Assembly: GCF_018424695.1 (NCBI RefSeq)
Contig: NZ_QTNQ01000011.1
Span: 1-64,000, forward strand
Source: Vannielia litorea
GTDB lineage: Bacteria > Pseudomonadota > Alphaproteobacteria > Rhodobacterales > Rhodobacteraceae
DNA length: 64,000 bases
Direction: 5' to 3'
Each line of letters begins with the position of its first letter. Position 1 is the stretch's first letter. The position numbers and the translations under genes are program-made. The notes under the pieces are model-generated. The model had not been told where the DNA came from. It made no database searches and worked only from the letters and a program-made list of their open reading frames with translations. Shown one piece after another: positions 1-64,000 of this stretch.

Positions 1-1145
1 GGGGCGAAGGGGGCGCTGACCGGCGTCATCACGTAGCGGCCCTTGTAGGCGCGGTCTTCCTCCTCGCCGCCGGAGTGGTAGGCCTTGGCGGTGAAGTCGT
101 GATGCGCCTCGAGGCAGAGGTGCTGTGCCCCGCCGAGGAATTCGGCATCGGGGCCGCGGGCGACGCAGCGCATGCCGGATTTCAGGCTGATGACATCGCC
201 CGCGGCATGGGTGCGAAAATCGGCGCTGCGCTCTTGTGTCGTGCGCAACTGCACCAGCGCCTTGCGGGCCGCGTCGTCCTCTCCTTCCGAGGCTGTGCGG
301 CTGGGCTCACGCGCAGCACCGGGGGTGCCGGTGTCTTCGATGCCGGTCGGGTAGTCGTAGCTTTCGATATCCCCGAAGGCGAACTCGGCGTCGCCCAATT
401 GTTCGACCACCTGCTTGGCGCCCGGCTTCTTGAAGTTGTAATCGGCGAGCTTGACCTTGCCGGTGGTCACGCCCCGGGCCTCACGCCACTCCCAGAAGTG
501 CTCTTCATCCTTGCGGTAGAACTCGCCGATGGGCCGGTATTCGCGGGAAAGGCCGGGGAGCTCGCCCATGCTCTCATGCGCGTCGGTCAGCACCATGCAG
601 TGGTTTCCGGCCTCGTGCTCGAAGTGATAGGAAATGCCGAAGCGCTCCATCATCCGGCAGGCGAAGGCAAAATCGCTCTCGCCGTATTGCACGGTGTATT
701 CCAGCTCGGGATAGGCCTGCGAGAGATCCATCCGGAAGGTGGACGGCCCTGCCGAGGACCAGTCTTTAAGAACCTCATCGAGGATCTCGTTCACCTTCTT
801 CTCGTGGAAGATCCGCTGCTGACGGCGGCGGCCTGCGAGCCAGAGCCACGGGCGCAGCGTGAGCAGGAAGTGATCGCCCTCGAAATCGCCGCGCAGCCAC
901 TCGACCTCAGTAACGATCCCGTCGAAGGGCGCGGTGTCCTGTGCTGCCGTGCCGAGCTGAACGGTGGCATGGGTGCCAAGCAGCGCGTCATAATCCAGCC
1001 CGTTGCGGCCAAGCACCTGCGCCTTGTATTCGAACAGACCATTGACGCGGTCCGTGCCTTCAAAGCGCTCAAGGAGGAGATGGTCCTTTCCAAGAGCGGT
1101 CTCTATCCACCCCAGGTTGTTGTCCTGGGTGTACACGCCATCCAT
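1..1145 (-). CDS. vgrG: Type VI secretion tip protein VgrG (5' part; runs off left edge)
   Basis: The reverse strand is open from an ATG at 1145 to the window edge, giving about 381 residues that start MDGVYTQDNNLGWIETAL. It reads like the N-terminal gp27-like half of VgrG/TssI: LLERFEGTDRVNGLFEYKAQVLG, then a FDGIVTEVEW stretch, then QYGESDFAFACRMMERFGISYHFEH, which is the family hallmark. VgrG forms the trimeric spike that caps the Hcp tube of the type VI secretion system and is delivered into target cells. The gp5-like needle and any C-terminal effector lie outside the window. A GGGGA sequence sits about 8 bases before the ATG. No other T6SS gene is visible to the right, so this is either the edge of a T6SS cluster or an orphan vgrG island. 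Confidence 0.9.
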   Translation of the reverse strand, partial: MDGVYTQDNNLGWIETALGKDHLLLERFEGTDRVNGLFEYKAQVLGRNGLDYDALLGTHATVQLGTAAQDTAPFDGIVTEVEWLRGDFEGDHFLLTLRPWLWLAGRRRQQRIFHEKKVNEILDEVLKDWSSAGPSTFRMDLSQAYPELEYTVQYGESDFAFACRMMERFGISYHFEHEAGNHCMVLTDAHESMGELPGLSREYRPIGEFYRKDEEHFWEWREARGVTTGKVKLADYNFKKPGAKQVVEQLGDAEFAFGDIESYDYPTGIEDTGTPGAAREPSRTASEGEDDAARKALVQLRTTQERSADFRTHAAGDVISLKSGMRCVARGPDAEFLGGAQHLCLEAHHDFTAKAYHSGGEEEDRAYKGRYVMTPVSAPFA

Positions 1146-1636
1146 TGCAGAGATCCCCAATCCTTAACCGTTCGCACACTTAGTCGGATGCGCACTGATG
1201 CAAATCTAATCCCGTAAATTCATTAGCTTCTAGGTAAACAACAGCTTGAGGCGCTTCAAGGGCAGGTTTATGGCACTTTACGTAACACTCCGCGCGCGTC
1301 TATCGTTTCGCTCAACGCCCCGTCGCGCCATGGCCCTTCGCGACTCTTGGTTGTAACCGCACCAACGGAGCGGCAAGGGCTTTCACCCGATTAGAGCACA
1401 TCCCCAAGCGCCAGATTTCCTGGCCGTCCGCTGGTTGGCAGGCGCCGGACCTGACCCACGCAAGGCGCACCGCGCACCACCGCGTGGAGCGCTGTAGCTC
1501 CGCCAAGCCGGGCGGTCCGGGATCGAGGGCAGAGGGCAGAGGGCAGAGGGCAGAGGGCAGAGGGCAGACTAAGGTCAAATGGCTGCCCCGGGGCAAGTGT
1601 GGTATCCAGCAGGCAGGCAAGCGCTGGGAGGACGCG
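1146..1636. other. Intergenic region between divergent vgrG and the AcoR-type regulator
   Basis: This 491-base gap carries the 5' regions of two divergent genes. The part near 1180-1280 is relatively AT-rich for this genome and contains an imperfect inverted repeat (CTTGA at 1245-1249, TCAAG at 1256-1260). The part near 1525-1566 holds a heptanucleotide tandem repeat. I could not assign a convincing promoter or a gene. The reading frame of the downstream regulator is open upstream to 1484, but that extension is made of repeat-encoded RAEGRGQ units and lacks a good ribosome binding site. Confidence 0.6.
1525..1566. repeat. Six perfect tandem copies of the 7-mer GAGGGCA
   Basis: Six head-to-tail copies of GAGGGCA run without mismatch from 1525 to 1566 and end in a partial GA. 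The array lies 70 bases before the preferred start of the AcoR-type regulator at 1637. Because the unit is not a multiple of three, gain or loss of a copy would change the frame of any protein read through it. It would also change spacing in the leader. Confidence 0.9.
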
Positions 1637-3379
1637 ATGCTCGACCTGAACCACGTGGATGAAATCGACCGCGTGCTGCGCGGGCTCGACACCGGGCGTG
1701 ACAGGCTGGTGGCCGACAGCTGGCAGCGCTGCGTCGAAAGCTACGGGCTGGACCCGTCGCGCCCCGACCCGGCCCATATCGTCACCGAGGCGGAGTTTCG
1801 CGAACACCGTGAGCAGTCCGAGCGGCTCATCGCCACCGCGCGCTCGGGCCTACAGGCGCTGTTCCGGCAGGTGGCGGGGCAGAACTACGTGCTGCTGCTG
1901 GCTGATGCCAAGGGTGTCTGCGTGGATTTCTTCGGCGACCCGCGCTTCGAGGACCAGTTGCGCCAGGCCGGGCTCTACCTTGGCTCGAACTGGACCGAGG
2001 ATCTGGCGGGCACTTGTGGCGTGGGCTCCTGCATCGTGACCGGCGAGGCAGTGACGATCCACCAGAGCGACCATTTCGGGCTGGCGCACACGCCGCTCTC
2101 CTGCACCTCGGCCCCCATCCATGACACAATGGGCGAGCTGGTGGCGGTGCTCGACATTTCGCTGCTGCGCTCGCCCTCGCCGAAATCCTCGCAGAACCTC
2201 GCGATGAACCTCGTCACCGCCTCGACGCGGCGGGTCGAGATGGCCAACCTGATGGCAACCACCCGGCGGGACTGGGTGCTGCGCGTGTCCACCAGCCCCG
2301 AGTTTCTGGAAGTGGACCCGGAGGCGGCGGTGGCGCTGGATGGATCAGGGCGGATCGTGGGCATGACCTCGGGCGCGCGGCGGGCGCTGGACCCGGAGGG
2401 CGAGGGCCGCCTCATCGGCACCCGGATTGACGCTCTCATGGAGCTCACGGTGGACGACCTGCCCGACCTGATGCGCGGCCGCCCGAGCGAGGAGCGGGTG
2501 CTGCGCCTGAAAGACGGGCGCGGCATTTTCGGCCATGCCATCGCACCGCAGGCCCCGCTGGGCGGGGCCGCTGTGCGCCGCCGCGATGCCGCCCTGCCCG
2601 GCCCGTTGGGCAGCTTTTCCGGCAAGGATCCGGCACTGGAGCGGATGCTGTCGCAGGCCCAGCGGCTGGCAAGAACACAGGTGCCGCTGCTGATTACGGG
2701 CGAGACGGGCACCGGCAAGGAAAAGCTCGTGCGCGCAATCCATATGGCGGGTGCAGGCCAACGCGGCTTTTACCTGCTGCGCTGCGCCGGGCAGCCTGAC
2801 CTTGGCGCGTTGCGAGAGGCGGCGGCGGGCACGCTGTTCTTGCGCGGGGTGGAAGACCTTGCGCGCGAAGCACAGGCGGAGCTGATCGCCCTGCTCGACG
2901 CGCGGACCGACCTGCGCGCCATCGCCTCCTGCCGCTGCGCGCCCGCCGACCTGGCGCAGTTGCTGCGCCCCGATCTGTTCCACCGACTGGCGGGCGCGCG
3001 GCTGGCCCTGCCCGCTCTGCGGCACCGCGCCGATATGGATTGGCTGATCGACCGGCTGCTGCGCCGCCGCTGCACCGATGACATCCACCTTTCACCCGCA
3101 GCGCGGGCGGAGCTGAAGGCGCGCCCCTGGCCGGGCAACATCCGCGAGTTGGAGCAGGTGCTGGAGGTGGCCGTTGCGCTATGCGAGGGCAAGGTGATCG
3201 ACCTGCCGGACCTTCCCGCGCTTCCCCCCGTCGCCCCTTCAGGCGCTCCGGAAGAAGACCTCGAGGTGCTGCTGGCGGCCTGTGGCTGGAACATGGCGCA
3301 GGCGGCGCGACGCCTCGGGGTCAACCGCTCCACCGTGCTGCGGCGGATGCGCAAGGCCGGGCTCGCCGCGCCGCAATAA
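1637..3379 (+). CDS. AcoR-type transcriptional regulator, degenerate sigma-54 activator fold
   Basis: A 580-residue regulator in the order GAF-like sensor (roughly 65-175), AAA+ domain (about 330-510) and Fis-type helix-turn-helix (about 553-576). The HTH reads MAQAARRLGVNRSTVLRRM. Walker A is intact (GETGTGKE near 355). The GAFTGA loop that contacts sigma-54 is absent: the segment between LRCAG and GTLFL is only about 18 residues. The Walker B position reads TLFLRG (399-404) instead of TLFLDE. By family knowledge this argues for a regulator that does not remodel sigma-54 holoenzyme. The start at 1637 has GGGAGG six bases upstream; the in-frame extension to 1484 crosses the heptamer repeat and is rejected. 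The monooxygenase immediately downstream is its likely target. Confidence 0.8.
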   Translation: MLDLNHVDEIDRVLRGLDTGRDRLVADSWQRCVESYGLDPSRPDPAHIVTEAEFREHREQSERLIATARSGLQALFRQVAGQNYVLLLADAKGVCVDFFGDPRFEDQLRQAGLYLGSNWTEDLAGTCGVGSCIVTGEAVTIHQSDHFGLAHTPLSCTSAPIHDTMGELVAVLDISLLRSPSPKSSQNLAMNLVTASTRRVEMANLMATTRRDWVLRVSTSPEFLEVDPEAAVALDGSGRIVGMTSGARRALDPEGEGRLIGTRIDALMELTVDDLPDLMRGRPSEERVLRLKDGRGIFGHAIAPQAPLGGAAVRRRDAALPGPLGSFSGKDPALERMLSQAQRLARTQVPLLITGETGTGKEKLVRAIHMAGAGQRGFYLLRCAGQPDLGALREAAAGTLFLRGVEDLAREAQAELIALLDARTDLRAIASCRCAPADLAQLLRPDLFHRLAGARLALPALRHRADMDWLIDRLLRRRCTDDIHLSPAARAELKARPWPGNIRELEQVLEVAVALCEGKVIDLPDLPALPPVAPSGAPEEDLEVLLAACGWNMAQAARRLGVNRSTVLRRMRKAGLAAPQ

Positions 3380-3403
3380 CCGCTGCGCGCCTGTTGCGCG
3401 GAT

Positions 3404-3417
3404 GTTGCGCGCGCAAC
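3404..3417. promoter_or_regulatory. Palindrome GTTGCGCGCGCAAC, candidate operator
   Basis: A perfect 14-base palindrome lies between the AcoR-type regulator and the monooxygenase. A second half-site, GTTGCGCG, sits at 3393-3400, 11 bases upstream of the matching half. Regulators of this class bind inverted repeats near the genes they control, so the site is a natural candidate operator; this is inference. The nearest sigma-54-like element (GG at 3458-3459, GC at 3469-3470) has 11-base rather than the canonical 12-base spacing. Confidence 0.45.
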
Positions 3418-3535
3418 GCCGCAGGCCGCCCTGCCCTCGCTGAAGCCCGTTGAGGCCGGTTTCCCTTTGCGCCACGCCCGCCCGCTTGCCAGCCTTCCGG
3501 TCGGAGAGAGGACATCAAACCAAAGGGAGGAGCAG

Positions 3536-5335
3536 ATGCTCGATTCAACCATTGCCGACCAGACCCAGGCCTTTCTGGACGAGTTCGGCGCCGCGCTGGA
3601 GCAGGGCGACATTGCCCGCGCGCGCGACATGTTTCAGGACGACTGTTACTGGCGTGACCTCGTGAGCTTCACATGGAACCTCAAGACCGTGGAAGGGAAG
3701 GACCAGGTGGAAGACATGCTGAAGCACCAGCTTACCACCACGAAGCCCAGCGGCTGGAAACTGGCGGAGGGCGAGGTGCCCACCGAGGAAGGCGGGGTGA
3801 CGACCGCCTGGATCACCTTCGAAACCGCCGTTGCGCGCGGCTACGGCCTGCTTCGGCTCAAGGACGGCAGGATCTGGACGCTGCTCACCACCATGGTCGA
3901 ACTTAAGGGCCACGAAGAGCCCAAGGGCTTCAACCGCCCGCTTGGCGCGAAGCATGGCGCGGCGAAGAACCAGGAAACCTGGAAGGAAGAGCGCGCCCGC
4001 GAGGCCGCCGAACTGGGCTACACCGAACAGCCCTATTGCCTGATCATCGGCGGCGGACAGGGCGGCATCGCCATGGGCGCGCGGCTGCGCCAGCTCGGTG
4101 TGCCCACCATCATCGTCGAGCGGAACGAGCGCCCCGGCGACAGCTGGCGCAAGCGCTACAAGTCGCTCTGCCTGCATGATCCGGTCTGGTACGACCACCT
4201 GCCCTACATCAAGTTCCCCGAGAACTGGCCCGTCTTCGCCCCCAAGGACAAGATCGGCGACTGGCTGGAGATGTACACCAAGGTCATGGAGCTGAACTAC
4301 TGGACGAAGACCACCGCCAAATCGGCCAGCTTTGACGAGGAGGCGGGCGAGTGGACGGTGGTGGTGGACCGCGACGGCGAAGAGGTGGTGTTGAAACCCA
4401 AGCAACTGGTGATGGCCACCGGCATGTCGGGCAAGAAGCGGATGCCGGAGTTTCCGGGCATGGACGTGTTCAAGGGCGTGCAGCAGCACTCCTCCGAGCA
4501 TGAAGGCCCCGACAGATGGGCGGGCAAGAAGGTTGTTGTGGTCGGCTCCAACAACTCGGCCCACGATATTTGCGCCGCGCTCTGGGAGCATGACGCCGAT
4601 GTGACGATGGTGCAGCGCTCCTCCACCCATATCGTGCGCTCGGACTCGCTGATGGAGATCGGCCTCGGTGCGCTCTACTCGGAGGAGGCCGTGCAGAACG
4701 GGGTAACCACCGAAAAGGCCGACCTGATCTTCGCCTCCCTGCCCTACCGAATCCTGCACGAGTTCCAGATCCCGGCCTATGAGGCGATGAAGGAACGCGA
4801 CAAGGACTTCTACGAAGGGTTGGAGAAAGCGGGCTTCTGGCTCGACTGGGGCGATGACGGCTCTGGCCTGTTCATGAAGTACCTGCGCCGCGGCTCGGGC
4901 TATTACATCGACGTGGGCGCGAGCCAGCTCATCATCGACGGCAAGGTGAAGCTGAAGCGCGGGCAGGTGGAACGGCTGGATGAAACCGGCGTCATCCTTG
5001 ATGACGGCACCCACCTCGACGCCGACCTGGTGGTCTATGCCACGGGATACAACTCGATGAACGGCTGGGTCGCCGACCTGATGGGCCAGGAGATGGCCGA
5101 CCGCCTCGGCAAGTGCTGGGGCCTCGGCTCCGACACCACCAAGGATCCTGGCCCGTGGGAGGGCGAGCAGCGCAACATGTGGAAGCCGACGCAGGTGCCC
5201 AACCTGTGGATGCACGGCGGGAACCTGCACCAGTCGCGGCACTACTCGCAGTTCCTTTCTCTGCAGATAAAGGCGCGGATGGAGGGCATCTCCACGCCTG
5301 TCTATGGCTTGCAGGAGGTGCACCACCTGAGCTGA
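3536..5335 (+). CDS. NTF2-like/flavin-containing monooxygenase fusion
   Basis: A 599-residue protein. Residues 1 to about 150 look like an NTF2/SnoaL-type fold (FLDEFGAALEQGDIARARDMF, DDCYWRDLV). The rest is a class B flavoprotein monooxygenase. It has an FAD-binding GGGQGG near 172, an FMO-like signature FKGVQQH near 312, a second dinucleotide motif GSNNSAHD near 337, and YATGY near 501. The last residue of the FMO signature is His where Tyr or Phe is usual. Such enzymes use NADPH and O2 to oxygenate a carbonyl, sulfur or nitrogen atom; the substrate cannot be read from sequence. The start at 3536 follows GGGAGG at good spacing. It lies just after the AcoR-type regulator and before a solute-import gene. 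Confidence 0.85.
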   Translation: MLDSTIADQTQAFLDEFGAALEQGDIARARDMFQDDCYWRDLVSFTWNLKTVEGKDQVEDMLKHQLTTTKPSGWKLAEGEVPTEEGGVTTAWITFETAVARGYGLLRLKDGRIWTLLTTMVELKGHEEPKGFNRPLGAKHGAAKNQETWKEERAREAAELGYTEQPYCLIIGGGQGGIAMGARLRQLGVPTIIVERNERPGDSWRKRYKSLCLHDPVWYDHLPYIKFPENWPVFAPKDKIGDWLEMYTKVMELNYWTKTTAKSASFDEEAGEWTVVVDRDGEEVVLKPKQLVMATGMSGKKRMPEFPGMDVFKGVQQHSSEHEGPDRWAGKKVVVVGSNNSAHDICAALWEHDADVTMVQRSSTHIVRSDSLMEIGLGALYSEEAVQNGVTTEKADLIFASLPYRILHEFQIPAYEAMKERDKDFYEGLEKAGFWLDWGDDGSGLFMKYLRRGSGYYIDVGASQLIIDGKVKLKRGQVERLDETGVILDDGTHLDADLVVYATGYNSMNGWVADLMGQEMADRLGKCWGLGSDTTKDPGPWEGEQRNMWKPTQVPNLWMHGGNLHQSRHYSQFLSLQIKARMEGISTPVYGLQEVHHLS

Positions 5336-5348
5336 ACCGCAGAGGCGC

Positions 5349-5374
5349 GCGCCCGGTCCCTCCCGGCCGGGCGC
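5349..5374. terminator. Hairpin after the monooxygenase gene
   Basis: GCGCCCGG (5349-5356) can pair perfectly with CCGGGCGC (5367-5374) around a 10-base loop, 14 bases after the monooxygenase stop codon. There is no U tract, so efficient intrinsic termination is uncertain. The position fits a 3' end. Confidence 0.4.
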
Positions 5375-5494
5375 ATCGCTCCGCACGCCCCGGGCGCGGC
5401 CTCGCCATCGGCCCTCGAAGGGCCGCTCCGCCGCGCTGCGGCACCCGCCGCCTCGCGCGCGGGTGTTTCCAAAACCGCGCCCTGCAGTCTAGAT

Positions 5495-5554
5495 TGACAG
5501 CTGACACCACCTGCCAGCGCCCGCAAAGACGGGCGCCGCAGAGTGACAATGTCA
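5495..5554. promoter_or_regulatory. TGACA repeats upstream of the first binding-protein gene
   Basis: TGACA occurs at 5495-5499, 5502-5506 and 5544-5548. The last copy forms a perfect inverted repeat TGACA-A-TGTCA (5544-5554), 26 bases before the start codon. TTGACA at 5494-5499 could be a -35 element, but no good -10 follows at 17 bases. Operator function is a guess. Confidence 0.3.
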
Positions 5555-5580
5555 AAAGAAGAGACAACAGGGAATTCGAC

Positions 5581-7146
5581 ATGCAACGCAAATTCGTAAC
5601 ACCCCGGTCCGGCACATCGCGCCGGGCCTTCCTGGCCGCTGGTGCCGCCCTCACCGGGTTGGCCGCAACCGGGATCGGCACGCGCCCGGCCCGCGCGCAA
5701 TCCCGCGGCGGCACGATCCGGGTGGCCAAAGGCCATGGCCAAACCAACGACACGCTCGATCCGGGCACGTTCATCAACGGCTTCACCGTGGCCCTCTCCT
5801 ACGGCATCCACGGCTTTCTCACCGGTGTCGCCACCGACGGGTCGGTTGAGGCCGGTGTGGCCGAAAGCTGGGAGGCCGACGACACCGCCACCGTCTGGCG
5901 CTTCAAGATCCGTTCCGGCGTGGAGTTCCACTCCGGCAAGCCGCTGACGGTGGAAGACGTGGTGAACTCGATCAACCACCACCGGGGTGAGGATTCGACC
6001 TCTGCCGCCAAGCCCATCGTCGCCGGGATCACCGATATTCGCACCGAGGGTGAGGATGTGGTGGTGTTCGAGCTCGAGTCCGGCAACGCCGACTTCCCCT
6101 TCGTCTTCACCGATTATCACCTCGCCATCCTGCCCACGAAGGACGGCGCGCCGGACTGGCAATCGGGCGACGGCTGCGGCCCCTACAAGCTGGTGGAGTT
6201 CAACCCCGGTGTCATCGCCCGCTTCGAGCGGCACCAGAACGACTGGAACCAGGATCGCGGCTTCTTCGACGGGGTCGAGATGCTTTCGGTGGTGGACCTG
6301 AACGCGCGGACCACGGCGCTGATTTCGGGCGATGTGCACTCGATCGACAAGCTCGACCTCAAGACGGTGGGGCTGCTGGGCCGCCGCCCGGGCATCGAGA
6401 TCAACTCCATCGCCGGGCCGCAGTATTACACCTTTGCTGCCCACACCAACACCGCGCCCTATGACGACGTGAACGTGCGGATGGCGCTGAAGCACGCGAT
6501 CAACCGCGAAGAGCTGATCGAGAAGGTGCTCTTCGGCCATGGCACCGTGGGCAATGACCAGCCCATCGGCCCGAGCTACCGCTTCCACAATGCCGATCTG
6601 CCGCAAACGCCCTACGACCCGGACAAGGCGAAGTTCTACCTCAAGGAGGCCGGCCTGGACGGGCTGAACGTGACGCTGGCCGCCGCCGACGCCGCCTTTC
6701 CCGGCGCCATCGACGCGGCCCAGCTCTACCAGAACTCGGCACAGGCCGCGGGCATCGACCTAACGGTCAACCGCGTGCCCAATGATGGCTACTGGGCCGA
6801 CATCTGGCTCAAGAACCCGTTCTGCGCCGTCTACTGGGGCGGGCGCCCGACCGAAGACCAGATCTTCTCGACCGCCTATGCAGAGGGTGCGGCCTGGAAC
6901 GAGACCAAGTGGTCGAACGCGCGCTTCAACGAGCTTCTGGGGCAGGCCCGCGCCGAGCTGGACGAAGACAAGCGGCGGGCGATGTACTACGAGATGCAGG
7001 AGCTCGTGGCGACCGATGGCGGCTCGGTCCTGCCGATGTTCGCCAACTTCGTCTTCGCCAACAGCGAAGAGATCGTGCACGGCGACATGGCCTCCAACTA
7101 CGATGTCGACGGCGAGCGCTGGATGGAGCGTTGGTCCTTCGCCTGA
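5581..7146 (+). CDS. Family 5 ABC transporter solute-binding protein, Tat-exported (copy 1)
   Basis: A 521-residue periplasmic binding protein of the DppA/OppA type. The N-terminus carries a twin-arginine signal (SRRAFL, 13-18) with likely cleavage after ARA at 39. Typical family features follow: VAESWEADDTATVWRFKIRSGVEFHSGKPLTVEDVV and VRMALKHAINREELIEKV. It is clearly paralogous to the second binding protein at 8945; for example, both contain ARFNELL or ERFNELL followed by a KAELDE-like stretch. Family members deliver peptides, opines, nickel complexes or other small solutes, so the ligand is unknown. The start at 5581 follows AGGGAATTCGAC. It is probably served by the permeases and ATPase at 10694-14407. 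Confidence 0.88.
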   Translation: MQRKFVTPRSGTSRRAFLAAGAALTGLAATGIGTRPARAQSRGGTIRVAKGHGQTNDTLDPGTFINGFTVALSYGIHGFLTGVATDGSVEAGVAESWEADDTATVWRFKIRSGVEFHSGKPLTVEDVVNSINHHRGEDSTSAAKPIVAGITDIRTEGEDVVVFELESGNADFPFVFTDYHLAILPTKDGAPDWQSGDGCGPYKLVEFNPGVIARFERHQNDWNQDRGFFDGVEMLSVVDLNARTTALISGDVHSIDKLDLKTVGLLGRRPGIEINSIAGPQYYTFAAHTNTAPYDDVNVRMALKHAINREELIEKVLFGHGTVGNDQPIGPSYRFHNADLPQTPYDPDKAKFYLKEAGLDGLNVTLAAADAAFPGAIDAAQLYQNSAQAAGIDLTVNRVPNDGYWADIWLKNPFCAVYWGGRPTEDQIFSTAYAEGAAWNETKWSNARFNELLGQARAELDEDKRRAMYYEMQELVATDGGSVLPMFANFVFANSEEIVHGDMASNYDVDGERWMERWSFA

Positions 7147-7154
7147 TGCAAATC

Positions 7155-7184
7155 GGTGCGCCGGCCCGTTGTGGCTGGCGCACC
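7155..7184. terminator. Shared hairpin between convergent binding-protein and M24 genes
   Basis: A 12-pair stem (7155-7166 with 7173-7184, one G-U pair) around the 6-base loop CGTTGT. It starts 8 bases after one stop codon and ends 4 bases before the stop codon of the opposing gene. It lacks a long U tract, but the position and stability suit a bidirectional terminator. Confidence 0.6.
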
Positions 7185-7188
7185 AACC

Positions 7189-8445
7189 CTAGCGCAGCAG
7201 GGCCTCTTCGAAGGGAAACTGCGACAGAAGCTCGATGCCGGTCTCGGTTACAAGCACCTGCTGCTCCAGCTTCACCCCCTCCTTGCCGCCTTCCTGGCCG
7301 ATGAAGCTCTCGACGCAGAGTGTCATGCCCGGAACGATCTCGCCGTCGTAGCCCGCATCGGGAAAATCGCCGCGGTGGTAGAGATACGGATACTCCCCCG
7401 TCATTCCGCACCCATGGGCCGAGAGATAGTAGCGGTGCGCGTGGTACTTCTCGGGAATGTCCCATGCGCCCTCGGCGTAGTCGCGAAACGACATGCCGGG
7501 GCGCAGGATGCCCATGTTGTGATGCACCTGCTCATGCGCCACGCGATACAACTCGCGCTGGGTAGCCGAGGGGGTTCCAGGGCCGGAAAAGAAGGTGCGG
7601 GAAAAGTCCGAGTAATAGCCGTGGCAGCCCACCACATCGGTGTCGAGCGCGATCAGCTCGTTCTCTCCGATCACGTTGGAGGAGGTTTCCTGAAACCAGG
7701 GGTTGGTGCGCGCGCCTGCGTTCAGCAGGCGGGTTTCGCAATAGTCCCCGTTCTGGGCGATGACGGATTGATGCAGCACGCTCCAAAGCTCGGCCTCGGT
7801 CAGGCCCGGGCGGATCGCCTCGCGCAGCTTGCCCACGCCCACCTCCGTCGCCCGCAGGCTGGCGCGCACGCATTTCATCTCTTCGTCCGACTTAACCGCG
7901 CGCGCCATTTCCACCGGTTCCTGCGCATCGACGATGTGCAGCCCCTGCTCGGCCAGCGCAATCGCAACGCCCGCGTTCAGCCGCTCCAGCCCGAGGGTTG
8001 CGCCCGGCCCCAGCAGGCTGCCGATGAGGTCGGCCATCTCGGCGGCCCAGGCCCGCTCGCGCGCAGCAATCTGCAGGCCCGCCGCCACGAAGCTTGCGGT
8101 GCGGGAGGGGCGCACCTCGTCCACCGTTTCATAGCCCGCGCCAAGGTGCTCGGCCCCTGTGAACTCGAAGAGGATCGAGCGCTCGGCTGTCAGCAGCAGG
8201 TAGCGCGCGGGGGCGTTGCGCTGGGAAAATACCTGCATGTTCCGGGTGCCCGTGGCGTAGCGGATGTTCACCGGGTCGGTCAGGATCACCGCGCCGATGC
8301 CGCGCGCCGCCATTTCCGCGCGCACGCGCCCAAGGCGATAGAGCCGCACCGCCTTCAGGTCGATCCCCTCGCTCTCGGGTGCGCGGTCCAGCAGGGCGAT
8401 GTCCGAGAGGTCGGTGCGCTCGGCGTGCCAATCGAAAGTTGCCAT
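7189..8445 (-). CDS. M24 metallopeptidase-fold protein, DddP-like
   Basis: A 418-residue pita-bread-fold protein. The candidate metal ligands are D268, D270, D280, H344, E379 and E394. As I recall the published DddP (DMSP lyase) numbering (D295, D297, D307, H371, E406, E421), every spacing is identical with a constant offset of 27. The surroundings also match (ETRLLNAGARTNPWFQE, PVNIRYATGTRNMQVF), and Y366 of DddP is kept as Y339. However, the position of the proposed catalytic base D377 is Gly350 here (HGCGMTGEYP). DddP ancestry is therefore likely, but DMSP cleavage is doubtful; amidase, peptidase or another lyase activity is possible. GGGGAG precedes the ATG at 8445. It sits convergent between two transporter binding proteins. 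Confidence 0.82.
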   Translation of the reverse strand: MATFDWHAERTDLSDIALLDRAPESEGIDLKAVRLYRLGRVRAEMAARGIGAVILTDPVNIRYATGTRNMQVFSQRNAPARYLLLTAERSILFEFTGAEHLGAGYETVDEVRPSRTASFVAAGLQIAARERAWAAEMADLIGSLLGPGATLGLERLNAGVAIALAEQGLHIVDAQEPVEMARAVKSDEEMKCVRASLRATEVGVGKLREAIRPGLTEAELWSVLHQSVIAQNGDYCETRLLNAGARTNPWFQETSSNVIGENELIALDTDVVGCHGYYSDFSRTFFSGPGTPSATQRELYRVAHEQVHHNMGILRPGMSFRDYAEGAWDIPEKYHAHRYYLSAHGCGMTGEYPYLYHRGDFPDAGYDGEIVPGMTLCVESFIGQEGGKEGVKLEQQVLVTETGIELLSQFPFEEALLR

Positions 8446-8944
8446 CGGTCGTCTCCCCGGTCTCGTCGCCAAGCGCGTCGCACGGCGCGCCGCTCTCGGC
8501 GCGCAGGCCAGCGACATGGCCCTGCACCGCACCGACGCCTATGGCATTCACCCCATCCGCGCCACCCTCAACCGCCGCGGCAACGGACCGATCCCACGCC
8601 GGTCGCGATTGCGGGAAATGCGTCCGCGCGTGTCGTTTTCTGACTACGCCACCAGCGCCCGGCGCCCCCTTGTGTGGGGCGCCTATTAGGGTGCACGCCC
8701 CTGCCCACCGATTCGCGACCAAGGCCTGAAGCCTTCGTGAAACCCTGTGAAATCAATGCAAATCGATTGGCACCGGGGGCAGATGAGCCGCAAGTTGCCC
8801 ATCCAGCGGGGTTTAAGCGCGCGCAAGTTCGTGCTTTGATGATGAAATGTCGGTTTTGTCCAAAGTCTGGTCAAGAACGGGTACAACATCGAAGATGCAG
8901 TAAAGCCCCCGCGAGTGAGGGGCCGCTGCCAACGGGGAGAAATC
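8446..8944. other. Divergent regulatory gap upstream of the M24 gene and second binding protein
   Basis: A 499-base region without a credible gene. It contains a perfect inverted repeat at 8661-8683 and a smaller hairpin (GCCCC 8905-8909 with GGGGC 8919-8923) just before the ribosome binding site of the binding-protein gene. The 8740-8880 stretch is less GC-rich than its surroundings, which would suit promoters. I could not fix -35/-10 elements. Confidence 0.5.
8661..8683. repeat. Inverted repeat GGCGCCCC / GGGGCGCC
   Basis: Perfect 8-base arms with a 7-base loop (CTTGTGT) in the middle of a divergent intergenic region. No T tract follows on either strand, so an operator or leader structure is as likely as a terminator. 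Confidence 0.5.
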
Positions 8945-10555
8945 ATGACCAAAAAGAACCAACAGCTGATTGACCGCCTTGCGGATGAGGCGCGCCACGG
9001 GCGCATCTCCCGTCGCGGTTTCATGAACACGGCGATCGCCGCCGGCCTCACGGCCACCACCGCCACCGGGCTATGGACCTCCAAGGCCCAGGCCCAGCCC
9101 AAGAGCGGCGGTCACTTCCGCTGGGGCCTGCATGACGGCAACACGGGCGACACGCACGATCCGGGCACCTACCTGACCCGGACGATGATCTTCCTCGCCC
9201 ACACCCATCGCTCCTACCTGACGATGATCAACGGCGACGGCTCTCTTGGCCCGGACCTGGCCGATGAGTGGAGCGCAAGCGAGGACGCCTCGGAGTGGAC
9301 CTTCGAGATCACGCCCAACGCGGGCTTCCACTTTGCCGGGCGCGCAGTGACGGCCAATGACGTTGTGGCCTCGCTCAACCACCACCGCGGCGACGACTCG
9401 ACCTCGGCCGCCAAGGCCCTGCTGTCGGATGTCACCGACATCACCGCCGAGAGCGACACCACTGTGAAGGTGACCCTGTCGGGTGGCAACGCGGACTTCC
9501 CCTGGCTGATGACCGACTATCACCTCGCGATCTGCCCGGCCAACGACGACGGCACGATTGACTGGCAGTCTGGCGACGGCTCGGGGCCCTACAAGATCGA
9601 CGATGGCGAAATGGGCGTGGGCTTCACCCTTTCGCGCCATGATGGCTGGCACCGCGAAGGCGCCTATTTCGACTCCGTCGAAATCATCACGCTGAACGAC
9701 CCCAACGCGCGCCAGACCGCGCTTGTCACCGGCGATGTGGATGCGGTTTCGCTGATCGAGCTGAAAACGATGGCGCTGCTCCAGCGCGATCCCAACATCA
9801 CGATCCACAACATCCCTTCGGCGGGCGCGATCACCCTGCCGATGTTCTGCGACACCGCACCGTTCGACAACCCGGACGTGCGCAACGCGCTGAAACTGGC
9901 GATGAACCGCGACGAGATCATCGAGAAGATCGCCTTCGGCGCGGCCACCAAGGGCAACGACTTCCACCATTCGCCCGCCCAGCCGTTCTGGCCCGAGGAC
10001 ATTCCGCAGCGCGAGTATGACCCGGACCAGGCCAAGAGCCTGCTGGCGAAAGCCGGGGCCGAGGGCCTTACCGTGAGCCTCTCGACCGCCGACAGCGTCT
10101 ATGCCGGCGCGGTGGACATGGCCGTGCTCTACGCCGAACAGGCGAAGGCCGCGGGCATCAACATCAATGTCGTACGCGAGCCGAACGATGGCTACTACTC
10201 GGACGTCTGGCTGAAGAAGCCCTTCTGCCTCGTCTCCTGGGGCGCCCGCCCCACGCCGGACGTGATGTACACGTTGGCCTACAAGGACGACGCGGCCTGG
10301 AACGAGAGCCACTGGCAGAACGAGCGCTTCAACGAGCTGCTCCTTCAGGCCAAGGCCGAACTCGACGAGGGCCTGCGCTCGGAGATGTATCGCGAGATGG
10401 CGATGCTTGCGAAGGACGACGGCGGCACGATCATCCCGTTCTTCAACAACTTCGTCTACGCCAACCGCGCCAACGTGGGCACCCCCGAGAACCTGGCCGC
10501 GAGCTGGGAATGCGACGGGGCCCGTGCCGCCAGCCGCTGGTGGTTCAACAGCTAA
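8945..10555 (+). CDS. Family 5 ABC transporter solute-binding protein, Tat-exported (copy 2)
   Basis: A 536-residue binding protein with a Tat signal (SRRGFM, 22-27) and likely cleavage after AQA at 50. Its body follows the copy at 5581 closely: DEWSASEDASEWTFEITPNAGFHF, VVASLNHHRGDDSTSAAKAL and ENLAASWECDGARAASRWW near the C-terminus. The start at 8945 follows GGGGAGAAATC; the extension to 8915 is unlikely. It is the first gene of the complete importer that follows. The strong hairpin directly after the stop probably keeps binding-protein mRNA in excess over permease mRNA, as is common in such operons. The substrate is unknown. Confidence 0.9.
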   Translation: MTKKNQQLIDRLADEARHGRISRRGFMNTAIAAGLTATTATGLWTSKAQAQPKSGGHFRWGLHDGNTGDTHDPGTYLTRTMIFLAHTHRSYLTMINGDGSLGPDLADEWSASEDASEWTFEITPNAGFHFAGRAVTANDVVASLNHHRGDDSTSAAKALLSDVTDITAESDTTVKVTLSGGNADFPWLMTDYHLAICPANDDGTIDWQSGDGSGPYKIDDGEMGVGFTLSRHDGWHREGAYFDSVEIITLNDPNARQTALVTGDVDAVSLIELKTMALLQRDPNITIHNIPSAGAITLPMFCDTAPFDNPDVRNALKLAMNRDEIIEKIAFGAATKGNDFHHSPAQPFWPEDIPQREYDPDQAKSLLAKAGAEGLTVSLSTADSVYAGAVDMAVLYAEQAKAAGININVVREPNDGYYSDVWLKKPFCLVSWGARPTPDVMYTLAYKDDAAWNESHWQNERFNELLLQAKAELDEGLRSEMYREMAMLAKDDGGTIIPFFNNFVYANRANVGTPENLAASWECDGARAASRWWFNS

Positions 10556-10573
10556 GGCCAAGCGCCTTTCGAC

Positions 10574-10600
10574 AGGCCCCGGGGAAACCCGGGGCCTTTT
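10574..10600 (+). terminator. Intra-operon terminator after the second binding-protein gene
   Basis: A perfect 10-pair stem (AGGCCCCGGG with CCCGGGGCCT) closed by a GAAA tetraloop and followed by TTTT. It lies 18 bases after the stop codon and 94 bases before the permease gene. It is a textbook intrinsic terminator that would allow partial read-through into the permeases. Confidence 0.85.
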
Positions 10601-10693
10601 CGCCGCCACGCACCAGGTCGCGGCAAACATCGCATCCGGCCCGCGGGCCCCGCCCGCCACAACAACAAGAACCGGATCAACAAGGGGGACATC

Positions 10694-11650
10694 ATGGGTG
10701 ACATCCTTCCATTGGTGGCTAAGCGTCTCGGCTTCGGGCTGCTGACGCTTCTCGTCATCTCTGTCATCATCTTCTTCATGGTCGAACTGCTGCCCGGCGA
10801 CATCGCCCAGGCGGTGCTCGGCCAGGGCGCGACCGAGGAAAACCTCGCCGCACTTCGCGAGCGCATGGGCCTGAACGACCCGGCCATCGTGCGCTACTTC
10901 GACTGGCTGAGCGGCGCCGTCGTGGGCAACTTCGGCGAATCCATCGTTACCGGCGAGCGGGTGAGCTCGATCATCACCGAGCGCTTCGTGAACACGCTGT
11001 TCCTCGCGGCCTACGCCGCCGTCATCGCCGTGCCCTTCGCGATCCTGCTGGGCATCATCGTGGCCCTGCTGCGCAACACCCTGTTCGACCGGGTGGCCAA
11101 CGTTCTGACGCTCACCTCGATCTCCAGCCCCGAGTTCTTCCTCGGCTACATCCTGATCCTCTACCTCGCGGTGAAGACAAGCATGTTCCCCGCCATCGCC
11201 AGCCTCAGCGGCGATCTCAGCTTCGGCGAACTTCTGCACCGCACCTTCCTGCCGGCGCTCACGCTGGTGCTCGTGGTGACCGCGCACATGATGCGGATGA
11301 CGCGGGCGGCGATCATCAATCTTCTGGCCTCGCCCTACATCGAGATGGCGCGGCTCAAGGGCACGCCGCCCTGGAAGGTCATCGTGAAGCACGCCCTGCC
11401 CAACGCCTGGGCGCCGATCATCAACGTGGTCGCGCTGAACCTGGCCTACCTGATCACCGGCGTTGTGCTGGTCGAGGTGGTCTTCGTCTACCCGGGTATC
11501 GGCCAGTCGCTGGTGGACGCGGTGTCGAAGAGGGATTTCCCGGTGGTTCAGGCCTGCTGCCTGATCTTCGCGGCGACCTTCATCCTGCTCAACCTTGCAG
11601 CCGACGTTGGTGCGATCCTCACCAACCCGCGTCTGCGGCACCCCAAATAA
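10694..11650 (+). CDS. DppB-type ABC transporter permease
   Basis: A 318-residue inner-membrane permease of the oligopeptide class. It starts with LVAKRLGFGLLTLLVISVIIFFMVELLPGD, the standard DppB/OppB opening. The soluble segment LRERMGLNDPAIVRYFDWLSG, five further hydrophobic segments and the coupling loop (ASPYIEMARLKGTPPWKVIVKHALPN) follow. It should heterodimerise with the permease at 11663 and dock on the double ATPase at 12731. The start is supported by CAAGGGGGAC before the ATG. There are 12 bases to the next gene, so they are co-transcribed. Confidence 0.93.
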   Translation: MGDILPLVAKRLGFGLLTLLVISVIIFFMVELLPGDIAQAVLGQGATEENLAALRERMGLNDPAIVRYFDWLSGAVVGNFGESIVTGERVSSIITERFVNTLFLAAYAAVIAVPFAILLGIIVALLRNTLFDRVANVLTLTSISSPEFFLGYILILYLAVKTSMFPAIASLSGDLSFGELLHRTFLPALTLVLVVTAHMMRMTRAAIINLLASPYIEMARLKGTPPWKVIVKHALPNAWAPIINVVALNLAYLITGVVLVEVVFVYPGIGQSLVDAVSKRDFPVVQACCLIFAATFILLNLAADVGAILTNPRLRHPK

Positions 11651-11662
11651 GGAGGCGGGACC

Positions 11663-12727
11663 ATGGGACTTTTCGTCATTCTCTACTTCGCCTTCCTGAT
11701 CATCGCCTCGTGTCTCGCGGCCTATTTCGAGAAGCGCGGGCCTTTCATCCTGCTGTTCTCGCTGACGTTGGTGTCCTTCGTTCTGGGCATCGTCGGCGGG
11801 GCGGGCGCGCTGAGGTTCGTGGCCATTTCGGCGGCCGTTCTGGCCTTCGCGGCTGGCATCTCTTACGCGTTCAAGGAGTTCCTCATCATCATCGCGCCGA
11901 AGAACACCGCCAAGGAGCTGAAGACCGCTCCGCTGACGGCAGCCTTCGGGATGTTCGTGATCTTCACCTACGCCATCGCAGGCATCTTCGCGCCATGGAT
12001 CGCGCCGCACGGCGAGAGCGAGGTGATCTCCTCGGCCTTTGCGCCTGCGGATGCCAACATGCTGCTTGGGGCCGACCAGCTCGGGCGCGACATGTTCAGC
12101 CGCATCATCTACGGCGCGCGCAACACCGTGGGCCTCGCCCTGCTGGCCACCATCGCGGCCTTCGTGATGGGGGCACTGGCCGGCCTTCTCGCCGCCGTCA
12201 AGGGCGGCTGGTTCGACCAGTTCATGGGGCGCTTCGCAGATGTCATCATGTCGATCCCCTCGCTGATCTTCGCCCTGCTGATGCTGTCCATCTTCGGGCC
12301 GCAGATCGGGGTGATTATCGTCGCCGTGGCGATCATCTACGCGCCCCGCGTCTTCCGCCTCACGCGGGCGGTCGCGGGCAACGTGGTGGTGATGGACTAT
12401 ATCGAGGCCGCCAAGCTGCGCGGCGAGGGGGACTGGTATCTGATCCGCAAGGAGATCCTGCCCAACTCCACCGCACCGCTTGTGGCCGAGTTCGGGCTGG
12501 AGTTCTGCTTCGTGTTCCTGCTCGTCGCGGGTCTGTCGTTCCTCGGCCTCGGCATCCAGCCGCCCACCGCGGATTGGGGTTCGATGGTGCGTGAAAACGC
12601 CACGCTGATCTCATTCGGCGATATCACTCCGCTCATCCCCGCCGCCGCCATCGCACTGCTCACAGTGGCCGTCAATTTCGTTGTCGACTGGATGCTGTGG
12701 CGTTCCTCCGGTCTGAAGGAGATGTAA
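11663..12727 (+). CDS. DppC-type ABC transporter permease with extra N-terminal membrane segments
   Basis: A 354-residue permease. From about residue 85 it follows DppC/OppC: PLTAAFGMFVIFTYAIAGIFAPWIAPHGE, LGADQLGRDMFSRIIYGARNT, and coupling loop DYIEAAKLRGEGDWYLIRKEILPN. Before that are about 80 residues with three hydrophobic stretches (roughly 1-20, 28-48 and 52-76) that ordinary DppC proteins of about 300 residues lack. The ATG at 11663 follows AAGGAGGCGGGACC, so the extension is genuine. It may alter membrane topology or recruit a partner; its function is unknown. Confidence 0.9.
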   Translation: MGLFVILYFAFLIIASCLAAYFEKRGPFILLFSLTLVSFVLGIVGGAGALRFVAISAAVLAFAAGISYAFKEFLIIIAPKNTAKELKTAPLTAAFGMFVIFTYAIAGIFAPWIAPHGESEVISSAFAPADANMLLGADQLGRDMFSRIIYGARNTVGLALLATIAAFVMGALAGLLAAVKGGWFDQFMGRFADVIMSIPSLIFALLMLSIFGPQIGVIIVAVAIIYAPRVFRLTRAVAGNVVVMDYIEAAKLRGEGDWYLIRKEILPNSTAPLVAEFGLEFCFVFLLVAGLSFLGLGIQPPTADWGSMVRENATLISFGDITPLIPAAAIALLTVAVNFVVDWMLWRSSGLKEM

Positions 12728-12730
12728 TTC

Positions 12731-14407
<1,677 letters not shown>

Positions 14408-14433
14408 CGCTGGCGACGAGCAAAATCACGCGA

Positions 14434-14469
14434 ACGGGCAAGCCTTCAGATCAAGGCTTGCCCGTTTTT
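14434..14469 (+). terminator. Intrinsic terminator ending the transporter operon
   Basis: A 12-pair perfect stem (14435-14446 with 14453-14464, extended to 13 by an A-T pair) around the loop CAGATC, followed by five T residues. It lies 27 bases after the ATPase stop codon. It is one of the clearest terminators in the window. Confidence 0.9.
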
Positions 14470-14508
14470 CATTCCGGTGTGATCAGATGGGGGCTGCGCG
14501 CCGCCTAC

Positions 14509-14631
14509 TCAGACGATGGCGTAGGCGGTCAGGCCGAGGGTACCGACGATCATAAGATACACGACGGCGAACGCGGGAAATGTCGCGCTGCGGGAACGGT
14601 ACTCACGGATCAGGTCATCACGTGTGATCAT
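14509..14631 (-). CDS. 40-residue single-pass membrane microprotein
   Basis: A short ORF beginning MITRDDLIREYRSRSATF with an ATG at 14631. The second half (about 18-39, PAFAVVYLMIVGTLGLTAYA) is a single transmembrane segment, preceded by a positively charged amphipathic stretch. GAAGGAGAG precedes the ATG at proper spacing. The longer in-frame version to 14718 starts inside unlikely sequence and is rejected. Function is unknown. It is convergent with the transporter operon and separated from it by the terminator. Confidence 0.6.
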   Translation of the reverse strand: MITRDDLIREYRSRSATFPAFAVVYLMIVGTLGLTAYAIV

Positions 14632-15413
14632 GTCGCTCTCCTTCGTCTTGCCGTCTTGAGGTGGCCGTGGTCCAAACCTTTTGTGCAGGGCAATATCGCC
14701 GTGCCTCTGAAGCCGCACCTAGGCTTTGCGCCTGAGTCAGTCAACCACCGAAATGCAAAAAACCTTAACCTTCGATCCCCGCCAACAACCGGCTAGCAGA
14801 TCAGCCGCCGCGCCGGTGCGAAAACGCGCCCGGGCGGCGTCGTCAACAGGCAGAAAGCCGTCGCAAACCAGCCATCGAAGGCCCCGTTTCGGCCGCATGG
14901 CCTAGGTGCGCACAACCCGGGGGAGAGCGTGTCAGCTGCGCAACATTTTGTGTTCTCATCTCTTGCGCCCGCCGACGGCGGTGCTCGAACGTCGCGAATT
15001 CGGCGTAGTGGCCCGCCACGAGATCTGCACATTCCCGTCGCGCGCCGCTGTCCCCGCGCCAAGACCAAATGCGCCCGCTTGGGTCACCGCCTCGCTGCGG
15101 GACCGAACGTCGCCAAGCTCCGCGGCGTCTCAGCTCCGGAAGCCGTGCCTGTCGGCGTCCTGGATATCGCAGCTCGCGGCGCGGCCCGGATCAGCGGTGA
15201 CACCCGGCCGGTCTGAACGCCGCTCCGCGATGATTGGCAATTTCCTGCTCAAGGTCTCTAGTTGCATTTCCGACACTTAGAGGACGCACGCACCGGAGCT
15301 GACGATATCCCGCCAGTTTTTGAGCATCAGATTGCCATCTTTCTCTGAGCTGTTAGGAATATGGTAAGACTTGCGAGCATATCAAAAAACAAAGCAGCAT
15401 ACGGGCTACTACC
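14632..15413. other. 782-base region with no convincing gene
   Basis: Several small open frames exist here on both strands (for example 14929-15216 forward and 14793-15068 reverse). Their translations are rich in Arg, Pro, Ala and Cys, lack ribosome binding sites and show no family pattern, so I treat them as noise. The stretch 15290-15413 becomes AT-richer and should hold the promoter of the lipoprotein gene. I saw no repeat or RNA gene. Confidence 0.5.
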
Positions 15414-16034
15414 ATGAAGAAACTGATGGCTTGGCGCATCTGCGCCATCGGCATTCTTGCACTTGCCGCATGTGTCCCTGCGAGTGAAGAAGAGATTGTT
15501 TCCCGTGGCAGTCAAGCGGCTCCGAACGAGGTGCGGGTGAGTGGCAAGGCCCCCTCCGGCGCCGGGTCGGAACGCCGCTTTACTGCCTACCTCACCGGCT
15601 ACACCTACTGGGACAACACACCTCCCGGCTCCGCCGCCATCGCCCGCCCGGTCATCCACCGCCGCGCCGGCGGCATCGGCACCTACGACGATCCTGTCAC
15701 CCTCGCCGTGGGCCACAAGATCGTTGGCGGCCGCCAGACGCTCGATTACCCTGCCGGAACCCGCTTCTACATCCCCAATCTTCGTCGCTATGCGATTGTC
15801 GAGGATGTCTGCGGAGATGGTCCTCGCCCGCAGAACGGCCCGTGCCACACCGGTCACCGGGGCCACCCCTGGCTCGACATCTATCTGGATGGTCGCCGCG
15901 TCGGCGACGCGGCATCGCAACGTTGCGCCTACCGCATCACGGGGCTTCAGCCCGTGTTCATCAACCCGCGCCCCGGATACCCGGTTGACCGTGGCCCGAT
16001 CTCCGAGTCCGGCTGTGGGGTCTACCCCTCCTGA
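15414..16034 (+). CDS. Secreted lipoprotein, possible double-psi beta-barrel domain
   Basis: A 206-residue protein with a lipoprotein signal: a basic start, a hydrophobic core and lipobox LAAC with Cys20. The mature part contains TGYTYWDNTPPGSAAIA, HRRAGGIGTYDDPVTLA, PAGTRFYIPNLRRYAIVEDVCGDG and DIYLDGRRVGD. That pattern (WDNTPPGS, then GTY-DP-T, then G-RFY-P, then ED-C) resembles secreted double-psi beta-barrel proteins of the EG45/RlpA kind known in fungi and bacteria. I assign the fold only tentatively. It has four Cys in the mature chain that could form disulfides. It is alone on its strand between a gene-free gap and the convergent glycan fusion gene. Confidence 0.75.
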   Translation: MKKLMAWRICAIGILALAACVPASEEEIVSRGSQAAPNEVRVSGKAPSGAGSERRFTAYLTGYTYWDNTPPGSAAIARPVIHRRAGGIGTYDDPVTLAVGHKIVGGRQTLDYPAGTRFYIPNLRRYAIVEDVCGDGPRPQNGPCHTGHRGHPWLDIYLDGRRVGDAASQRCAYRITGLQPVFINPRPGYPVDRGPISESGCGVYPS

Positions 16035-16137
16035 CCCTGGCACTTCGCCTTCCACCTGAACCGCCAAACGCTGCCTTTCGCCGTCGGTTGAAAGGCAGTT
16101 GGCGATGCGCGATGTCTGAGGTTTAAGGCGAAACGCT

Positions 16138-19100
16138 CTAGGACGCAGGTTTGGCGGCGGCGAAGGAAGTTGTCACATTCGCCGTTCGCCGTGCCTTCTG
16201 CCAGGAGGCCAGCTTTCCGGTCACCGCCCGAGACAGCGCCCGATAGACCGTCCACATCATGAGGATGCGATAGGCCACACGCTGCAATGGCCAATAGAGC
16301 AGCAGTTTCCAGTCTCGCTTCGCCTCGTATCGCATCGCCAGAACCGCAACCAGCAGCTCGGTCAGAGGCATGACGGCATAGCCAAGCAACATCAGACCCG
16401 GCGAACTGTCGGTGGCGTAGGGCAGCCCGTAGAACAGCGTCGTCGTCAGGTTCAGCACCGCGATGATCGCAACCAGATCCACGATCGGCGCAAAGAGCGG
16501 CAAGAGCATGCCTGACACGATCTGGTCGGGGATTGCTGCCAGCCCGACGGACCTGCGCTCCCGCACTGCACCCCGGTGTTTCCATGCCGTCTGCAACTTG
16601 CCCAGCGTCCAGCGAAGGCGCTGCGCCAAGAAGGCCTTCACCGTTTCCGGCGCCTCGGTGTAGCAGAGCGCGCGCTCGTCATATTCCACCCGGTAACCCG
16701 CCCGAATGAGCGATACCGTGAGGTCGGCATCCTCGGTCATCGTCTCCGGCGAGTAGAGCCCCGCCTCGATCACCGCGTCGCGCCGCCACGCCCCAATCGC
16801 GCCCGGCACCACCATGATGGCGTTCAGCGCCTCATAGGCGCGGCGGTCCACGTTCTGGCCGACGAGATACTCGATCGCCTGGAATCGCGTCAGCAGGTTG
16901 CGCTGGTTGCCCACGATGACCTTGCCGGCCACGGCCCCCACACGCGGGTCCTTCATCTTCTGCACCAGATGCCCGATCGCATCCGGGGCAAGGATCGTGT
17001 CGGCATCAATTGCCACTACGATCTCGCTATCGGAGCGCGCGAAGCCCTTGTTGGCGGCAGCCCACTTTCCCTGGTTCCTTTGGGTATAGACCTTCACCCG
17101 AGGGTTCCGGCGAAACTTCGACCTGGCGATCTTCAGCGTATTGTCGGTGGAGCCGTCATTCACCACGATCACGTCGAAGTTGCCATAGGTGCTCTGGAGA
17201 ATGTTGTTCACCGAACTGACGATCACGTTCTCTTCGTTATAGGCTGGCACGATCACGGTCACACTCGGGGCATATCCCTCGTGAACCACGGCATGCCGCC
17301 CGCGACGCAGGCAAAGAAACAGCACCAGAGACACCCGGAAGATCGCAAAGGCGATGACCAGCCAGAACATCATCCGTGCGAACTGCCAAATGTAGATCAG
17401 AGTGAAGAGCGAGATCGTCTCGAAGGTGGTGCGGGCGCCCCGGACATCGGGCATCAGCTGCTCCGACGTCACCCCCATGAAGTCTGCGGCGTTCACGAAG
17501 CTCACACCTTCGGCCTGCAGCGTGGCAATTATGATGGACAGGGCCTGCACGGTTGCCTCGCGGTTCCCGCCCGCATCGTGAATCAGCAGCACCTGCCCCT
17601 GCTCCGGGCTGGCCCGGACCTCGTCGATCACGAAGTCGGCGATCCTCTGCGGATCCTTCCAGACCCAGTCGTGCGGCACGATATCGCTTCCGATGGTGAT
17701 GTAGCCAAGGTCGTCGAGTTTGCTCATCTTCTCGGCAAGGCGCCCGGTGTCCGGCCCCGGCCCGTCCACGTAGGGCGGCCTGAACAGCAGCGGGCGTTTG
17801 CCGGTCAACGTGGCCGTCAGGCGACCCTGCATCTGCAACTCCTGCTTTAGCCGGAAGTCGGTGGCGTCCTCGATGTGCGGGTGGGTGAAGGTGTGCAGCC
17901 CAACGATATGCCCCTCATCCACCATCCGGCGGATCAGGCCACGGTTGCTCAGCATGTTAACCCCGATCGGGAAGAAGGTTGCCTGCACCTCTGCGTCGCG
18001 CAGAACGTCGAGCACCTGGCTGGTGTACTTCTCGTCCGGGCCGTCATCGAAGGTGATGGCCACCATCTTGCTCTCGGGCCGCCCCCACCGCCGCACGATG
18101 TAGGGCACCGGTGCGGTGCGGAAGCTCTCACTCGCGATCTCGCCGCTGTCCGGATCGAACTGCACCGCGCGATCGCCCGGCACCGGATCGGTTTCGAAGT
18201 CGTGGAAGGGGCCGCTGCCAGTGTAGCGCACGCTGTCGGAGAGGTTCACCACTTCCAGCGCCTTGCCCGCCGTCTCCGGCTCGAGCGCGGTGGCTTGCAA
18301 CATGGGCCACAGCGACGGGTCTTCACGGCCAACACCCCAGATCGCCACCCGGCTCACCCCAAGCTCCCGCGCCAGCCGCAGCTGGTTGTAGGCCGTCGCG
18401 GCGTCGAGATACCAGATGCGCTCGTTCTGGCCCGCGGCGTTGACAAAGGTGACCATCGGGTTGCGCGGGCGGTCGGGAAACAGGGCGTATCCGCCGAAAT
18501 GGTGCAACCGCCGCATGATTTCCGCATGATCGACAGGCTGCGGCCCGCTCTCTCCGGCGATCCAGCTCAGCCCGCCGGCCCCGATGGCAACCACGAGCTT
18601 GGGAGCCGGCACAACCTCGGCGACTCGCCGCATCTCATAGTCGAACCACTCTCGGGGCGCGCGCGGGGTTTCGATCATATCTGCGAAGTGCGGGCGGAAC
18701 ATGCGCACGATAACCCTGTCCAGCATGTCCAACGTGTCCGGCGGGATCGACTCGACCGCATCGCTGTAAGTCACGACGCAGGTTTCGAAACGGGCCGGCG
18801 CAACATGCTGACGCAGCGCGGTCAGCAGCCCTCCAACCTGCATCATCCCGCCCCATTCAAGATCACCGACATCCAAGCACAGACCTTCGAAGGCTTGCGC
18901 TTCGACGTGCGCCGCCAGATCGAAGGCAACCGACTGAATGAACCGCGGGTCCGCGAGAACGTCGGAACCGGTGGGGTCGAACTCTTCGAGACGCACAAGA
19001 GGCGTCAGCGCGTATCTTTCGCGCGATTGCATCAGGGGGCTGTCGGCAAGCTGCTCGGGGTATTGTTCGGGCATCGCCCAACCGGTGCCGTCCGGGGTCA

Positions 19101-19599
19101 GAACGAACCAGTCCGGCATCGCGGCATCGAAGTGGCCGCAGGCCCGCCCAAGGGCCGCTTCCCGGTAGTCGTCGCGAATGTCAAAGAAACCGCTGATATG
19201 CGTGAACCCCCCGCGCCCCATGGCGGTGGCCCCTTCGGATGCGCAGTCCAGCTCCGGGCCTTGGCGCAGCCCGAACGTGCTGCGCGCGGTGTCTGCCGCT
19301 TGCTCGTGATCGTGCACCAGATTCCGGGATTTCGATATCTCGGCAAAAATGGGTCGCCAATCGGCAGATTCGCCCGTAAGTTGTTCTACGATCACATCGC
19401 CACCGGGCGAATCGGTAGACGCGACGCTGACGGCGAAGGTCATGCCCCAGATCGTTGCGAGCAAGCACACCAGACCGGCGGCAACAACGACAAGTCGCAT
19501 GCGCCGACGCGATGATGCGCTGAATATCTGTTGTACCGTGGTAGCGCCAGCACCGCCACCACGAGAGCCGCTTGTTGCGGCCCCTTTTCCCCTAACCAT
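16138..19599 (-). CDS. GH18-like / polysaccharide deacetylase / glycosyltransferase 2 fusion
   Basis: A 1153-residue three-domain protein. After an N-terminal membrane anchor (about 33-57) comes a GH18-like barrel (about 90-460) whose catalytic region is degenerate (LCLDVGDLEW). Next is a CE4 deacetylase with TFDDGPD (near 517), HTFTHPH (near 568) and RPPY. Paired membrane segments (about 727-763) lead to a processive GT2 domain with VIVPAYNEE (near 779), AIDADT (near 863), TEDAD (near 954) and QRLRW (near 991), then C-terminal membrane helices. The deacetylase should face outward and the GT2 the cytoplasm. The likely role is synthesis and partial deacetylation of a GlcNAc-type polysaccharide. 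The ATG at 19599 follows GGGGGG; it is divergent from the DUF3131 gene. Confidence 0.9.
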   Translation of the reverse strand: MVRGKGAATSGSRGGGAGATTVQQIFSASSRRRMRLVVVAAGLVCLLATIWGMTFAVSVASTDSPGGDVIVEQLTGESADWRPIFAEISKSRNLVHDHEQAADTARSTFGLRQGPELDCASEGATAMGRGGFTHISGFFDIRDDYREAALGRACGHFDAAMPDWFVLTPDGTGWAMPEQYPEQLADSPLMQSRERYALTPLVRLEEFDPTGSDVLADPRFIQSVAFDLAAHVEAQAFEGLCLDVGDLEWGGMMQVGGLLTALRQHVAPARFETCVVTYSDAVESIPPDTLDMLDRVIVRMFRPHFADMIETPRAPREWFDYEMRRVAEVVPAPKLVVAIGAGGLSWIAGESGPQPVDHAEIMRRLHHFGGYALFPDRPRNPMVTFVNAAGQNERIWYLDAATAYNQLRLARELGVSRVAIWGVGREDPSLWPMLQATALEPETAGKALEVVNLSDSVRYTGSGPFHDFETDPVPGDRAVQFDPDSGEIASESFRTAPVPYIVRRWGRPESKMVAITFDDGPDEKYTSQVLDVLRDAEVQATFFPIGVNMLSNRGLIRRMVDEGHIVGLHTFTHPHIEDATDFRLKQELQMQGRLTATLTGKRPLLFRPPYVDGPGPDTGRLAEKMSKLDDLGYITIGSDIVPHDWVWKDPQRIADFVIDEVRASPEQGQVLLIHDAGGNREATVQALSIIIATLQAEGVSFVNAADFMGVTSEQLMPDVRGARTTFETISLFTLIYIWQFARMMFWLVIAFAIFRVSLVLFLCLRRGRHAVVHEGYAPSVTVIVPAYNEENVIVSSVNNILQSTYGNFDVIVVNDGSTDNTLKIARSKFRRNPRVKVYTQRNQGKWAAANKGFARSDSEIVVAIDADTILAPDAIGHLVQKMKDPRVGAVAGKVIVGNQRNLLTRFQAIEYLVGQNVDRRAYEALNAIMVVPGAIGAWRRDAVIEAGLYSPETMTEDADLTVSLIRAGYRVEYDERALCYTEAPETVKAFLAQRLRWTLGKLQTAWKHRGAVRERRSVGLAAIPDQIVSGMLLPLFAPIVDLVAIIAVLNLTTTLFYGLPYATDSSPGLMLLGYAVMPLTELLVAVLAMRYEAKRDWKLLLYWPLQRVAYRILMMWTVYRALSRAVTGKLASWQKARRTANVTTSFAAAKPAS

Positions 19600-19761
19600 T
19601 GAAGCGCCCCCCAGCACGGGATGCTCGATCTCAATGGCCCCAATGCGAATAGCCTACGCCGACCGGTGCAAAAAACAAGCTGTCCGTGCACCCGCTGTAT
19701 TCATGACACCCGGGGTTCGCTACGATCCGGCAATACCGTGGAACAGGTTGAAACGCGGGCA

Positions 19762-22353
19762 ATGAGTTTCGGACGCAGGCATTTTCTACAGTCTTCCCTT
19801 GCGGCCCTGTTTGCAGGGCGGCAGACCATGTCTGCGGCGTCGGCAGCCCCGCGAACTCTCGCGTCGCTCATCATCATACACGGCCTGGATCCACGCACGC
19901 CGGTCTCGGCGCTGATGGCCTTTTTGTCGCCGCTTATCAACTGGGGCCACCCCGTTGCGATGACGATCGATCCGCAGCTTTGGCTGGAAACGCCCCAGAC
20001 AGAGCGGGCTGCGCTGCTTTTCACGATAGAGGCCCTCATTCGCCAATATCCCAACCACGCTGGCTTATTTCCTTACGTCGAAGCGCTTAACGATCTTCCC
20101 GGCTACAGCCAGGAACGGGCCGCCTACGAGGCCAGACGGGCCATGGCAAGCCTGTTTGACACCTCCGATCCCGGAGACCAGCTCCATCGCCAATTGACCA
20201 CCATCGTCTCGGGCGCATCGGTGACCGAGCGCATTCCCGAGGGCCTCACTGCGGCCGGTTTCCGCAACCTGCTGGTGCTGCCTGCAAAAACGAGTGACCT
20301 TCGGTTTGAAACCTATGAGAACGGTACCCTCCGCATATTCGGCGGAATTCGACATGACATTGGTGCCCCGATTGCCGATCTGGGCCAGAACATCGACCGC
20401 CAATTGGAGCGCGACCCGGTCCTTTGTCTTTACATCGATGCGTCACGTTTGTTGCACATGGGCGACATTTCTGCCGATCAGGGCGGATTGGAAATTCTCG
20501 AGAAACTGTCCGGCTTCGCCGACGACGAAAGAATCGCGCCAACCCGAATCGCGCCGCTCCATGCTGCCTCCAGGGTCGCCTTCGAGCGGAGTGTCCTGGT
20601 GCTGGCCGATGTGCGGGAGACAAGCCCTGCACACCGCAAGCAGCTTATCGGGCGCTTTGAAGCGGCGGGTGTTCCGCTGGCCCTAGTCCTGCCTCCGGGC
20701 ACGGACAGCAGTGAGGCGACAGGCTGCAACCTCGTCGCGGCCTCCGAAGAAGAGCCCGCGGGCGACGAAACAGAGACAGGCCGCGCCATGGCCGCTTCAA
20801 CCCGGGATTGCGAAGATCTGATATTGGATTCAGTCTCGGGCGCAGCCTCCGGCACAGGCCTTCTGCCGGCTTACCTCGCCGACAGCAACTTCACGCTTGC
20901 TGGCCTTGACGGTTCCGCCCGGCTCAGGCTCGGGCCGGTGCTGCACCTGCGTGATCGTGCCGACTTGCACGCGCTAAGGCACAGGCTCGGCGCGTATCGG
21001 GACGTCGTCGTTGTCATCGGACCGGAAGTCGTGGATGACCCGGAGTTTCTCGACAAGTTGGTGAACCTCCTTTCCGAGATGCACGAGGCCAATGCCACCG
21101 CCTACGCCGACCTGCCCAGCTGGATCAGCCGCGCGATACCGAGCGACGAGGCGTTTGCCAAGTTCCGCCGTCACCGGCGCATGGCAGCGGAAACGGCACC
21201 ATCGAACGCGCCCCTCGACGAGGCGGAGCAGCTTCACCTCCTGACCGACGCAGCCGTGGCCTGGCGCTACTTTGAGGTCCATGCCCACGAGCAGAGCGGC
21301 CTCGTGCCGGCAACGGTTGGCCGGGTGAACACGCGCGTCACGAACACCTACGAGACGCTGACGATGTGGGACATCGGCTCCTACCTGCTGGCGCTCGAGG
21401 CCGTGCGTGCGCTCGACATGATCGACCAACCCGCCTTCCTGTCACGCGCGGCCAAGGTCATAACGGCCCTGCCGGAAACCCGGATCGACGGGCTGAGGCT
21501 GCCCTGTAGCATGATCTCTTCGAAAACCGGCGAACCGGAAAGCAAACAATTCAACCGATGCGACTTCGGGCGCCTGCTGGCCGCACTGTCCCGTTTGGGC
21601 AAGCACCCCGAGCTGTCGGCGCAGGTCACTGCCAAGGTGGCCGCCTGGGATATTGCCGCCGCCCTCGCCGAAGGGCCGCTCAAGCCCTTCTCGCCAGAAG
21701 CCCTCACCTTTGAGGATCCGTCACATTGCTCGCATTACCTCGCCCGAGCACTTGGCCGCTTCGGCTTCGAGACGACCTCTCCCTATCGGCGGGCCTACAC
21801 AGGGGCGCATCTGGCCGACCGGCGGATGTCTCTGCTGTATGAGGCAGGCCGCATCGGGAGCCTTGGTGCCGAGCCATTGCTTCTCGAGATCATCGAGCTC
21901 GGCGCATCACCCGAGTCCGAATGGCTCGCAGAGGTTCTGTTCAACGAACAATACAGTGCCCACAAGGCCGATGGCGGGCTTTACTGCGTCTCGGAAGTGC
22001 CGATCAACGAGGCTCCATGGTTTCTCTACCTCGGCCTGGACATGAACAGCGAAACACGAAAATGGGTTCTGGAAACCACGATGTCCGATCGGACATACAA
22101 CGCGTCCAGCCTGCGTGAACGCTACGGTCTCATCCTGAGCACCAAGTCGGCCTTCCTCTGGAACGCCGTGCACCCTCACGCCTATTCCAGCACCTTGGTG
22201 CGGCACATGCGCCGCCATGCCCGCATCCCGGACATGGGCTATGCCTCCGGAGCCTTCTTCAAGTCCGACGCGATCACCGAGAACTACTCCGACGTCAACA
22301 CCAATGCGATCATACTACAGGCCATCGCACACCGCATGGTCGGCGCTCGTTAA
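19762..22353 (+). CDS. DUF3131-type exported protein
   Basis: An 863-residue protein with a Tat-like N-terminus (GRRHFLQSSLAALFAG). The first ~480 residues hold repeated alpha/beta stretches (LIIIHGLDPRTPVSALMAFL, RDVVVVIGPEVVDD) that resemble a divergent polysaccharide-deacetylase-like barrel. I cannot identify them securely. From about 493 to the end the sequence matches DUF3131: SGLVPATVGRVNTRVTNTYE, TMWDIGSYLLALEAVRALDM, LPCSMISSKTGE and YGLILSTKSAFLWNAVHPH. This glucoamylase-like alpha/alpha-barrel fold is often found with exopolysaccharide genes. The start at 19762 is chosen for the signal; the frame is open back to 19621. It is divergent from the glycan polymerase fusion 162 bases away, so the two may share control. 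Confidence 0.8.
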   Translation: MSFGRRHFLQSSLAALFAGRQTMSAASAAPRTLASLIIIHGLDPRTPVSALMAFLSPLINWGHPVAMTIDPQLWLETPQTERAALLFTIEALIRQYPNHAGLFPYVEALNDLPGYSQERAAYEARRAMASLFDTSDPGDQLHRQLTTIVSGASVTERIPEGLTAAGFRNLLVLPAKTSDLRFETYENGTLRIFGGIRHDIGAPIADLGQNIDRQLERDPVLCLYIDASRLLHMGDISADQGGLEILEKLSGFADDERIAPTRIAPLHAASRVAFERSVLVLADVRETSPAHRKQLIGRFEAAGVPLALVLPPGTDSSEATGCNLVAASEEEPAGDETETGRAMAASTRDCEDLILDSVSGAASGTGLLPAYLADSNFTLAGLDGSARLRLGPVLHLRDRADLHALRHRLGAYRDVVVVIGPEVVDDPEFLDKLVNLLSEMHEANATAYADLPSWISRAIPSDEAFAKFRRHRRMAAETAPSNAPLDEAEQLHLLTDAAVAWRYFEVHAHEQSGLVPATVGRVNTRVTNTYETLTMWDIGSYLLALEAVRALDMIDQPAFLSRAAKVITALPETRIDGLRLPCSMISSKTGEPESKQFNRCDFGRLLAALSRLGKHPELSAQVTAKVAAWDIAAALAEGPLKPFSPEALTFEDPSHCSHYLARALGRFGFETTSPYRRAYTGAHLADRRMSLLYEAGRIGSLGAEPLLLEIIELGASPESEWLAEVLFNEQYSAHKADGGLYCVSEVPINEAPWFLYLGLDMNSETRKWVLETTMSDRTYNASSLRERYGLILSTKSAFLWNAVHPHAYSSTLVRHMRRHARIPDMGYASGAFFKSDAITENYSDVNTNAIILQAIAHRMVGAR

Positions 22354-22503
22354 CCAGCCGCAAGGATGGCGCGCGGTCTCCGCCTTGCTCTGCACGCAGC
22401 ACCTCTCTCCCGGCGACTTTCAATGGCACGTCTTTGCAGAGCGGAACCGTAGGACGGGCAAATCCTGCCAGCACGCAGCGCTCCGATGAAACGGTGCCAG
22501 CGT

Positions 22504-22836
22504 TCATACCACCGGATACACGAAGTCCAGAGTGTTTCGCTTGGGTTGACCGCGCAGGATGTGTTGGCCTTCCCCTTCCCGGACCATCCGCGCCAGTTCG
22601 CGGAAATCTCCCGCCAGCTCTGGCGCGTAACGGGCGGCGTAGGCTTCTAGGAAACCAGTCAGCACCGAGCCGTCCTCGCACAGCAGTTCGGACAGGGCGA
22701 CGGGCGGCGCGGACAGCTCCGGCGCGGGCGCTTGCAGCGTGCTCTCGCCCGCCGTCCCGCAGGCCAGGGTATGCGCTTCGGTGTCGAACAACCGCGCGAA
22801 CAGATCCATGAAATCTGCGGTGTCAGTCTCTAGCAT
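22504..22836 (-). CDS. Hypothetical protein downstream of the carbamoyltransferase
   Basis: A 110-residue acidic protein (begins MLETDTADFMDLFARLF; ends NTLDFVYPVV) whose start overlaps the end of the carbamoyltransferase gene by 14 bases. That indicates translational coupling. No signal peptide or membrane segment is seen. It is predicted to be mostly helical (ELLCEDGSVLTGFLEAYAAR, FRELARMVREGEG). I do not recognise the family. Position implies an accessory role for the carbamoyltransferase or the same glycan pathway. Confidence 0.7.
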   Translation of the reverse strand: MLETDTADFMDLFARLFDTEAHTLACGTAGESTLQAPAPELSAPPVALSELLCEDGSVLTGFLEAYAARYAPELAGDFRELARMVREGEGQHILRGQPKRNTLDFVYPVV

Positions 22837-24670
22837 AGGTCGTCTTTCCGATGAAGCGGTTCACCCAGTCGGGCTGGTCGGCGCGGCGCACCAGGAAGGG
22901 GCCGATGGCCAGCATGTCCATCCCGGTGTTCAGGAAGCCGTTGATGGCGTCGGCGGGGGAACAGATGATCGGCTCGCCGCGCACGTTGAAGGAGGTATTG
23001 AGCAGCATCGGGCAGCCTGTGAGCGCATGGAACTTCGCCAGCACCTCGGCAGCCCGGGTCTGGCCGGCCTCCGGGTCGACCGTTTGCAGCCGGGCGCTGA
23101 AATCGACATGGGTGACGGCAGAGAAAGCACTGCGCACGGCGCGCATCAGGTCGAGCGGCTGGTAATGCCCCTCGGCGCGAGCAGTCGCGAGGGTCGCCCT
23201 GTGCCGGTGGCGCTCCTTTAGCGTGGCGACGTACAGCATGTAGGGGCTGTCGGTTGGCCCGTCGAACACTGCCGCGGCCGCGTCCTTAAGCACCATTGGC
23301 GCGAAGGGTCGCCAGCCTTCACGAAACTTGATCTTGCGGTTAACCCTGTCGAGCATGTCGGGCGGGCGCGGGTCTCCCAGGATCGAGCGGTTGCCGAGTG
23401 CGCGCGGGCCAAATTCCATCCGCCCGTCGAAATGGCCGACGACATGGCCCTCGGCGAGGGCGGCGGCGGCCTCGCCCGCCACATCTTCCGGCTCTTCGCA
23501 ATTGAGTTTCGACCGGGTCAGCTCAGCGAGGATCTCGGCCCGGTCATAGGCCGGGCCGAGATAGCCGCCCGCCATCGCGTTCTGCACCGGCCTCGCGGGG
23601 CGGACGGCGGGGCGTTCGGCTCGGCGCTGCGCCGCAACCTCGAGCGCCGCGCCAAGAGCGCCCCCGGCATCGCCTGCGGCAGGCTGGATCCAGAGGGCGT
23701 CGAGGCCCGGCACCTCGGTGAGCAAGCGGCTGTTGGCCACACAGTTCAGCGCAACGCCACCGGCCATGCACAGGCTGGCCTCTCCGCTCAGGCGCAGCGC
23801 GGTGGCGGCAAGCCGGGTCAGCGCCTCCTCAAGCACCACCTGGGCAGAAGCGGCCACGTCCATGAAGTGTTGCTCAGGCGTGCCATCAGGCGCACAGGCC
23901 GGGCGGCCGAAGAGTTGCTCGAACAGCGGGCTGATGGTTGTGACATCGGTGTCGAAGCGGAAATAGGACATGTCGAGCGCGAAGCCGCCATCGTCCTTGA
24001 GGTCGATCAGGGTGTCCTTGATCCGGCCGGCAAACCGTGGCTGCCCGAAGGGCGCCAGTCCCATGAGCTTGTATTCGCCCGAGTTCACCCGGAACCCGCA
24101 ATACTGCGTGAAGGCGCTGTAAAAGAGGCCGAGTGAATGCGGAAACCGGATCTCGGCCAGCGGCGTGAGCGTGTCGCCCTCCCCGCGCCACAGGCTTGTC
24201 GTCGACCACTCCCCGACCCCATCGACGACAAGGACAGCGGCCTTGGAGAAGTGCGACGGGTAGAAGGCGGAGGCGGCATGCGAGCGGTGGTGTGGCACGC
24301 AGAGGATGCGGCCCGGGTCTGCGCAGACCGAAAGCAGCCGGGCGGGCAGGCCGTGGCCGTAGTCGCGCATCATCCGCAGGGTCTGCGGCCAAAGAGCTGC
24401 ACCGCGCGGCGCGGTCTTGCGGGCGTTCTGCATCACCCGCCCGAGCTTCAGCGCCGGGTTCTCGTAATAGGCAACGGTGAGCTCCGCATGGGGCGTCGGC
24501 AGCTGCGACAGGCAATAGCGGATGGCGTGGTCCGGAAAGCTCTTGTCGGCTTTCTTACGGGTGAACCGCTCTTCCTGTGCCGCCGCCAGAATGCGTCCGT
24601 CCTGCACGAGGGCGGCGGCGGCATCGTGAAAATGCGACGAGATGCCAAGGATCGGACCGCCACCTCTCAT
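22823..24670 (-). CDS. NodU/CmcH-type carbamoyltransferase
   Basis: A 615-residue O-carbamoyltransferase. The N-terminal Kae1-like half starts GISSHFHDAAAALVQDG and contains CVPHHRSHAASAFYPS, whose His residues bind metal and carbamoyl-adenylate. It also has VVDGVGEWSTTSLW and CMAGGVALNCVANSRL. The YrdC-like C-terminal half contains GRMEFGPRALGNRSILGD and LLNTSFNVRGEPIICSPADA. Such enzymes transfer a carbamoyl group from carbamoyl phosphate with ATP to a hydroxyl of a sugar or antibiotic. The start overlaps the SGNH hydrolase stop by 4 bases (ATGA). Among sulfotransferases and polysaccharide genes, a glycan acceptor is the best guess. Confidence 0.92.
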   Translation of the reverse strand: MRGGGPILGISSHFHDAAAALVQDGRILAAAQEERFTRKKADKSFPDHAIRYCLSQLPTPHAELTVAYYENPALKLGRVMQNARKTAPRGAALWPQTLRMMRDYGHGLPARLLSVCADPGRILCVPHHRSHAASAFYPSHFSKAAVLVVDGVGEWSTTSLWRGEGDTLTPLAEIRFPHSLGLFYSAFTQYCGFRVNSGEYKLMGLAPFGQPRFAGRIKDTLIDLKDDGGFALDMSYFRFDTDVTTISPLFEQLFGRPACAPDGTPEQHFMDVAASAQVVLEEALTRLAATALRLSGEASLCMAGGVALNCVANSRLLTEVPGLDALWIQPAAGDAGGALGAALEVAAQRRAERPAVRPARPVQNAMAGGYLGPAYDRAEILAELTRSKLNCEEPEDVAGEAAAALAEGHVVGHFDGRMEFGPRALGNRSILGDPRPPDMLDRVNRKIKFREGWRPFAPMVLKDAAAAVFDGPTDSPYMLYVATLKERHRHRATLATARAEGHYQPLDLMRAVRSAFSAVTHVDFSARLQTVDPEAGQTRAAEVLAKFHALTGCPMLLNTSFNVRGEPIICSPADAINGFLNTGMDMLAIGPFLVRRADQPDWVNRFIGKTTYARD

Positions 24671-25539
24671 TCGCTGCCGCCTGTCGCCGTTGCGATCAAC
24701 TGCTGCGCCGCGGGCAGCAGGCGCTCGGCAAAGATCTCGTTCGCCCGGACATTGGGATGCGGATCCAGCGGGCGGAAGGTGTGCTCACGGTCCAGCGGCA
24801 CCGATATGTCGATGGCGACGGAGAAACGCTCCAGCACGAGGGCGTTGAATGCCGGGTCCTGCTTATCCAGAAGCGCAACGCGGATCGGGATGTTTCGGGA
24901 AGCGGCCAGAGCTTCAATCTCCTCCAGCATGGTCAGCGTGGCACCATCGAGCATGACGGGGTCGGGCAGGAAGGCGTTGAACCCGCCGGTTTGCAGCGCT
25001 GGCTGCCAGATCGGCACGTAGATGATCGCATGCCGCCCTTTGCGCCGCTGGCGCAGCACCGGCACATGTTCGACGCCCAGCCTGTACCACTCGGGGCTCA
25101 GGAACTGCTGCATCCGGTGGGGGTGCGGCACATTGCGGAAGCGGTGATCGCTGAACACGCCAAAGATGGCCGCGTCGACCTTGCCATCTCGGATGTCGCG
25201 CCGGAACTGAAGGTAGCTTTGCACCGTGCTCTGGCCGCCGATGCCACGGTTGCGCAACTGCACCTGCGGCAATGCCGCCTGAAGGCGCGCCACGTAGGTT
25301 TCGCCATCAGCGAGGCCGGTGCCGTAGGTGAAGGAACAGCCATAGACGGCCAGTTTGGGCCCTGTGCCTTCCGTCCGGCCCGGCACGTGGCGCCACCCGT
25401 CGGCGCCGATTGTCTGGATCACTTCGGGACGGAAGGCCACCTTGACCCCGTGACCGGGCGTCAGCGACCACCCGAGAACCGGATTGGGCCGGAACAGGAG
25501 CCGGGGCTTGCTGACGATGGTCCGGGTTGGCTGGGTCAC
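24667..25539 (-). CDS. SGNH/GDSL-family hydrolase or acyl-modifying enzyme
   Basis: A 290-residue protein with the SGNH layout. Block I is GCSFTYGTGLADGETY (near 67-82), where Ser is the nucleophile. Block II/III is NRGIGGQSTVQSY. A C-terminal Asp-x-x-His-like element is seen in RPLDPHPNVRANEIFAERLL. No clear signal peptide is present. Members remove or transfer acyl groups on sugars. It is first in a coupled trio with the carbamoyltransferase and the 110-residue protein, so a role in decorating the same product is likely. A truncated or inactive esterase cannot be excluded. Confidence 0.82.
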   Translation of the reverse strand: MTQPTRTIVSKPRLLFRPNPVLGWSLTPGHGVKVAFRPEVIQTIGADGWRHVPGRTEGTGPKLAVYGCSFTYGTGLADGETYVARLQAALPQVQLRNRGIGGQSTVQSYLQFRRDIRDGKVDAAIFGVFSDHRFRNVPHPHRMQQFLSPEWYRLGVEHVPVLRQRRKGRHAIIYVPIWQPALQTGGFNAFLPDPVMLDGATLTMLEEIEALAASRNIPIRVALLDKQDPAFNALVLERFSVAIDISVPLDREHTFRPLDPHPNVRANEIFAERLLPAAQQLIATATGGSE

Positions 25540-25707
25540 TGGAGTCCGTTTGGGCTAGGCATCTGGTCTCGTCACGAAGGCTGCGCAGAAGTTGCCGCTG
25601 GCAGCAAGAGACTCGAGGCGGTCGCGCCGGGGCTGATCGCGGCTGTGGCGTGGCCTGCGGCGGTCACTGTCTGGCGCGCGCAGTTGGCAAGCACAGGCCC
25701 AGCCCTG

Positions 25708-26439
25708 TCATGCGACCAGGTGAATGGCATGCGTCATCAGCCACTCGTAAATGCGGGTGTCCTCCGGGCTGACCTCGCCAAGCGTCCCATCGTCCTGATC
25801 GCTCTGGCGCAGGCTGTGGTCGTAGAACTCCGGCGCATCGCCGCTGTGGCCGTCCAAACCCAGGTCTGCGGCGATTGCATCAACAGCGCGGGCATACGTG
25901 GCGGGCGGCCAATCGAAGCAGAGCAGAGGGACGCCGTGGCGCTCCACTATGTCCAGCAAGCGCAGGTTGTAGCGGCGCCACAGGTCCAGCGGCGGCGTGG
26001 CTGGAGCCAGCTTTGGCCCGCGCCGCAGCAGCGACCTCGCAACAGCGTGGGGGTGGCGGAAGGTTCCGACCAGGCGCATTTCGGGGAGCGCCTCGCGCCA
26101 GAACGGAAAGGTGAAGACTGTGCGTGGATCCTTGAAGCCCCAGCGCCCGCACGCCGCGAAACCGGCAATATGCGCGTCCCGGCGCTTGCGCAGATCCGCG
26201 TTCCAGAGCATCTGCTCCGGCGGCTTGTCCCAGGCCCCGCCATTCAAAGCCAGAAGATCGTTGTTGATCTGCATGCAGGTTGAATTTTCCTTGTTCCCAC
26301 GTCGGTTGAAGGTTGCGAATTTGTTCACTTCGCCGAGGAACAGCCCGCGCGCCTCAAGGCTGCCAGCGAGGCAGCTGGTGCCGCTGCGATGCATTCCGAG
26401 GATGCAGATCGCGGTGTGGCCCTTCGGCTCGGTCATCAT
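25708..26439 (-). CDS. Sulfotransferase-family protein (1)
   Basis: A 243-residue P-loop protein. The 5'-phosphosulfate loop is GMHRSGTSCLAGSLE (near 15-29). The 3'-phosphate-binding segment is LVGTFRHPHAVARSLLRRG. Both are hallmarks of PAPS-dependent sulfotransferases. The central GRWGFKDPRTVFTF segment, which normally carries substrate contacts, is present. Length is typical of small bacterial carbohydrate sulfotransferases. The ATG at 26439 follows AGGA. Position in the glycan block suggests sulfation of a surface polysaccharide, but the acceptor is unproven. Confidence 0.85.
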   Translation of the reverse strand: MMTEPKGHTAICILGMHRSGTSCLAGSLEARGLFLGEVNKFATFNRRGNKENSTCMQINNDLLALNGGAWDKPPEQMLWNADLRKRRDAHIAGFAACGRWGFKDPRTVFTFPFWREALPEMRLVGTFRHPHAVARSLLRRGPKLAPATPPLDLWRRYNLRLLDIVERHGVPLLCFDWPPATYARAVDAIAADLGLDGHSGDAPEFYDHSLRQSDQDDGTLGEVSPEDTRIYEWLMTHAIHLVA

Positions 26440-26511
26440 GTGTCCTGTCGTCTCACTGTCTCACATTGGGCCGCCCCTGCCTGGCCGTCGAGCGTGCCGG
26501 AAAGCCGACAC

Positions 26512-26546
26512 GCCCCCCGTAGCGTCGGAGTGCCGCTACGGGGGGC
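26512..26546 (-). terminator. Strong hairpin downstream of the collar-like gene trio
   Basis: A 13-pair perfect stem (26512-26524 with 26534-26546, core CCCCCCGTAGCG) with a 9-base loop lies 33 bases after the last collar-like gene. No long U run follows, but the stability and position fit a transcript end or a 3' stabilising structure. Confidence 0.65.
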
Positions 26547-26578
26547 ATTCATTGGGCCAGGGGGCCAGTGAGGCCTCG

Positions 26579-27202
26579 TCAATTGCGCGACGGATAGATA
26601 CCGAAAAGCGCCACGCAATAGCGGACCACCTCGGTCGGGTCGAGCGTTCCGAGGGGCTGGTTGCCGCCGGTGGGCGCAATCATCTGCGGAGACATCTGCA
26701 CGTTGGCGGCCTGATCGGAATAGATCGTCTCGGCCCCCGATCCGGTGTCATGCGCCGCGGCGAGGATCTTGTCGCCCGGCCCCGGAAAGGTGCCGTCGGA
26801 ATTGGTGGCGTTGACCGGGTGGTTGTGGCTGGGCAGCTGATTTACCGTCAGCGTGGTTTGTTCCTGGCCACCCTTCGCCCCCAGGCGGCGCGGCGAAAGC
26901 CCCGGTCCGGTGCCGTCACCCATGGGCGTGCGGCCGCGCAGATCGGGCAGGCCGAAGGTGGTGCGCCCGTCTCCGCCAAAGGTTGTGCCGTAGAGCGAGA
27001 ACAGTGCATCGTTGCCACTGACCGGCAGCAGTTGGCCATTGGCGTCGGCCCATCCGCGCGGGCAGAAACCAATGCCGGTGGCCATGATCTCGCCGACGAA
27101 GGGGTTTGAATCCGCCGCAGCCTGGCCCGGCGACAGGAGGCACGCCAAGGCCAGTGCCGATGCGGACAGGGCATGAAGGGCGTTCTTGTTCGAATATGTC
27201 AT
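26579..27202 (-). CDS. Exported tail-collar/microcystin-dependent-type protein (paralogue 3)
   Basis: A 207-residue protein with a Sec signal peptide (LSASALALACLLSPGQAAA). It carries a phage tail-collar-like domain: VGEIMATGIGFCPRGWADANGQLLPVSG, TFGGDGRTTFGLPDLRGRTPMG, QLPSHNH and a C-terminal IYPSRN. These motifs define the MdpB/microcystin-dependent protein group, related to phage short tail fibres and found on bacterial chromosomes. The start at 27202 follows GGAG; an upstream extension to 27271 runs into the preceding gene. It is last of three tandem copies and ends in a strong hairpin. No phage structural gene is nearby. Confidence 0.88.
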   Translation of the reverse strand: MTYSNKNALHALSASALALACLLSPGQAAADSNPFVGEIMATGIGFCPRGWADANGQLLPVSGNDALFSLYGTTFGGDGRTTFGLPDLRGRTPMGDGTGPGLSPRRLGAKGGQEQTTLTVNQLPSHNHPVNATNSDGTFPGPGDKILAAAHDTGSGAETIYSDQAANVQMSPQMIAPTGGNQPLGTLDPTEVVRYCVALFGIYPSRN

Positions 27203-27236
27203 CTGAAAACTCCGTTTGATCTTGGGGCAGTCCGGG

Positions 27237-27860
27237 TCAGTTCCGCGACGGGAAGATGCCTTGGATGGCAATGCAATGCGTCAGGGCGAGAAAGGGATCG
27301 ACCACCGGAAAGGCCTGGCTACCGCCGCTATGGGCGATCATCGTCGGGTTCATTGTCACATTGGGCGCGTCCTGAGAGTAGATCGTCTCGTTGCCGGTGC
27401 CGCCCGTCGGCGCCGCGGCCAGCAGCTTGCCGCCGGGGCCGGGCCTGTCGCCGTCGAGGTTGTTGGCATTGACCGAGTGGCTGTGTGCCGGCATCTGGGC
27501 CACGGTCATGGTCCGGGTTTCAGCCCCGCCCTTCTGGCCGGCGGTGCGGGGCGTCAGCCCGGCGCCGCTGCCCTGGCCCATGGTGAAGCGGCCGCGCAGG
27601 TCGGGAAGGGCGAAGCTGGTGCGCCCGTCGCCGCCGAACTGGGTGCCAAGCAGCGAATAGAGCGACTGGTTCTGGTTGATCGGCAGCAGCTGGCCCTCGG
27701 CCTTGGCCCAACCGCGCGGACAGAAGTTGAAGCCGACGATCATGACATCGCCGAGAGAGGGGTCGGCACCGGCGCGGGCCGGGGCGGAGGGGGTGATTAG
27801 CGCGACGGTCGTGGCCAGTATGGCCAGGGCCGAGGTGACTGGTTTCGGGGTATAAGACAT
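27237..27860 (-). CDS. Exported tail-collar/microcystin-dependent-type protein (paralogue 2)
   Basis: The middle copy, also exactly 207 residues. The signal peptide is SALAILATTVALITPSAPARA. The collar motifs are FNFCPRGWAKAEGQLLPIN, GGDGRTSFALPDLRGRFTMG, QMPAHSHSVNANNLDGDRPG, ETIYSQD and a terminal IFPSRN. The block NNLDGDRPGPGGKLLAAAP is shared with paralogue 1, while paralogue 3 differs there. The gap to the next copy is only 34 bases and to the previous one 81, so the trio is probably one transcript. Exported collar proteins may be carbohydrate-binding surface or appendage components; the role here is unknown. Confidence 0.88.
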   Translation of the reverse strand: MSYTPKPVTSALAILATTVALITPSAPARAGADPSLGDVMIVGFNFCPRGWAKAEGQLLPINQNQSLYSLLGTQFGGDGRTSFALPDLRGRFTMGQGSGAGLTPRTAGQKGGAETRTMTVAQMPAHSHSVNANNLDGDRPGPGGKLLAAAPTGGTGNETIYSQDAPNVTMNPTMIAHSGGSQAFPVVDPFLALTHCIAIQGIFPSRN

Positions 27861-27941
27861 TGAGGTCTCCGGTAATCTGATGAGAGGCGCGACCTTTCCG
27901 CGACAGGCGGGGTGACGCGCGGTTTGAAAATGGCTTCTGGC

Positions 27942-28565
27942 CTAGTTCCGGCTCGGAAAGACGCCCTCAAGGGCAATGCAGTAGCGCATCACCAGATAGG
28001 GGCTCTGGGTGTCGATTGACTGACCGCCGCCGACGTTGCCAATCATCGCTGGGTTCATCGTCCGGGTGGGTGGCTGATCGGAGTAGATGGTCTCGGACCC
28101 TGTGCCCGAGGGCGGCGCCGCAGCCAGAAGTTTGCCGCCGGGGCCAGGCCTGTCGCCATCCAGATTGTTGGCGTTCACCGCGTGGCTGTGGCTGGGCATC
28201 TGGCTTGCCTGGGCCGTCTTGGTTTCGGTGCCGAATTTCTCACCGGACGTGCGCGGGGTCAGGCCGGGGCCATTGCCCGGGCCCATGGCGATCCGGCCCT
28301 GAAGGTCTGGCAGGCCGAAAGTCGTGGTGCCGTTGCCGCCATAGGTTGTGCCCAAGAGCGAAAACAGGGCCGTGTATTGCGAGATCGAAAGCAGTTGGCC
28401 GTCGGTTGCAGCCCAGCCGCGCGGGCAGAACGTTTCGCCCACGGCAATGATGTCCCCAAGGAACGGCTGGGTTCCGGCATGGGAGGCCTCTGGCACTGTG
28501 GTCAGCGCCGCTGCTGCGGCGGCGCCAAAGGCAAGATATTTTGCCTGTCTGGTAATACGGTTCAT
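27942..28565 (-). CDS. Exported tail-collar/microcystin-dependent-type protein (paralogue 1)
   Basis: The first copy of the trio in transcription order and again 207 residues. The signal peptide region is AKYLAFGAAAAAALTTVPEASHA. The collar domain has GETFCPRGWAATDGQLLSIS, GGNGTTTFGLPDLQGRIAMG, QMPSHSHAVNANN and a terminal VFPSRN. The ATG at 28565 has the best ribosome binding site of the three (AAGGAGGAG), consistent with it leading the operon. The upstream in-frame extension to 28646 is rejected. The sulfotransferase gene 156 bases upstream is on the same strand. Confidence 0.88.
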   Translation of the reverse strand: MNRITRQAKYLAFGAAAAAALTTVPEASHAGTQPFLGDIIAVGETFCPRGWAATDGQLLSISQYTALFSLLGTTYGGNGTTTFGLPDLQGRIAMGPGNGPGLTPRTSGEKFGTETKTAQASQMPSHSHAVNANNLDGDRPGPGGKLLAAAPPSGTGSETIYSDQPPTRTMNPAMIGNVGGGQSIDTQSPYLVMRYCIALEGVFPSRN

Positions 28566-28721
28566 CTCGAACTCCTCCTTGAAAAGATTTTGTCGTCGTG
28601 CGGCCAATGCCCGGCCGCCGAACTCACTAACAAGACCGCACATCACACCTGCGGTCGGGGGTGTCGGGAGCCCTTCCGCCGCCGCATGTCTCCCTATGCG
28701 GCGAGCAGAACGGCCTTGTGG

Positions 28722-29612
28722 TCATGGCACGGCCTCCGTTTCGCCGCAGTGAGCGACCGTTTCGCTCAGCATTTGCACGGCGGCGATATCGGCGGGATCG
28801 AACAGGCTCATGTCGTGGGTCCCGGCCCGCCCGATCGTCGTCGGCTGGATCGCAAGATCGGAGGGCAGCGGCGAAGCGGGCTTGCCGAGCAGGCTCAGGA
28901 GCCGGTGCCAATGCGGTTCGGGATCGGCACAGAATGCCTCGTAAGGCATCACAATGAAGCGGCCCGGCATGGCCTGCGCGCCATAGTCCAGCGCGGCACG
29001 GTTGGCGCGGAGCCAGTAGCGCAGCTGGCGCACCGGCAGGGGGATGTCCTCGGTCATGGGCAGGCCGTAGAGATGTGCCCAGTGCCGCGTTTGCCAGGTG
29101 TTGGCGCTGAACGCCATGTCGCGCCCGTCGCGCACCACATGGATGTAGCGCAGCCCCGGCAGCGCCCGGTCGAGCGCGGGCAGGAAGACATGAGTGTTGG
29201 GCTCCTTCCAGCCCCAGGACAGGGGCGGCCGATCACGGCGGCTGGCCAGGAGATCGGCGGCGTGCTCGGCCCGGGCGCCGCATTGCCAACCCCCGTTTGG
29301 CGGCAGATCGGCGGCCAAGTCGGCGATCAAAGTGGCATCTTCCGGCTCCAGGCGCTGGGCCAGCCCGCGCGTCGTCGCAAGGCAGAACAGCCGGGCGGCT
29401 GTTGACAGCTCTTCGTCCTCTGGCCGTCGCCCGACCCAGGCCGCGCGCTTGAACAACACGGTGAACCACAGGTTGTCGAGCGAGCGATTCAGCCGTGTGC
29501 CGATATCGACGCCGGCGTAGCGCAACATCTCGGCAAAAACCCGGGTGCCGCTGCCGCCGAGCCCGCCAATGGCGACGGGCGGAGGCGTGCCGTCCATCAT
29601 GGTGACCGCCAT
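28722..29612 (-). CDS. Sulfotransferase-family protein (2)
   Basis: A 296-residue P-loop protein with 5'-phosphosulfate loop GGLGGSGTRVFAEML near its N-terminus. The 3'-phosphate segment is IHVVRDGRDMAFSANTWQ. Between them lies GWKEPNTHVFLPAL, where the family binds acceptor. It is not a close copy of the sulfotransferase at 25708, so two different acceptors or positions are plausible. Start choice between the Met residues at 1, 5 and 6 is open because no strong ribosome binding site is seen. It bounds the glycan/collar block on the right. Confidence 0.85.
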   Translation of the reverse strand: MAVTMMDGTPPPVAIGGLGGSGTRVFAEMLRYAGVDIGTRLNRSLDNLWFTVLFKRAAWVGRRPEDEELSTAARLFCLATTRGLAQRLEPEDATLIADLAADLPPNGGWQCGARAEHAADLLASRRDRPPLSWGWKEPNTHVFLPALDRALPGLRYIHVVRDGRDMAFSANTWQTRHWAHLYGLPMTEDIPLPVRQLRYWLRANRAALDYGAQAMPGRFIVMPYEAFCADPEPHWHRLLSLLGKPASPLPSDLAIQPTTIGRAGTHDMSLFDPADIAAVQMLSETVAHCGETEAVP

Positions 29613-30029
29613 TTCGCACCGCGCCGCGAAGCGGCTTCAGGCAGGTGCGCGGCATAGGGCGAGGCGGTCTGCGGCATGTCAACTTTCAGTTGAATGGACG
29701 AAAGCGGCCCGGCGATCATTGCGGAAACATCGTGACATGCCAAGGGGGTCGTGCACGTTTCTGCACCTCGCGCAATTGCAGGCACCCGCGAAGTTCAGAG
29801 GAAATTCACAGCAGCGCTTGACCCTGCGGCAGGAAAGAGCAAGTCACCCGGCTGCTTGGCAACCGTGATACCCGTCAGCATGTGACCGGGCACCCTCCCA
29901 CAGATCGAGTTATTGAGCGCGCATCGAGAGGTCGCGTCGGCAGCCCGATAGCCCGGAACGAAGGTCAGCCGAAGCGGGCTTGCCTGATCCGCCACCCCGA
30001 GATGCCGGTTGACGGTCTGGTGCTTCTTG
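29613..30029. other. Gene-free spacer between the glycan block and the choline block
   Basis: A 417-base gap with no supported ORF. It separates the start of the second sulfotransferase gene from the stop codon of rpiB, both on the reverse strand. It should hold the promoter of the sulfotransferase gene, but I found no clear -35/-10 pair, repeat or RNA gene. Confidence 0.5.
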
Positions 30030-30476
30030 TCAGTCGGTGGGTTCGATCATCTCTACCCGGGTCGCATGGCGGCCGCCTTCGAACTCGGCGTCGAGGTAGG
30101 CATCCACAATATCCAGCGCCAGCCCCTCGCCCACCACGCGGGCGCCGATGGAGAGAATGTTGGCATCGTTGTGCTGGCGGATCATCCGGGCCGAGAAGGT
30201 ATCGGAGCACACACCGCAACGAATTCCCGGCACCTTATTGGCCGCCATCATGATGCCCTGCCCCGTGCCGCAGAGGATGATCCCCAGAGCGCAATCGCCC
30301 GAGGCCACCTTCTCGGCCGCCGCGTGGCCGTGGAGCGGATAGTGGGTGCTTTCGGGCGTCGTGGGGCCAATGTCGACCACCTCCCACCCCTTCTCCGCAA
30401 CATGGGCGGCGATGGCCTGCCGCAACGCAATTGCGGCGTGGTCGCTGGATAGGACGATACGTTTGCTGGCAGTCAT
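30030..30476 (-). CDS. rpiB: Ribose 5-phosphate isomerase B
   Basis: A 148-residue RpiB/LacAB-family isomerase that interconverts ribose 5-phosphate and ribulose 5-phosphate in the pentose phosphate pathway. It begins KRIVLSSDHAAIALRQAIAAHV with the phosphate-binding SSDHA motif. It contains GIILCGTGQGIMMAANKVPGIRCGVC, where Cys is the catalytic base of the family, and RQHNDANILSIGARVVG. The ATG is at 30476; longer frames run into the choline transporter gene. It follows choV by 103 bases on the same strand and may be co-transcribed by chance of position. Confidence 0.93.
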   Translation of the reverse strand: MTASKRIVLSSDHAAIALRQAIAAHVAEKGWEVVDIGPTTPESTHYPLHGHAAAEKVASGDCALGIILCGTGQGIMMAANKVPGIRCGVCSDTFSARMIRQHNDANILSIGARVVGEGLALDIVDAYLDAEFEGGRHATRVEMIEPTD

Positions 30477-30579
30477 GGCGGCTTTCCCTGTGAGTGGCGC
30501 TGAGACGGCCCGTAAGGGGGCCGCCTTTGGCGCGAAAATACCCAAGGGCGCGGCAAGGTCCAGCGGGCGGAGTGCCGCG

Positions 30580-31617
30580 TCAGCCTGTCGGGGTGATCTC
30601 CCGCTCGGTGAGGCCCGCCAGAATGTCATCCCTGGACAGCTGGCCGACGAGCGCGCCGTTCTCCGTGACGCCCACCGGCTCGGCCTGGGCAGTGACCGTC
30701 TCCAGCCCGTCCCGCACGAGGCTGTCGGCGTCGATGGTGACGGAGGGCGTGCCAGCGACAGGCTGCATGAGATCGCGCGCGCGAAGCACACCGAGGGGAT
30801 TCATGTGCTGGACGAATTCGGCGACGTAGTCGTTCTTCGGATCGCGGAAGATGTCTTGCGGCGCGCCGGTTTGCACAATGCGCCCGCCCTCCATGATCGA
30901 GATGTTGTTGCCCAGCTTGAAGGCCTCGTCGAGGTCATGGCTGACGAAGATGATGGTGCGCTTGAGGCGCTGTTGCAGCTCCAGAAGCTCGTCCTGCAGC
31001 TTGGAGCGGATCAGCGGGTCGAGCGCCGAAAAGGGCTCGTCCATGAGCAGGATCGGGGCGTCGGTGACAAAGGCGCGGGCGAGGCCGACGCGCTGCTGCA
31101 TCCCGCCCGAAAGCTCGCCCACCTTGCGCTCGGCCCAGTCGGTGAGGCCGACAAGGGCCAGTTGTTCGTCGATCTTGGCGTTGGCTTCGGCTTTCGGCAT
31201 CCCGGCCAGCTCCAGCCCGAGCCCGACATTCTCGCGGACAGAGCGCCAGGGCAGCAGGCCGAACTGCTGAAAGACCATGGCCACGTGATGCATCCGGATG
31301 CGGCGGAGCGTGGGTTTGTCGGCGTTGGTGACATCGACCATGCCCTGACCGTCGTTCACATGAACCGCGCCGCGCACCACCGGGTTGAGCCCATTCACGG
31401 CGCGCAGCAGGGTGGATTTGCCCGAGCCGGAGAGGCCCATGAGCACGAGGATTTCGCCTTCCTGCACGTCGAGCGAGCAGTTGTGCACGCCGAGCACCTG
31501 GTCGGTTTCCTGCTGGATTTCGCCGCGCTCCCGGCCTTCGTCCATCAGCGGCAGGGCAACTTCCGGCTTTTCGCCAAAGACGATGGAAACGTTATCGATT
31601 TTAACGGCTGTTGTCAT
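30580..31617 (-). CDS. choV: Choline/betaine ABC transporter ATP-binding protein
   Basis: A 345-residue ATPase of the ProV/ChoV osmolyte class. Walker A is GLSGSGKST (61-69), the Q-loop is MVFQQFGLLPWRSVRENVG, the signature is LSGGMQQR and Walker B is LLMDEPFSALDPL. A C-terminal CBS-like regulatory part follows (GVLRARDLMQPV to LVGQLSRDDILAG). The N-terminal stretch up to residue 50 with GEKPEVALPLMDEGRERGEI is characteristic of ChoV. The start overlaps choW by 4 bases. Together with choW and choX it imports choline for betaine synthesis by the divergent bet genes. Confidence 0.94.
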   Translation of the reverse strand: MTTAVKIDNVSIVFGEKPEVALPLMDEGRERGEIQQETDQVLGVHNCSLDVQEGEILVLMGLSGSGKSTLLRAVNGLNPVVRGAVHVNDGQGMVDVTNADKPTLRRIRMHHVAMVFQQFGLLPWRSVRENVGLGLELAGMPKAEANAKIDEQLALVGLTDWAERKVGELSGGMQQRVGLARAFVTDAPILLMDEPFSALDPLIRSKLQDELLELQQRLKRTIIFVSHDLDEAFKLGNNISIMEGGRIVQTGAPQDIFRDPKNDYVAEFVQHMNPLGVLRARDLMQPVAGTPSVTIDADSLVRDGLETVTAQAEPVGVTENGALVGQLSRDDILAGLTEREITPTG

Positions 31618-32453
31618 TTGCGGGCCCCCACGTTGAGCATCCGGTCGAGCATGATGGCGACCACGACGATGACGAAGCCGCTCTCGAAGCCCAGTGCCGT
31701 GTTCACCTGCCCTAGCGCGCGCATCACCGGCACGCCGAGGCCGTTGGCGCCCACCAGCGCGGCGATGACGACCATGGAAAGCGAGAGCATGATGGTCTGG
31801 TTCAGGCCCGCCATGATTTGCGGGAAGGCATAGGGCAGTTCGACTTTCCAGAGCGTCTGGCGCGGCGTCGCGCCGAAGGCCCGGGCCGCCTCCAGCAGCG
31901 TTTGCGGGGTTGAGGCGACGCCAAGGTATGTCAGCCGGATCGGCGCGGGCAGCACGAAGATAACCGTGGCGATGAGGCCGGGCACCATGCCGATGCCGAA
32001 AAAGACAATCGCGGGGATCAGGTAGACGAAGGTGGGGAGGGTCTGCATCAGGTCGAGCACCGGGCGCAGGTAGGTATAGAGCTTGGGCCGGTGCGCGGCG
32101 GCGATGCCGATGGGCACGCCGATGGCCATGCAGACAAGGCAGGCCGAGAGCACGAGCGTGAGGCTTTCGGTTGTTTCCTCCCAGTAGCCCTGATTGAGGA
32201 TGAAGAGGAAGCCGAGGAAGACGAAGAGGCAGGTTTTCCAGCTCTTCTGAAGGAACCACGTAGCGGCAACGAAGGCTGCGATGACGATGATCGCCGGCGG
32301 TTCTTGCATGACCCACAGAATGGCGTCGATCATCGCCTCCATCACGGCGGCAAAGCCATCGAGCAGCACTTCGCCGTGGTCGCGGATCCAGTCGAACACC
32401 ACCTTGGCGCCCTTGCCCACGGGTATCTTGTAGTCTTCAAGCCAGTCTTCCAC
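31614..32453 (-). CDS. choW: Choline ABC transporter permease
   Basis: A 279-residue ProW/ChoW-type permease. An N-terminal soluble stretch (WLEDYKIPVGKGAKVVFDWIRDHG) precedes about seven hydrophobic segments. The coupling loop is EAARAFGATPRQTLWKVELPYAFPQIMAGLNQ. It forms the membrane channel of the choline importer. The end overlaps choV (ATGA). The 111-base gap from choX contains a terminator-like hairpin, which would lower permease expression relative to the binding protein. Confidence 0.94.
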   Translation of the reverse strand: MEDWLEDYKIPVGKGAKVVFDWIRDHGEVLLDGFAAVMEAMIDAILWVMQEPPAIIVIAAFVAATWFLQKSWKTCLFVFLGFLFILNQGYWEETTESLTLVLSACLVCMAIGVPIGIAAAHRPKLYTYLRPVLDLMQTLPTFVYLIPAIVFFGIGMVPGLIATVIFVLPAPIRLTYLGVASTPQTLLEAARAFGATPRQTLWKVELPYAFPQIMAGLNQTIMLSLSMVVIAALVGANGLGVPVMRALGQVNTALGFESGFVIVVVAIMLDRMLNVGARK

Positions 32454-32515
32454 GGCCCGGTTCTCCCCATTGTCCCTGCTTGGCCTGCGCTCGCGCGGCG
32501 CCTTTCATCCAGGCC

Positions 32516-32548
32516 AAAAGAGAACCGCCCGCGAGAGGCGGGCGGTTC
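32516..32548 (-). terminator. Intra-operon terminator between choX and choW
   Basis: On the reverse strand an 11-pair perfect stem (GAACCGCCCGC with GCGGGCGGTTC, 32522-32532 and 32538-32548) with a 5-base loop is followed by TTCTTTT. It lies 16 bases after the choX stop codon. It mirrors the arrangement found between the second binding protein and its permease at 10574. Confidence 0.8.
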
Positions 32549-32564
32549 GGTCTTCAGTCTGCGA

Positions 32565-33485
32565 TCAGAGCCCCAGCGCGGCGCTGACGGCGGCCTTGGC
32601 ATCGCTGCCGTCCTTGGCTGTCACGCCGTCGAGCCAGGTGTCGAGCACATCGGCGTTGGCCTTCAGCCACTCTTCGGTGGCGTCCGCCGGATCGGCGCCG
32701 TCATCGAGGATCTGGCCCATGATGCCGTTTTCCATCTCCAGCGTGAAATCCATGTTGGCAAAGAGCTTTCCGACATTCGGGCACTCCTCGGAGTAACCCT
32801 GGCGGGTGACGGTGTGCACCACACCCTCGCCGCCGAAGAAGTCTTCACCGCCGGGCAGATACTTGAGCTCGAAATTGGCATTCATCGGGTGGGGTTCCCA
32901 GCCGAGAAAGACCACGTCCTCCTGATCGTCATAGGCGCGGGCGACCTGGGCCAGCATCCCCTGTTCGGAGCTTTCGACCACCTCGAAGTCGGCATCGCCG
33001 AGGCCCATCTTGTTCTCTTCGATCAGCGAGACGAGATAGGCGTTGCCTTCGTTGCCCGGCTCGATGCCATAGATCTTGCCTTCCAGCTCTTCGGCGAACT
33101 TGGCGATATCGCCATAGCTCTGTAGACCCTTCTCGTAGGTATAGGCGGGCACGGCGAGGGTGTATTTGGTGCCCTCGAGGTTGACGTTGATGGCCTCGAT
33201 CTCGCCGCTCTCGATGTAGGGGCCGATGGCAGCAGATTGGGCCGGCATCCAGTTGCCCAGGAACACATCGACATCATCGCTTTCCAGCGAGGCAAAGGTG
33301 ACGGGCACCGAAAGAATCTTGACGTCCACCTCGTAGCCCAGCGCTTCGAGCACGTGCTTGGCGGTGGCCGTGGTGGTGGTGATGTCGGTCCAGCCCACGT
33401 CGGACATGACGACGGTGTCGCACTCGGCCCAGGCCGCAGAGGCGGCACAGAGGGCAATTGCGGAGATGGCTGCGGTGGTTTTCAT
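32565..33485 (-). CDS. choX: Choline ABC transporter substrate-binding protein
   Basis: A 306-residue periplasmic protein with a 20-residue Sec signal (cleavage after SAAWA). The mature part shows the ChoX pattern: CDTVVMSDVGWTDITTTTATAK, VDVFLGNWMPAQ, GIEPGNEGNAYL and VFLGWEPHPMN, with Trp and Tyr residues positioned to form the aromatic box that grips the trimethylammonium head. The start at 33485 follows GGGAGACC. It is divergent from betI across an operator-like palindrome. Confidence 0.94.
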   Translation of the reverse strand: MKTTAAISAIALCAASAAWAECDTVVMSDVGWTDITTTTATAKHVLEALGYEVDVKILSVPVTFASLESDDVDVFLGNWMPAQSAAIGPYIESGEIEAINVNLEGTKYTLAVPAYTYEKGLQSYGDIAKFAEELEGKIYGIEPGNEGNAYLVSLIEENKMGLGDADFEVVESSEQGMLAQVARAYDDQEDVVFLGWEPHPMNANFELKYLPGGEDFFGGEGVVHTVTRQGYSEECPNVGKLFANMDFTLEMENGIMGQILDDGADPADATEEWLKANADVLDTWLDGVTAKDGSDAKAAVSAALGL

Positions 33486-33514
33486 GTTGGTCTCCCTGTT
33501 CGTCGGAGTGGTAG

Positions 33515-33549
33515 GTTCATTTTGTTGATTGACCAATCAAACAATGAAC
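33515..33549. promoter_or_regulatory. BetI-type operator between choX and betI
   Basis: An inner inverted repeat TTGATT-GACC-AATCAA (33525-33540) is nested in outer arms GTTCATT (33515-33521) and AATGAAC (33543-33549). It lies 29 bases upstream of choX and 37 upstream of betI, where a TetR-type repressor could shut both promoters. BetI is known to repress bet genes and to release DNA on binding choline. The assignment to BetI is inference from position and symmetry. Confidence 0.7.
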
Positions 33550-33586
33550 GTTTATCCCCGTATTGCAAGCCCTTTTGGAGTCGGCG

Positions 33587-34159
33587 ATGAGTGTGGAACC
33601 CAAACGCAGAGCCCAGTTGGTGGAGGCGACGATACATGAGATCGGCGCCAATGGCTCGCTCGATGTCACCGTTGGCAAGATTGCCAAACGCGCCGGCGTT
33701 TCGGCCGCGCTGGCCTTCCACTACTTCGGGGACAAAGAGCAGCTCTTCCTCGCCGCGATGCGCCATGTGCTTACGGTCTACGGCGCCGAAGTGCGGGGGG
33801 CGCTGGTGGCCGCGCCGGGCCCGCGAGAGCGCGTGGAGGGCATCTTGAGGGCCAGCTTCTCAAGCACCAATTTCCGCCCCGAGGTGATCTCGGCCTGGCT
33901 CAACTTTTACGTTCTGGCCCGCCGCAACGAAGAGGCGCGGCGACTTCTGTCGGTCTACCATCGCCGGTTGCGCTCGAACCTCATGCACGGGCTGCGCCCG
34001 CTCGCCGCAGAGGCCTCGCAGGCCATTGCAGAGCGAATCGGCGCGGTGATCGACGGCCTCTACCTCCGCTACGCCTCCAACCCAGATGACATGACGGGCC
34101 GCACCGCGACCGACCATGCCCTAGCTACCCTGGCCAATGAACTCGGAGCCCTGGCATGA
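33587..34159 (+). CDS. betI: TetR-family repressor BetI
   Basis: A 190-residue TetR regulator starting MSVEPKRRAQLVEATIHEIGANG. The helix-turn-helix is VGKIAKRAGVSAALAFHYFGDKEQLF. The ligand domain contains FRPEVISAWLNFYVLARRNEEARRLLSVYHRRLRSNL, the typical BetI pattern. It senses choline and controls choXWV and betICBA. The ATG at 33587 follows GGAG. The end overlaps betC by 4 bases, so it is the first gene of the bet operon. Confidence 0.93.
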   Translation: MSVEPKRRAQLVEATIHEIGANGSLDVTVGKIAKRAGVSAALAFHYFGDKEQLFLAAMRHVLTVYGAEVRGALVAAPGPRERVEGILRASFSSTNFRPEVISAWLNFYVLARRNEEARRLLSVYHRRLRSNLMHGLRPLAAEASQAIAERIGAVIDGLYLRYASNPDDMTGRTATDHALATLANELGALA

Positions 34160-35664
34160 GCCGCCCCAATTTTCTCATCATCATGGTCGATCAGCTGAAC
34201 GGCACGCTCTTTCCCGACGGGCCTGCGGACTGGCTCCATGCCCCCAACCTCAAGCGGTTGGCGGCGCGGTCGACGCGGTTCCGCAATGGCTACACCGCCT
34301 CCCCGCTCTGCGCCCCCGGGCGGGCCAGCTTCATGTCTGGGCAACTGCCCTCGGTGACCGGCGTCTATGACAATGCCGCCGAATTTCCCGCAGGGCTGCC
34401 GACCTACGCCCACCACCTGCGCCGCGCGGGTTACCAGACCTGCCTTTCGGGCAAGATGCATTTCGTCGGTCCCGACCAGATGCACGGCTTCGAAGAGCGG
34501 CTGACGACCGATATCTACCCCGCCGATTTCGGCTGGACCCCGGACTACCGCAAACCCGGCGAGCGGATCGACTGGTGGTATCACAACATGGGTTCGGTCA
34601 CCGGCGCAGGCGTGGCCGAAATTTCCAACCAGATGGAATATGACGACGAGGTGCAATACCACGCCGTGCGCAAGCTCTATGATCTTGCGCGCGGGCATGA
34701 TGAGCGCCCGTGGTGCCTGACGGTGAGCTTCACCCACCCGCATGATCCCTACGTGGCCCGCAAGCGGTTCTGGGATTTGTACGAGGACTGCGAGCATCTG
34801 CTGCCCGAGGTCGGGGCCTTTGATTACGAAGATCAGGACGCCCATTCGAAGCGGATTTTCGACGCGAACGACTGGCGCAGCTTCGACATCACCGAAGAGG
34901 ATATCCGCCGCTCGCGCCGCGCCTATTTTGCCAATATCTCTTACCTTGACGAAAAGGTGGGCGAGCTGCTCGACGTGCTGGAGGCAACACGGCAGGAGGC
35001 GACCATCCTCTTCGTCTCCGACCATGGTGACATGCTCGGCGCACGCGGCCTCTGGTTCAAGATGACCTTCTACGAAGGCTCGGCGCGGGTGCCGGTGATG
35101 ATCGCCTCGCCCGAGATGGCGCCCGGACTGGTGGAGAGCCCGGTGAGCAACATCGATATCTGCCCCACACTCTGCGACCTCGCCGGGGTGAGCATGGAAG
35201 AGGTCATGCCCTGGACGGCGGGCGAGAGCCTGAAGCCGCTCGGTCAGGGGCAGCAGCGCGAGAGCGCCGTGGCGATGGAATATGCGGCCGAGGCTAGCTA
35301 TGCGCCTTTGGTTTCGCTCCGTAAGGGCCGCTACAAGCTGAACCTCTGCGCGCTTGACCCGGATCAGCTCTTTGATCTGCAGGCCGACCCGCACGAGCTG
35401 GAAAATCTGGCAACCGATCCGGCCCATGCTGAAGCTTATGAGGCGCTGAAGGCCGAGGCGGCGACGCGCTGGGATCTGGCGCGCTTCGACGAGGAGGTAC
35501 GCCGCTCTCAGGCGAAGCGCTGGGTCGTCTACGAAGCGCTGCGCAACGGCGAATATTACCCGTGGGATTACCAGCCGCTGCAAAAGGCCAGCGAGCGCTT
35601 CATGCGCAACCACATGGACCTCAACACCGTCGAAGAAGACGCACGCTTTCCGCGTGGCGAGTGA
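34156..35664 (+). CDS. betC: Choline-sulfatase
   Basis: A 502-residue type I sulfatase that hydrolyses choline-O-sulfate to choline and sulfate. The active-site motif is C-A-P-G-R with Cys52, which is converted to formylglycine. Metal ligands are visible in IIMVDQLNG and VSDHGDMLG. The C-terminal segment ([19 protein letters not shown]) is characteristic of choline-sulfatases. No signal peptide is present, so the enzyme is cytoplasmic, as expected for BetC. It overlaps betI and is followed 7 bases later by betB. Its presence means sulfated choline is a likely environmental source. Confidence 0.95.
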
Positions 35665-35671
35665 GATATCA

Positions 35672-37129
35672 ATGACTTATGCAACCCAGCCGACCGCCAG
35701 CCACTATGTGAACGGCGCCTATCTTGAGGACGAGGCAGGCGAGGTGATCGAGGTGATCTACCCTGCCACCGGCGAGGTGATCGGCCGCGTCCATGCCGCG
35801 ACGCCTGCGGTAATTGACGCAGCGCTCGATGCCGCGACCCAAGCGCAGAAGGTCTGGGCCGCGATGACGGGCCGGGAGCGCGGCCGGGTGATGACGGATG
35901 CCGCGCGGCTGATGCGCGAGCGCAACCGCGACCTCTCGGTTCTGGAAACTTACGACACCGGCAAACCGCTTCAGGAAACGCTGGTGGCAGATGCCACCTC
36001 CGGCGCGGACGCGCTCGAATATTTCGGCGGGCTGGCCGGGAGCCTGACGGGTGAGCACATCCAGTTGGGCGAAGATTGGGTTTATACCGTGCGCGAGCCG
36101 CTCGGTGTTTGCGTCGGGATCGGCGCGTGGAACTACCCCACCCAGATCGCCTGCTGGAAGGGCGCCCCGGCGCTGGCCTGCGGCAATGCGATGGTGTTCA
36201 AACCCTCCGAAACCACACCGCTCTGCGCCCTGAAGGTGGCCGAGATCCTCACCGAGGCCGGAGCCCCGCCGGGCCTGTTCAACGTAGTGCAGGGCATGGG
36301 CGAAGTGGGCGGCCGACTGGTGAGTGATCCGCGCGTTGCCAAGGTCTCCCTCACCGGCTCGGCAGCGACAGGCCGCAAGGTTTATGCTGCGGCGGCGGGC
36401 GAGATGAAGCACGTGACGATGGAGCTTGGCGGCAAGTCGCCGCTGCTCGTCTTCGACGACGCCGACCTCGACAACGCGGTAAGCGGGGCGATCAACGGCA
36501 ACTTCTACTCCTCCGGGCAGGTCTGCTCCAACGGCACCCGGGTGTTCGTGCAGCGCGGGATCAAGGGCGCCTTCCTCGCCCGCCTTGCCGAGCGTCTGAA
36601 GGACGCGGTGATCGGCGATCCGATGGATGAGGCCACCAGTTTCGGGCCGATGGTGAGCGCGCGGCAGATGGAGATCGTGCAGGGCTTCATTGCCAAGGGC
36701 GTCGAAGAAGGCGCGCGGCTGGTAGCGGGTGGCAAGCGGGTGGAGCGAGACGGTTTTTACCTTCAGCCCACCGTGTTTGCCGATGTGACCGACGACATGA
36801 CCATCGCCCGCGAAGAGATCTTCGGGCCGGTGATGGCAGTGCTCGACTTCAAGAGCGAGGCCGAGGCCATCGCCCGGGCCAATGCCACGCCCTATGGCCT
36901 CTCGGCGGGTGTCTTCACCCGCGACATCAGCCGTGCGCACCGCGTGATCGGGCAGCTCCGCGCGGGGAGCTGCTTCATCAACTCCTACAACGACGCGCCG
37001 GTTGAAGCGCCGTTCGGCGGGGTGAAGGCCTCGGGCGTAGGGCGCGAGAACTCCAAGGCGGCGATCGAACACTACAGCCAACTGAAATCCGTTTACGTGC
37101 GCATGGGCGACGTGGAAGCGGCCTTCTGA
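35672..37129 (+). CDS. betB: Betaine aldehyde dehydrogenase
   Basis: A 485-residue NAD(P)-dependent aldehyde dehydrogenase that converts betaine aldehyde to glycine betaine. The cofactor motif region is [13 protein letters not shown], the general base lies in [19 protein letters not shown] and the nucleophile in [14 protein letters not shown]. The family pattern [19 protein letters not shown] is also present. I chose the ATG at 35672, 7 bases after betC; an in-frame GTG at 35654 inside betC is possible. Its last base is shared with the betA start codon. Confidence 0.94.
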
Positions 37130-38787
37130 TGCAGGCAGATTACGTCATTGTCGGCGCGGGCAGCGCGGGCTGCGCCATGGCGGCGCGGCTCTCGGAGGCC
37201 GGGCGCAGGGTGCTGGTGATCGAGCATGGCGGCTCCGACTGGGGGCCGTTCATCAACATGCCCGGCGCGCTCAGCTACCCGATGAACATGAAGCGCTACG
37301 ACTGGGGCTTCCAGTCAGAGCCCGAGCCGCATCTTGGCGGGCGGCGCATGGCCACCCCGCGCGGCAAGGTGATCGGCGGCTCCTCCTCGATCAACGGAAT
37401 GATCTACGTGCGCGGCCATGCCCGCGACTTCGACCATTGGCGAGACGAGGGGGCGGAGGGCTGGGGCTATGCCGACGTGCTGCCCTACTTCAAGCGGATG
37501 GAGCACTGGCACGACGGCGGCCATGGCGGCGATCCGGCATGGCGTGGAGACAGCGGCCCGCTGCATGTGACCCGCGGCGCGCGGATGAACCCGCTGGTGA
37601 AGGCCTTCGTGGAGGCGGGCGTGCAAGCGGGCTACCAACGCACAGGCGACTACAACGGAGAACAGCAGGAGGGCTTTGGCCCCTACGACATGACCGTTTG
37701 GCGCGGCGAGCGGTGGTCAGCGGCGAAGGCCTACCTGAAGCCCGCCCTGAAGGTGCCGAATTGTCAGCTGGTCCAGGCCCTCGCCCGGCGCGTGGTAATC
37801 GAGGACGGTCGCGCCGTGGGCGTGGAAGTGGAGCGTGGCGGGCGCATCGAGGTGATCCGGGCAGAGGCTGAGGTGGTTCTGGCAGCCAGCTCCATCAATT
37901 CGCCCAAGCTGCTGATGCTCTCGGGCGTCGGCCCGGCGGCTCATCTGGCCGAGCATGGCATCGAAGTGGTGGCCGACCGGGCGGGCGTGGGGCAGAACCT
38001 TCAGGATCACCTTGAGCTCTACGTGCAATACGCCTCGGCCCAGCCGGTGAGCCTCTACAAGTATTGGAACCTGCTCGGCAAAGCCTATGTCGGCGCCCGC
38101 TGGCTCTTCACCCGCAGCGGCCCCGGCGCCTCCAACCAGTTCGAGAGCGCGGGCTTCATCCGCTCGGATGCAGGGGTCGAGTACCCGGATATCCAGTTTC
38201 ACTTTCTGCCCATCGCCGTGCGATATGACGGGCAGGTTGCGCCCGAAGGCCACGGCTTTCAGGCCCATGTCGGCCCGATGCGCTCGCCCTCGCGCGGGGA
38301 GATCACGCTGAAATCCGCCGACCCGGCGGAGGCACCGCGAATCTTCTTCAACTACATGAGCGAAGAGCAGGATTGGGTCGATTTCCGCCGCTGCATCCGC
38401 CTGACGCGCGAGATCATGCGGCAGGACGCCTTCAAGCCCTACCTCAAGCACGAGATCCAGCCGGGCGAAGATGTGCAGAGCGATGAGGCGCTCGACGCTG
38501 TGATCCGCGACCATGCCGAAAGCGCCTATCACCCCTGCGGCACAGCCCGCATGGGCCGCAGAGATGATCCGCGCTCAGTGGTGGACCCGGAGTGCCGGGT
38601 GATCGGGGTGGAGGGGCTGCGGCTGGCTGACAGTTCGATCTTTCCGCGCATCACCAACGGCAACCTCAACGCGCCCTCGATCATGGTGGGCGAAAAAGCC
38701 GCCGATCATATCCTCGGTCGCACGCCCCTGCCCCCGGTCAACATGCAGCCCTGGGTGCATCCGGAGTGGCAGACAGCACAGCGCTAG
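37129..38787 (+). CDS. betA: Choline dehydrogenase
   Basis: A 552-residue GMC oxidoreductase that oxidises choline to betaine aldehyde. The FAD motif is GAGSAG (9-14) and the GMC signature is [26 protein letters not shown]. The catalytic His region is [12 protein letters not shown] and a second C-terminal motif is [24 protein letters not shown]. The start codon overlaps the betB stop (TGATG), indicating tight coupling. Length and motif spacing are standard for BetA. Confidence 0.95.
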
Positions 38788-38819
38788 CCGGGCCGCGCGG
38801 CGGGGCGTAGACTGGCCCC

Positions 38820-40448
38820 ATGTTGCCGCCCCGCTCCGATCTGCCGACACATGAGGTCACCAACCAGCCCCCAGCCCGGGGCGACGCGGACCTTTGGGCC
38901 GCGGACCCGGTTCTGCGCGAGGCGGTTGCAGCGGCGGGAGGGCAGGCTGAACGCTTGGCGGGCTATGGCGCTGAGATGGGCCGGACAGAGATGCGGGAAG
39001 CCGGACGCGAGGCCAACCGGCACCCGCCGGAGCTGGTGCTCTTCGATGCGGGAGGGCGGCGGCTCGACGAGGTGCGCTTTCATCCGGCTTACCATCAGGT
39101 GATGCGGGTCAGCACGGGTGCGGGCTATGCCGCAGTCGCCTGGGAAGCCGCTCCGGGCGGGCATGCGACCCACGCGGCAATGGTCTACCTCGCGAGCCAG
39201 GTGGAGCCGGGGCACTGTTGCCCGCTGACGATGACCTATGCCGCCACGCCCGCGCTGGCCGCCGCCCCCGAGGTGGCAGAGCTCTGGAGGCCGAAGCTGG
39301 TATCGCGGGAATATGACCCGTCGATCGCGCCGGTTGCCGGGAAGCGCAGCGCAACCCTCGGAATGGCGATGACCGAGAAGCAGGGCGGCTCAGACGTGCG
39401 CGCCAATGCCACCCGGGCAGTGCAGGATGGCGCGGGCTGGCGGCTTTACGGGCACAAGTGGTTTTGCTCGGCGCCGATGTCGGACGGGTTCCTGACGCTG
39501 GCGCAGGCGCCCGGCGGACTCACCTGCTTTCTCGCGCCGCGCTGGCTTGAGGGAGAGCGCAACGGGATCCGGCTGATGCGACTGAAGGACAAGCTGGGCA
39601 ACCGCTCCAATGCCTCGTCGGAGATCGAATACGAGGGTGCCTTTGCGCTGATGCTGGGCGAAGAGGGTGCCGGGGTGCGGACGATCATCGAGATGGTCCA
39701 TCACACCCGGCTCGACACGGCAATGGCCCCGGCGGGCCTCATGCGGGCGGCACTGGCGGAGGCGCATCACTGGGTGGCGCATCGGACCGCCTTTCAGCGC
39801 AGGCTGATCGACGCGCCGCTGATGCGCGCGGTGCTGGCAGACCTTGCGCTCGATTGGCAGGGCTGCACGGCCTTGGGCCTGCATGTGGCCGAACGCTTTG
39901 ACCGGGACGATCCGGAGAGCCGCGCCTTTGCCCGCATTGGCGTGGCGCTGGCCAAGTTCATCGCCAACAAGCTCTGCCCCGTGGTCTGCGTGGAGGCGAT
40001 GGAGATGCTGGGCGGCATGGGCTACGTCGAGGACACGGGGCTGCCGCTCCTTTACCGGGAAGCTCCGCTGAACGGCATCTGGGAAGGGTCTGGCAATGTG
40101 ATCTGCCTCGACATCCTGCGCACGCTGGCCCGCGAGCCGCTGGCCGGAGAGGTGCTGCGCTCCGAGATGACCGCCGCCCGCGGCGGCTGTGCTGCCTATG
40201 ACGGCGCTCTTGCCGAACATTTCGCCCGCTGGCCCGCCCTTCCACCCGAGGCCGAGGCGCGGTGGTTTGCCGAACGGACGGCACTTCTTCTGGCAGCCTC
40301 GATCCTGTTGCGGCATGCGCCCACGCCCGTGGCGGAAGCCTTCGCCACAACCCGGCTAAGCGGCCCGCGCGGTCGGGTTGCGGGGGCTGTGCCCGAGGGG
40401 GATGTTGGCCCAATTCTGGAGCGCCTCGGCCCGGCTTCTCAGCGATAG
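38820..40448 (+). CDS. AidB-like acyl-CoA dehydrogenase
   Basis: A 542-residue flavoprotein of the acyl-CoA dehydrogenase superfamily, AidB branch. It has the long N-terminal region before GMAMTEKQGGSDVRANAT and the FAD/substrate segment YGHKWFCSAPMSDGFL. It also has LKDKLGNRSNASSEIEYEGA and MEMLGGMGYVEDTGLPLLYREAPLNGIWEGSGNV, with Glu in that last motif acting as base in the family. E. coli AidB is alkylation-induced; homologues elsewhere may act on branched acyl-CoAs. It begins 32 bases after betA on the same strand, so it is probably in the bet operon. The link to betaine metabolism is unexplained. Confidence 0.88.
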   Translation: MLPPRSDLPTHEVTNQPPARGDADLWAADPVLREAVAAAGGQAERLAGYGAEMGRTEMREAGREANRHPPELVLFDAGGRRLDEVRFHPAYHQVMRVSTGAGYAAVAWEAAPGGHATHAAMVYLASQVEPGHCCPLTMTYAATPALAAAPEVAELWRPKLVSREYDPSIAPVAGKRSATLGMAMTEKQGGSDVRANATRAVQDGAGWRLYGHKWFCSAPMSDGFLTLAQAPGGLTCFLAPRWLEGERNGIRLMRLKDKLGNRSNASSEIEYEGAFALMLGEEGAGVRTIIEMVHHTRLDTAMAPAGLMRAALAEAHHWVAHRTAFQRRLIDAPLMRAVLADLALDWQGCTALGLHVAERFDRDDPESRAFARIGVALAKFIANKLCPVVCVEAMEMLGGMGYVEDTGLPLLYREAPLNGIWEGSGNVICLDILRTLAREPLAGEVLRSEMTAARGGCAAYDGALAEHFARWPALPPEAEARWFAERTALLLAASILLRHAPTPVAEAFATTRLSGPRGRVAGAVPEGDVGPILERLGPASQR

Positions 40449-40524
40449 GTCTCATGTCGCATGCTGTTGCAGTCAGGCAGGTTTCGCATAGACTCGGAGA
40501 AAGGTTAAAGGAGCGCGCAAACCA

Positions 40525-42327
40525 GTGATCTATCCCCGTATCCGCGATGCGTTCTCTGCGGCTTTCATCTTTCTTTTCAGCAGCTTTTCAGTCGGGGCCG
40601 ACACTCGTATCGGGCTTTCGGTAAGCGGTGGCGATGGTGATTTGCGCGACGAGATCATCGCCGTCCTCTCGACCCGTTCACTGCTTCTTGAAGGCGAGAC
40701 CGATCCGCAGGGTCTCGTGGCTGCCGCTCAGGCGGATTACCGCCATATCGTGGCCGCGCTCTACGGCGAAGGCTACTACGGCCCAACCGTCTCGATCCGG
40801 CTCGACGGGCGGGAGGCTGCGCAGATGTCGCCCTTCGCCGTACCGCCCCGGGTTGACCAGATCAACGTGATCGTGAATCCGGGCCCGCTGTTCCGCTTTG
40901 GCCGTGCCGAGGTTGCGCCGCTCGCCCCGCGCACCGCACTGCCGCCGGGCTTCCGGACCGGTGAGCCAGCGCGGGTGCCGGTGATCGAGGAGGCGGGTGT
41001 GGCGGCCATCGACCGTTGGCGCGAGCTCGGCTTCGCCAAGACCGAAGCCACGAGCCAGCGCATTACCGCTACACACCCGGCGCGGCGGCTCGACGTGTCG
41101 GTGGGCCTCAACCCGGGGCGCAAGCTGCGCTTCGGAAACCTCGTCGTGTCGGGCAATGAGCGGGTGCGCACCGACCGGATCGTCGAGATCGCGGGCCTGC
41201 CACGCGGCGAAACCTTCCATCCCGACGAGGTTGCCAAGGCCTCGACACGGCTTCAGCGCAGCGGTGCCTTCCGCTCTGTGACCCTCAGCGAGGCGGAGCG
41301 GGCCAACCCGGATGGCACGCTTGATATCGAGGCCAGCCTCGTGGAGGCCAAGCGCCGCCGGCTCGGATTTGGCGCCGAGGTGACCACACTGGAGGGTGCC
41401 ACGCTGTCGGCCTTCTGGCTCCACCGCAACCTTCTGGGCGGCGCCGAGCGACTGCGTTTTGACGGCGAGATCAGCAATATCGGGCTCGGTGGCGACAACG
41501 GAGTGGATTACCGCCTCTCGGTGCTCTTTGGCCGACCCGGCACCTTCAACGCGGATACGGATCTCTACATCCGCGCCGCGCTGGAGCACGAGGACGAGCC
41601 GCTCTATCTTTCGCAGAGCTTCGAGATCGAGGCGGGTGTGACCCGGATCGTGAACGAGGAGTACAAGTTTCAGGCCGGGCTCGGGCTGCTTTACTCCCAC
41701 ACCGAAGACGATATCGGCATCCGGGACTTCACCCTGCTCACCCTGCCCTTCAGCGGCACTCTGGACCGGCGTGACAACGATCTGGATCCGAAGAACGGCT
41801 ACTTCTTCAACGTCGATTTCACCCCTTTCGTCGGGCTGTCCGGCTCGGGCAACGGCGCGCGGCTCTATGCCGATGCACGGGGCTATCGCAGCTTTGGCGC
41901 CGAGGAACGCATCACGCTGGCCGGACGGCTTCAACTTGGCTCGGTCATGGGCACCGACGTGACGAATACCGTGCCAGACTTCCTGTTCTACTCCGGCGGT
42001 GGCGGCACGGTGCGGGGGCAGCCCTATCAGTCGCTGGGCGTGACCCTTCCGGGCGGCGAAGAGATAGGCGGGCGCAGCTTTCTTGGTGCCTCCGTCGAGG
42101 TGCGCGGGGCGGTAAGCGAGAAAATCCAAGTGGTTGGCTTCTATGACTTCGGCCTCATCAGCGCCGAAAGCTGGCCGGGGGAAGAGGGCGAGAGCCACGC
42201 GGGCGCCGGCCTTGGCATTCGCTACCAGACCGGCCTCGGCCCGATCCGCCTAGACGTGGCCACCCCGGTGGGTGGTGATACCGGCGATGGGGTGGAGCTT
42301 TACATCGGCATCGGGCAGGCCTTCTGA
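40525..42327 (+). CDS. tamA: Outer membrane assembly protein TamA
   Basis: A 600-residue Omp85-family protein. It starts with GTG at 40525 after AAAGGAG and a signal peptide (AAFIFLFSSFSVGA). Residues about 26-290 form POTRA-like domains (VSGNERVRTDRIVEIAGLPRG, LQRSGAFRSVTLSEAE). The rest is a 16-strand-type barrel with the conserved GGGGTVRGQPYQSLG and final amphipathic strands. TamA works with TamB in transporting or inserting material into the outer membrane. The tamB gene follows 1 base after the stop codon. Confidence 0.92.
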   Translation: MIYPRIRDAFSAAFIFLFSSFSVGADTRIGLSVSGGDGDLRDEIIAVLSTRSLLLEGETDPQGLVAAAQADYRHIVAALYGEGYYGPTVSIRLDGREAAQMSPFAVPPRVDQINVIVNPGPLFRFGRAEVAPLAPRTALPPGFRTGEPARVPVIEEAGVAAIDRWRELGFAKTEATSQRITATHPARRLDVSVGLNPGRKLRFGNLVVSGNERVRTDRIVEIAGLPRGETFHPDEVAKASTRLQRSGAFRSVTLSEAERANPDGTLDIEASLVEAKRRRLGFGAEVTTLEGATLSAFWLHRNLLGGAERLRFDGEISNIGLGGDNGVDYRLSVLFGRPGTFNADTDLYIRAALEHEDEPLYLSQSFEIEAGVTRIVNEEYKFQAGLGLLYSHTEDDIGIRDFTLLTLPFSGTLDRRDNDLDPKNGYFFNVDFTPFVGLSGSGNGARLYADARGYRSFGAEERITLAGRLQLGSVMGTDVTNTVPDFLFYSGGGGTVRGQPYQSLGVTLPGGEEIGGRSFLGASVEVRGAVSEKIQVVGFYDFGLISAESWPGEEGESHAGAGLGIRYQTGLGPIRLDVATPVGGDTGDGVELYIGIGQAF

Positions 42328-42328
42328 A

Positions 42329-45300
42329 ATGCGCAAGTTTGTCCTTACCCTTCTCCTCCTTCTCACCCCGCTTGCCGCCACCGCGCAGGAAACTGCCTCA
42401 GAAGAGGCCGACAAGGGCTACCTGACCAACCTGCTGCAAGACGTGCTCTCGAGCGCGGGCCGACAGGTGGTGATCGACGGGTTCCAAGGCGCACTTTCGT
42501 CGCGCGCCACCATCGAGCAGATCACCATTGCCGATGACCAGGGCACGTGGCTCACCGTTGAGGGCGTGGTGCTGGACTGGAACAGAGCAGCACTGCTACG
42601 CGGGCGGCTCGAAGTTGCGGAGTTCTCCGCCGAGCGTATCGTTATGCCACGCGGGCCGCTCACCGATGACACGCCCTCGCCCGAGGCTACACCCTTCTCC
42701 ATCCCCGAACTGCCCGTCTCCGTCGATATCTCCAAGCTCGCTGTGGAGCGGGCCGAAATCGGCGCGGCCCTTCTGGGGCAGGACGCCGTGATGCGGCTGG
42801 CCGGGGCGGCGCAACTGGATGGTGAAGCGATTGACGTGGACGTGCAGCTTGACCGGCTGGATGGAAAAGAGGGCGAGATCACCCTCATTGCCCGTTATGA
42901 CCCGGAGGCCGAAGAGGCGGCCGTGAACCTTGCCATGCGCGAGGGGCCACAGGGGATCGCGGCCGGCAAATTGAACATCCCCGGCGCGCCGGCTCTCGAT
43001 GTGACCTTGCAGGGCGAGGGTCCGGCGAGCGATCTGACACTCCGGCTCGCCGTGGCCTCGGACGAGGAAGAACGGCTCGGCGGCACCATCGAGCTCACAG
43101 CCAGCGAAGAGGCGGGCGCGCCCTTCACCGTTACAGTGGACCTGTCGGGCGACGTGACGCCGCTCTTCGCCCCCGATCTGCGCGATTTCTTCGGCCCCGA
43201 TGTCACCCTGCAGGCCACGGTGGCCCGGGATGCCGAGGGTGAGTTGCGCCTGTCCGGCCTCTCCCTGGGAGCCCGCACTGCGACGGTAGAGGGCGACTTC
43301 CTGTTCGCGCCTTCCGGCTGGCCACGGCGGATGGATCTGCAGATGGCTCTGCAAGACCCGGGCGGAGCACCGGTGGTTCTGCCCTTCGGCGGCGGCGATA
43401 CCTCGGTGGCGCGCGCCACGGTGCAACTGGACTATGACGAGGCAAATGGCCGTGGCTTTACCGCGGCAGCCGAGGCCGTCGGCCTGCGCACCACGGGCTT
43501 TGTGGCGGAGGCCGTGGAGATCGGCGCGGAGGGCAACATCACCTCAGGCGAGGCCGAGGAAATTGGCGCCGTGGCGGCCAATGTCACGCTCGATGCACGC
43601 GGGCTCGCCCCCGAAGGCGAGGCGCTCGCCCGCGCCATTGGAGAGGCAATCAGCGGACAGTTCACGCTGGCCTATGACGAGGGCCAGCCCCTGCGTATCT
43701 CCGGGCTCGACATTTCCGGTGCAGACTTTGGCCTGACCGGCGATGTCACCGTGGATGGTGTGGACACAAACCTTGTCACTGGCCTTGATGTGCGGTTGGA
43801 GGCAGAAGATCTCGCCCGCTTCGGCCCCCTCGCGGGCGCCGACCTCAGCGGCGCGGCGGCGCTCGGGATTTCGGGCAACATGGCTTTGCTGTCGGGTGCC
43901 TTCGATCTTGGCCTGAACGGCACCACCACGAATCTCGCAATCGGGCAGGACGTGGTGGACCGAATGCTTGCGGGCGACGGGCGGATTGATGTGAGCGTGC
44001 GGCGTGACGAGACCGGCATCACCCTACGCCGTGCCGAAGCCCGCACGGAGGTGGCGCAGATCAGCGCCGAGGGCACCGTTGCCAGCCAAGCTTCGGCACT
44101 GGAGTTTTCTGCTGCCCTGCCCTCGCTCTCGCCGATCTTTCCCGACGACACGGCCCGTGGCGCAGCGCGGCTCAGCGGACGGGTGGCCCTGGCAGGCACC
44201 GAGTTGCAATCGGCCTCCGTTGCCGCCCTGCTCACGGGCGACGCGGAGGACGTGCGCCTGCCGGTGGGCGGAGGCCTCAGCCTTTCTGGTGGCACGCTCG
44301 ACCTTGGCTATGGGGCCGAAGACGGGCGCTGGCAGCTGAACGCGGTGTTCCGCGACTTCGAGACTGAGGGCTATGGCGCGGAGGCGTTCACGCTTGAGGG
44401 TGCGGGCACCCTCGCACAGACGGAGGCCGGCGGGCTTGCCCGCGCCGACGGGCAACTCGCGCTGTCCGGAAGAGGGATCACAGCCACCGACGCCGCTATG
44501 GCGCGGGCTATCGGTGACGAAGCCAAGCTGGAGACCAACTTCGACTACACAGCCAGCGGCCCGCTGATCCTTGATGATCTCCGCTTCGTTTCCGGTGAAA
44601 CCACGCTGAATGGCTCTGCCACGCTCAACGCCCCCACCGGCACTGGCCCGATCACCTTTGAGGCCACCCTGGACACCCCTGCTCTCGCGCGCTTCGCCGA
44701 CCTCGCAGGCCTGCCGCTCACCGGGGCCGCCACGCTCAGGGCCAATGGCACCTTTCGGCCCGAGGCCGGCAGCGCAGATCTGCGCCTCGATGGCACGACA
44801 CAGGGCCTTGGCATCGGCAATGACCGGGTTGATCCGGTGCTGGGTGGGGCGGGCCGCATCGGCGCCGACCTTGCCTATGCGGCGGAGGAGCCTCTGCGGG
44901 TGACAAACCTCGCCCTCGCGCTCGACGACACAGAGGTGACCGGGCGCGCGACGCTCGCGCAGCCGCTCGGCGGCGCGGCCATCACCTATGACCTCGCGCT
45001 GAACGCCCCCACACTTTCCCGCTTTTCCAGCCTTGCGGGCGTGCCGCTCACCGGCAGCACGCAGGCAACGGCAACGGGCCTCTTCAACCCGGCCAGTGGC
45101 GCGCTCGACCTTGCGCTGGATGGCACCGCCCAGGGCCTTGGCATCAGCAATGCCACAGCGGATGCGCTGACCGCCGGAAGCTCGAGCTATGCCGCTCAGG
45201 TCAGCCGGGGCAGCACCGAGGAGCCGATCAACATCGAGGCGGCCAGCTTTGACGGGCCGAACCTCGACATCACCGCAAGCGGTACGCCCAGCCGGATCAC

Positions 45301-46771
45301 GCTGGACGCGCGGCTGGCAAACCTCGGCCTGATCGCGCCTGACTTCTCCGGGCCTGCCAGCGCGAATGGCACGGTCACCATTGATGGCGGCACCATCGGG
45401 CTTGATATCAACGCCTCCGGACCAGGTGGCACGACGGCTGCGGTGAACGGCACCATCACCGGCAACACCGGCAATCTCTCGATCACCGGGCAGGCGCCAC
45501 TCGGGTTGGCCAATGCCTTCATAGCGCCACGGCGGCTCAACGGCCCGGCCACGCTGGACCTGCGGCTCAACGGCCCGCTCGGGCTGGAAAGCCTCAGCGG
45601 CACCGTCCGGGCTTCGGGCGCCCGCGCCGTGGCGCCGGAGCTGGGCATCTCGCTGGAGGATATCAACGCCAATGTGATCCTCTCGGGTGGCTCGGCTCGG
45701 GTGGAGGTGGCGGCGAATGGCGGGCAAGGTGGCGGGCTGGCCGTGCTCGGCAATGTCGGCCTTTCGGCGCCGCAAAGCGCTGACCTCACCGTGACCTTCC
45801 GGAGCTTTGCCCTGCGCGACCCGCAACTCTACGACACCACCGTCAACGGAGCGATCACCCTTGCAGGGCCGCTCGCGGGCGGCGCGTCGATTTCCGGACG
45901 TCTCGAGCTGGGCCGCACCGAGATCCGCATCCCCTCGAGCGGGATCAGCGGAGTCAACGACATCCCAAACATCACCCACATCGGCGCGCCCGGCAGCGTG
46001 CGCGCAACGCAGGACCGCGCCGGGCTGAACGACGGCACCGCAGGCACGGGTGCGGGCGGCAGCAGCGGCAACGCGGGAATGGCACTGGATATCACGCTAT
46101 CGGCCCCCAACCAGGTGTTCGTCCGGGGCCGTGGACTGGATGCCGAACTGGGCGGCTCGCTGCGGATCACCGGCACGACGACAAACATCATCCCCATCGG
46201 GGCCTTCGAACTGGTGCGGGGGCGGCTCGACATCCTGAGCCAGCGCTTCCAGCTCACCGAGGGCACGGCGCGGCTGAGCGGCTCGTTCAACGCCAACCTG
46301 CGGTTCGTCGCCACGACCGAAAAGAACGGATACACGATATCGGTGATCCTCGAAGGCTCCCCCTCGGACCCGCAGATCACCTTCACCTCCGCCCCGGCCC
46401 TGCCGCAGGACGAGATCCTGGCACAGCTCATCTTCGGGCGCGACCTTACAACCCTGTCGCCGCTGCAGGCACTGGAGCTGGCGAGCGCGGTTGCCACTTT
46501 GGCGGGCCGTGGCGGCGCGGGCATCATGGGGCGGCTGCGCGACCAGTTTGGCCTCGATGATCTCGACGTGACCCAGAGCGAAGAAGGCGGCACAGCCGTG
46601 CGGGCCGGCAAGTATATCAGCGATAATGTCTATTCTGACGTGGTGGTGGAAAGTGACGGAACCACGGAGCTGAACCTGAACCTCCAGATCGGCCCCAACG
46701 TGAACGTCAAAGGCTCCACATCTTCTGATGGCAACGCCGGCATCGGGATCTTCTTTGAGCGGGACTACTGA
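42329..46771 (+). CDS. tamB: Translocation and assembly module protein TamB
   Basis: A 1480-residue periplasm-spanning protein with an N-terminal signal or anchor (KFVLTLLLLLTPLAATA). The body is a long beta-rich repeat with recurring units such as TGAATLRANGTF, LRLDGTTQGLGIGND and LDLALDGTAQGLGISN. It ends in the conserved TamB/DUF490 domain (SGFSNAN-like NANLRF, ITFTSAPALPQDEILAQLIFGRDL, SDVVVESDGTTELNLNLQ). Such proteins form a hydrophobic groove between inner and outer membranes. The ATG at 42329 fits the signal; the frame is open to 42272 within tamA. Confidence 0.93.
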   Translation: MRKFVLTLLLLLTPLAATAQETASEEADKGYLTNLLQDVLSSAGRQVVIDGFQGALSSRATIEQITIADDQGTWLTVEGVVLDWNRAALLRGRLEVAEFSAERIVMPRGPLTDDTPSPEATPFSIPELPVSVDISKLAVERAEIGAALLGQDAVMRLAGAAQLDGEAIDVDVQLDRLDGKEGEITLIARYDPEAEEAAVNLAMREGPQGIAAGKLNIPGAPALDVTLQGEGPASDLTLRLAVASDEEERLGGTIELTASEEAGAPFTVTVDLSGDVTPLFAPDLRDFFGPDVTLQATVARDAEGELRLSGLSLGARTATVEGDFLFAPSGWPRRMDLQMALQDPGGAPVVLPFGGGDTSVARATVQLDYDEANGRGFTAAAEAVGLRTTGFVAEAVEIGAEGNITSGEAEEIGAVAANVTLDARGLAPEGEALARAIGEAISGQFTLAYDEGQPLRISGLDISGADFGLTGDVTVDGVDTNLVTGLDVRLEAEDLARFGPLAGADLSGAAALGISGNMALLSGAFDLGLNGTTTNLAIGQDVVDRMLAGDGRIDVSVRRDETGITLRRAEARTEVAQISAEGTVASQASALEFSAALPSLSPIFPDDTARGAARLSGRVALAGTELQSASVAALLTGDAEDVRLPVGGGLSLSGGTLDLGYGAEDGRWQLNAVFRDFETEGYGAEAFTLEGAGTLAQTEAGGLARADGQLALSGRGITATDAAMARAIGDEAKLETNFDYTASGPLILDDLRFVSGETTLNGSATLNAPTGTGPITFEATLDTPALARFADLAGLPLTGAATLRANGTFRPEAGSADLRLDGTTQGLGIGNDRVDPVLGGAGRIGADLAYAAEEPLRVTNLALALDDTEVTGRATLAQPLGGAAITYDLALNAPTLSRFSSLAGVPLTGSTQATATGLFNPASGALDLALDGTAQGLGISNATADALTAGSSSYAAQVSRGSTEEPINIEAASFDGPNLDITASGTPSRITLDARLANLGLIAPDFSGPASANGTVTIDGGTIGLDINASGPGGTTAAVNGTITGNTGNLSITGQAPLGLANAFIAPRRLNGPATLDLRLNGPLGLESLSGTVRASGARAVAPELGISLEDINANVILSGGSARVEVAANGGQGGGLAVLGNVGLSAPQSADLTVTFRSFALRDPQLYDTTVNGAITLAGPLAGGASISGRLELGRTEIRIPSSGISGVNDIPNITHIGAPGSVRATQDRAGLNDGTAGTGAGGSSGNAGMALDITLSAPNQVFVRGRGLDAELGGSLRITGTTTNIIPIGAFELVRGRLDILSQRFQLTEGTARLSGSFNANLRFVATTEKNGYTISVILEGSPSDPQITFTSAPALPQDEILAQLIFGRDLTTLSPLQALELASAVATLAGRGGAGIMGRLRDQFGLDDLDVTQSEEGGTAVRAGKYISDNVYSDVVVESDGTTELNLNLQIGPNVNVKGSTSSDGNAGIGIFFERDY

Positions 46772-46783
46772 GGCCGAGGCGAC

Positions 46784-47536
46784 ATGGCGGACAAGCTGAA
46801 GCCCTATGCGCCCCTGTATCGGCTGAAGCCCCTCGGCTCCGAGATATGGCTCGTCGATGGCGGGGTGATCGACATGAGCTATGGGCCGGCCTCGCTGCCC
46901 TTCACCACCCGCATGGTCGTGGTGCGCCTGCCGGGCGGCGGCCTGTGGCTCTGGTCGCCGGTCGAGCCAGAGCCCGGGCTGGTGGAGGCCGTGAGCGCGC
47001 TGGGGACGGTTGCGCACATCGTCTCACCCAACTTCATCCACTACGCCCATATCCCGGCGTGGTCCGCGCTGTTTCCCGAGGCGCGAGTCTGGGCCTCGCC
47101 CGGTGTTGGGGAGAGGGCCAAGCGCCAGCGCGTGGAAGTGCGTTTCACCGACGATCTGGGCAATGCGCCGCCAGAGGCATGGGCCGAGGTGATCGACCAG
47201 GTGATATTCCGCGGCTCCAAGGTCATGGTCGAGGTCGATTTCTTCCACCGCCCGAGTGGCACGCTGATCCTCGCCGACATGATCGAGAACGTGGAGCCCG
47301 AGCGCGTGCACAGCCGCTGGATGCGCCTGCTGATGCGGGCTGGCGGCGTACTTGCGCCAAGGGGCAGCACGCCACGCGATGTGCAGATGACCTTCTGGGG
47401 CCGCCGGGCAGAGGCGCGGACGGCGGTGCAGCGGTTTCGGGACTGGGCGCCCGAACGCATTGTCATTGCCCACGGCAAGTGCATCGAAGACAACGTGGCC
47501 GCTGAGATTGAGCGTGCGTTCCGCTGGGTCGGCTAG
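46784..47536 (+). CDS. DUF4336 family protein
   Basis: A 250-residue protein starting MADKLKPYAPLYRLKPLGSEIWLVDGG. It follows the DUF4336 pattern (TTRMVVVRLPGGGLWLWSPVEP, HIVSPNFIHYAHIPAWSALFPEARVWASPG, FFHRPSGTLILADMIEN), a divergent metallo-beta-lactamase-like family. The usual HxHxDH metal motif is not evident, so hydrolase activity is uncertain. It lies 12 bases after tamB and is probably transcribed with it. Confidence 0.85.
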   Translation: MADKLKPYAPLYRLKPLGSEIWLVDGGVIDMSYGPASLPFTTRMVVVRLPGGGLWLWSPVEPEPGLVEAVSALGTVAHIVSPNFIHYAHIPAWSALFPEARVWASPGVGERAKRQRVEVRFTDDLGNAPPEAWAEVIDQVIFRGSKVMVEVDFFHRPSGTLILADMIENVEPERVHSRWMRLLMRAGGVLAPRGSTPRDVQMTFWGRRAEARTAVQRFRDWAPERIVIAHGKCIEDNVAAEIERAFRWVG

Positions 47537-47543
47537 GGCGCAC

Positions 47544-47966
47544 TCAGAACAGCCGCCGCCCGCGCCGGGCCATTTCGAAGCCGTGGCCTTGCGCGTTGGT
47601 GCAACGCACGCCCGTGGTTGCCACTTCACAGCGAAAGCCCTCCAGCACCCATTCGGAGCCATAGGAAAGCTGGGGCGTGGGATAGGGCCAGAATACATCG
47701 CCTTGGCAGGCGGTGATGCCAAACGGCGTGCCGGAGGGCTCCAACACGATGGCTGCCGTGCGATCCAGATCGCAGGGCTCGTGCAGGGGCGGCGACCAAT
47801 TGGCTTCGAAGATCAGGCACACCAGCCCTGCCTCGCTCGGGCCAAGGCTGCCGGGCGCATAGCACAGGATGTTGCCCGAGGGCGTCGCGAAGGACGCCGC
47901 ACGGGCCGGAAGCGCGAAGGCGAGAAGCGGGGCCAGAAGCAGAGCGAGGAGAGCGTGACGGGTCAT
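47544..47966 (-). CDS. Small secreted protein, DUF6636-like
   Basis: A 140-residue exported protein with a clear signal peptide (LLALLLAPLLAFALPARA). The mature part has six Cys (FATPSGNILCYAP, GLVCLIF, EPCDLD, ITACQGD, FRCEV, VRCTNAQGHGFEMARRGRRLF). This fits the DUF6636 pattern in which the Cys residues pair. Function is unknown. It is convergent with the DUF4336 gene (7-base gap) and 40 bases downstream of the dehydrogenase gene on the same strand. Confidence 0.8.
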   Translation of the reverse strand: MTRHALLALLLAPLLAFALPARAASFATPSGNILCYAPGSLGPSEAGLVCLIFEANWSPPLHEPCDLDRTAAIVLEPSGTPFGITACQGDVFWPYPTPQLSYGSEWVLEGFRCEVATTGVRCTNAQGHGFEMARRGRRLF

Positions 47967-48006
47967 GGCGGTTTGATGCCATGCCCGCCGCTGCTGTGTC
48001 AGCCCC

Positions 48007-50508
48007 TTATCCGTCTACACGGATAACGGCGTTGCTCGGGTCGTAGGGGCTGTCTTCGGTCACCTCCACGTCCCAGAGCTTGTCCTGCATTTTCACCTTC
48101 AGCTTGGTGCCGGGCTTGGCCAGATCGGGGCTTACATAGCCCATGCCGATGCTCTTGCCGAAGGCCACCGAGTAGCCGCCCGAGGTGAGGCGGCCCACTT
48201 TTGTGTCGCCGTCATAGAGCGCCTCGCGGCCCCACGGGTCGGCATCGGCAGGGCCATCCACCAGAAGCGTGACGCACATCGCGCGGATACCGGTGTTCTC
48301 CATCGCGGCCTTGCCGTGGAAGTCCTTGGAAAGGTCCACAAAACGGTCGAGCCCGGCCTCGAGCGGCGTTGCATCGCGGCCCAGTTCGGTGCCGAAGGCG
48401 CGGTAGGACTTTTCCTGCCGCAGCCAGTTTTGCGCCCGGGTGCCGACCAGTTTCATGCCGTGCTTCTCCCCGGCCTTTTCGAGCTGGTCGAAGAGGTAGT
48501 TCTGCATCTCAATCGGGTGGTGCAGCTCCCAGCCCAGCTCGCCAGTATAGGCCACGCGGATCGCCATCGTGGGGCACATCCCGAGCTCGATGTTGCGCAT
48601 CGTCAGCCAGGGGAAGCGCTTGTTGGAAAGCACCGTGGAGGGGTCGGCATCCTTGACGATCTCGTTCAGCACGTCGCGGCTCTTCGGCCCGGCGATGGCG
48701 AAGACGCCCCATTGCGTGGTCACATCCTGGAAGTTGATCCGGCCGAATTCGGGCTCCTTGTCCTCGATCGCCTTGACCAGGAAATCCTCGTCATAGGCAT
48801 GCAGGGCACCGGCGGAGACGAGGTAGTAGGCATCCTCGGCGAGGCGGACGATGGTGTATTCGGTCCGCGTGGTGCCGGTTGCTGTCAGGGCGTAGGTCAG
48901 GTTGATCCGGCCGACCTTGGGCAGCTTGTTTGTGGTGAACCAGTCAAGGAACGCCGTTGCGCCGGGGCCGGAGATGCGGTGCTTGGCGAAGGCCGTCGCG
49001 TCGATCAGGCCAACGCCGCCCCGGATTGCCTCTGCCTCGGCCTTGGCGTACTCCCACCAGCCGCCGCGACGGAAGCTGCGGGCCTCATGGTCGAAGTTCT
49101 CGGGCGCATCGAGCGGGCCGAAGTAGTTGGGCCGCTCGAAACCGTTTACGCAGCCAAACTGTGCGCCGCGCGCTTTCATCCTGTCGTAGCAGGGGGCGGT
49201 GCGCAGCGGGCGGCAGGCTTCGCGCTCTTCATCCGGGTGGTGCAGGATGTAGACGTGCTCGTAGCATTCCTCGTTCTTGCGCGCGGCGTATTCGGTCGTC
49301 ATCCAGTTGCCGTAGCGCTTGGGGTCAAGGCTCGCCATGTCGATCTCGGCCTCACCGTCCACCATCATCTGGGCAAGGTAATAGCCGGTGCCGCCCGCGG
49401 CGGTGATCCCGAAGGAGAAGCCCTCGGCCAGCCACATGTTGCGCAGGCCCGGGGCCGGGCCGACCAGCGGGTTGCCATCGGGGGTGTAGCAGATCGGGCC
49501 GTTGAAATCGTCTTTCAGTCCAGACTCGGCACAGGAGGGCACACGTTCGGCCATGGCCATGTATTGATCGGCGATCCGGTCCAGATCGAGCGGGAAGAGA
49601 TCGGCGCGGAAACTGTCGGGCACGCCATATTCGAAGCGGGCCGGCGCGCCATGCTCGTAAATGCCCAGGATCCAGCCGCCCCGCTCTTCGCGGGCGTAGG
49701 ATTCATTGTCGGCATCGCGCACCACCGGGTGCTCGGCGTTGCCCGCCTCGCGCCATTTGACCAACTCTGGGTCCTTGTCCATCACGATGAAGGTGTGCTC
49801 CACCGGGATGGCGGGCATCTTGATGCCGAGCAGCTTGGCCGTGCGCTGCGCGTGGTTGCCCGACGCGGTGACGACGTGCTCGGCAGTGATTACAACTTGC
49901 TCGTCGCTTTCGATCAGGTTGCCGCCCTTTTCCACCATCTTGGTGCAGGTGACTTCCCAATGGGTGCCCGTCCAATGGAAAGCATCAGCCTGCAGCTTGC
50001 GCACGATCTCGACACCGTGTTGACGTGCACCCTTGGCCATCGCCTGGGTCACGTCGGCGGGGTTAATGTAGCCGTCTTCAGTGTGGTAGATCGCGCCCTT
50101 GAGGTCGCCGGTTTCGATCAGCGGCCAGCGCTCCTTGATCTGATCCGGGGTCAGCCACTCATATTTCACGTCACAGGTTTCGGCGGTGGAGGCATAGAGC
50201 ATGTATTCGTCCATGCGCTCCTGCGTTTGGGCCATGCGCAGGTTACCGACGACCGCGAAGCCTGCGTTCAGGCCGGTTTCTTCCTCGAGCGTCTTGTAGA
50301 AATCGACGGAATACTTGTGGATATGGGTGGTGGCATAGGACATGTTGAACAGCGGCAGAAGCCCGGCGGCGTGCCAGGTCGAGCCCGAGGTCAACTCGTC
50401 CCGCTCGATGAGCATGACATCGTCCCAGCCGGCCTTGGCAAGGTGATAGGCGATCGAGGTTCCGACGGCACCACCGCCGACGACTAGGGCTTTCACATGG
50501 GTCTTCAT
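48007..50508 (-). CDS. FAD-dependent dimethylglycine/sarcosine-dehydrogenase-type enzyme
   Basis: An 833-residue fusion of an FAD-dependent amine oxidase and a C-terminal GcvT-like tetrahydrofolate domain. The FAD motif is GGGAVG (11-16), and GSTWHAAGLL places His46 where family members attach FAD covalently. The GcvT part includes RTEYTIVRLAEDAYYLVSAG, MAIRVAYTGELGWELHHP and LDRFVDLSKDFHGK. These enzymes demethylate dimethylglycine or sarcosine and pass formaldehyde to folate, a later step in glycine betaine catabolism. The ATG at 50508 is chosen; a 114-residue upstream extension over the divergent panC promoter is rejected. Exact substrate cannot be read. Confidence 0.88.
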   Translation of the reverse strand: MKTHVKALVVGGGAVGTSIAYHLAKAGWDDVMLIERDELTSGSTWHAAGLLPLFNMSYATTHIHKYSVDFYKTLEEETGLNAGFAVVGNLRMAQTQERMDEYMLYASTAETCDVKYEWLTPDQIKERWPLIETGDLKGAIYHTEDGYINPADVTQAMAKGARQHGVEIVRKLQADAFHWTGTHWEVTCTKMVEKGGNLIESDEQVVITAEHVVTASGNHAQRTAKLLGIKMPAIPVEHTFIVMDKDPELVKWREAGNAEHPVVRDADNESYAREERGGWILGIYEHGAPARFEYGVPDSFRADLFPLDLDRIADQYMAMAERVPSCAESGLKDDFNGPICYTPDGNPLVGPAPGLRNMWLAEGFSFGITAAGGTGYYLAQMMVDGEAEIDMASLDPKRYGNWMTTEYAARKNEECYEHVYILHHPDEEREACRPLRTAPCYDRMKARGAQFGCVNGFERPNYFGPLDAPENFDHEARSFRRGGWWEYAKAEAEAIRGGVGLIDATAFAKHRISGPGATAFLDWFTTNKLPKVGRINLTYALTATGTTRTEYTIVRLAEDAYYLVSAGALHAYDEDFLVKAIEDKEPEFGRINFQDVTTQWGVFAIAGPKSRDVLNEIVKDADPSTVLSNKRFPWLTMRNIELGMCPTMAIRVAYTGELGWELHHPIEMQNYLFDQLEKAGEKHGMKLVGTRAQNWLRQEKSYRAFGTELGRDATPLEAGLDRFVDLSKDFHGKAAMENTGIRAMCVTLLVDGPADADPWGREALYDGDTKVGRLTSGGYSVAFGKSIGMGYVSPDLAKPGTKLKVKMQDKLWDVEVTEDSPYDPSNAVIRVDG

Positions 50509-50671
50509 TGGGGGCACGCGCTCCGGGCTCAGGTTGCTTGGCGCCACTGTCACCAAATCGCGCCGCCCGTGCCACGGGGTTTCGACACGTTGGAGCCAAA
50601 AGCGACATTCGCAGGCCATTGCGACCTTTGGGCTTTTGCCTTTTGGCCCCGCATCCTCTAACCAGCGCGCC

Positions 50672-51523
50672 ATGGACGTATGCACCACCATTCCGGACTT
50701 GCGCCGGGTTGTCAGGGGAGTGCGTGCAGGGGGACACAAGGTGGGCTTCGTGCCGACCATGGGATACCTGCACGCGGGCCATATGCGGCTTGTCGAAGAG
50801 GCACAGGCGCGGGCCGAGGCGGTGGTGGTTTCGATCTTCGTGAACCCCACGCAGTTCGGCGATCCGAAAGACCTTGAGACCTACCCGCGCAACACCGAGC
50901 GCGATTTGCAGATGTTGCGGGATGCCGGGGTTAACGCGGTACTGATGCCGCAGGTGGCCGACATCTACCCGGACGGGGCCGAAACCGTGGTGGAAACCGA
51001 GCAACTGGCGAACATGCTCCACGGCGCGGTGCGCCCCGGGCACTACAGGGGCGTCTGCACCGTGGTCGCAAAGCTCTTCAACATCGTCCAACCCGATTTC
51101 GCCTGTTTCGGCGAGAAGGACTATCAGCAGCTCCAGATCATCCGAACGATGGTGCGCGACCTGCACTTTCCGCTGGAGATCCTGCCCGTGCCCACGGTGC
51201 GCGAGGCGGATGGGCTGGCCATGTCGTCCCGCAACGCCCGCCTTACGCCCGAAGATCGCGCCGCGGCCGTGGTGCTGAGCCGGGCGCTCGACGCGGCGGA
51301 GGACGTGGACGGGACGGTAGAGGAGATCTCGGAGGTGATCCGATCGGTCATCGCCACCGAGCCACGGGCCGCGCTGCGCGGGCTCGACATTACCGAGGCC
51401 CGCAGCCTTGCCCCGGTCTCCGGCCAACCCCGAACCACGCTTGCCGTGATGATCTCCGCCGAGTTCGGCGGTATCCTGTTGATCGACCAGCGAGAAATCA
51501 CGCCCAAAGGAGCACCCGCATGA
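50672..51523 (+). CDS. panC: Pantothenate synthetase
   Basis: A 283-residue enzyme that condenses pantoate and beta-alanine with ATP. It shows [19 protein letters not shown] (HxGH nucleotide motif), [21 protein letters not shown], the central [27 protein letters not shown] and [18 protein letters not shown], the KMSKS equivalent. The ATG at 50672 is the natural start although the ribosome binding site is weak. The end overlaps panB by 4 bases. Confidence 0.95.
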
Positions 51524-52329
51524 GCACCCAGGCCCCGATCCGCCGCATGACCGTTCCACAGATCGCGGCCCGCAAGGGCGGGGAGCCGATTGTCTCGCTC
51601 ACCAGCTACCACGCCCACACCGCAGCCATCGTCGATGCCCATGCCGACTTTATCCTCGTGGGCGACAGCCTTGGCATGGTGATGCACGGGATGGAGAGCA
51701 CTGTGGGCGTGCCGCTGGACCTGATGATCATGCATGGCCGCGCGGTGGTGCGTGGCACGAAGCGGGCACTGGTGGTGGTTGATATGCCCTTCGGCAGCTA
51801 CGAGGAGAGCTCCTCGGTGGCGTTCCGCAATGCCGCGAAGATCATGAAGGAAACCGGCTGCGGCGCGGTGAAGCTGGAGGGCGGCAAGCGCATGGCCGAG
51901 ACGATCCGCTTTCTGACCGAGCGCGGCATTCCGGTGATGGCGCATATCGGGCTTACACCGCAATCGAGCCACGTGATGGGCGGCTTCAAGACCCAGGGAC
52001 GCGAGGAAGACACATGGCCGCAGCACATCAAGGATGCGGTCGCGGTGGCCGAGGCTGGCGCCTTCGCGCTCGTCGTGGAGGGTGTGGTGGAACCGCTGGC
52101 ACGGGAAATCACCGGCGCCATCGATATCCCCACCATCGGCATCGGCGCCTCTGCGGCCTGCGACGGGCAGATCCTCGTGCTGGAAGACATGCTGGGGCTG
52201 AACCCCTGGGTGCCGAAGTTCGTGAAGAAATACGGCGCCCTGCACGAGGCCATCGAGAAGGCTGTGGCCGATTATGCCGAAGAGGTGAAAGCCCGCGCCT
52301 TCCCCGGCGAGGATCACGTTTACAGATAG
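51520..52329 (+). CDS. panB: 3-methyl-2-oxobutanoate hydroxymethyltransferase
   Basis: A 269-residue PanB that adds a hydroxymethyl group from methylene-tetrahydrofolate to ketoisovalerate, the first pantothenate-specific step. Recognisable segments are [60 protein letters not shown] and [22 protein letters not shown]. The start overlaps panC. Three palindromes follow directly after the stop codon. Confidence 0.95.
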
Positions 52330-52332
52330 GCC

Positions 52333-52431
52333 GGAAAAATCTTGGCCAAGATTTTTCCACCGGGAGTTCGCAGACTCAAAAATCTTCAGGAAGATTTTTG
52401 CCGACGGGAAGAATTTTCTTGAAAATTCTTC
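52333..52431. repeat. Three consecutive perfect palindromes between convergent genes
   Basis: Palindrome A is 52333-52358 (26 bases, 13-base arms, no loop, arm GGAAAAATCTTGG). Palindrome B is 52377-52400 (11-base arms CAAAAATCTTC, loop AG). Palindrome C is 52408-52431 (11-base arms GAAGAATTTTC, loop TT). A and B share the half-site AAAAATCTT; C ends 3 bases before the stop codon of the opposing gene. The T-rich arms make them plausible bidirectional terminators for panB and the dehydrogenase. The triple arrangement is unusual. Confidence 0.85.
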
Positions 52432-52434
52432 AGG

Positions 52435-53421
52435 TTACAGCATCGCCGGAACCACCTGGTCGGGCGGGCGGTGTCCATCGGCAAAGGTCTTGATGTTGAT
52501 GAGCACCTTCTCGCCCATCTCCACCCGGCCCTCCTCGGTCGCCGAGCCCATATGCGGGGTCAGCAGCACGTTGGGCAGCTCGTAGAGCCGGGGGTTGAGC
52601 TTCTGGGTCTTGTCGAACACGTCGAGCCCGGCGCCCGCAATCTCGCCTGCCCGCAGCATCCGGGTGAGCGCATTCTCGTCTATCACCTCGCCACGTGAGG
52701 TGTTTACGATCACCGCGGAGGGCTTGAGCAGCTTCAGGCGCCGCGCGGACAGCAGGTGGAAGGTGGAGGGGGTGTGCGGGCAGTTGACCGAGATCACATC
52801 CATCCGGGTGAGCATCTGGTCGAGGCTTTCCCAATAGGTGGCCTGCAGCTCGCTCTCCACCTCGGGGCGCAAGCGGCGACGGTTGTGGTAGTGCACTTGC
52901 ATGCCGAAGGCCGCAGCCCGGCGCGCCACCGCCTGGCCGATCCGGCCCATGCCGAGAATGCCGAGACGCCGCCCCGCGATCCGCCCGCCCAGATGGCCGG
53001 TGGGCGACCAGCCCTCCCATTTTCCGGAGCTCATCACCGCGGCACCCTGCGGAATTTTCCGTGTGACTCCAATGATGAGCGCCATCGCCATATCGGCGGT
53101 GTCTTCCGTGACCACGCCGGGCGTATTGCTCACGAGGATGCCGCGCTGGCGCGCGGTCGCCACGTCGATATGGTCAAACCCCGCGCCATAATTGGCGATC
53201 AGCTTCAGCCTGTCGCCGGCCTGTCCGATCAGACCGCCGTCGATCGTGTCGGTGATGGTGGGCACCAGCACATCGGTGTCCTGCATTGCGGCCACCAGCT
53301 CTTCGCGGGACATCGGCGTATCGCTTTCGCGGAGCGTTACGTCAAAGAGTTCGGTCATCCGGGTTTCCACCACCTCGGGCAACCGTCGCGTTACGACAAC
53401 ACTCAGCCGCTCTGCGCCCAT
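52435..53421 (-). CDS. D-2-hydroxyacid dehydrogenase (glyoxylate/hydroxypyruvate reductase type)
   Basis: A 328-residue NAD(P)-dependent enzyme. The substrate domain contains LIANYGAGFDHIDVATARQRGI. The Rossmann motif is GILGMGRIGQAVA followed by HYHNRRRL; basic residues after the second strand suggest NADPH preference. Catalytic residues appear in NTSRGEVIDE (Arg), the GAGLDVFDKTQKLNPRL region (Asp/Glu) and PHMGSATEEGR (His). It probably reduces glyoxylate or hydroxypyruvate. The ATG at 53421 follows GGGAGG at 9 bases. Confidence 0.88.
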   Translation of the reverse strand: MGAERLSVVVTRRLPEVVETRMTELFDVTLRESDTPMSREELVAAMQDTDVLVPTITDTIDGGLIGQAGDRLKLIANYGAGFDHIDVATARQRGILVSNTPGVVTEDTADMAMALIIGVTRKIPQGAAVMSSGKWEGWSPTGHLGGRIAGRRLGILGMGRIGQAVARRAAAFGMQVHYHNRRRLRPEVESELQATYWESLDQMLTRMDVISVNCPHTPSTFHLLSARRLKLLKPSAVIVNTSRGEVIDENALTRMLRAGEIAGAGLDVFDKTQKLNPRLYELPNVLLTPHMGSATEEGRVEMGEKVLINIKTFADGHRPPDQVVPAML

Positions 53422-53500
53422 CGCTCTCATCCTCCCGCTTCTCAAGGACCATCCTTGCGATAGAGTGTGCGCAAGAAAAGGCGCGGGATACAAGCGCCGG

Positions 53501-54058
53501 ATGAGGCAGATAGTGGTGAAATCCATGGGGCGGCAAAGCGGCGCTTCCCGAGGGACTCGGGGCATTTTTCTCAGCATTTGCGGGGCTTTGGTTGGCAGCA
53601 TGATGGCCAGTGTCGCCCATGCGGCGGATGAGCGCGGCCCGGTGACCAACCTGCCCCTGCCCCGCTTTGTCTCGCTGAAGGCCGACGAGGGCAACGTGCG
53701 GCGCGGCCCCTCTCTCAGCCACCGGATCGATTGGGTCTACACCCGGCGCAACATGCCGCTGGAAATCACCGCCGAGTTCGGCCACTGGCGCCGGGTTCGT
53801 GACCGGGAAGGTGCCGGCGGCTGGGTGCACTACTCGCTGCTTTCCGGCGTTCGGACGGCGCTGGTGGAAGAAGACATGGCCGCGCTCCGGATGAAGCCCG
53901 ATGACGGCGCGCCGATCAACGCGCGGGCTGAAGCGGGCGTGGTGGCCCGGCTGGGTGAATGTGGCCTGGAGTGGTGCTGGGTGACTGCCGGGGGCGAGCG
54001 CGGCTGGATCCGAAAGACGGCTCTTTGGGGCGTGAAGCGAGACGAAATTCTCGAATAA
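53501..54058 (+). CDS. Exported SH3-domain protein
   Basis: A 185-residue protein with an N-terminal signal (GIFLSICGALVGSMMASVAHA). It has two bacterial SH3-type repeats: FVSLKADEGNVRRGPSLSHRIDWVYTRRNMPLEI with HWRRVRDREGAGGWVHYSLL, and a second ending EWCWVTAGGERGWIRKTALWGV. Such domains are thought to bind the cell wall. The start could be 53501 or the Met codon at 53525; neither has a strong ribosome binding site. It is divergent from the dehydrogenase and convergent with the extensin gene. Confidence 0.85.
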   Translation: MRQIVVKSMGRQSGASRGTRGIFLSICGALVGSMMASVAHAADERGPVTNLPLPRFVSLKADEGNVRRGPSLSHRIDWVYTRRNMPLEITAEFGHWRRVRDREGAGGWVHYSLLSGVRTALVEEDMAALRMKPDDGAPINARAEAGVVARLGECGLEWCWVTAGGERGWIRKTALWGVKRDEILE

Positions 54059-54068
54059 GGGCAGTACG

Positions 54069-55034
54069 TTAGCGGCAGTAAGAGCCCGAACGGTACCGCG
54101 CCGTATCAAAGTGGAAATGGTCCCGGTGGTAGCGGTTGGCATTTGGCCCCAGCACGGTGCCGAAGGGCCCACAGGCGGCCTTGTGCATGACACGCAGCGC
54201 CTTTGACCAGGTCTTCGAGCCCCAGCCCTTGAGCACCGAAACATAGGTGCCGTCTCGCAGCGTAACGCCGGCGATATCCACCGCCCGGCCCTTGGCATGC
54301 TCCGATAGCCGCCCGGACTTGGCGTTGTTACGGTTGCGGCAGGCGTAGTGGGCGACCACCTTGATCTGTTTTACACCGCCGCCCTGCCGGCCGATGGCAG
54401 GCTTGAGCCCCTTCTTGACCCAACGATCCAGCGCCTTTGCGGTGCCGCAGTCCATCGTGGCCGTGGACGACAGCGAAATGCCCTGCACCGAGGTCACCTG
54501 CACTGGGTTGGCCACGCCACAGCCGTTGCCGGGCCGCCCGAAGCTGCTGATTGCCTGCCCCTTGATCGAGTTGATCCCGCAGACCGAGCCCTTGCGAGCG
54601 AACTTTACCTCGGTGAGCGTTGCCTGTTCCTTAACAAGCCGGTCAATATGCGTGGGGCGGGGCTTTGCGTGCAAGGCATCGCGGGCGCGAACACCGAGGA
54701 CAACACGCACCGGCCCCATCTGGTCGGTCGCAGCCGCAGGGCGCTGACGGGGCCGGTGACCGGCGAGCGCAGGCGTGCCCATCACCGGGGCCTCCCACTC
54801 TTCCGGACGGGGCAACGGGCGCTTCTCGGCCACCTTCGGGCCAAACAGGTGCCCGGTATCCGCGCCCTCCGGCTGGGGCGCTACACCACGCGTGGAAACA
54901 ACGGTTTTTGTATCCGGGTCAGCAGCTTCCGCCGCCTCTGCCCCGGGCCGTTGCAACGGCCGCAACGAGCTTTCCGGCGCATTCGCCAGCGCGGGCGTGG
55001 CGATTGCCAGCAGAACGGCCGCAAGACGGATCAT
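54069..55034 (-). CDS. Extensin-like C-terminal domain protein (exported)
   Basis: A 321-residue protein with a signal peptide (LAAVLLAIATPALA). A Pro-rich low-complexity region runs to about 110. The extensin-like C-terminal domain follows: GSVCGINSIKGQAISSF, CGVANPVQV, VVAHYACRNRNNAKSGRLSEHAKGRAVDIAGV and YHRDHFHFD. The His/Asp pattern SEH-GRAVDI-HRDHFH resembles M15-type zinc peptidases, so a cell-wall role is plausible. The start overlaps the tyrC end by 4 bases, making it the third gene of a hisC-tyrC operon. Confidence 0.88.
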   Translation of the reverse strand: MIRLAAVLLAIATPALANAPESSLRPLQRPGAEAAEAADPDTKTVVSTRGVAPQPEGADTGHLFGPKVAEKRPLPRPEEWEAPVMGTPALAGHRPRQRPAAATDQMGPVRVVLGVRARDALHAKPRPTHIDRLVKEQATLTEVKFARKGSVCGINSIKGQAISSFGRPGNGCGVANPVQVTSVQGISLSSTATMDCGTAKALDRWVKKGLKPAIGRQGGGVKQIKVVAHYACRNRNNAKSGRLSEHAKGRAVDIAGVTLRDGTYVSVLKGWGSKTWSKALRVMHKAACGPFGTVLGPNANRYHRDHFHFDTARYRSGSYCR

Positions 55035-55942
55035 CGCTTGGCCCCCCGCCCGAAGTCAGGCGCGTCGGTATCCTGCCCGGCCTGAATGATCCCGCGGCGG
55101 ATGGCCCGGGTGCGGGTGAAGTAGTCGAACAGCTGCTCGCCGTCACCAGTGCGGATCGCCCGCTGCAGGGCGAAGAGTTCTTCGGTGAAGCGACCAAGGA
55201 TCTCCAGCGTGGCGTCCTTGTTGTTCAGGAAGACATCGCGCCACATCGTCGGATCGGAGGCGGCGATGCGGGTGAAATCGCGGAAACCGGCGGCGGAATA
55301 CTTGATCACTTCGCTGTCGGTCACCCTCCGCAAGTCATCGGCCACGCCGACCATCGTGTAGGCGATGAGGTGGGGGCAATGGGAGGTGACAGCCAGCACC
55401 AAATCGTGGTGCTCCGGGTCCATCTCATCGACATAGGCCCCGAGGCCCTCCCAGTATTTCCTCAGCTTTTCCGCGGCTTGCGCATCGCCTCCCGGCGGCG
55501 GAACCAGGATGGTGAAGCGCTTGTCGAAGAGCTCCGCGAAGCCCGAGCGGGGGCCGGAATGCTCGGTGCCAGCGAGAGGGTGGCCCGGGATAAAGTGGAC
55601 ATGATCCGGAAGATGGGGCGCAACGGCGTCGATCACCGCCTTCTTCACCGAGCCCACATCCGTGACGGTGCAGCCCGGTTCGAGATGCGGGGCGATCTCT
55701 TTCGTGACGGCTTCCATGGCTCCGACCGGCACGCAGAGCACGACGAGATCCGCGTCTTTGACGGCTTCTGCAGCGGTGTCCACAATCCGGTCGCAGAGGT
55801 TGATTTCCCGTGCGATTTCAAGGGTTTCCGAAGAGCGGGCGGTGCCGACGATCTCGCCAGCCAGATCGGCGCGGCGGGTAGCGTGGGCCATGGAGCCGGC
55901 GATGAGGCCAAGGCCGATGAGGGCGATACGCTGGTAGATCAT
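55031..55942 (-). CDS. tyrC: Prephenate/arogenate dehydrogenase
   Basis: A 303-residue enzyme of tyrosine biosynthesis. The dinucleotide motif is ALIGLGLIAGSMAHA, followed by DVGSVKKAVIDAV, FIPGHPLAGTEHSGPRSGFAELF (substrate His and Ser) and AVTSHCPHLIAYTMVG. The C-terminal helix region FRDFTRIAASDPTMWRDVFLNNK is standard. Alphaproteobacterial members next to hisC are often named tyrC. The start overlaps hisC by 4 bases. Confidence 0.92.
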   Translation of the reverse strand: MIYQRIALIGLGLIAGSMAHATRRADLAGEIVGTARSSETLEIAREINLCDRIVDTAAEAVKDADLVVLCVPVGAMEAVTKEIAPHLEPGCTVTDVGSVKKAVIDAVAPHLPDHVHFIPGHPLAGTEHSGPRSGFAELFDKRFTILVPPPGGDAQAAEKLRKYWEGLGAYVDEMDPEHHDLVLAVTSHCPHLIAYTMVGVADDLRRVTDSEVIKYSAAGFRDFTRIAASDPTMWRDVFLNNKDATLEILGRFTEELFALQRAIRTGDGEQLFDYFTRTRAIRRGIIQAGQDTDAPDFGRGAKR

Positions 55943-57021
55943 GCGGCGGCCTTGAAGCTGGTGAGGGCGGCGATGACCGCGCGGCAATTGTCTTCGGTGC
56001 CAACGGTGATGCGCAGGCACTCCGGCAGGCCGTATCCGCCAACCTGGCGCACGATAAGCCCTTGCTTTCCCAGATGATTAAACGCGGCATCGGCCTCTTC
56101 GGCGCTTTTGAAGCGGGCGAGGATGAAATTGGCCGAGGAGGTATCGGACGGGATGCCGATGGCGGCGAGACCGCTGGCGAGAAATGCGCGGTTGCGGGTG
56201 TTCTCGGAGCGGGATTTCTCTGAAAATTCCGTATCTTGCAGGGCGGCGACGGCACCGGAGATTTGCAGGTTGCTCAGGTTAAACGGGCCGCGGATACGGG
56301 TGAGCGTATCGATGATCTCTTTGGCGCCGAACCCCCAGCCGACGCGCAGCCCGCCGAGGCCGTAGAGTTTGGAAAAGGTGCGTGTCATCAGCACGTTATC
56401 GCGGGATGCGGCCAGCGACGCCCCGCCGTCGAAGCCCTCGACGAACTCGGCATATGCCCCGTCGAGCACAAGCAGGCATCCCTCGGGCAATCCATCGGCC
56501 AGACGGGCCACTTCGTTGCCGCCGATCATGGTGCCCGTGGGGTTGTTGGGGTTTGCGAGATAGACGATTTTTGTCTTTTTGTTGCTAGCACTTAGGATTG
56601 CATCGACATCGGCCACCCGGTCGCGCTCAGGGGCCACGACAGGGGTGGCGCCGGCGGCGCGGGCGACGATGGGATAGACGGAAAATCCGTGCTCGGTGTA
56701 GACGACCTCATCGCCCGGCCCGGCATAGGCCTGGGCCACGAGGTGCAGGATTTCATCACTCCCAACGCCGCAAATCAGCTGGTCGGCGGGCAGATCGTGT
56801 GTTCTGGCGATCGCATCCCGCAGGATCTTGTGATCGGTGCCGGGATAGCGGTGCAGGCCTGCAAGCTCGGCGGCGATAGCCTCCGCCACCCGCGGCGAAC
56901 AGCCGAACGGGTTTTCGTTTGCGGACAGTTTCAGAGGGTTTTCAACACCTTGGAAGGTGCTCTTGCCGCTCTGGTAGAGGGCAATCTCTGAAATTCCGGG
57001 CTGGGGAATGGGTGCAGACAT
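55939..57021 (-). CDS. hisC: Histidinol-phosphate/aromatic aminotransferase
   Basis: A 360-residue fold-type I PLP enzyme. It shows LKLSANENPFGCSPRVAEAI, YLANPNNPTGTMIGG, LVLDGAYAEFV and the PLP lysine in TRTFSKLYGLGGLRVGW, with the substrate-binding Arg in LPECLRITVGTEDNCR. It converts imidazole acetol phosphate to histidinol phosphate and, given the tyrC neighbour, probably also transaminates prephenate or aromatic keto acids. The ATG at 57021 follows GGAGAAAG. Repeats upstream at 57118-57152 may be regulatory. Confidence 0.93.
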   Translation of the reverse strand: MSAPIPQPGISEIALYQSGKSTFQGVENPLKLSANENPFGCSPRVAEAIAAELAGLHRYPGTDHKILRDAIARTHDLPADQLICGVGSDEILHLVAQAYAGPGDEVVYTEHGFSVYPIVARAAGATPVVAPERDRVADVDAILSASNKKTKIVYLANPNNPTGTMIGGNEVARLADGLPEGCLLVLDGAYAEFVEGFDGGASLAASRDNVLMTRTFSKLYGLGGLRVGWGFGAKEIIDTLTRIRGPFNLSNLQISGAVAALQDTEFSEKSRSENTRNRAFLASGLAAIGIPSDTSSANFILARFKSAEEADAAFNHLGKQGLIVRQVGGYGLPECLRITVGTEDNCRAVIAALTSFKAAA

Positions 57022-57117
57022 CACTTTCTCCGGTCGCAGCGTCATAGCAAGACGGCTGAAACATGCAAGCCGCGAAGGGCTCGGGGGCGTTAACCGCGAA
57101 AAGCACAGGGGCACAAT

Positions 57118-57152
57118 CCATGCACATCCGATGCACAACCGATGCATATGCA
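57118..57152. repeat. ATGCA motifs with 11-base phasing
   Basis: ATGCA occurs at 57120, 57131 and 57142, exactly 11 bases apart, within the near-repeat CCGATGCACAA / CCGATGCATAT. A fourth copy follows at 57148 and an inverted half (TGCAT) at 57158. The cluster lies about 100 bases upstream of hisC and 125 upstream of the divergent membrane protein. One-turn spacing suits co-operative binding by a regulator; this is inference. Confidence 0.55.
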
Positions 57153-57275
57153 AATGCTGCATGGCTGTTTTCCGGCAAATCCTTAATCGCCCGCGCGCCC
57201 TGCCCTTGCGCCCCGCGCCGGGCAAGCTAGCATCTGGCTCGCGACGAGACCTGCCGCCATGAGACAGAAAAGAGC

Positions 57276-58715
57276 ATGACGGACAGCCCCGCCACACCGC
57301 CATCCCCACCGAAAGAGCCACAGCCCGTTCCGCCCGCCGCGCGGATTATCGGCGGGCTGCTCGTGGCGACCATCGCTGCGAACCTCGTGCTTGGCATCGG
57401 GCTGGAAACCGGCACCCACGCGCTGGCAGGCGGGCTGGCGGTGCTGGTGCTCGCGCTGCTGGCCCCGCAGGTGCGCGGATCGCGCCACGTGTTCCTGGCC
57501 CTGTCGATGGGGCTCGTGGTGTGGTGCCTGCTGACCCAGCCCGACCCCGGCGCTGTGCTCTGGCCCGCTCTGGACAGATCGAGCTTCATCATCGCCTTCT
57601 TTTGCGCGCTGGCGAGCTTGCAGCACGTGGCCGGCCGATCACCGGCAATTGCCCGCGCCGCCGCCTTCCTTGCCAACCAACCGCCCGGGCGGCGCTATCT
57701 GGCGCTGGCCTCGGGCACGCAGGTGTTTGCGCTGATGCTGAACTACGGCGCGCTGTCTTTGCTCGGCACCATGGCGCGGCGCTCGGCGGAGCGGGAGGCC
57801 GACCCGGCGGTGCGCGCGCTCAGGGCGCGGCGGATGTTGCAGGGGGCGCAATGCGGCTTTTCGGCCTCGCTCTGCTGGTCGCCGCTCGCCTTCGCCACGG
57901 TCATCACCACAGCGCTCCTTCCGGGGGTGACCCTGGGCACCGTGGTGCTGCATGGCCTCGGCGCCTCGGTGATCATCGTCGTGATCGGATGGCTGGTGGA
58001 CCGGCGGCTGAAGGGCAGCCTGCCGGCGGGCTCGGTGCCGCCCCGGCGCGACGAGGCCGCCGCCCATGATGTCAGCTCGCTCTGGCCGCTGGCCTGGCTG
58101 CTGGCGGCGGTGGCCCTGCCTGCGCTGGCCGTCGATGCGCTCTGGGGTATCCCGCCATCCCGCACGGTGCTGGGGCTTGTGCCGCTGATTGCAATCGGCT
58201 GGGTGCTGATCGAAACCCGGCGCGGAGCCAAGCTGGCCGAACTGGGTGCCCGGAGCGGGCATTATGCCTTCCGCGACCTGCCGTCTTTTAAAAGCGAGCT
58301 GGTGCTTCTGGCCACGGCGGGATTCATCGGGACGGCGGCGGGGGCGCTGCTGGCACAGGCACTGGAGGGCTCGGGGTTTGACCTGGGCGGGGTGCCGCCG
58401 CGGCTGCTGCTGGTGCTGCCGATCCTGCTGATCCCGGCGGCGGGGCAGCTGGGGCTGAACCCGATCCTCTTTGTCTCGCTTTTCGCGCAGATCCTTCCGA
58501 GCCCGGAGGAGATGGGCGTATCTACCATTTCGCTGGTCATGGCGCTGATCAGCGGCTGGACGCTGACCGCCCCCACATCACCCTTCACCGCATCTGTCAT
58601 GATCATCTCTCGGCTCGGGGGTGTGAGCCCGCAGGTGGTGGCGTTCCGCTGGAACGGGATTTTCGTGGCGATGACGGCCTTGGGGCTGGCGGTTTGGGTG
58701 CAGGTCCTGGCCTGA
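57276..58715 (+). CDS. Polytopic membrane protein, possible ion/organic-anion transporter
   Basis: A 479-residue protein with roughly 11-12 hydrophobic segments after a Pro-rich cytoplasmic start (residues 1-20). Segments such as GAQCGFSASLCWSPLAFATVITTALLP and LISGWTLTAPTSPFTASVMIISRLGG, each with polar breaks in a helix, resemble the half-helix hairpins of the ion transporter (ArsB/NhaD/DASS) superfamily. Family membership is not certain and no substrate can be given. It is divergent from hisC and stands alone. Confidence 0.75.
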   Translation: MTDSPATPPSPPKEPQPVPPAARIIGGLLVATIAANLVLGIGLETGTHALAGGLAVLVLALLAPQVRGSRHVFLALSMGLVVWCLLTQPDPGAVLWPALDRSSFIIAFFCALASLQHVAGRSPAIARAAAFLANQPPGRRYLALASGTQVFALMLNYGALSLLGTMARRSAEREADPAVRALRARRMLQGAQCGFSASLCWSPLAFATVITTALLPGVTLGTVVLHGLGASVIIVVIGWLVDRRLKGSLPAGSVPPRRDEAAAHDVSSLWPLAWLLAAVALPALAVDALWGIPPSRTVLGLVPLIAIGWVLIETRRGAKLAELGARSGHYAFRDLPSFKSELVLLATAGFIGTAAGALLAQALEGSGFDLGGVPPRLLLVLPILLIPAAGQLGLNPILFVSLFAQILPSPEEMGVSTISLVMALISGWTLTAPTSPFTASVMIISRLGGVSPQVVAFRWNGIFVAMTALGLAVWVQVLA

Positions 58716-58735
58716 GGGGCACGTGGGCGGGCGGT

Positions 58736-58797
58736 GATCCTCGGGCTTGCCCTTGGGATCTCCCGGCTGGTGTGAGATCCTCGGGTCAGGCCCGAGG
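58736..58797. repeat. Two TCCTCGGG palindromic elements
   Basis: The second element is a perfect hairpin, CCTCGGG (58779-58785) with CCCGAGG (58791-58797), loop TCAGG. The first (58736-58760) has GATCC/GGATC ends and the same TCCTCGGG core but a disturbed second arm. Together they look like copies of a short dispersed intergenic palindrome of a kind common in alphaproteobacteria, here between two convergent genes where they may help terminate transcription. Confidence 0.6.
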
Positions 58798-58822
58798 AGG
58801 GCAGCTTTCGAACGTTAGCGGG

Positions 58823-59410
58823 CTAGCCCTTCCTGGAGCGGGCGGTGAGCCAGTCCATCAGGGCCATGAGCACGCCGGAGGTGACGAAGGTTAGGTGGAT
58901 GACCACCAGCCAGAACAGCTCGTGCTGGCCGTAGATCGCATCGGCCTCGTCGCGGCCGATTTCCATGAAGCGCTTGAGCAGGTGGATCGCCGAGATGGCG
59001 ACGATGGAGCCGATGAGCTTCATCTTGAGGCCCGAGAAATCGACCGTGCCCATCCATGCAGGGCGATCCTCGGGGTCGCCGATGTCGAGCTTGGAGACGA
59101 AATTTTCGTAGCCCGAGAAGAGCACGATGAGCAGGAGGTTTCCGGCGAGGCTGAGGTCGATCAGGGTGAGGACCACGAGGATCGACTTGTCGGCGGACAT
59201 GGTGAGCACTTGTGGCGCGTAGTAGACCAACTCGCGCAGGAAGATGAAGGTGAGCATCGCAAGGCAGAGCGAGAGGCCGAGATACATCGGCGCCATCAGC
59301 CAGCGGGCGTTGAAGAGGCCCCGCTCGATGGTGCGCTCTAGCGGGTGGGTCACTTCGGCCTTGGGCTCGGGCATCGGGGGCTCATTACTGGAAACGGCTT
59401 GAGGTTTCAT
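58823..59410 (-). CDS. TIGR00645/UPF0114-family membrane protein
   Basis: A 195-residue inner-membrane protein with four hydrophobic segments: WLMAPMYLGLSLCLAMLTFIFL, ILVVLTLIDLSLAGNLLLIVLF, MKLIGSIVAISAIHLLKRF and LFWLVVIHLTFVTSGVLMAL. The FNARWLMAPMYLGL opening and the SGYENFVSKLDI motif are diagnostic of the YqhA/UPF0114 group. Function is unknown. The ATG at 59410 gives the usual size plus a short charged N-terminal extension. Confidence 0.88.
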   Translation of the reverse strand: MKPQAVSSNEPPMPEPKAEVTHPLERTIERGLFNARWLMAPMYLGLSLCLAMLTFIFLRELVYYAPQVLTMSADKSILVVLTLIDLSLAGNLLLIVLFSGYENFVSKLDIGDPEDRPAWMGTVDFSGLKMKLIGSIVAISAIHLLKRFMEIGRDEADAIYGQHELFWLVVIHLTFVTSGVLMALMDWLTARSRKG

Positions 59411-59557
59411 AGCCGGATGGCCCCGCACGGTGAAGGCGGGGGGTGTCGCAGGGGTGGCGGTGTTGCCGCGAGGCCCCGGGGGGCAGCTCTTCGGGGCGCT
59501 TCGGCCCCTCATCGCAGCTGCGAAGAGGACCGCAAGGGCCGATGAGCTGCCCGGTGG

Positions 59558-60973
59558 TCACGTGGCCAGCACGTTGCGGAAGGCCCAGGGCACGCTTTCG
59601 TCGATGTCTTCGGGGAAGTGCTCCCAGCGATCCTGAAGCGGGGTCCAGTCGGTGTAATGCGCCTCGACCGGGCCGAGGTAGGGGCGTTGCACCTCAAGGC
59701 ACCTCGCATGATCCATCTCGTCGGCCTCGACGATGCCGGCTTCCGGGTTTTCCAGCGCCCAGACCATGCCGGCGAGCACGGCGGAAGTCACCTGCAGGCC
59801 GGTGGCGTTCTGGTAAGGGGCGAGGTCACGGGTTTCCTCGTTGGAGAGGCGGGAGCCGAACCAGAGCGCGTTTTTCTCGTGGCCGTAGAGCAGCACGCCC
59901 AGCTCGTCGATGCCTTCCACGATCTCGTCCTCGGTAAGAATGTGGTGCTTTTCCTGCTGGCGGCCGGAGCCGAACATCTCGTGCAGGCTCAGCACCGCGT
60001 CGTCGCAGGGGTGGTAGGCGTAATGGCATGTGGGGCGATATTCGGGGTGATCGCCCTCGCCCACGGTGAAGTAGTCGGAGATCGAGATCGCCTCGTTATG
60101 GGTGACGAGGAAGCCGAACTGCGGGCCGGGCGTGGGGCACCATGTGTGGACGCGGGTGATGGCACCGGGGCGCTCCAGCCAGATTGCGGCCTTGCAGCCC
60201 GTCTCCTGCCGGTGACCGTTTTCCGGGAACCACGGCTCATGCGTGCCCCAGCCCAGCTCGGCCGGCTGGAAGCCCTCGGCGATGAAGCCCTCGACCGACC
60301 ACGTGTTGACGAAGACGTTGCGGGGGCGCGGCACGCGGCGGGCCTGTGTATCGCGCTCGGCGATATGGACGCCCTGCACACCGAGGCTTTGCATGAGCTT
60401 GGCCCAGCCGTCGCGGGTGGTGGGCGCGGTGGCATCGGCCCCGGTGTCCTTGGCCAGCGTCAGCAGGGCTTCCTTTACGAACCACGAGACCATGCCGGGG
60501 TTGGCGCCGCAACAGTTGACGGCGGTTGGCCCGCCCGGGTTGGCCGCCGCCTCGTCGCGCACCGCCTGTCGCAGCGCGTAGTTGGTGCGGGCGGCATTGT
60601 CACGATCTTCGAAGTACCAGCCGGCCCAAGGCTCGGCCACAGTGTCGATATAGAGCACGCCGAGCTCGCGGCAGTGCTTCATGATATCGAGCGAGGAGGT
60701 ATCGACGCTGAGGTTGACGCAGAAGCCCTTGCCCTCGGGGAAGAGGCAGGAGAGCACCTCCTTGTAGTTCTCTGGCGTCAGCGCGGTGTCGATGAAGTTG
60801 AGCTTGTGCTGGCGCAGGAAGTTGTGCTGCCGCGCATCGGGCTCGATCACGAGGAACTGGTCGGCGTCGTATTCGAAGTGGCGCTCGATCAGCGGCCATG
60901 TGCCCTTGCCGATGGAGCCGAAGCCGATCATCACGATAGGGCCGTCGATGCGGTGGTATACGGGGTGGGACAT
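59558..60973 (-). CDS. hss: Homospermidine synthase
   Basis: A 471-residue NAD-dependent enzyme of the saccharopine dehydrogenase-like superfamily that makes homospermidine from putrescine. It starts RIDGPIVMIGFGSIGKGTWPLIERHF with the dinucleotide motif. It contains CVNLSVDTSSLDIMKHC, YIDTVAEPWAGWYFE, NCCGANPGMVSWFVKEAL and WLERPGAITRVHTWCPTPGPQFGFLVTHNEAISISDYF, as in bacterial HSS. The ATG at 60973 follows AAAAGGAGCC. No ornithine decarboxylase gene is adjacent in this window. Confidence 0.93.
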   Translation of the reverse strand: MSHPVYHRIDGPIVMIGFGSIGKGTWPLIERHFEYDADQFLVIEPDARQHNFLRQHKLNFIDTALTPENYKEVLSCLFPEGKGFCVNLSVDTSSLDIMKHCRELGVLYIDTVAEPWAGWYFEDRDNAARTNYALRQAVRDEAAANPGGPTAVNCCGANPGMVSWFVKEALLTLAKDTGADATAPTTRDGWAKLMQSLGVQGVHIAERDTQARRVPRPRNVFVNTWSVEGFIAEGFQPAELGWGTHEPWFPENGHRQETGCKAAIWLERPGAITRVHTWCPTPGPQFGFLVTHNEAISISDYFTVGEGDHPEYRPTCHYAYHPCDDAVLSLHEMFGSGRQQEKHHILTEDEIVEGIDELGVLLYGHEKNALWFGSRLSNEETRDLAPYQNATGLQVTSAVLAGMVWALENPEAGIVEADEMDHARCLEVQRPYLGPVEAHYTDWTPLQDRWEHFPEDIDESVPWAFRNVLAT

Positions 60974-61191
60974 GGGCAGGCTCCTTTTTTCGGCTGCCCC
61001 CTGCATCGCAAATGCGGGCGACGAGGCCAAGGCGGTTGGCGCGGTTTTCGCCGATGCGGCGGGTTGGACACGGGCAGATCACAGGGTCGTCATGTCGAAA
61101 CCTCGCTGAAACTCGGGGCGCGCTGCGCTCGTGTCTTCTGATGCAAACGCGGGGCGATGGCGCCCTGCCCCTTTTCGTTACTGAGGACTTC

Positions 61192-62046
61192 ATGACCAAA
61201 ACCCTTCTCACCTCCGCCGCAGCCCTCCTTGCCCTTGGTGCTGCCCCTGCCCTTGCCGACGCCCACGCCGGCAAGATGGGCTATGCCCTTGCCGACGATG
61301 GTGCCACGCTGGTTGTGATGGCTGACATCGCGTCTCCCGGCGATGTACAGACCTATGAGCTGTCGCAGCCGCTGCGGGCCATCGCCTACCGGCCCGTCAC
61401 CGGCGACCTGCAGGGCTTTGCCGATGGCATGATCGTCACCGTCAACCCGGCGACCGGCGAGATTACCGACACCGGCGCCGCCTTCGACGAGAACGCAATG
61501 ATCGGCGAGGGCTATGTGGCCTTCGACTTCAACAACAAGATCGACGCGGTGCGGGCCGTTGGCTCGGACGGGGCGAACCTTGTCTACTTCCCCGAGGGTT
61601 TTGGCGACAATGACCCGAAGGCGAACACGGTGAAGCGCTTCACCGATGCCGCCTATGCCGAGGGCGACACCCACGCGGGCGTCACGCCGATGATCTTTGC
61701 CAATGCCTATACCAACGCGATTGCGGGCGAGACGGCGGGATCGACCGCCCAGTTCGCGCTGGATGCCGAGACCGACTCGCTGGTGACGCTGGCCAACAAC
61801 GACGGCACGTTGGGCACCGTGGGCCAGGTGATGGTGGACGGCGAGGCCGTGGACCTGAGCGCCTGGGGCGGGTTTGACATCATCTCCCCCGAGGAAGGCA
61901 CCGACATGGCCTATGCCGTGCTTCAGATGGAAGGTGCCGAGAGCGCCGGGCTTTACGCCATTGACCTGGCGACCGCCGAAGCGACCATGCTGGCCGAACT
62001 CGGCATGGGCGGCTTCTCTGGCTTTGCCGTCAGCCCCGGTATGTAA
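61192..62046 (+). CDS. Exported DUF4394 beta-propeller-like protein
   Basis: A 284-residue protein with a Sec signal (LLTSAAALLALGAAPALA). The mature part matches DUF4394: DPQLRAIAYRP-like PLRAIAYRPVTGDLQGFADG, AAFDENAMIGEGYVAFDFNNKIDAVRAVGSDGANLVYFPEG, YTNAIAGETAGSTAQFALDAETDSLVTLANNDGTLGTVG and LYAIDLATAEATMLAELG. It is acidic and probably periplasmic or extracellular, with no known function. A good terminator follows. Confidence 0.88.
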   Translation: MTKTLLTSAAALLALGAAPALADAHAGKMGYALADDGATLVVMADIASPGDVQTYELSQPLRAIAYRPVTGDLQGFADGMIVTVNPATGEITDTGAAFDENAMIGEGYVAFDFNNKIDAVRAVGSDGANLVYFPEGFGDNDPKANTVKRFTDAAYAEGDTHAGVTPMIFANAYTNAIAGETAGSTAQFALDAETDSLVTLANNDGTLGTVGQVMVDGEAVDLSAWGGFDIISPEEGTDMAYAVLQMEGAESAGLYAIDLATAEATMLAELGMGGFSGFAVSPGM

Positions 62047-62071
62047 CGCTCCCTGAGGACAAAGCAGGAAG

Positions 62072-62100
62072 GGCCGTCCGCTTGGGCGGCCGTTTTCTTT
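62072..62100 (+). terminator. Intrinsic terminator of the DUF4394 gene
   Basis: GGCCGTCC (62072-62079) pairs with GGGCGGCC (62084-62091), one T-G pair, tetraloop GCTT. TTTTCTTT follows at 62093-62100. It lies 25 bases after the stop codon. Confidence 0.82.
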
Positions 62101-62159
62101 GGGGGAGTGTGATCCCGAAGGGAGCGAGACCGGGCGATGAGCCACTGTCCGCCTGGCCC

Positions 62160-62879
62160 CTATTTTTGAAGTTCACTGTAGGGGCACACGTCATCTTCGA
62201 AGGGGACGTGCCGCCGCCGAAAGCTGGTATCTGGCACCGCTTCGGGCGTGCTGATCCTGTCCATCCGGAAATGACGAAAATCGTCCCGCGCCGGATCCCA
62301 GCCGACAAGATACCAGAGCGGGGACAGGATCAGCATCGCCTGCGGCTCGACCTGGCGCTTGGTTTTGCGGCCTTTCGCGTCGCGGTAGTCGAACCGGATG
62401 AGCTGACGTCCGAGGAAGGCCGCCTCGAAGGTCGGGAGCAGGGCCGGGTCCATCTTGCCCATGTCCGACAGGTCTTGCAGGGGAGAGAGCTGGCCAATGT
62501 GCAGGCAGTCCAGAAAACTGCGCAGGTCTTTCACCTTGTCTGACGGGAGGGCCTTTTCGATCTTGGCCAGCCCGGCATCGGCGAGATCGGAGAACGGCAG
62601 GTTGCCTGCCGCGCGCATCGCGGCGACGCTGATGAGCAGGGCAAAAACCTCGGGCACCGAGAGTTTGGCGTGGGTCTGCATCGACTGCGGATCAAGTTGA
62701 AGACCGCCGCCGCGGCCGACATCGGAGTGGATCACGTAGCCTTCATCCCGGAGCGCGCTGATGTCGCGCAGAACCGTCCGGCGGGAGGCGCCGACTTCGC
62801 TGGCCAGCGCGTCGACAGTGGTGGTGCCGTTGCGCCGAAGGCTGCGCACGATGGCGTCATGTCTCAGTCTTACGTTCAT
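62160..62879 (-). CDS. YafY/WYL-type transcriptional regulator
   Basis: A 239-residue regulator with an N-terminal DeoR-like helix-turn-helix (TVDALASEVGASRRTVLRDISALRDEGYVI). A WYL-type sensor follows (IRFDYRDAKGRKTKRQVEPQAMLILSPLWYLVGWDPARDDFRHFRMDRIS). Such regulators often act on the adjacent divergent gene. Here that is ridA, with a perfect inverted repeat in the shared 87-base gap. Confidence 0.9.
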   Translation of the reverse strand: MNVRLRHDAIVRSLRRNGTTTVDALASEVGASRRTVLRDISALRDEGYVIHSDVGRGGGLQLDPQSMQTHAKLSVPEVFALLISVAAMRAAGNLPFSDLADAGLAKIEKALPSDKVKDLRSFLDCLHIGQLSPLQDLSDMGKMDPALLPTFEAAFLGRQLIRFDYRDAKGRKTKRQVEPQAMLILSPLWYLVGWDPARDDFRHFRMDRISTPEAVPDTSFRRRHVPFEDDVCPYSELQK

Positions 62880-62900
62880 GTCGGCAGCCTAGCACAAATG

Positions 62901-62917
62901 GTGCCAATTCTTGGCAC
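62901..62917. promoter_or_regulatory. Inverted repeat GTGCCAA-TTC-TTGGCAC, candidate WYL-regulator operator
   Basis: A perfect 7-base inverted repeat with a 3-base spacer lies 21 bases upstream of the regulator and 49 upstream of ridA. The position would let one protein repress both divergent genes. Direct evidence is the symmetry; the assignment to this regulator is inference. Confidence 0.7.
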
Positions 62918-62966
62918 TGTTTTGAACTACACCGATTCCATCAACTTAAAACAAGGAGATTGCGAT

Positions 62967-63362
62967 ATGGAACGGACAGCGGTGAACCCCTGGGACTGGT
63001 CGATCAAGCTGGGCTACAATCAGGCCGAGGTGATCGATGGCGCGACCCGGCAGGTGATCTGCGCGGGTCAGACGGCGGTGGACGAGAACGGCGCACCCCA
63101 GCATCCCGGTGACATGCGCGGCCAGATCGCCCTCGCGCTCGATAACCTCGAAGCGGTGTTGAAGGGCGCGGGGATGGACCTGAGCAACGTCATCAGGCTG
63201 GGGGTCTATGCGACGGATGTGGACGAGGCGCTGAAGAACTTCGACCTGATGGGGATGCGCTTTGGCGCGCATCAGGTGGCCCCGCCGATGACCCTTCTGG
63301 GCGTCACCCGCCTCGCCATCCCCGGGCTGATGTTTGAGATCGAGGCAACAGCGGCGTCCTGA
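62967..63362 (+). CDS. RidA-family protein
   Basis: A 131-residue member of the RidA/YjgF/UK114 superfamily. It shows ICAGQTAVDENGAPQHPGDMRGQIALALDNLEAVLKGAGMDLSNVIRLGVYATDVDEAL and a C-terminal IPGLMFEIEATA. The Arg that binds the imine carboxylate in true RidA is not at the usual place, since the family ARVAVGV-like block reads LGVTRLAIPG. It may therefore belong to a Rid subgroup with another role. The start follows AAGGAG. It is controlled from the WYL operator region. Confidence 0.88.
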   Translation: MERTAVNPWDWSIKLGYNQAEVIDGATRQVICAGQTAVDENGAPQHPGDMRGQIALALDNLEAVLKGAGMDLSNVIRLGVYATDVDEALKNFDLMGMRFGAHQVAPPMTLLGVTRLAIPGLMFEIEATAAS

Positions 63363-63432
63363 AGGACACCAGCACGGCTGATGAGCGGCGGGCGGATGGA
63401 GCCGCTGCCTGGCGCGAGCCCGCCCAAAACAG

Positions 63433-63460
63433 AAAAAAGGCCGCACCCTGTGGTGCGGCC
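63433..63460 (-). terminator. rpsD intrinsic terminator
   Basis: On the reverse strand a 9-pair perfect stem (GGCCGCACC with GGTGCGGCC), 4-base loop, is followed by six T residues (63438-63433). It begins 30 bases after the rpsD stop codon. Confidence 0.88.
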
Positions 63461-63490
63461 CTTCCTGTCCCTCGAACGTGTCGTTTTGAC

Positions 63491-64000
63491 TTAGTTCTGA
63501 GCGTAGAATTCGATGACGAGGTTCGGCTCCATCTGGACCGCGTAGGGCACGTCCGACAGGCCGGGGGTGCGCACGAAGGTGGCGGTCATCTTGGAGTGGT
63601 CGGCCTCGATGTACTCGGGCACGTCGCGCTCGGGCAGCTGGGTGGCTTCGAGCACCACGGCGAGCTGCTTGGATTTGTCGCGGACCTCGATCACGTCACC
63701 CTCTTTCACACGGTAGGAGGGGATGTTGACGCGCTGGCCGTTCACCTTGACGTGGCCGTGGTTCACGAACTGGCGGGCCGCGAAGACGGTGGGCACGAAC
63801 TTGGCGCGATACACAACGGCGTCGAGGCGGCGCTCGAGCAGGCCGATGAGAAGCTCGCCGGTGTCACCGCGCAGGCGCTCGGCCTCGGCGAAGATGCGGC
63901 GGAACTGCTTTTCGGTGAGGTCGCCGTAGTGGCCCTTCAGCTTCTGCTTGGCGCGGAGCTGCAGGCCGAAGTCGGACATCTTGCCCTTGCGGCGCTGGCC
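63491..64000 (-). CDS. rpsD: 30S ribosomal protein S4 (5' end beyond right edge)
   Basis: The frame continues past the window end (GQRRKGK precedes the first Met in view), so only the last ~169 residues of an expected ~206 are present. It shows the S4 core ([72 protein letters not shown]) and the C-terminal [12 protein letters not shown] of alphaproteobacterial S4. It binds 16S rRNA early in 30S assembly. It ends in its own strong terminator. Confidence 0.97.

Follow-up and report, generated by a model that had tools for sequence, protein, structure and literature searches.

A 64,000-nucleotide stretch of the Vannielia litorea genome (hereafter the window) encodes a protein that resembles the DMSP lyase DddP and carries glycine (Gly350) opposite its proposed catalytic base, Asp377. 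We consider, with a probability of about 0.5, that this protein belongs to an orthologous family of its own, close to DddP but not part of it, and that it is a dinuclear-metal enzyme of the "pita-bread" type, which would cleave a C–N bond of a betaine-like carboxylate. Sequence comparisons show the fold, six metal ligands, the loss at position 350 of the Asp of DddP or the His of M24 peptidases, the fixation of this change throughout the family, and further changes in the pocket. A betaine-like substrate is slightly favored, and the breakage of a C–N bond, the option favored from the fold and the gene neighbors, is a rather doubtful assignment. The gene is read from 8445 down to 7189, and the GC contents at codon positions 1, 2, and 3 of this strand are 0.68, 0.45, and 0.85, so that the plus-strand frame over the same interval is regarded as a shadow. 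Creatinase_N and Peptidase_M24 domains were detected in the 418-residue product, the latter (PF00557) at 107 bits against a gathering cut-off of 23, which places it in the M24 superfamily. The gene and its surroundings are listed in Table 1.

Table 1. Location of the DddP-like enzyme gene, two of its codons, and other genes in the window.
Feature	Position	Strand	Basis and remarks
DddP-like M24-fold enzyme gene, Gly type, 418 aa	7189..8445	-	Profiles, alignments, trees, predicted structure
Gly350 codon, opposite DddP Asp377	7396..7398	-	Computed from gene start
Arg76 codon, opposite His of most Asp-type relatives	8218..8220	-	Computed from gene start
SBP1, family-5 solute-binding protein, probable accessory	5581..7146	+	PF00496 (SBP_bac_5); convergent with enzyme gene
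SBP2, family-5 solute-binding protein	8945..10555	+	PF00496 (SBP_bac_5); divergent from enzyme gene; 71–85% identical homologues at five loci
Dpp-type ABC permease 1	10694..11650	+	82–90% identity at the same five loci; name from sequence and neighbors
Dpp-type ABC permease 2	11663..12727	+	79–88% identity at the same five loci; name from sequence and neighbors
Dpp-type double ABC ATPase	12731..14407	+	PF00005 twice, oligo_HPY
SnoaL + FMO-like flavoprotein, system membership uncertain	3536..5335	+	Profile match; 73% homologue in control stretch L184
Sigma-54 activator, DhaR/AcoR type, system membership uncertain	1484..3379	+	Profile matches
Choline-sulphate-to-betaine genes, context on the same contig	30583..38787		NCBIfam cut-offs passed

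The resemblance to DddP is far beyond chance. The best four sequence matches in the PDB were all DddP (E 1e-66 to 1e-67), and the next was a prolidase (7e-13). The closest solved structures to the predicted model of the window protein (pLDDT 85.9, pTM 0.85) were again DddP (Z 45.6–45.9), followed by an Xaa-Pro dipeptidase (Z 34.8), and Foldseek also placed DddP first. An earlier note, made from the letters of this DNA, had listed D268, D270, D280, Y339, H344, G350, E379, and E394 as active-site positions, and all eight were located there. By a constant offset of 27, which the same note had given, they correspond to D295, D297, D307, Y366, H371, D377, E406, and E421, which are named for RdDddP in PMC4108388. 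Y339 is hence the equivalent of DddP Y366, and an HMMER alignment to RlDddP (4rzy) placed Gly350 opposite D377. In the same paper, Asp377 was favored as the base of RdDddP, with Tyr366 named as an alternative (PMC4108388).

The NCBIfam DddP model NF043017 matched the window protein at E 2e-89 despite a score of 300.4 bits, which is half its cut-off of 600, and ten other relatives scored 285 to 428 bits. A second gene of the same genome (G000:C174) gave 722.6 bits, and the organism appears from this match to carry a genuine DddP elsewhere in its genome. In a 74-row tree, a DddP clade of 13 rows (100/100) contained both solved DddPs and G000:C174 and excluded the window protein, which was placed in a separate 32-row clade (100/99) with members carrying Gly. 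A 54-row tree set 40 DddP-like rows apart from 14 ordinary M24 outgroup rows, whose branches are long, and grouped 23 Asp rows including DddP with a single Gly row, L114 (24 rows, 91/96); two further Gly rows, L117 and L152, were left without a resolved placement at the base. The window protein thus fell neither inside the DddP clade nor among ordinary M24 rows, in agreement with the expectation of the earlier note, and DddP appears to form a branch apart from the Gly clade. The description of the protein as "DddP-derived" is not supported by this analysis, because DddP is nested with further Asp-bearing families in a set from which the Gly clade is excluded (91/96, a moderate support, with long outgroup branches). 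The Asp of the 377 column was kept in 53 of 64 relatives below 66% identity, approximately 40 of which lie outside the DddP clade; judged from this alignment, Asp at this column is no hallmark of DddP. Membership in DddP was ruled out by the model score, the trees, and the pocket residues, and the window protein is very probably not DddP.

All 88 rows at 66% identity or higher share Gly350, although some of these rows appear to be one genome entered twice (e.g., L004/L042 and L096/L104), and this residue is therefore no sequencing oddity. They came from taxa including Roseovarius, Roseibium, Rhizobiales, Burkholderiales, Pseudomonas, and Streptomyces. The orthologue of Roseovarius pacificus DSM 29589 is 84% identical to the window protein. 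The same column in the 64 more distant relatives held 53 Asp, 8 Gly, 2 Asn, and 1 Val. Further positions differ between Gly-type rows and the others. Arg76 was found in 17 of 17 Gly-type rows, while the 56 other rows had His (52) or Arg (4); position 278 was Tyr or Phe in 17 of 17 and Cys in 46 of the other 56; position 235 was Tyr (13), Phe (3), or Met (1) in the Gly type and Trp (54) or Tyr (2) in the others. The tree requires Gly and non-Gly to have switched twice, and position 76 to have changed three times; the coupling of Gly350 with Arg76 hence rests on approximately two to three events, which are too few for an independent-pairs test to be meaningful. The six metal ligands, Tyr339, Trp250, and Glu253 were invariant in a 40-sequence alignment, and the wider set gave two exceptions, L159 without Tyr339 and L012 without one of the Asp ligands. 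Many residues of the pocket region were also fixed across the 88 rows. With respect to these alignments, the active site of the Gly-type family looks remodelled, not decayed. One relative with a stop codon in its match (L008) was excluded from the structure alignment, and L001, which duplicates the window, was removed as well; four plasmid loci were also among the dropped rows.

The neighborhoods of 80 out of 162 relatives, all of them close orthologues, were sampled. The commonest neighbor by clustering was a divergent LysR gene (38 of 80 loci). A gene for MTTB (PF06253) was located within 2 kb in 7 of 80 loci, belonging to Oricola (two), Ahrensia, a Rhizobiaceae bacterium, Mesorhizobium, Aliiruegeria, and Tropicimonas. 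It was directly followed by an FAD + GcvT demethylase-like gene at five of the seven. An OpuAC gene was found nearby in 6 of 80 loci (Caballeronia, Burkholderia, Paraburkholderia, and Pseudomonas), four of which also have a choline-dehydrogenase-like gene. The single OpuAC gene that was scanned (L102) matched the choline-binding family best, at 116.6 bits under a cut-off of 379, and the single choline-dehydrogenase-like gene scanned (L092) scored above a subfamily cut-off and below that of betA. The Dpp-type transporter of the window recurs at L039, L043, L063, L064, and L075 (71 to 91% identity), and in L039 and L043 an MTTB gene separates SBP2 from the enzyme gene. Genes for an FAD oxidoreductase, an aldehyde dehydrogenase, a DapA-like protein, and a GntR protein form a block near the enzyme gene in L039, L043, L045, L046, and L059, together with a GlxA gene in four of the five. 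A hydroxyproline link was tried and rejected; the aldehyde dehydrogenase was best matched by a PuuC-like family, below its cut-off, and no family names hydroxyproline. In total, MTTB, DMGDH, OpuAC, BetA, or SBP5 was detected in the examined flanks, some of them short, of 21 of the 80 loci, and none of the five in the equally examined flanks, again some of them short, of the remaining 59. Eight further Gly-type loci (L130–L137) gave a DMGDH match in one. The Gly-type homologue on pSymA of S. meliloti (L150) lies within a run of MTTB, GlxA, M24, isochorismatase, and glycine-betaine ABC genes, and an Asp-type homologue of Paraburkholderia directly follows a Rieske-type pair of GbcA-like (389 of 670 bits) and GbcB-like (339 of 500 bits) genes. 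These neighbors of relatives point to quaternary-amine catabolism. A cobalamin-dependent MtgB-type system was reported to demethylate glycine betaine in marine bacteria (PMC12478193).

Two loci of other relatives were observed in passing. In L156 (G122:C7:626000-645900), five DddP-like M24 matches and an MTTB gene occur in 20 kb, and both Asp and Asn are seen among the paralogues in the Asp377 column. L172, in a very small genome (G066, 1.4 Mb), is a single Asp-type DddP-like gene whose product is 40% identical to the window protein, and the matches listed for that genome include no MTTB.

The window locus itself has no MTTB gene; two are present in the genome, both on other contigs. Approximately 22 kb from the enzyme gene on the same contig, the choline-sulphate-to-betaine set (choline ABC transporter, betI, choline sulfatase, betB, and betA) scored above the NCBIfam cut-offs for 7 of 7 genes. 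A GcvT-domain gene (48007-50850, minus strand) encodes a large protein with similarity to sarcosine oxidase alpha, which is 33% identical to a DMGDH-like probe. Both fit quaternary-amine catabolism, though they lie 22 to 40 kb from the enzyme gene. Elsewhere in the window, a truncated minus-strand gene at the contig edge (3-1160) contains a phage-baseplate-hub domain (PF05954), which we take to be that of a type VI VgrG-like spike. At 16138-22353, a gene for a 1159-residue fusion of polysaccharide deacetylase and family-2 glycosyltransferase is divergent from a DUF3131 gene, and this divergent pair probably consists of exopolysaccharide genes.

Twenty control stretches from the same genomes contained no MTTB at 36% identity or higher (one at 27%) and no match to DMGDH, OpuAC, SBP5, BetA, Rieske, or GbcB; they gave one FMO, one AcoR, one GlxA, and three ABC-ATPase matches. 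Across 32 whole genomes, at least 12 of 54 non-Gly, non-DddP relatives were located within 2 kb of MTTB against 0.73 expected, a count in which several class labels were assigned without reading residue 350, tandem copies were counted singly, and MTTB entries were taken from contigs that carry relatives. In the same genomes and among the matches listed, Gly-type genes were within 2 kb of MTTB in 0 of 13 cases and within 5 kb in 1 of 13, and DddP genes within 2 kb in 0 of 4. From the locus and whole-genome counts, the MTTB association is considered to be strong for the wider family and some Gly-type lineages, and not general for the Gly type.

For the proposed betaine enzyme, the substrate would be a small carboxylate that bears a betaine-type quaternary ammonium group, of which a C–N bond would be broken. 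The dimetal center may bind the carboxylate or supply a hydroxide, and the cation and substrate would be held by Trp250 and Tyr339, both of them conserved. Arg76, on the N-terminal domain that in RdDddP lines the active-site tunnel of the partner subunit, might bind a carboxylate. The product would then feed N-demethylation. Of the suggestion in the earlier note that this is an enzyme for another imported solute, the part concerning a solute other than DMSP is probable. Both solute-binding-protein genes flanking the enzyme gene, which that note had pointed out, were verified to carry SBP_bac_5 and their products share 47% identity, but the import of the substrate by this Dpp-type ABC system is put forward only as a possible step. 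Peptides are the most usual cargo of family-5 transporters, which counts against the betaine reading. The 59 of 80 loci lacking quaternary-amine neighbors, the divergent LysR gene as the commonest neighbor, the low Gly-type count near MTTB in whole genomes, the absence of MTTB from the window locus, and the few tree events behind the Gly350–Arg76 coupling weigh against it as well.

The same transporter leads to a first alternative, namely an Xaa-Pro or imido peptidase acting on imported peptides, to which the M24 membership and the adjoining family-5 binding proteins would be suited. HGxGxxxHExP is the motif that holds the catalytic His of M24 Xaa-Pro peptidases. This His, observed in the Gly350 column of 6 of 14 ordinary M24 rows, is Gly in the window protein, which also has NPWFQE where five ordinary M24 rows have NPHPH, and the tree separates it from such rows, though on long branches. 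An ordinary M24 peptidase was ruled out by motif and tree, with the long branches of that tree in mind, and the peptidase alternative is judged improbable. An enzyme similar to creatinase or ectoine hydrolase, acting on a guanidino, ureido, or cyclic amide solute, also has a low probability. It would agree with the structural similarity to DoeA (Z 33.5) and creatinase and with the isochorismatase-type gene that follows the S. meliloti homologue, but the identity to both enzymes is approximately 20% and DddP is far closer. The ectoine hydrolase models scored 47.8 of 613 bits (TIGR02993) and 48.5 of 575 (NF038259), which does not identify the window protein as DoeA; the comparison with creatinase was made by fold match alone (Z 32.9 at ~20% identity). 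Another reading would retain DMSP (or DMSOP) lyase activity despite Gly350, with Tyr339 or a hydroxide on the metal acting as the base. The DddP fold and ligands are kept, and the equivalent of Tyr366, the alternative base named in PMC4108388, is present; yet the proposed base is missing, residues 73, 76, 235, and 278 of the pocket are changed, the protein scores half the DddP cut-off and lies outside the DddP clade, and the genome already has a DddP, which together leave little room for a second lyase. A catalytically dead or regulatory relative, as Gly at the proposed base position might suggest, is very unlikely given the six ligands invariant in 40 sequences and the many pocket-region residues fixed in 88 rows, which would be needless for a dead enzyme.

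The betaine reading, if true, would make the abundant DMSP lyase DddP one member of a larger group of betaine enzymes, indicating a possible origin of its activity, and would supply an enzyme for an unassigned step by which quaternary amines are turned over in marine and soil environments. As judged from the alignments and trees, the Gly-type family is widespread, separate from DddP, and equipped with a rebuilt active site; it probably functions in the breakdown of betaine-type osmolytes. A wider proposal is speculative: the Gly-type clade and the surrounding Asp-type families may form a large unrecognised radiation of betaine enzymes that cleave onium osmolytes beside cobalamin- or Rieske-type N-demethylases, from which DddP was recruited for DMSP, and the Gly/Arg variant may perform a chemistry without the Asp base that is undescribed in this fold. 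Judged by title and the start of the abstract, no paper on an M24 protein in betaine or MttB clusters was found among the matches listed, in a search that covered subscription journals only in small part, and none of the papers found there connects this family with a function. Among marine ddd genes, dddP was reported to account for ~65% (PMC10686828). If dddP is counted by E-value alone, members of the Gly-type family could be included, because the DddP model matches the window protein so significantly.

Among known proteins, DddP (RlDddP, 4rzy; RdDddP, 4b28; NF043017) shares with the window protein its fold, the six metal ligands, the Tyr366 equivalent, and an NPW motif. It differs in its separate clade, an identity of 32–36%, the half-cut-off score, Asp377 in place of Gly350, and His, Trp, and Cys at positions 76, 235, and 278, which are Arg, Tyr, and Tyr in the window protein. 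The S. meliloti pSymA protein L150, annotated as "Xaa-Pro peptidase family protein", is 46% identical, has Gly at 350 and Arg at 76 as well, and belongs to the same Gly clade as L007 and L122; it is distinguished from the window protein by the motif HGVGMHGETP and by the genes it is grouped with, namely MTTB, GlxA, isochorismatase, and those of a glycine-betaine ABC system. A further M24 family of Rhodobacteraceae (L196–L200), 24–26% identical to the window protein over most of its length, has the motifs NPHPH and HGLGLALHERP and the ligand columns D-L-C-H-E-E, a pattern in which the metal site is possibly altered. The M24 Xaa-Pro peptidases and aminopeptidase P have the pita-bread fold (Z 28–35) and most ligands in common with the window protein, whereas their identity is ~20% and their catalytic His column is Gly in the latter. 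Creatinase and DoeA, likewise ~20% identical, are non-peptidase members of this fold (Z 33–34), and act on small-solute substrates.
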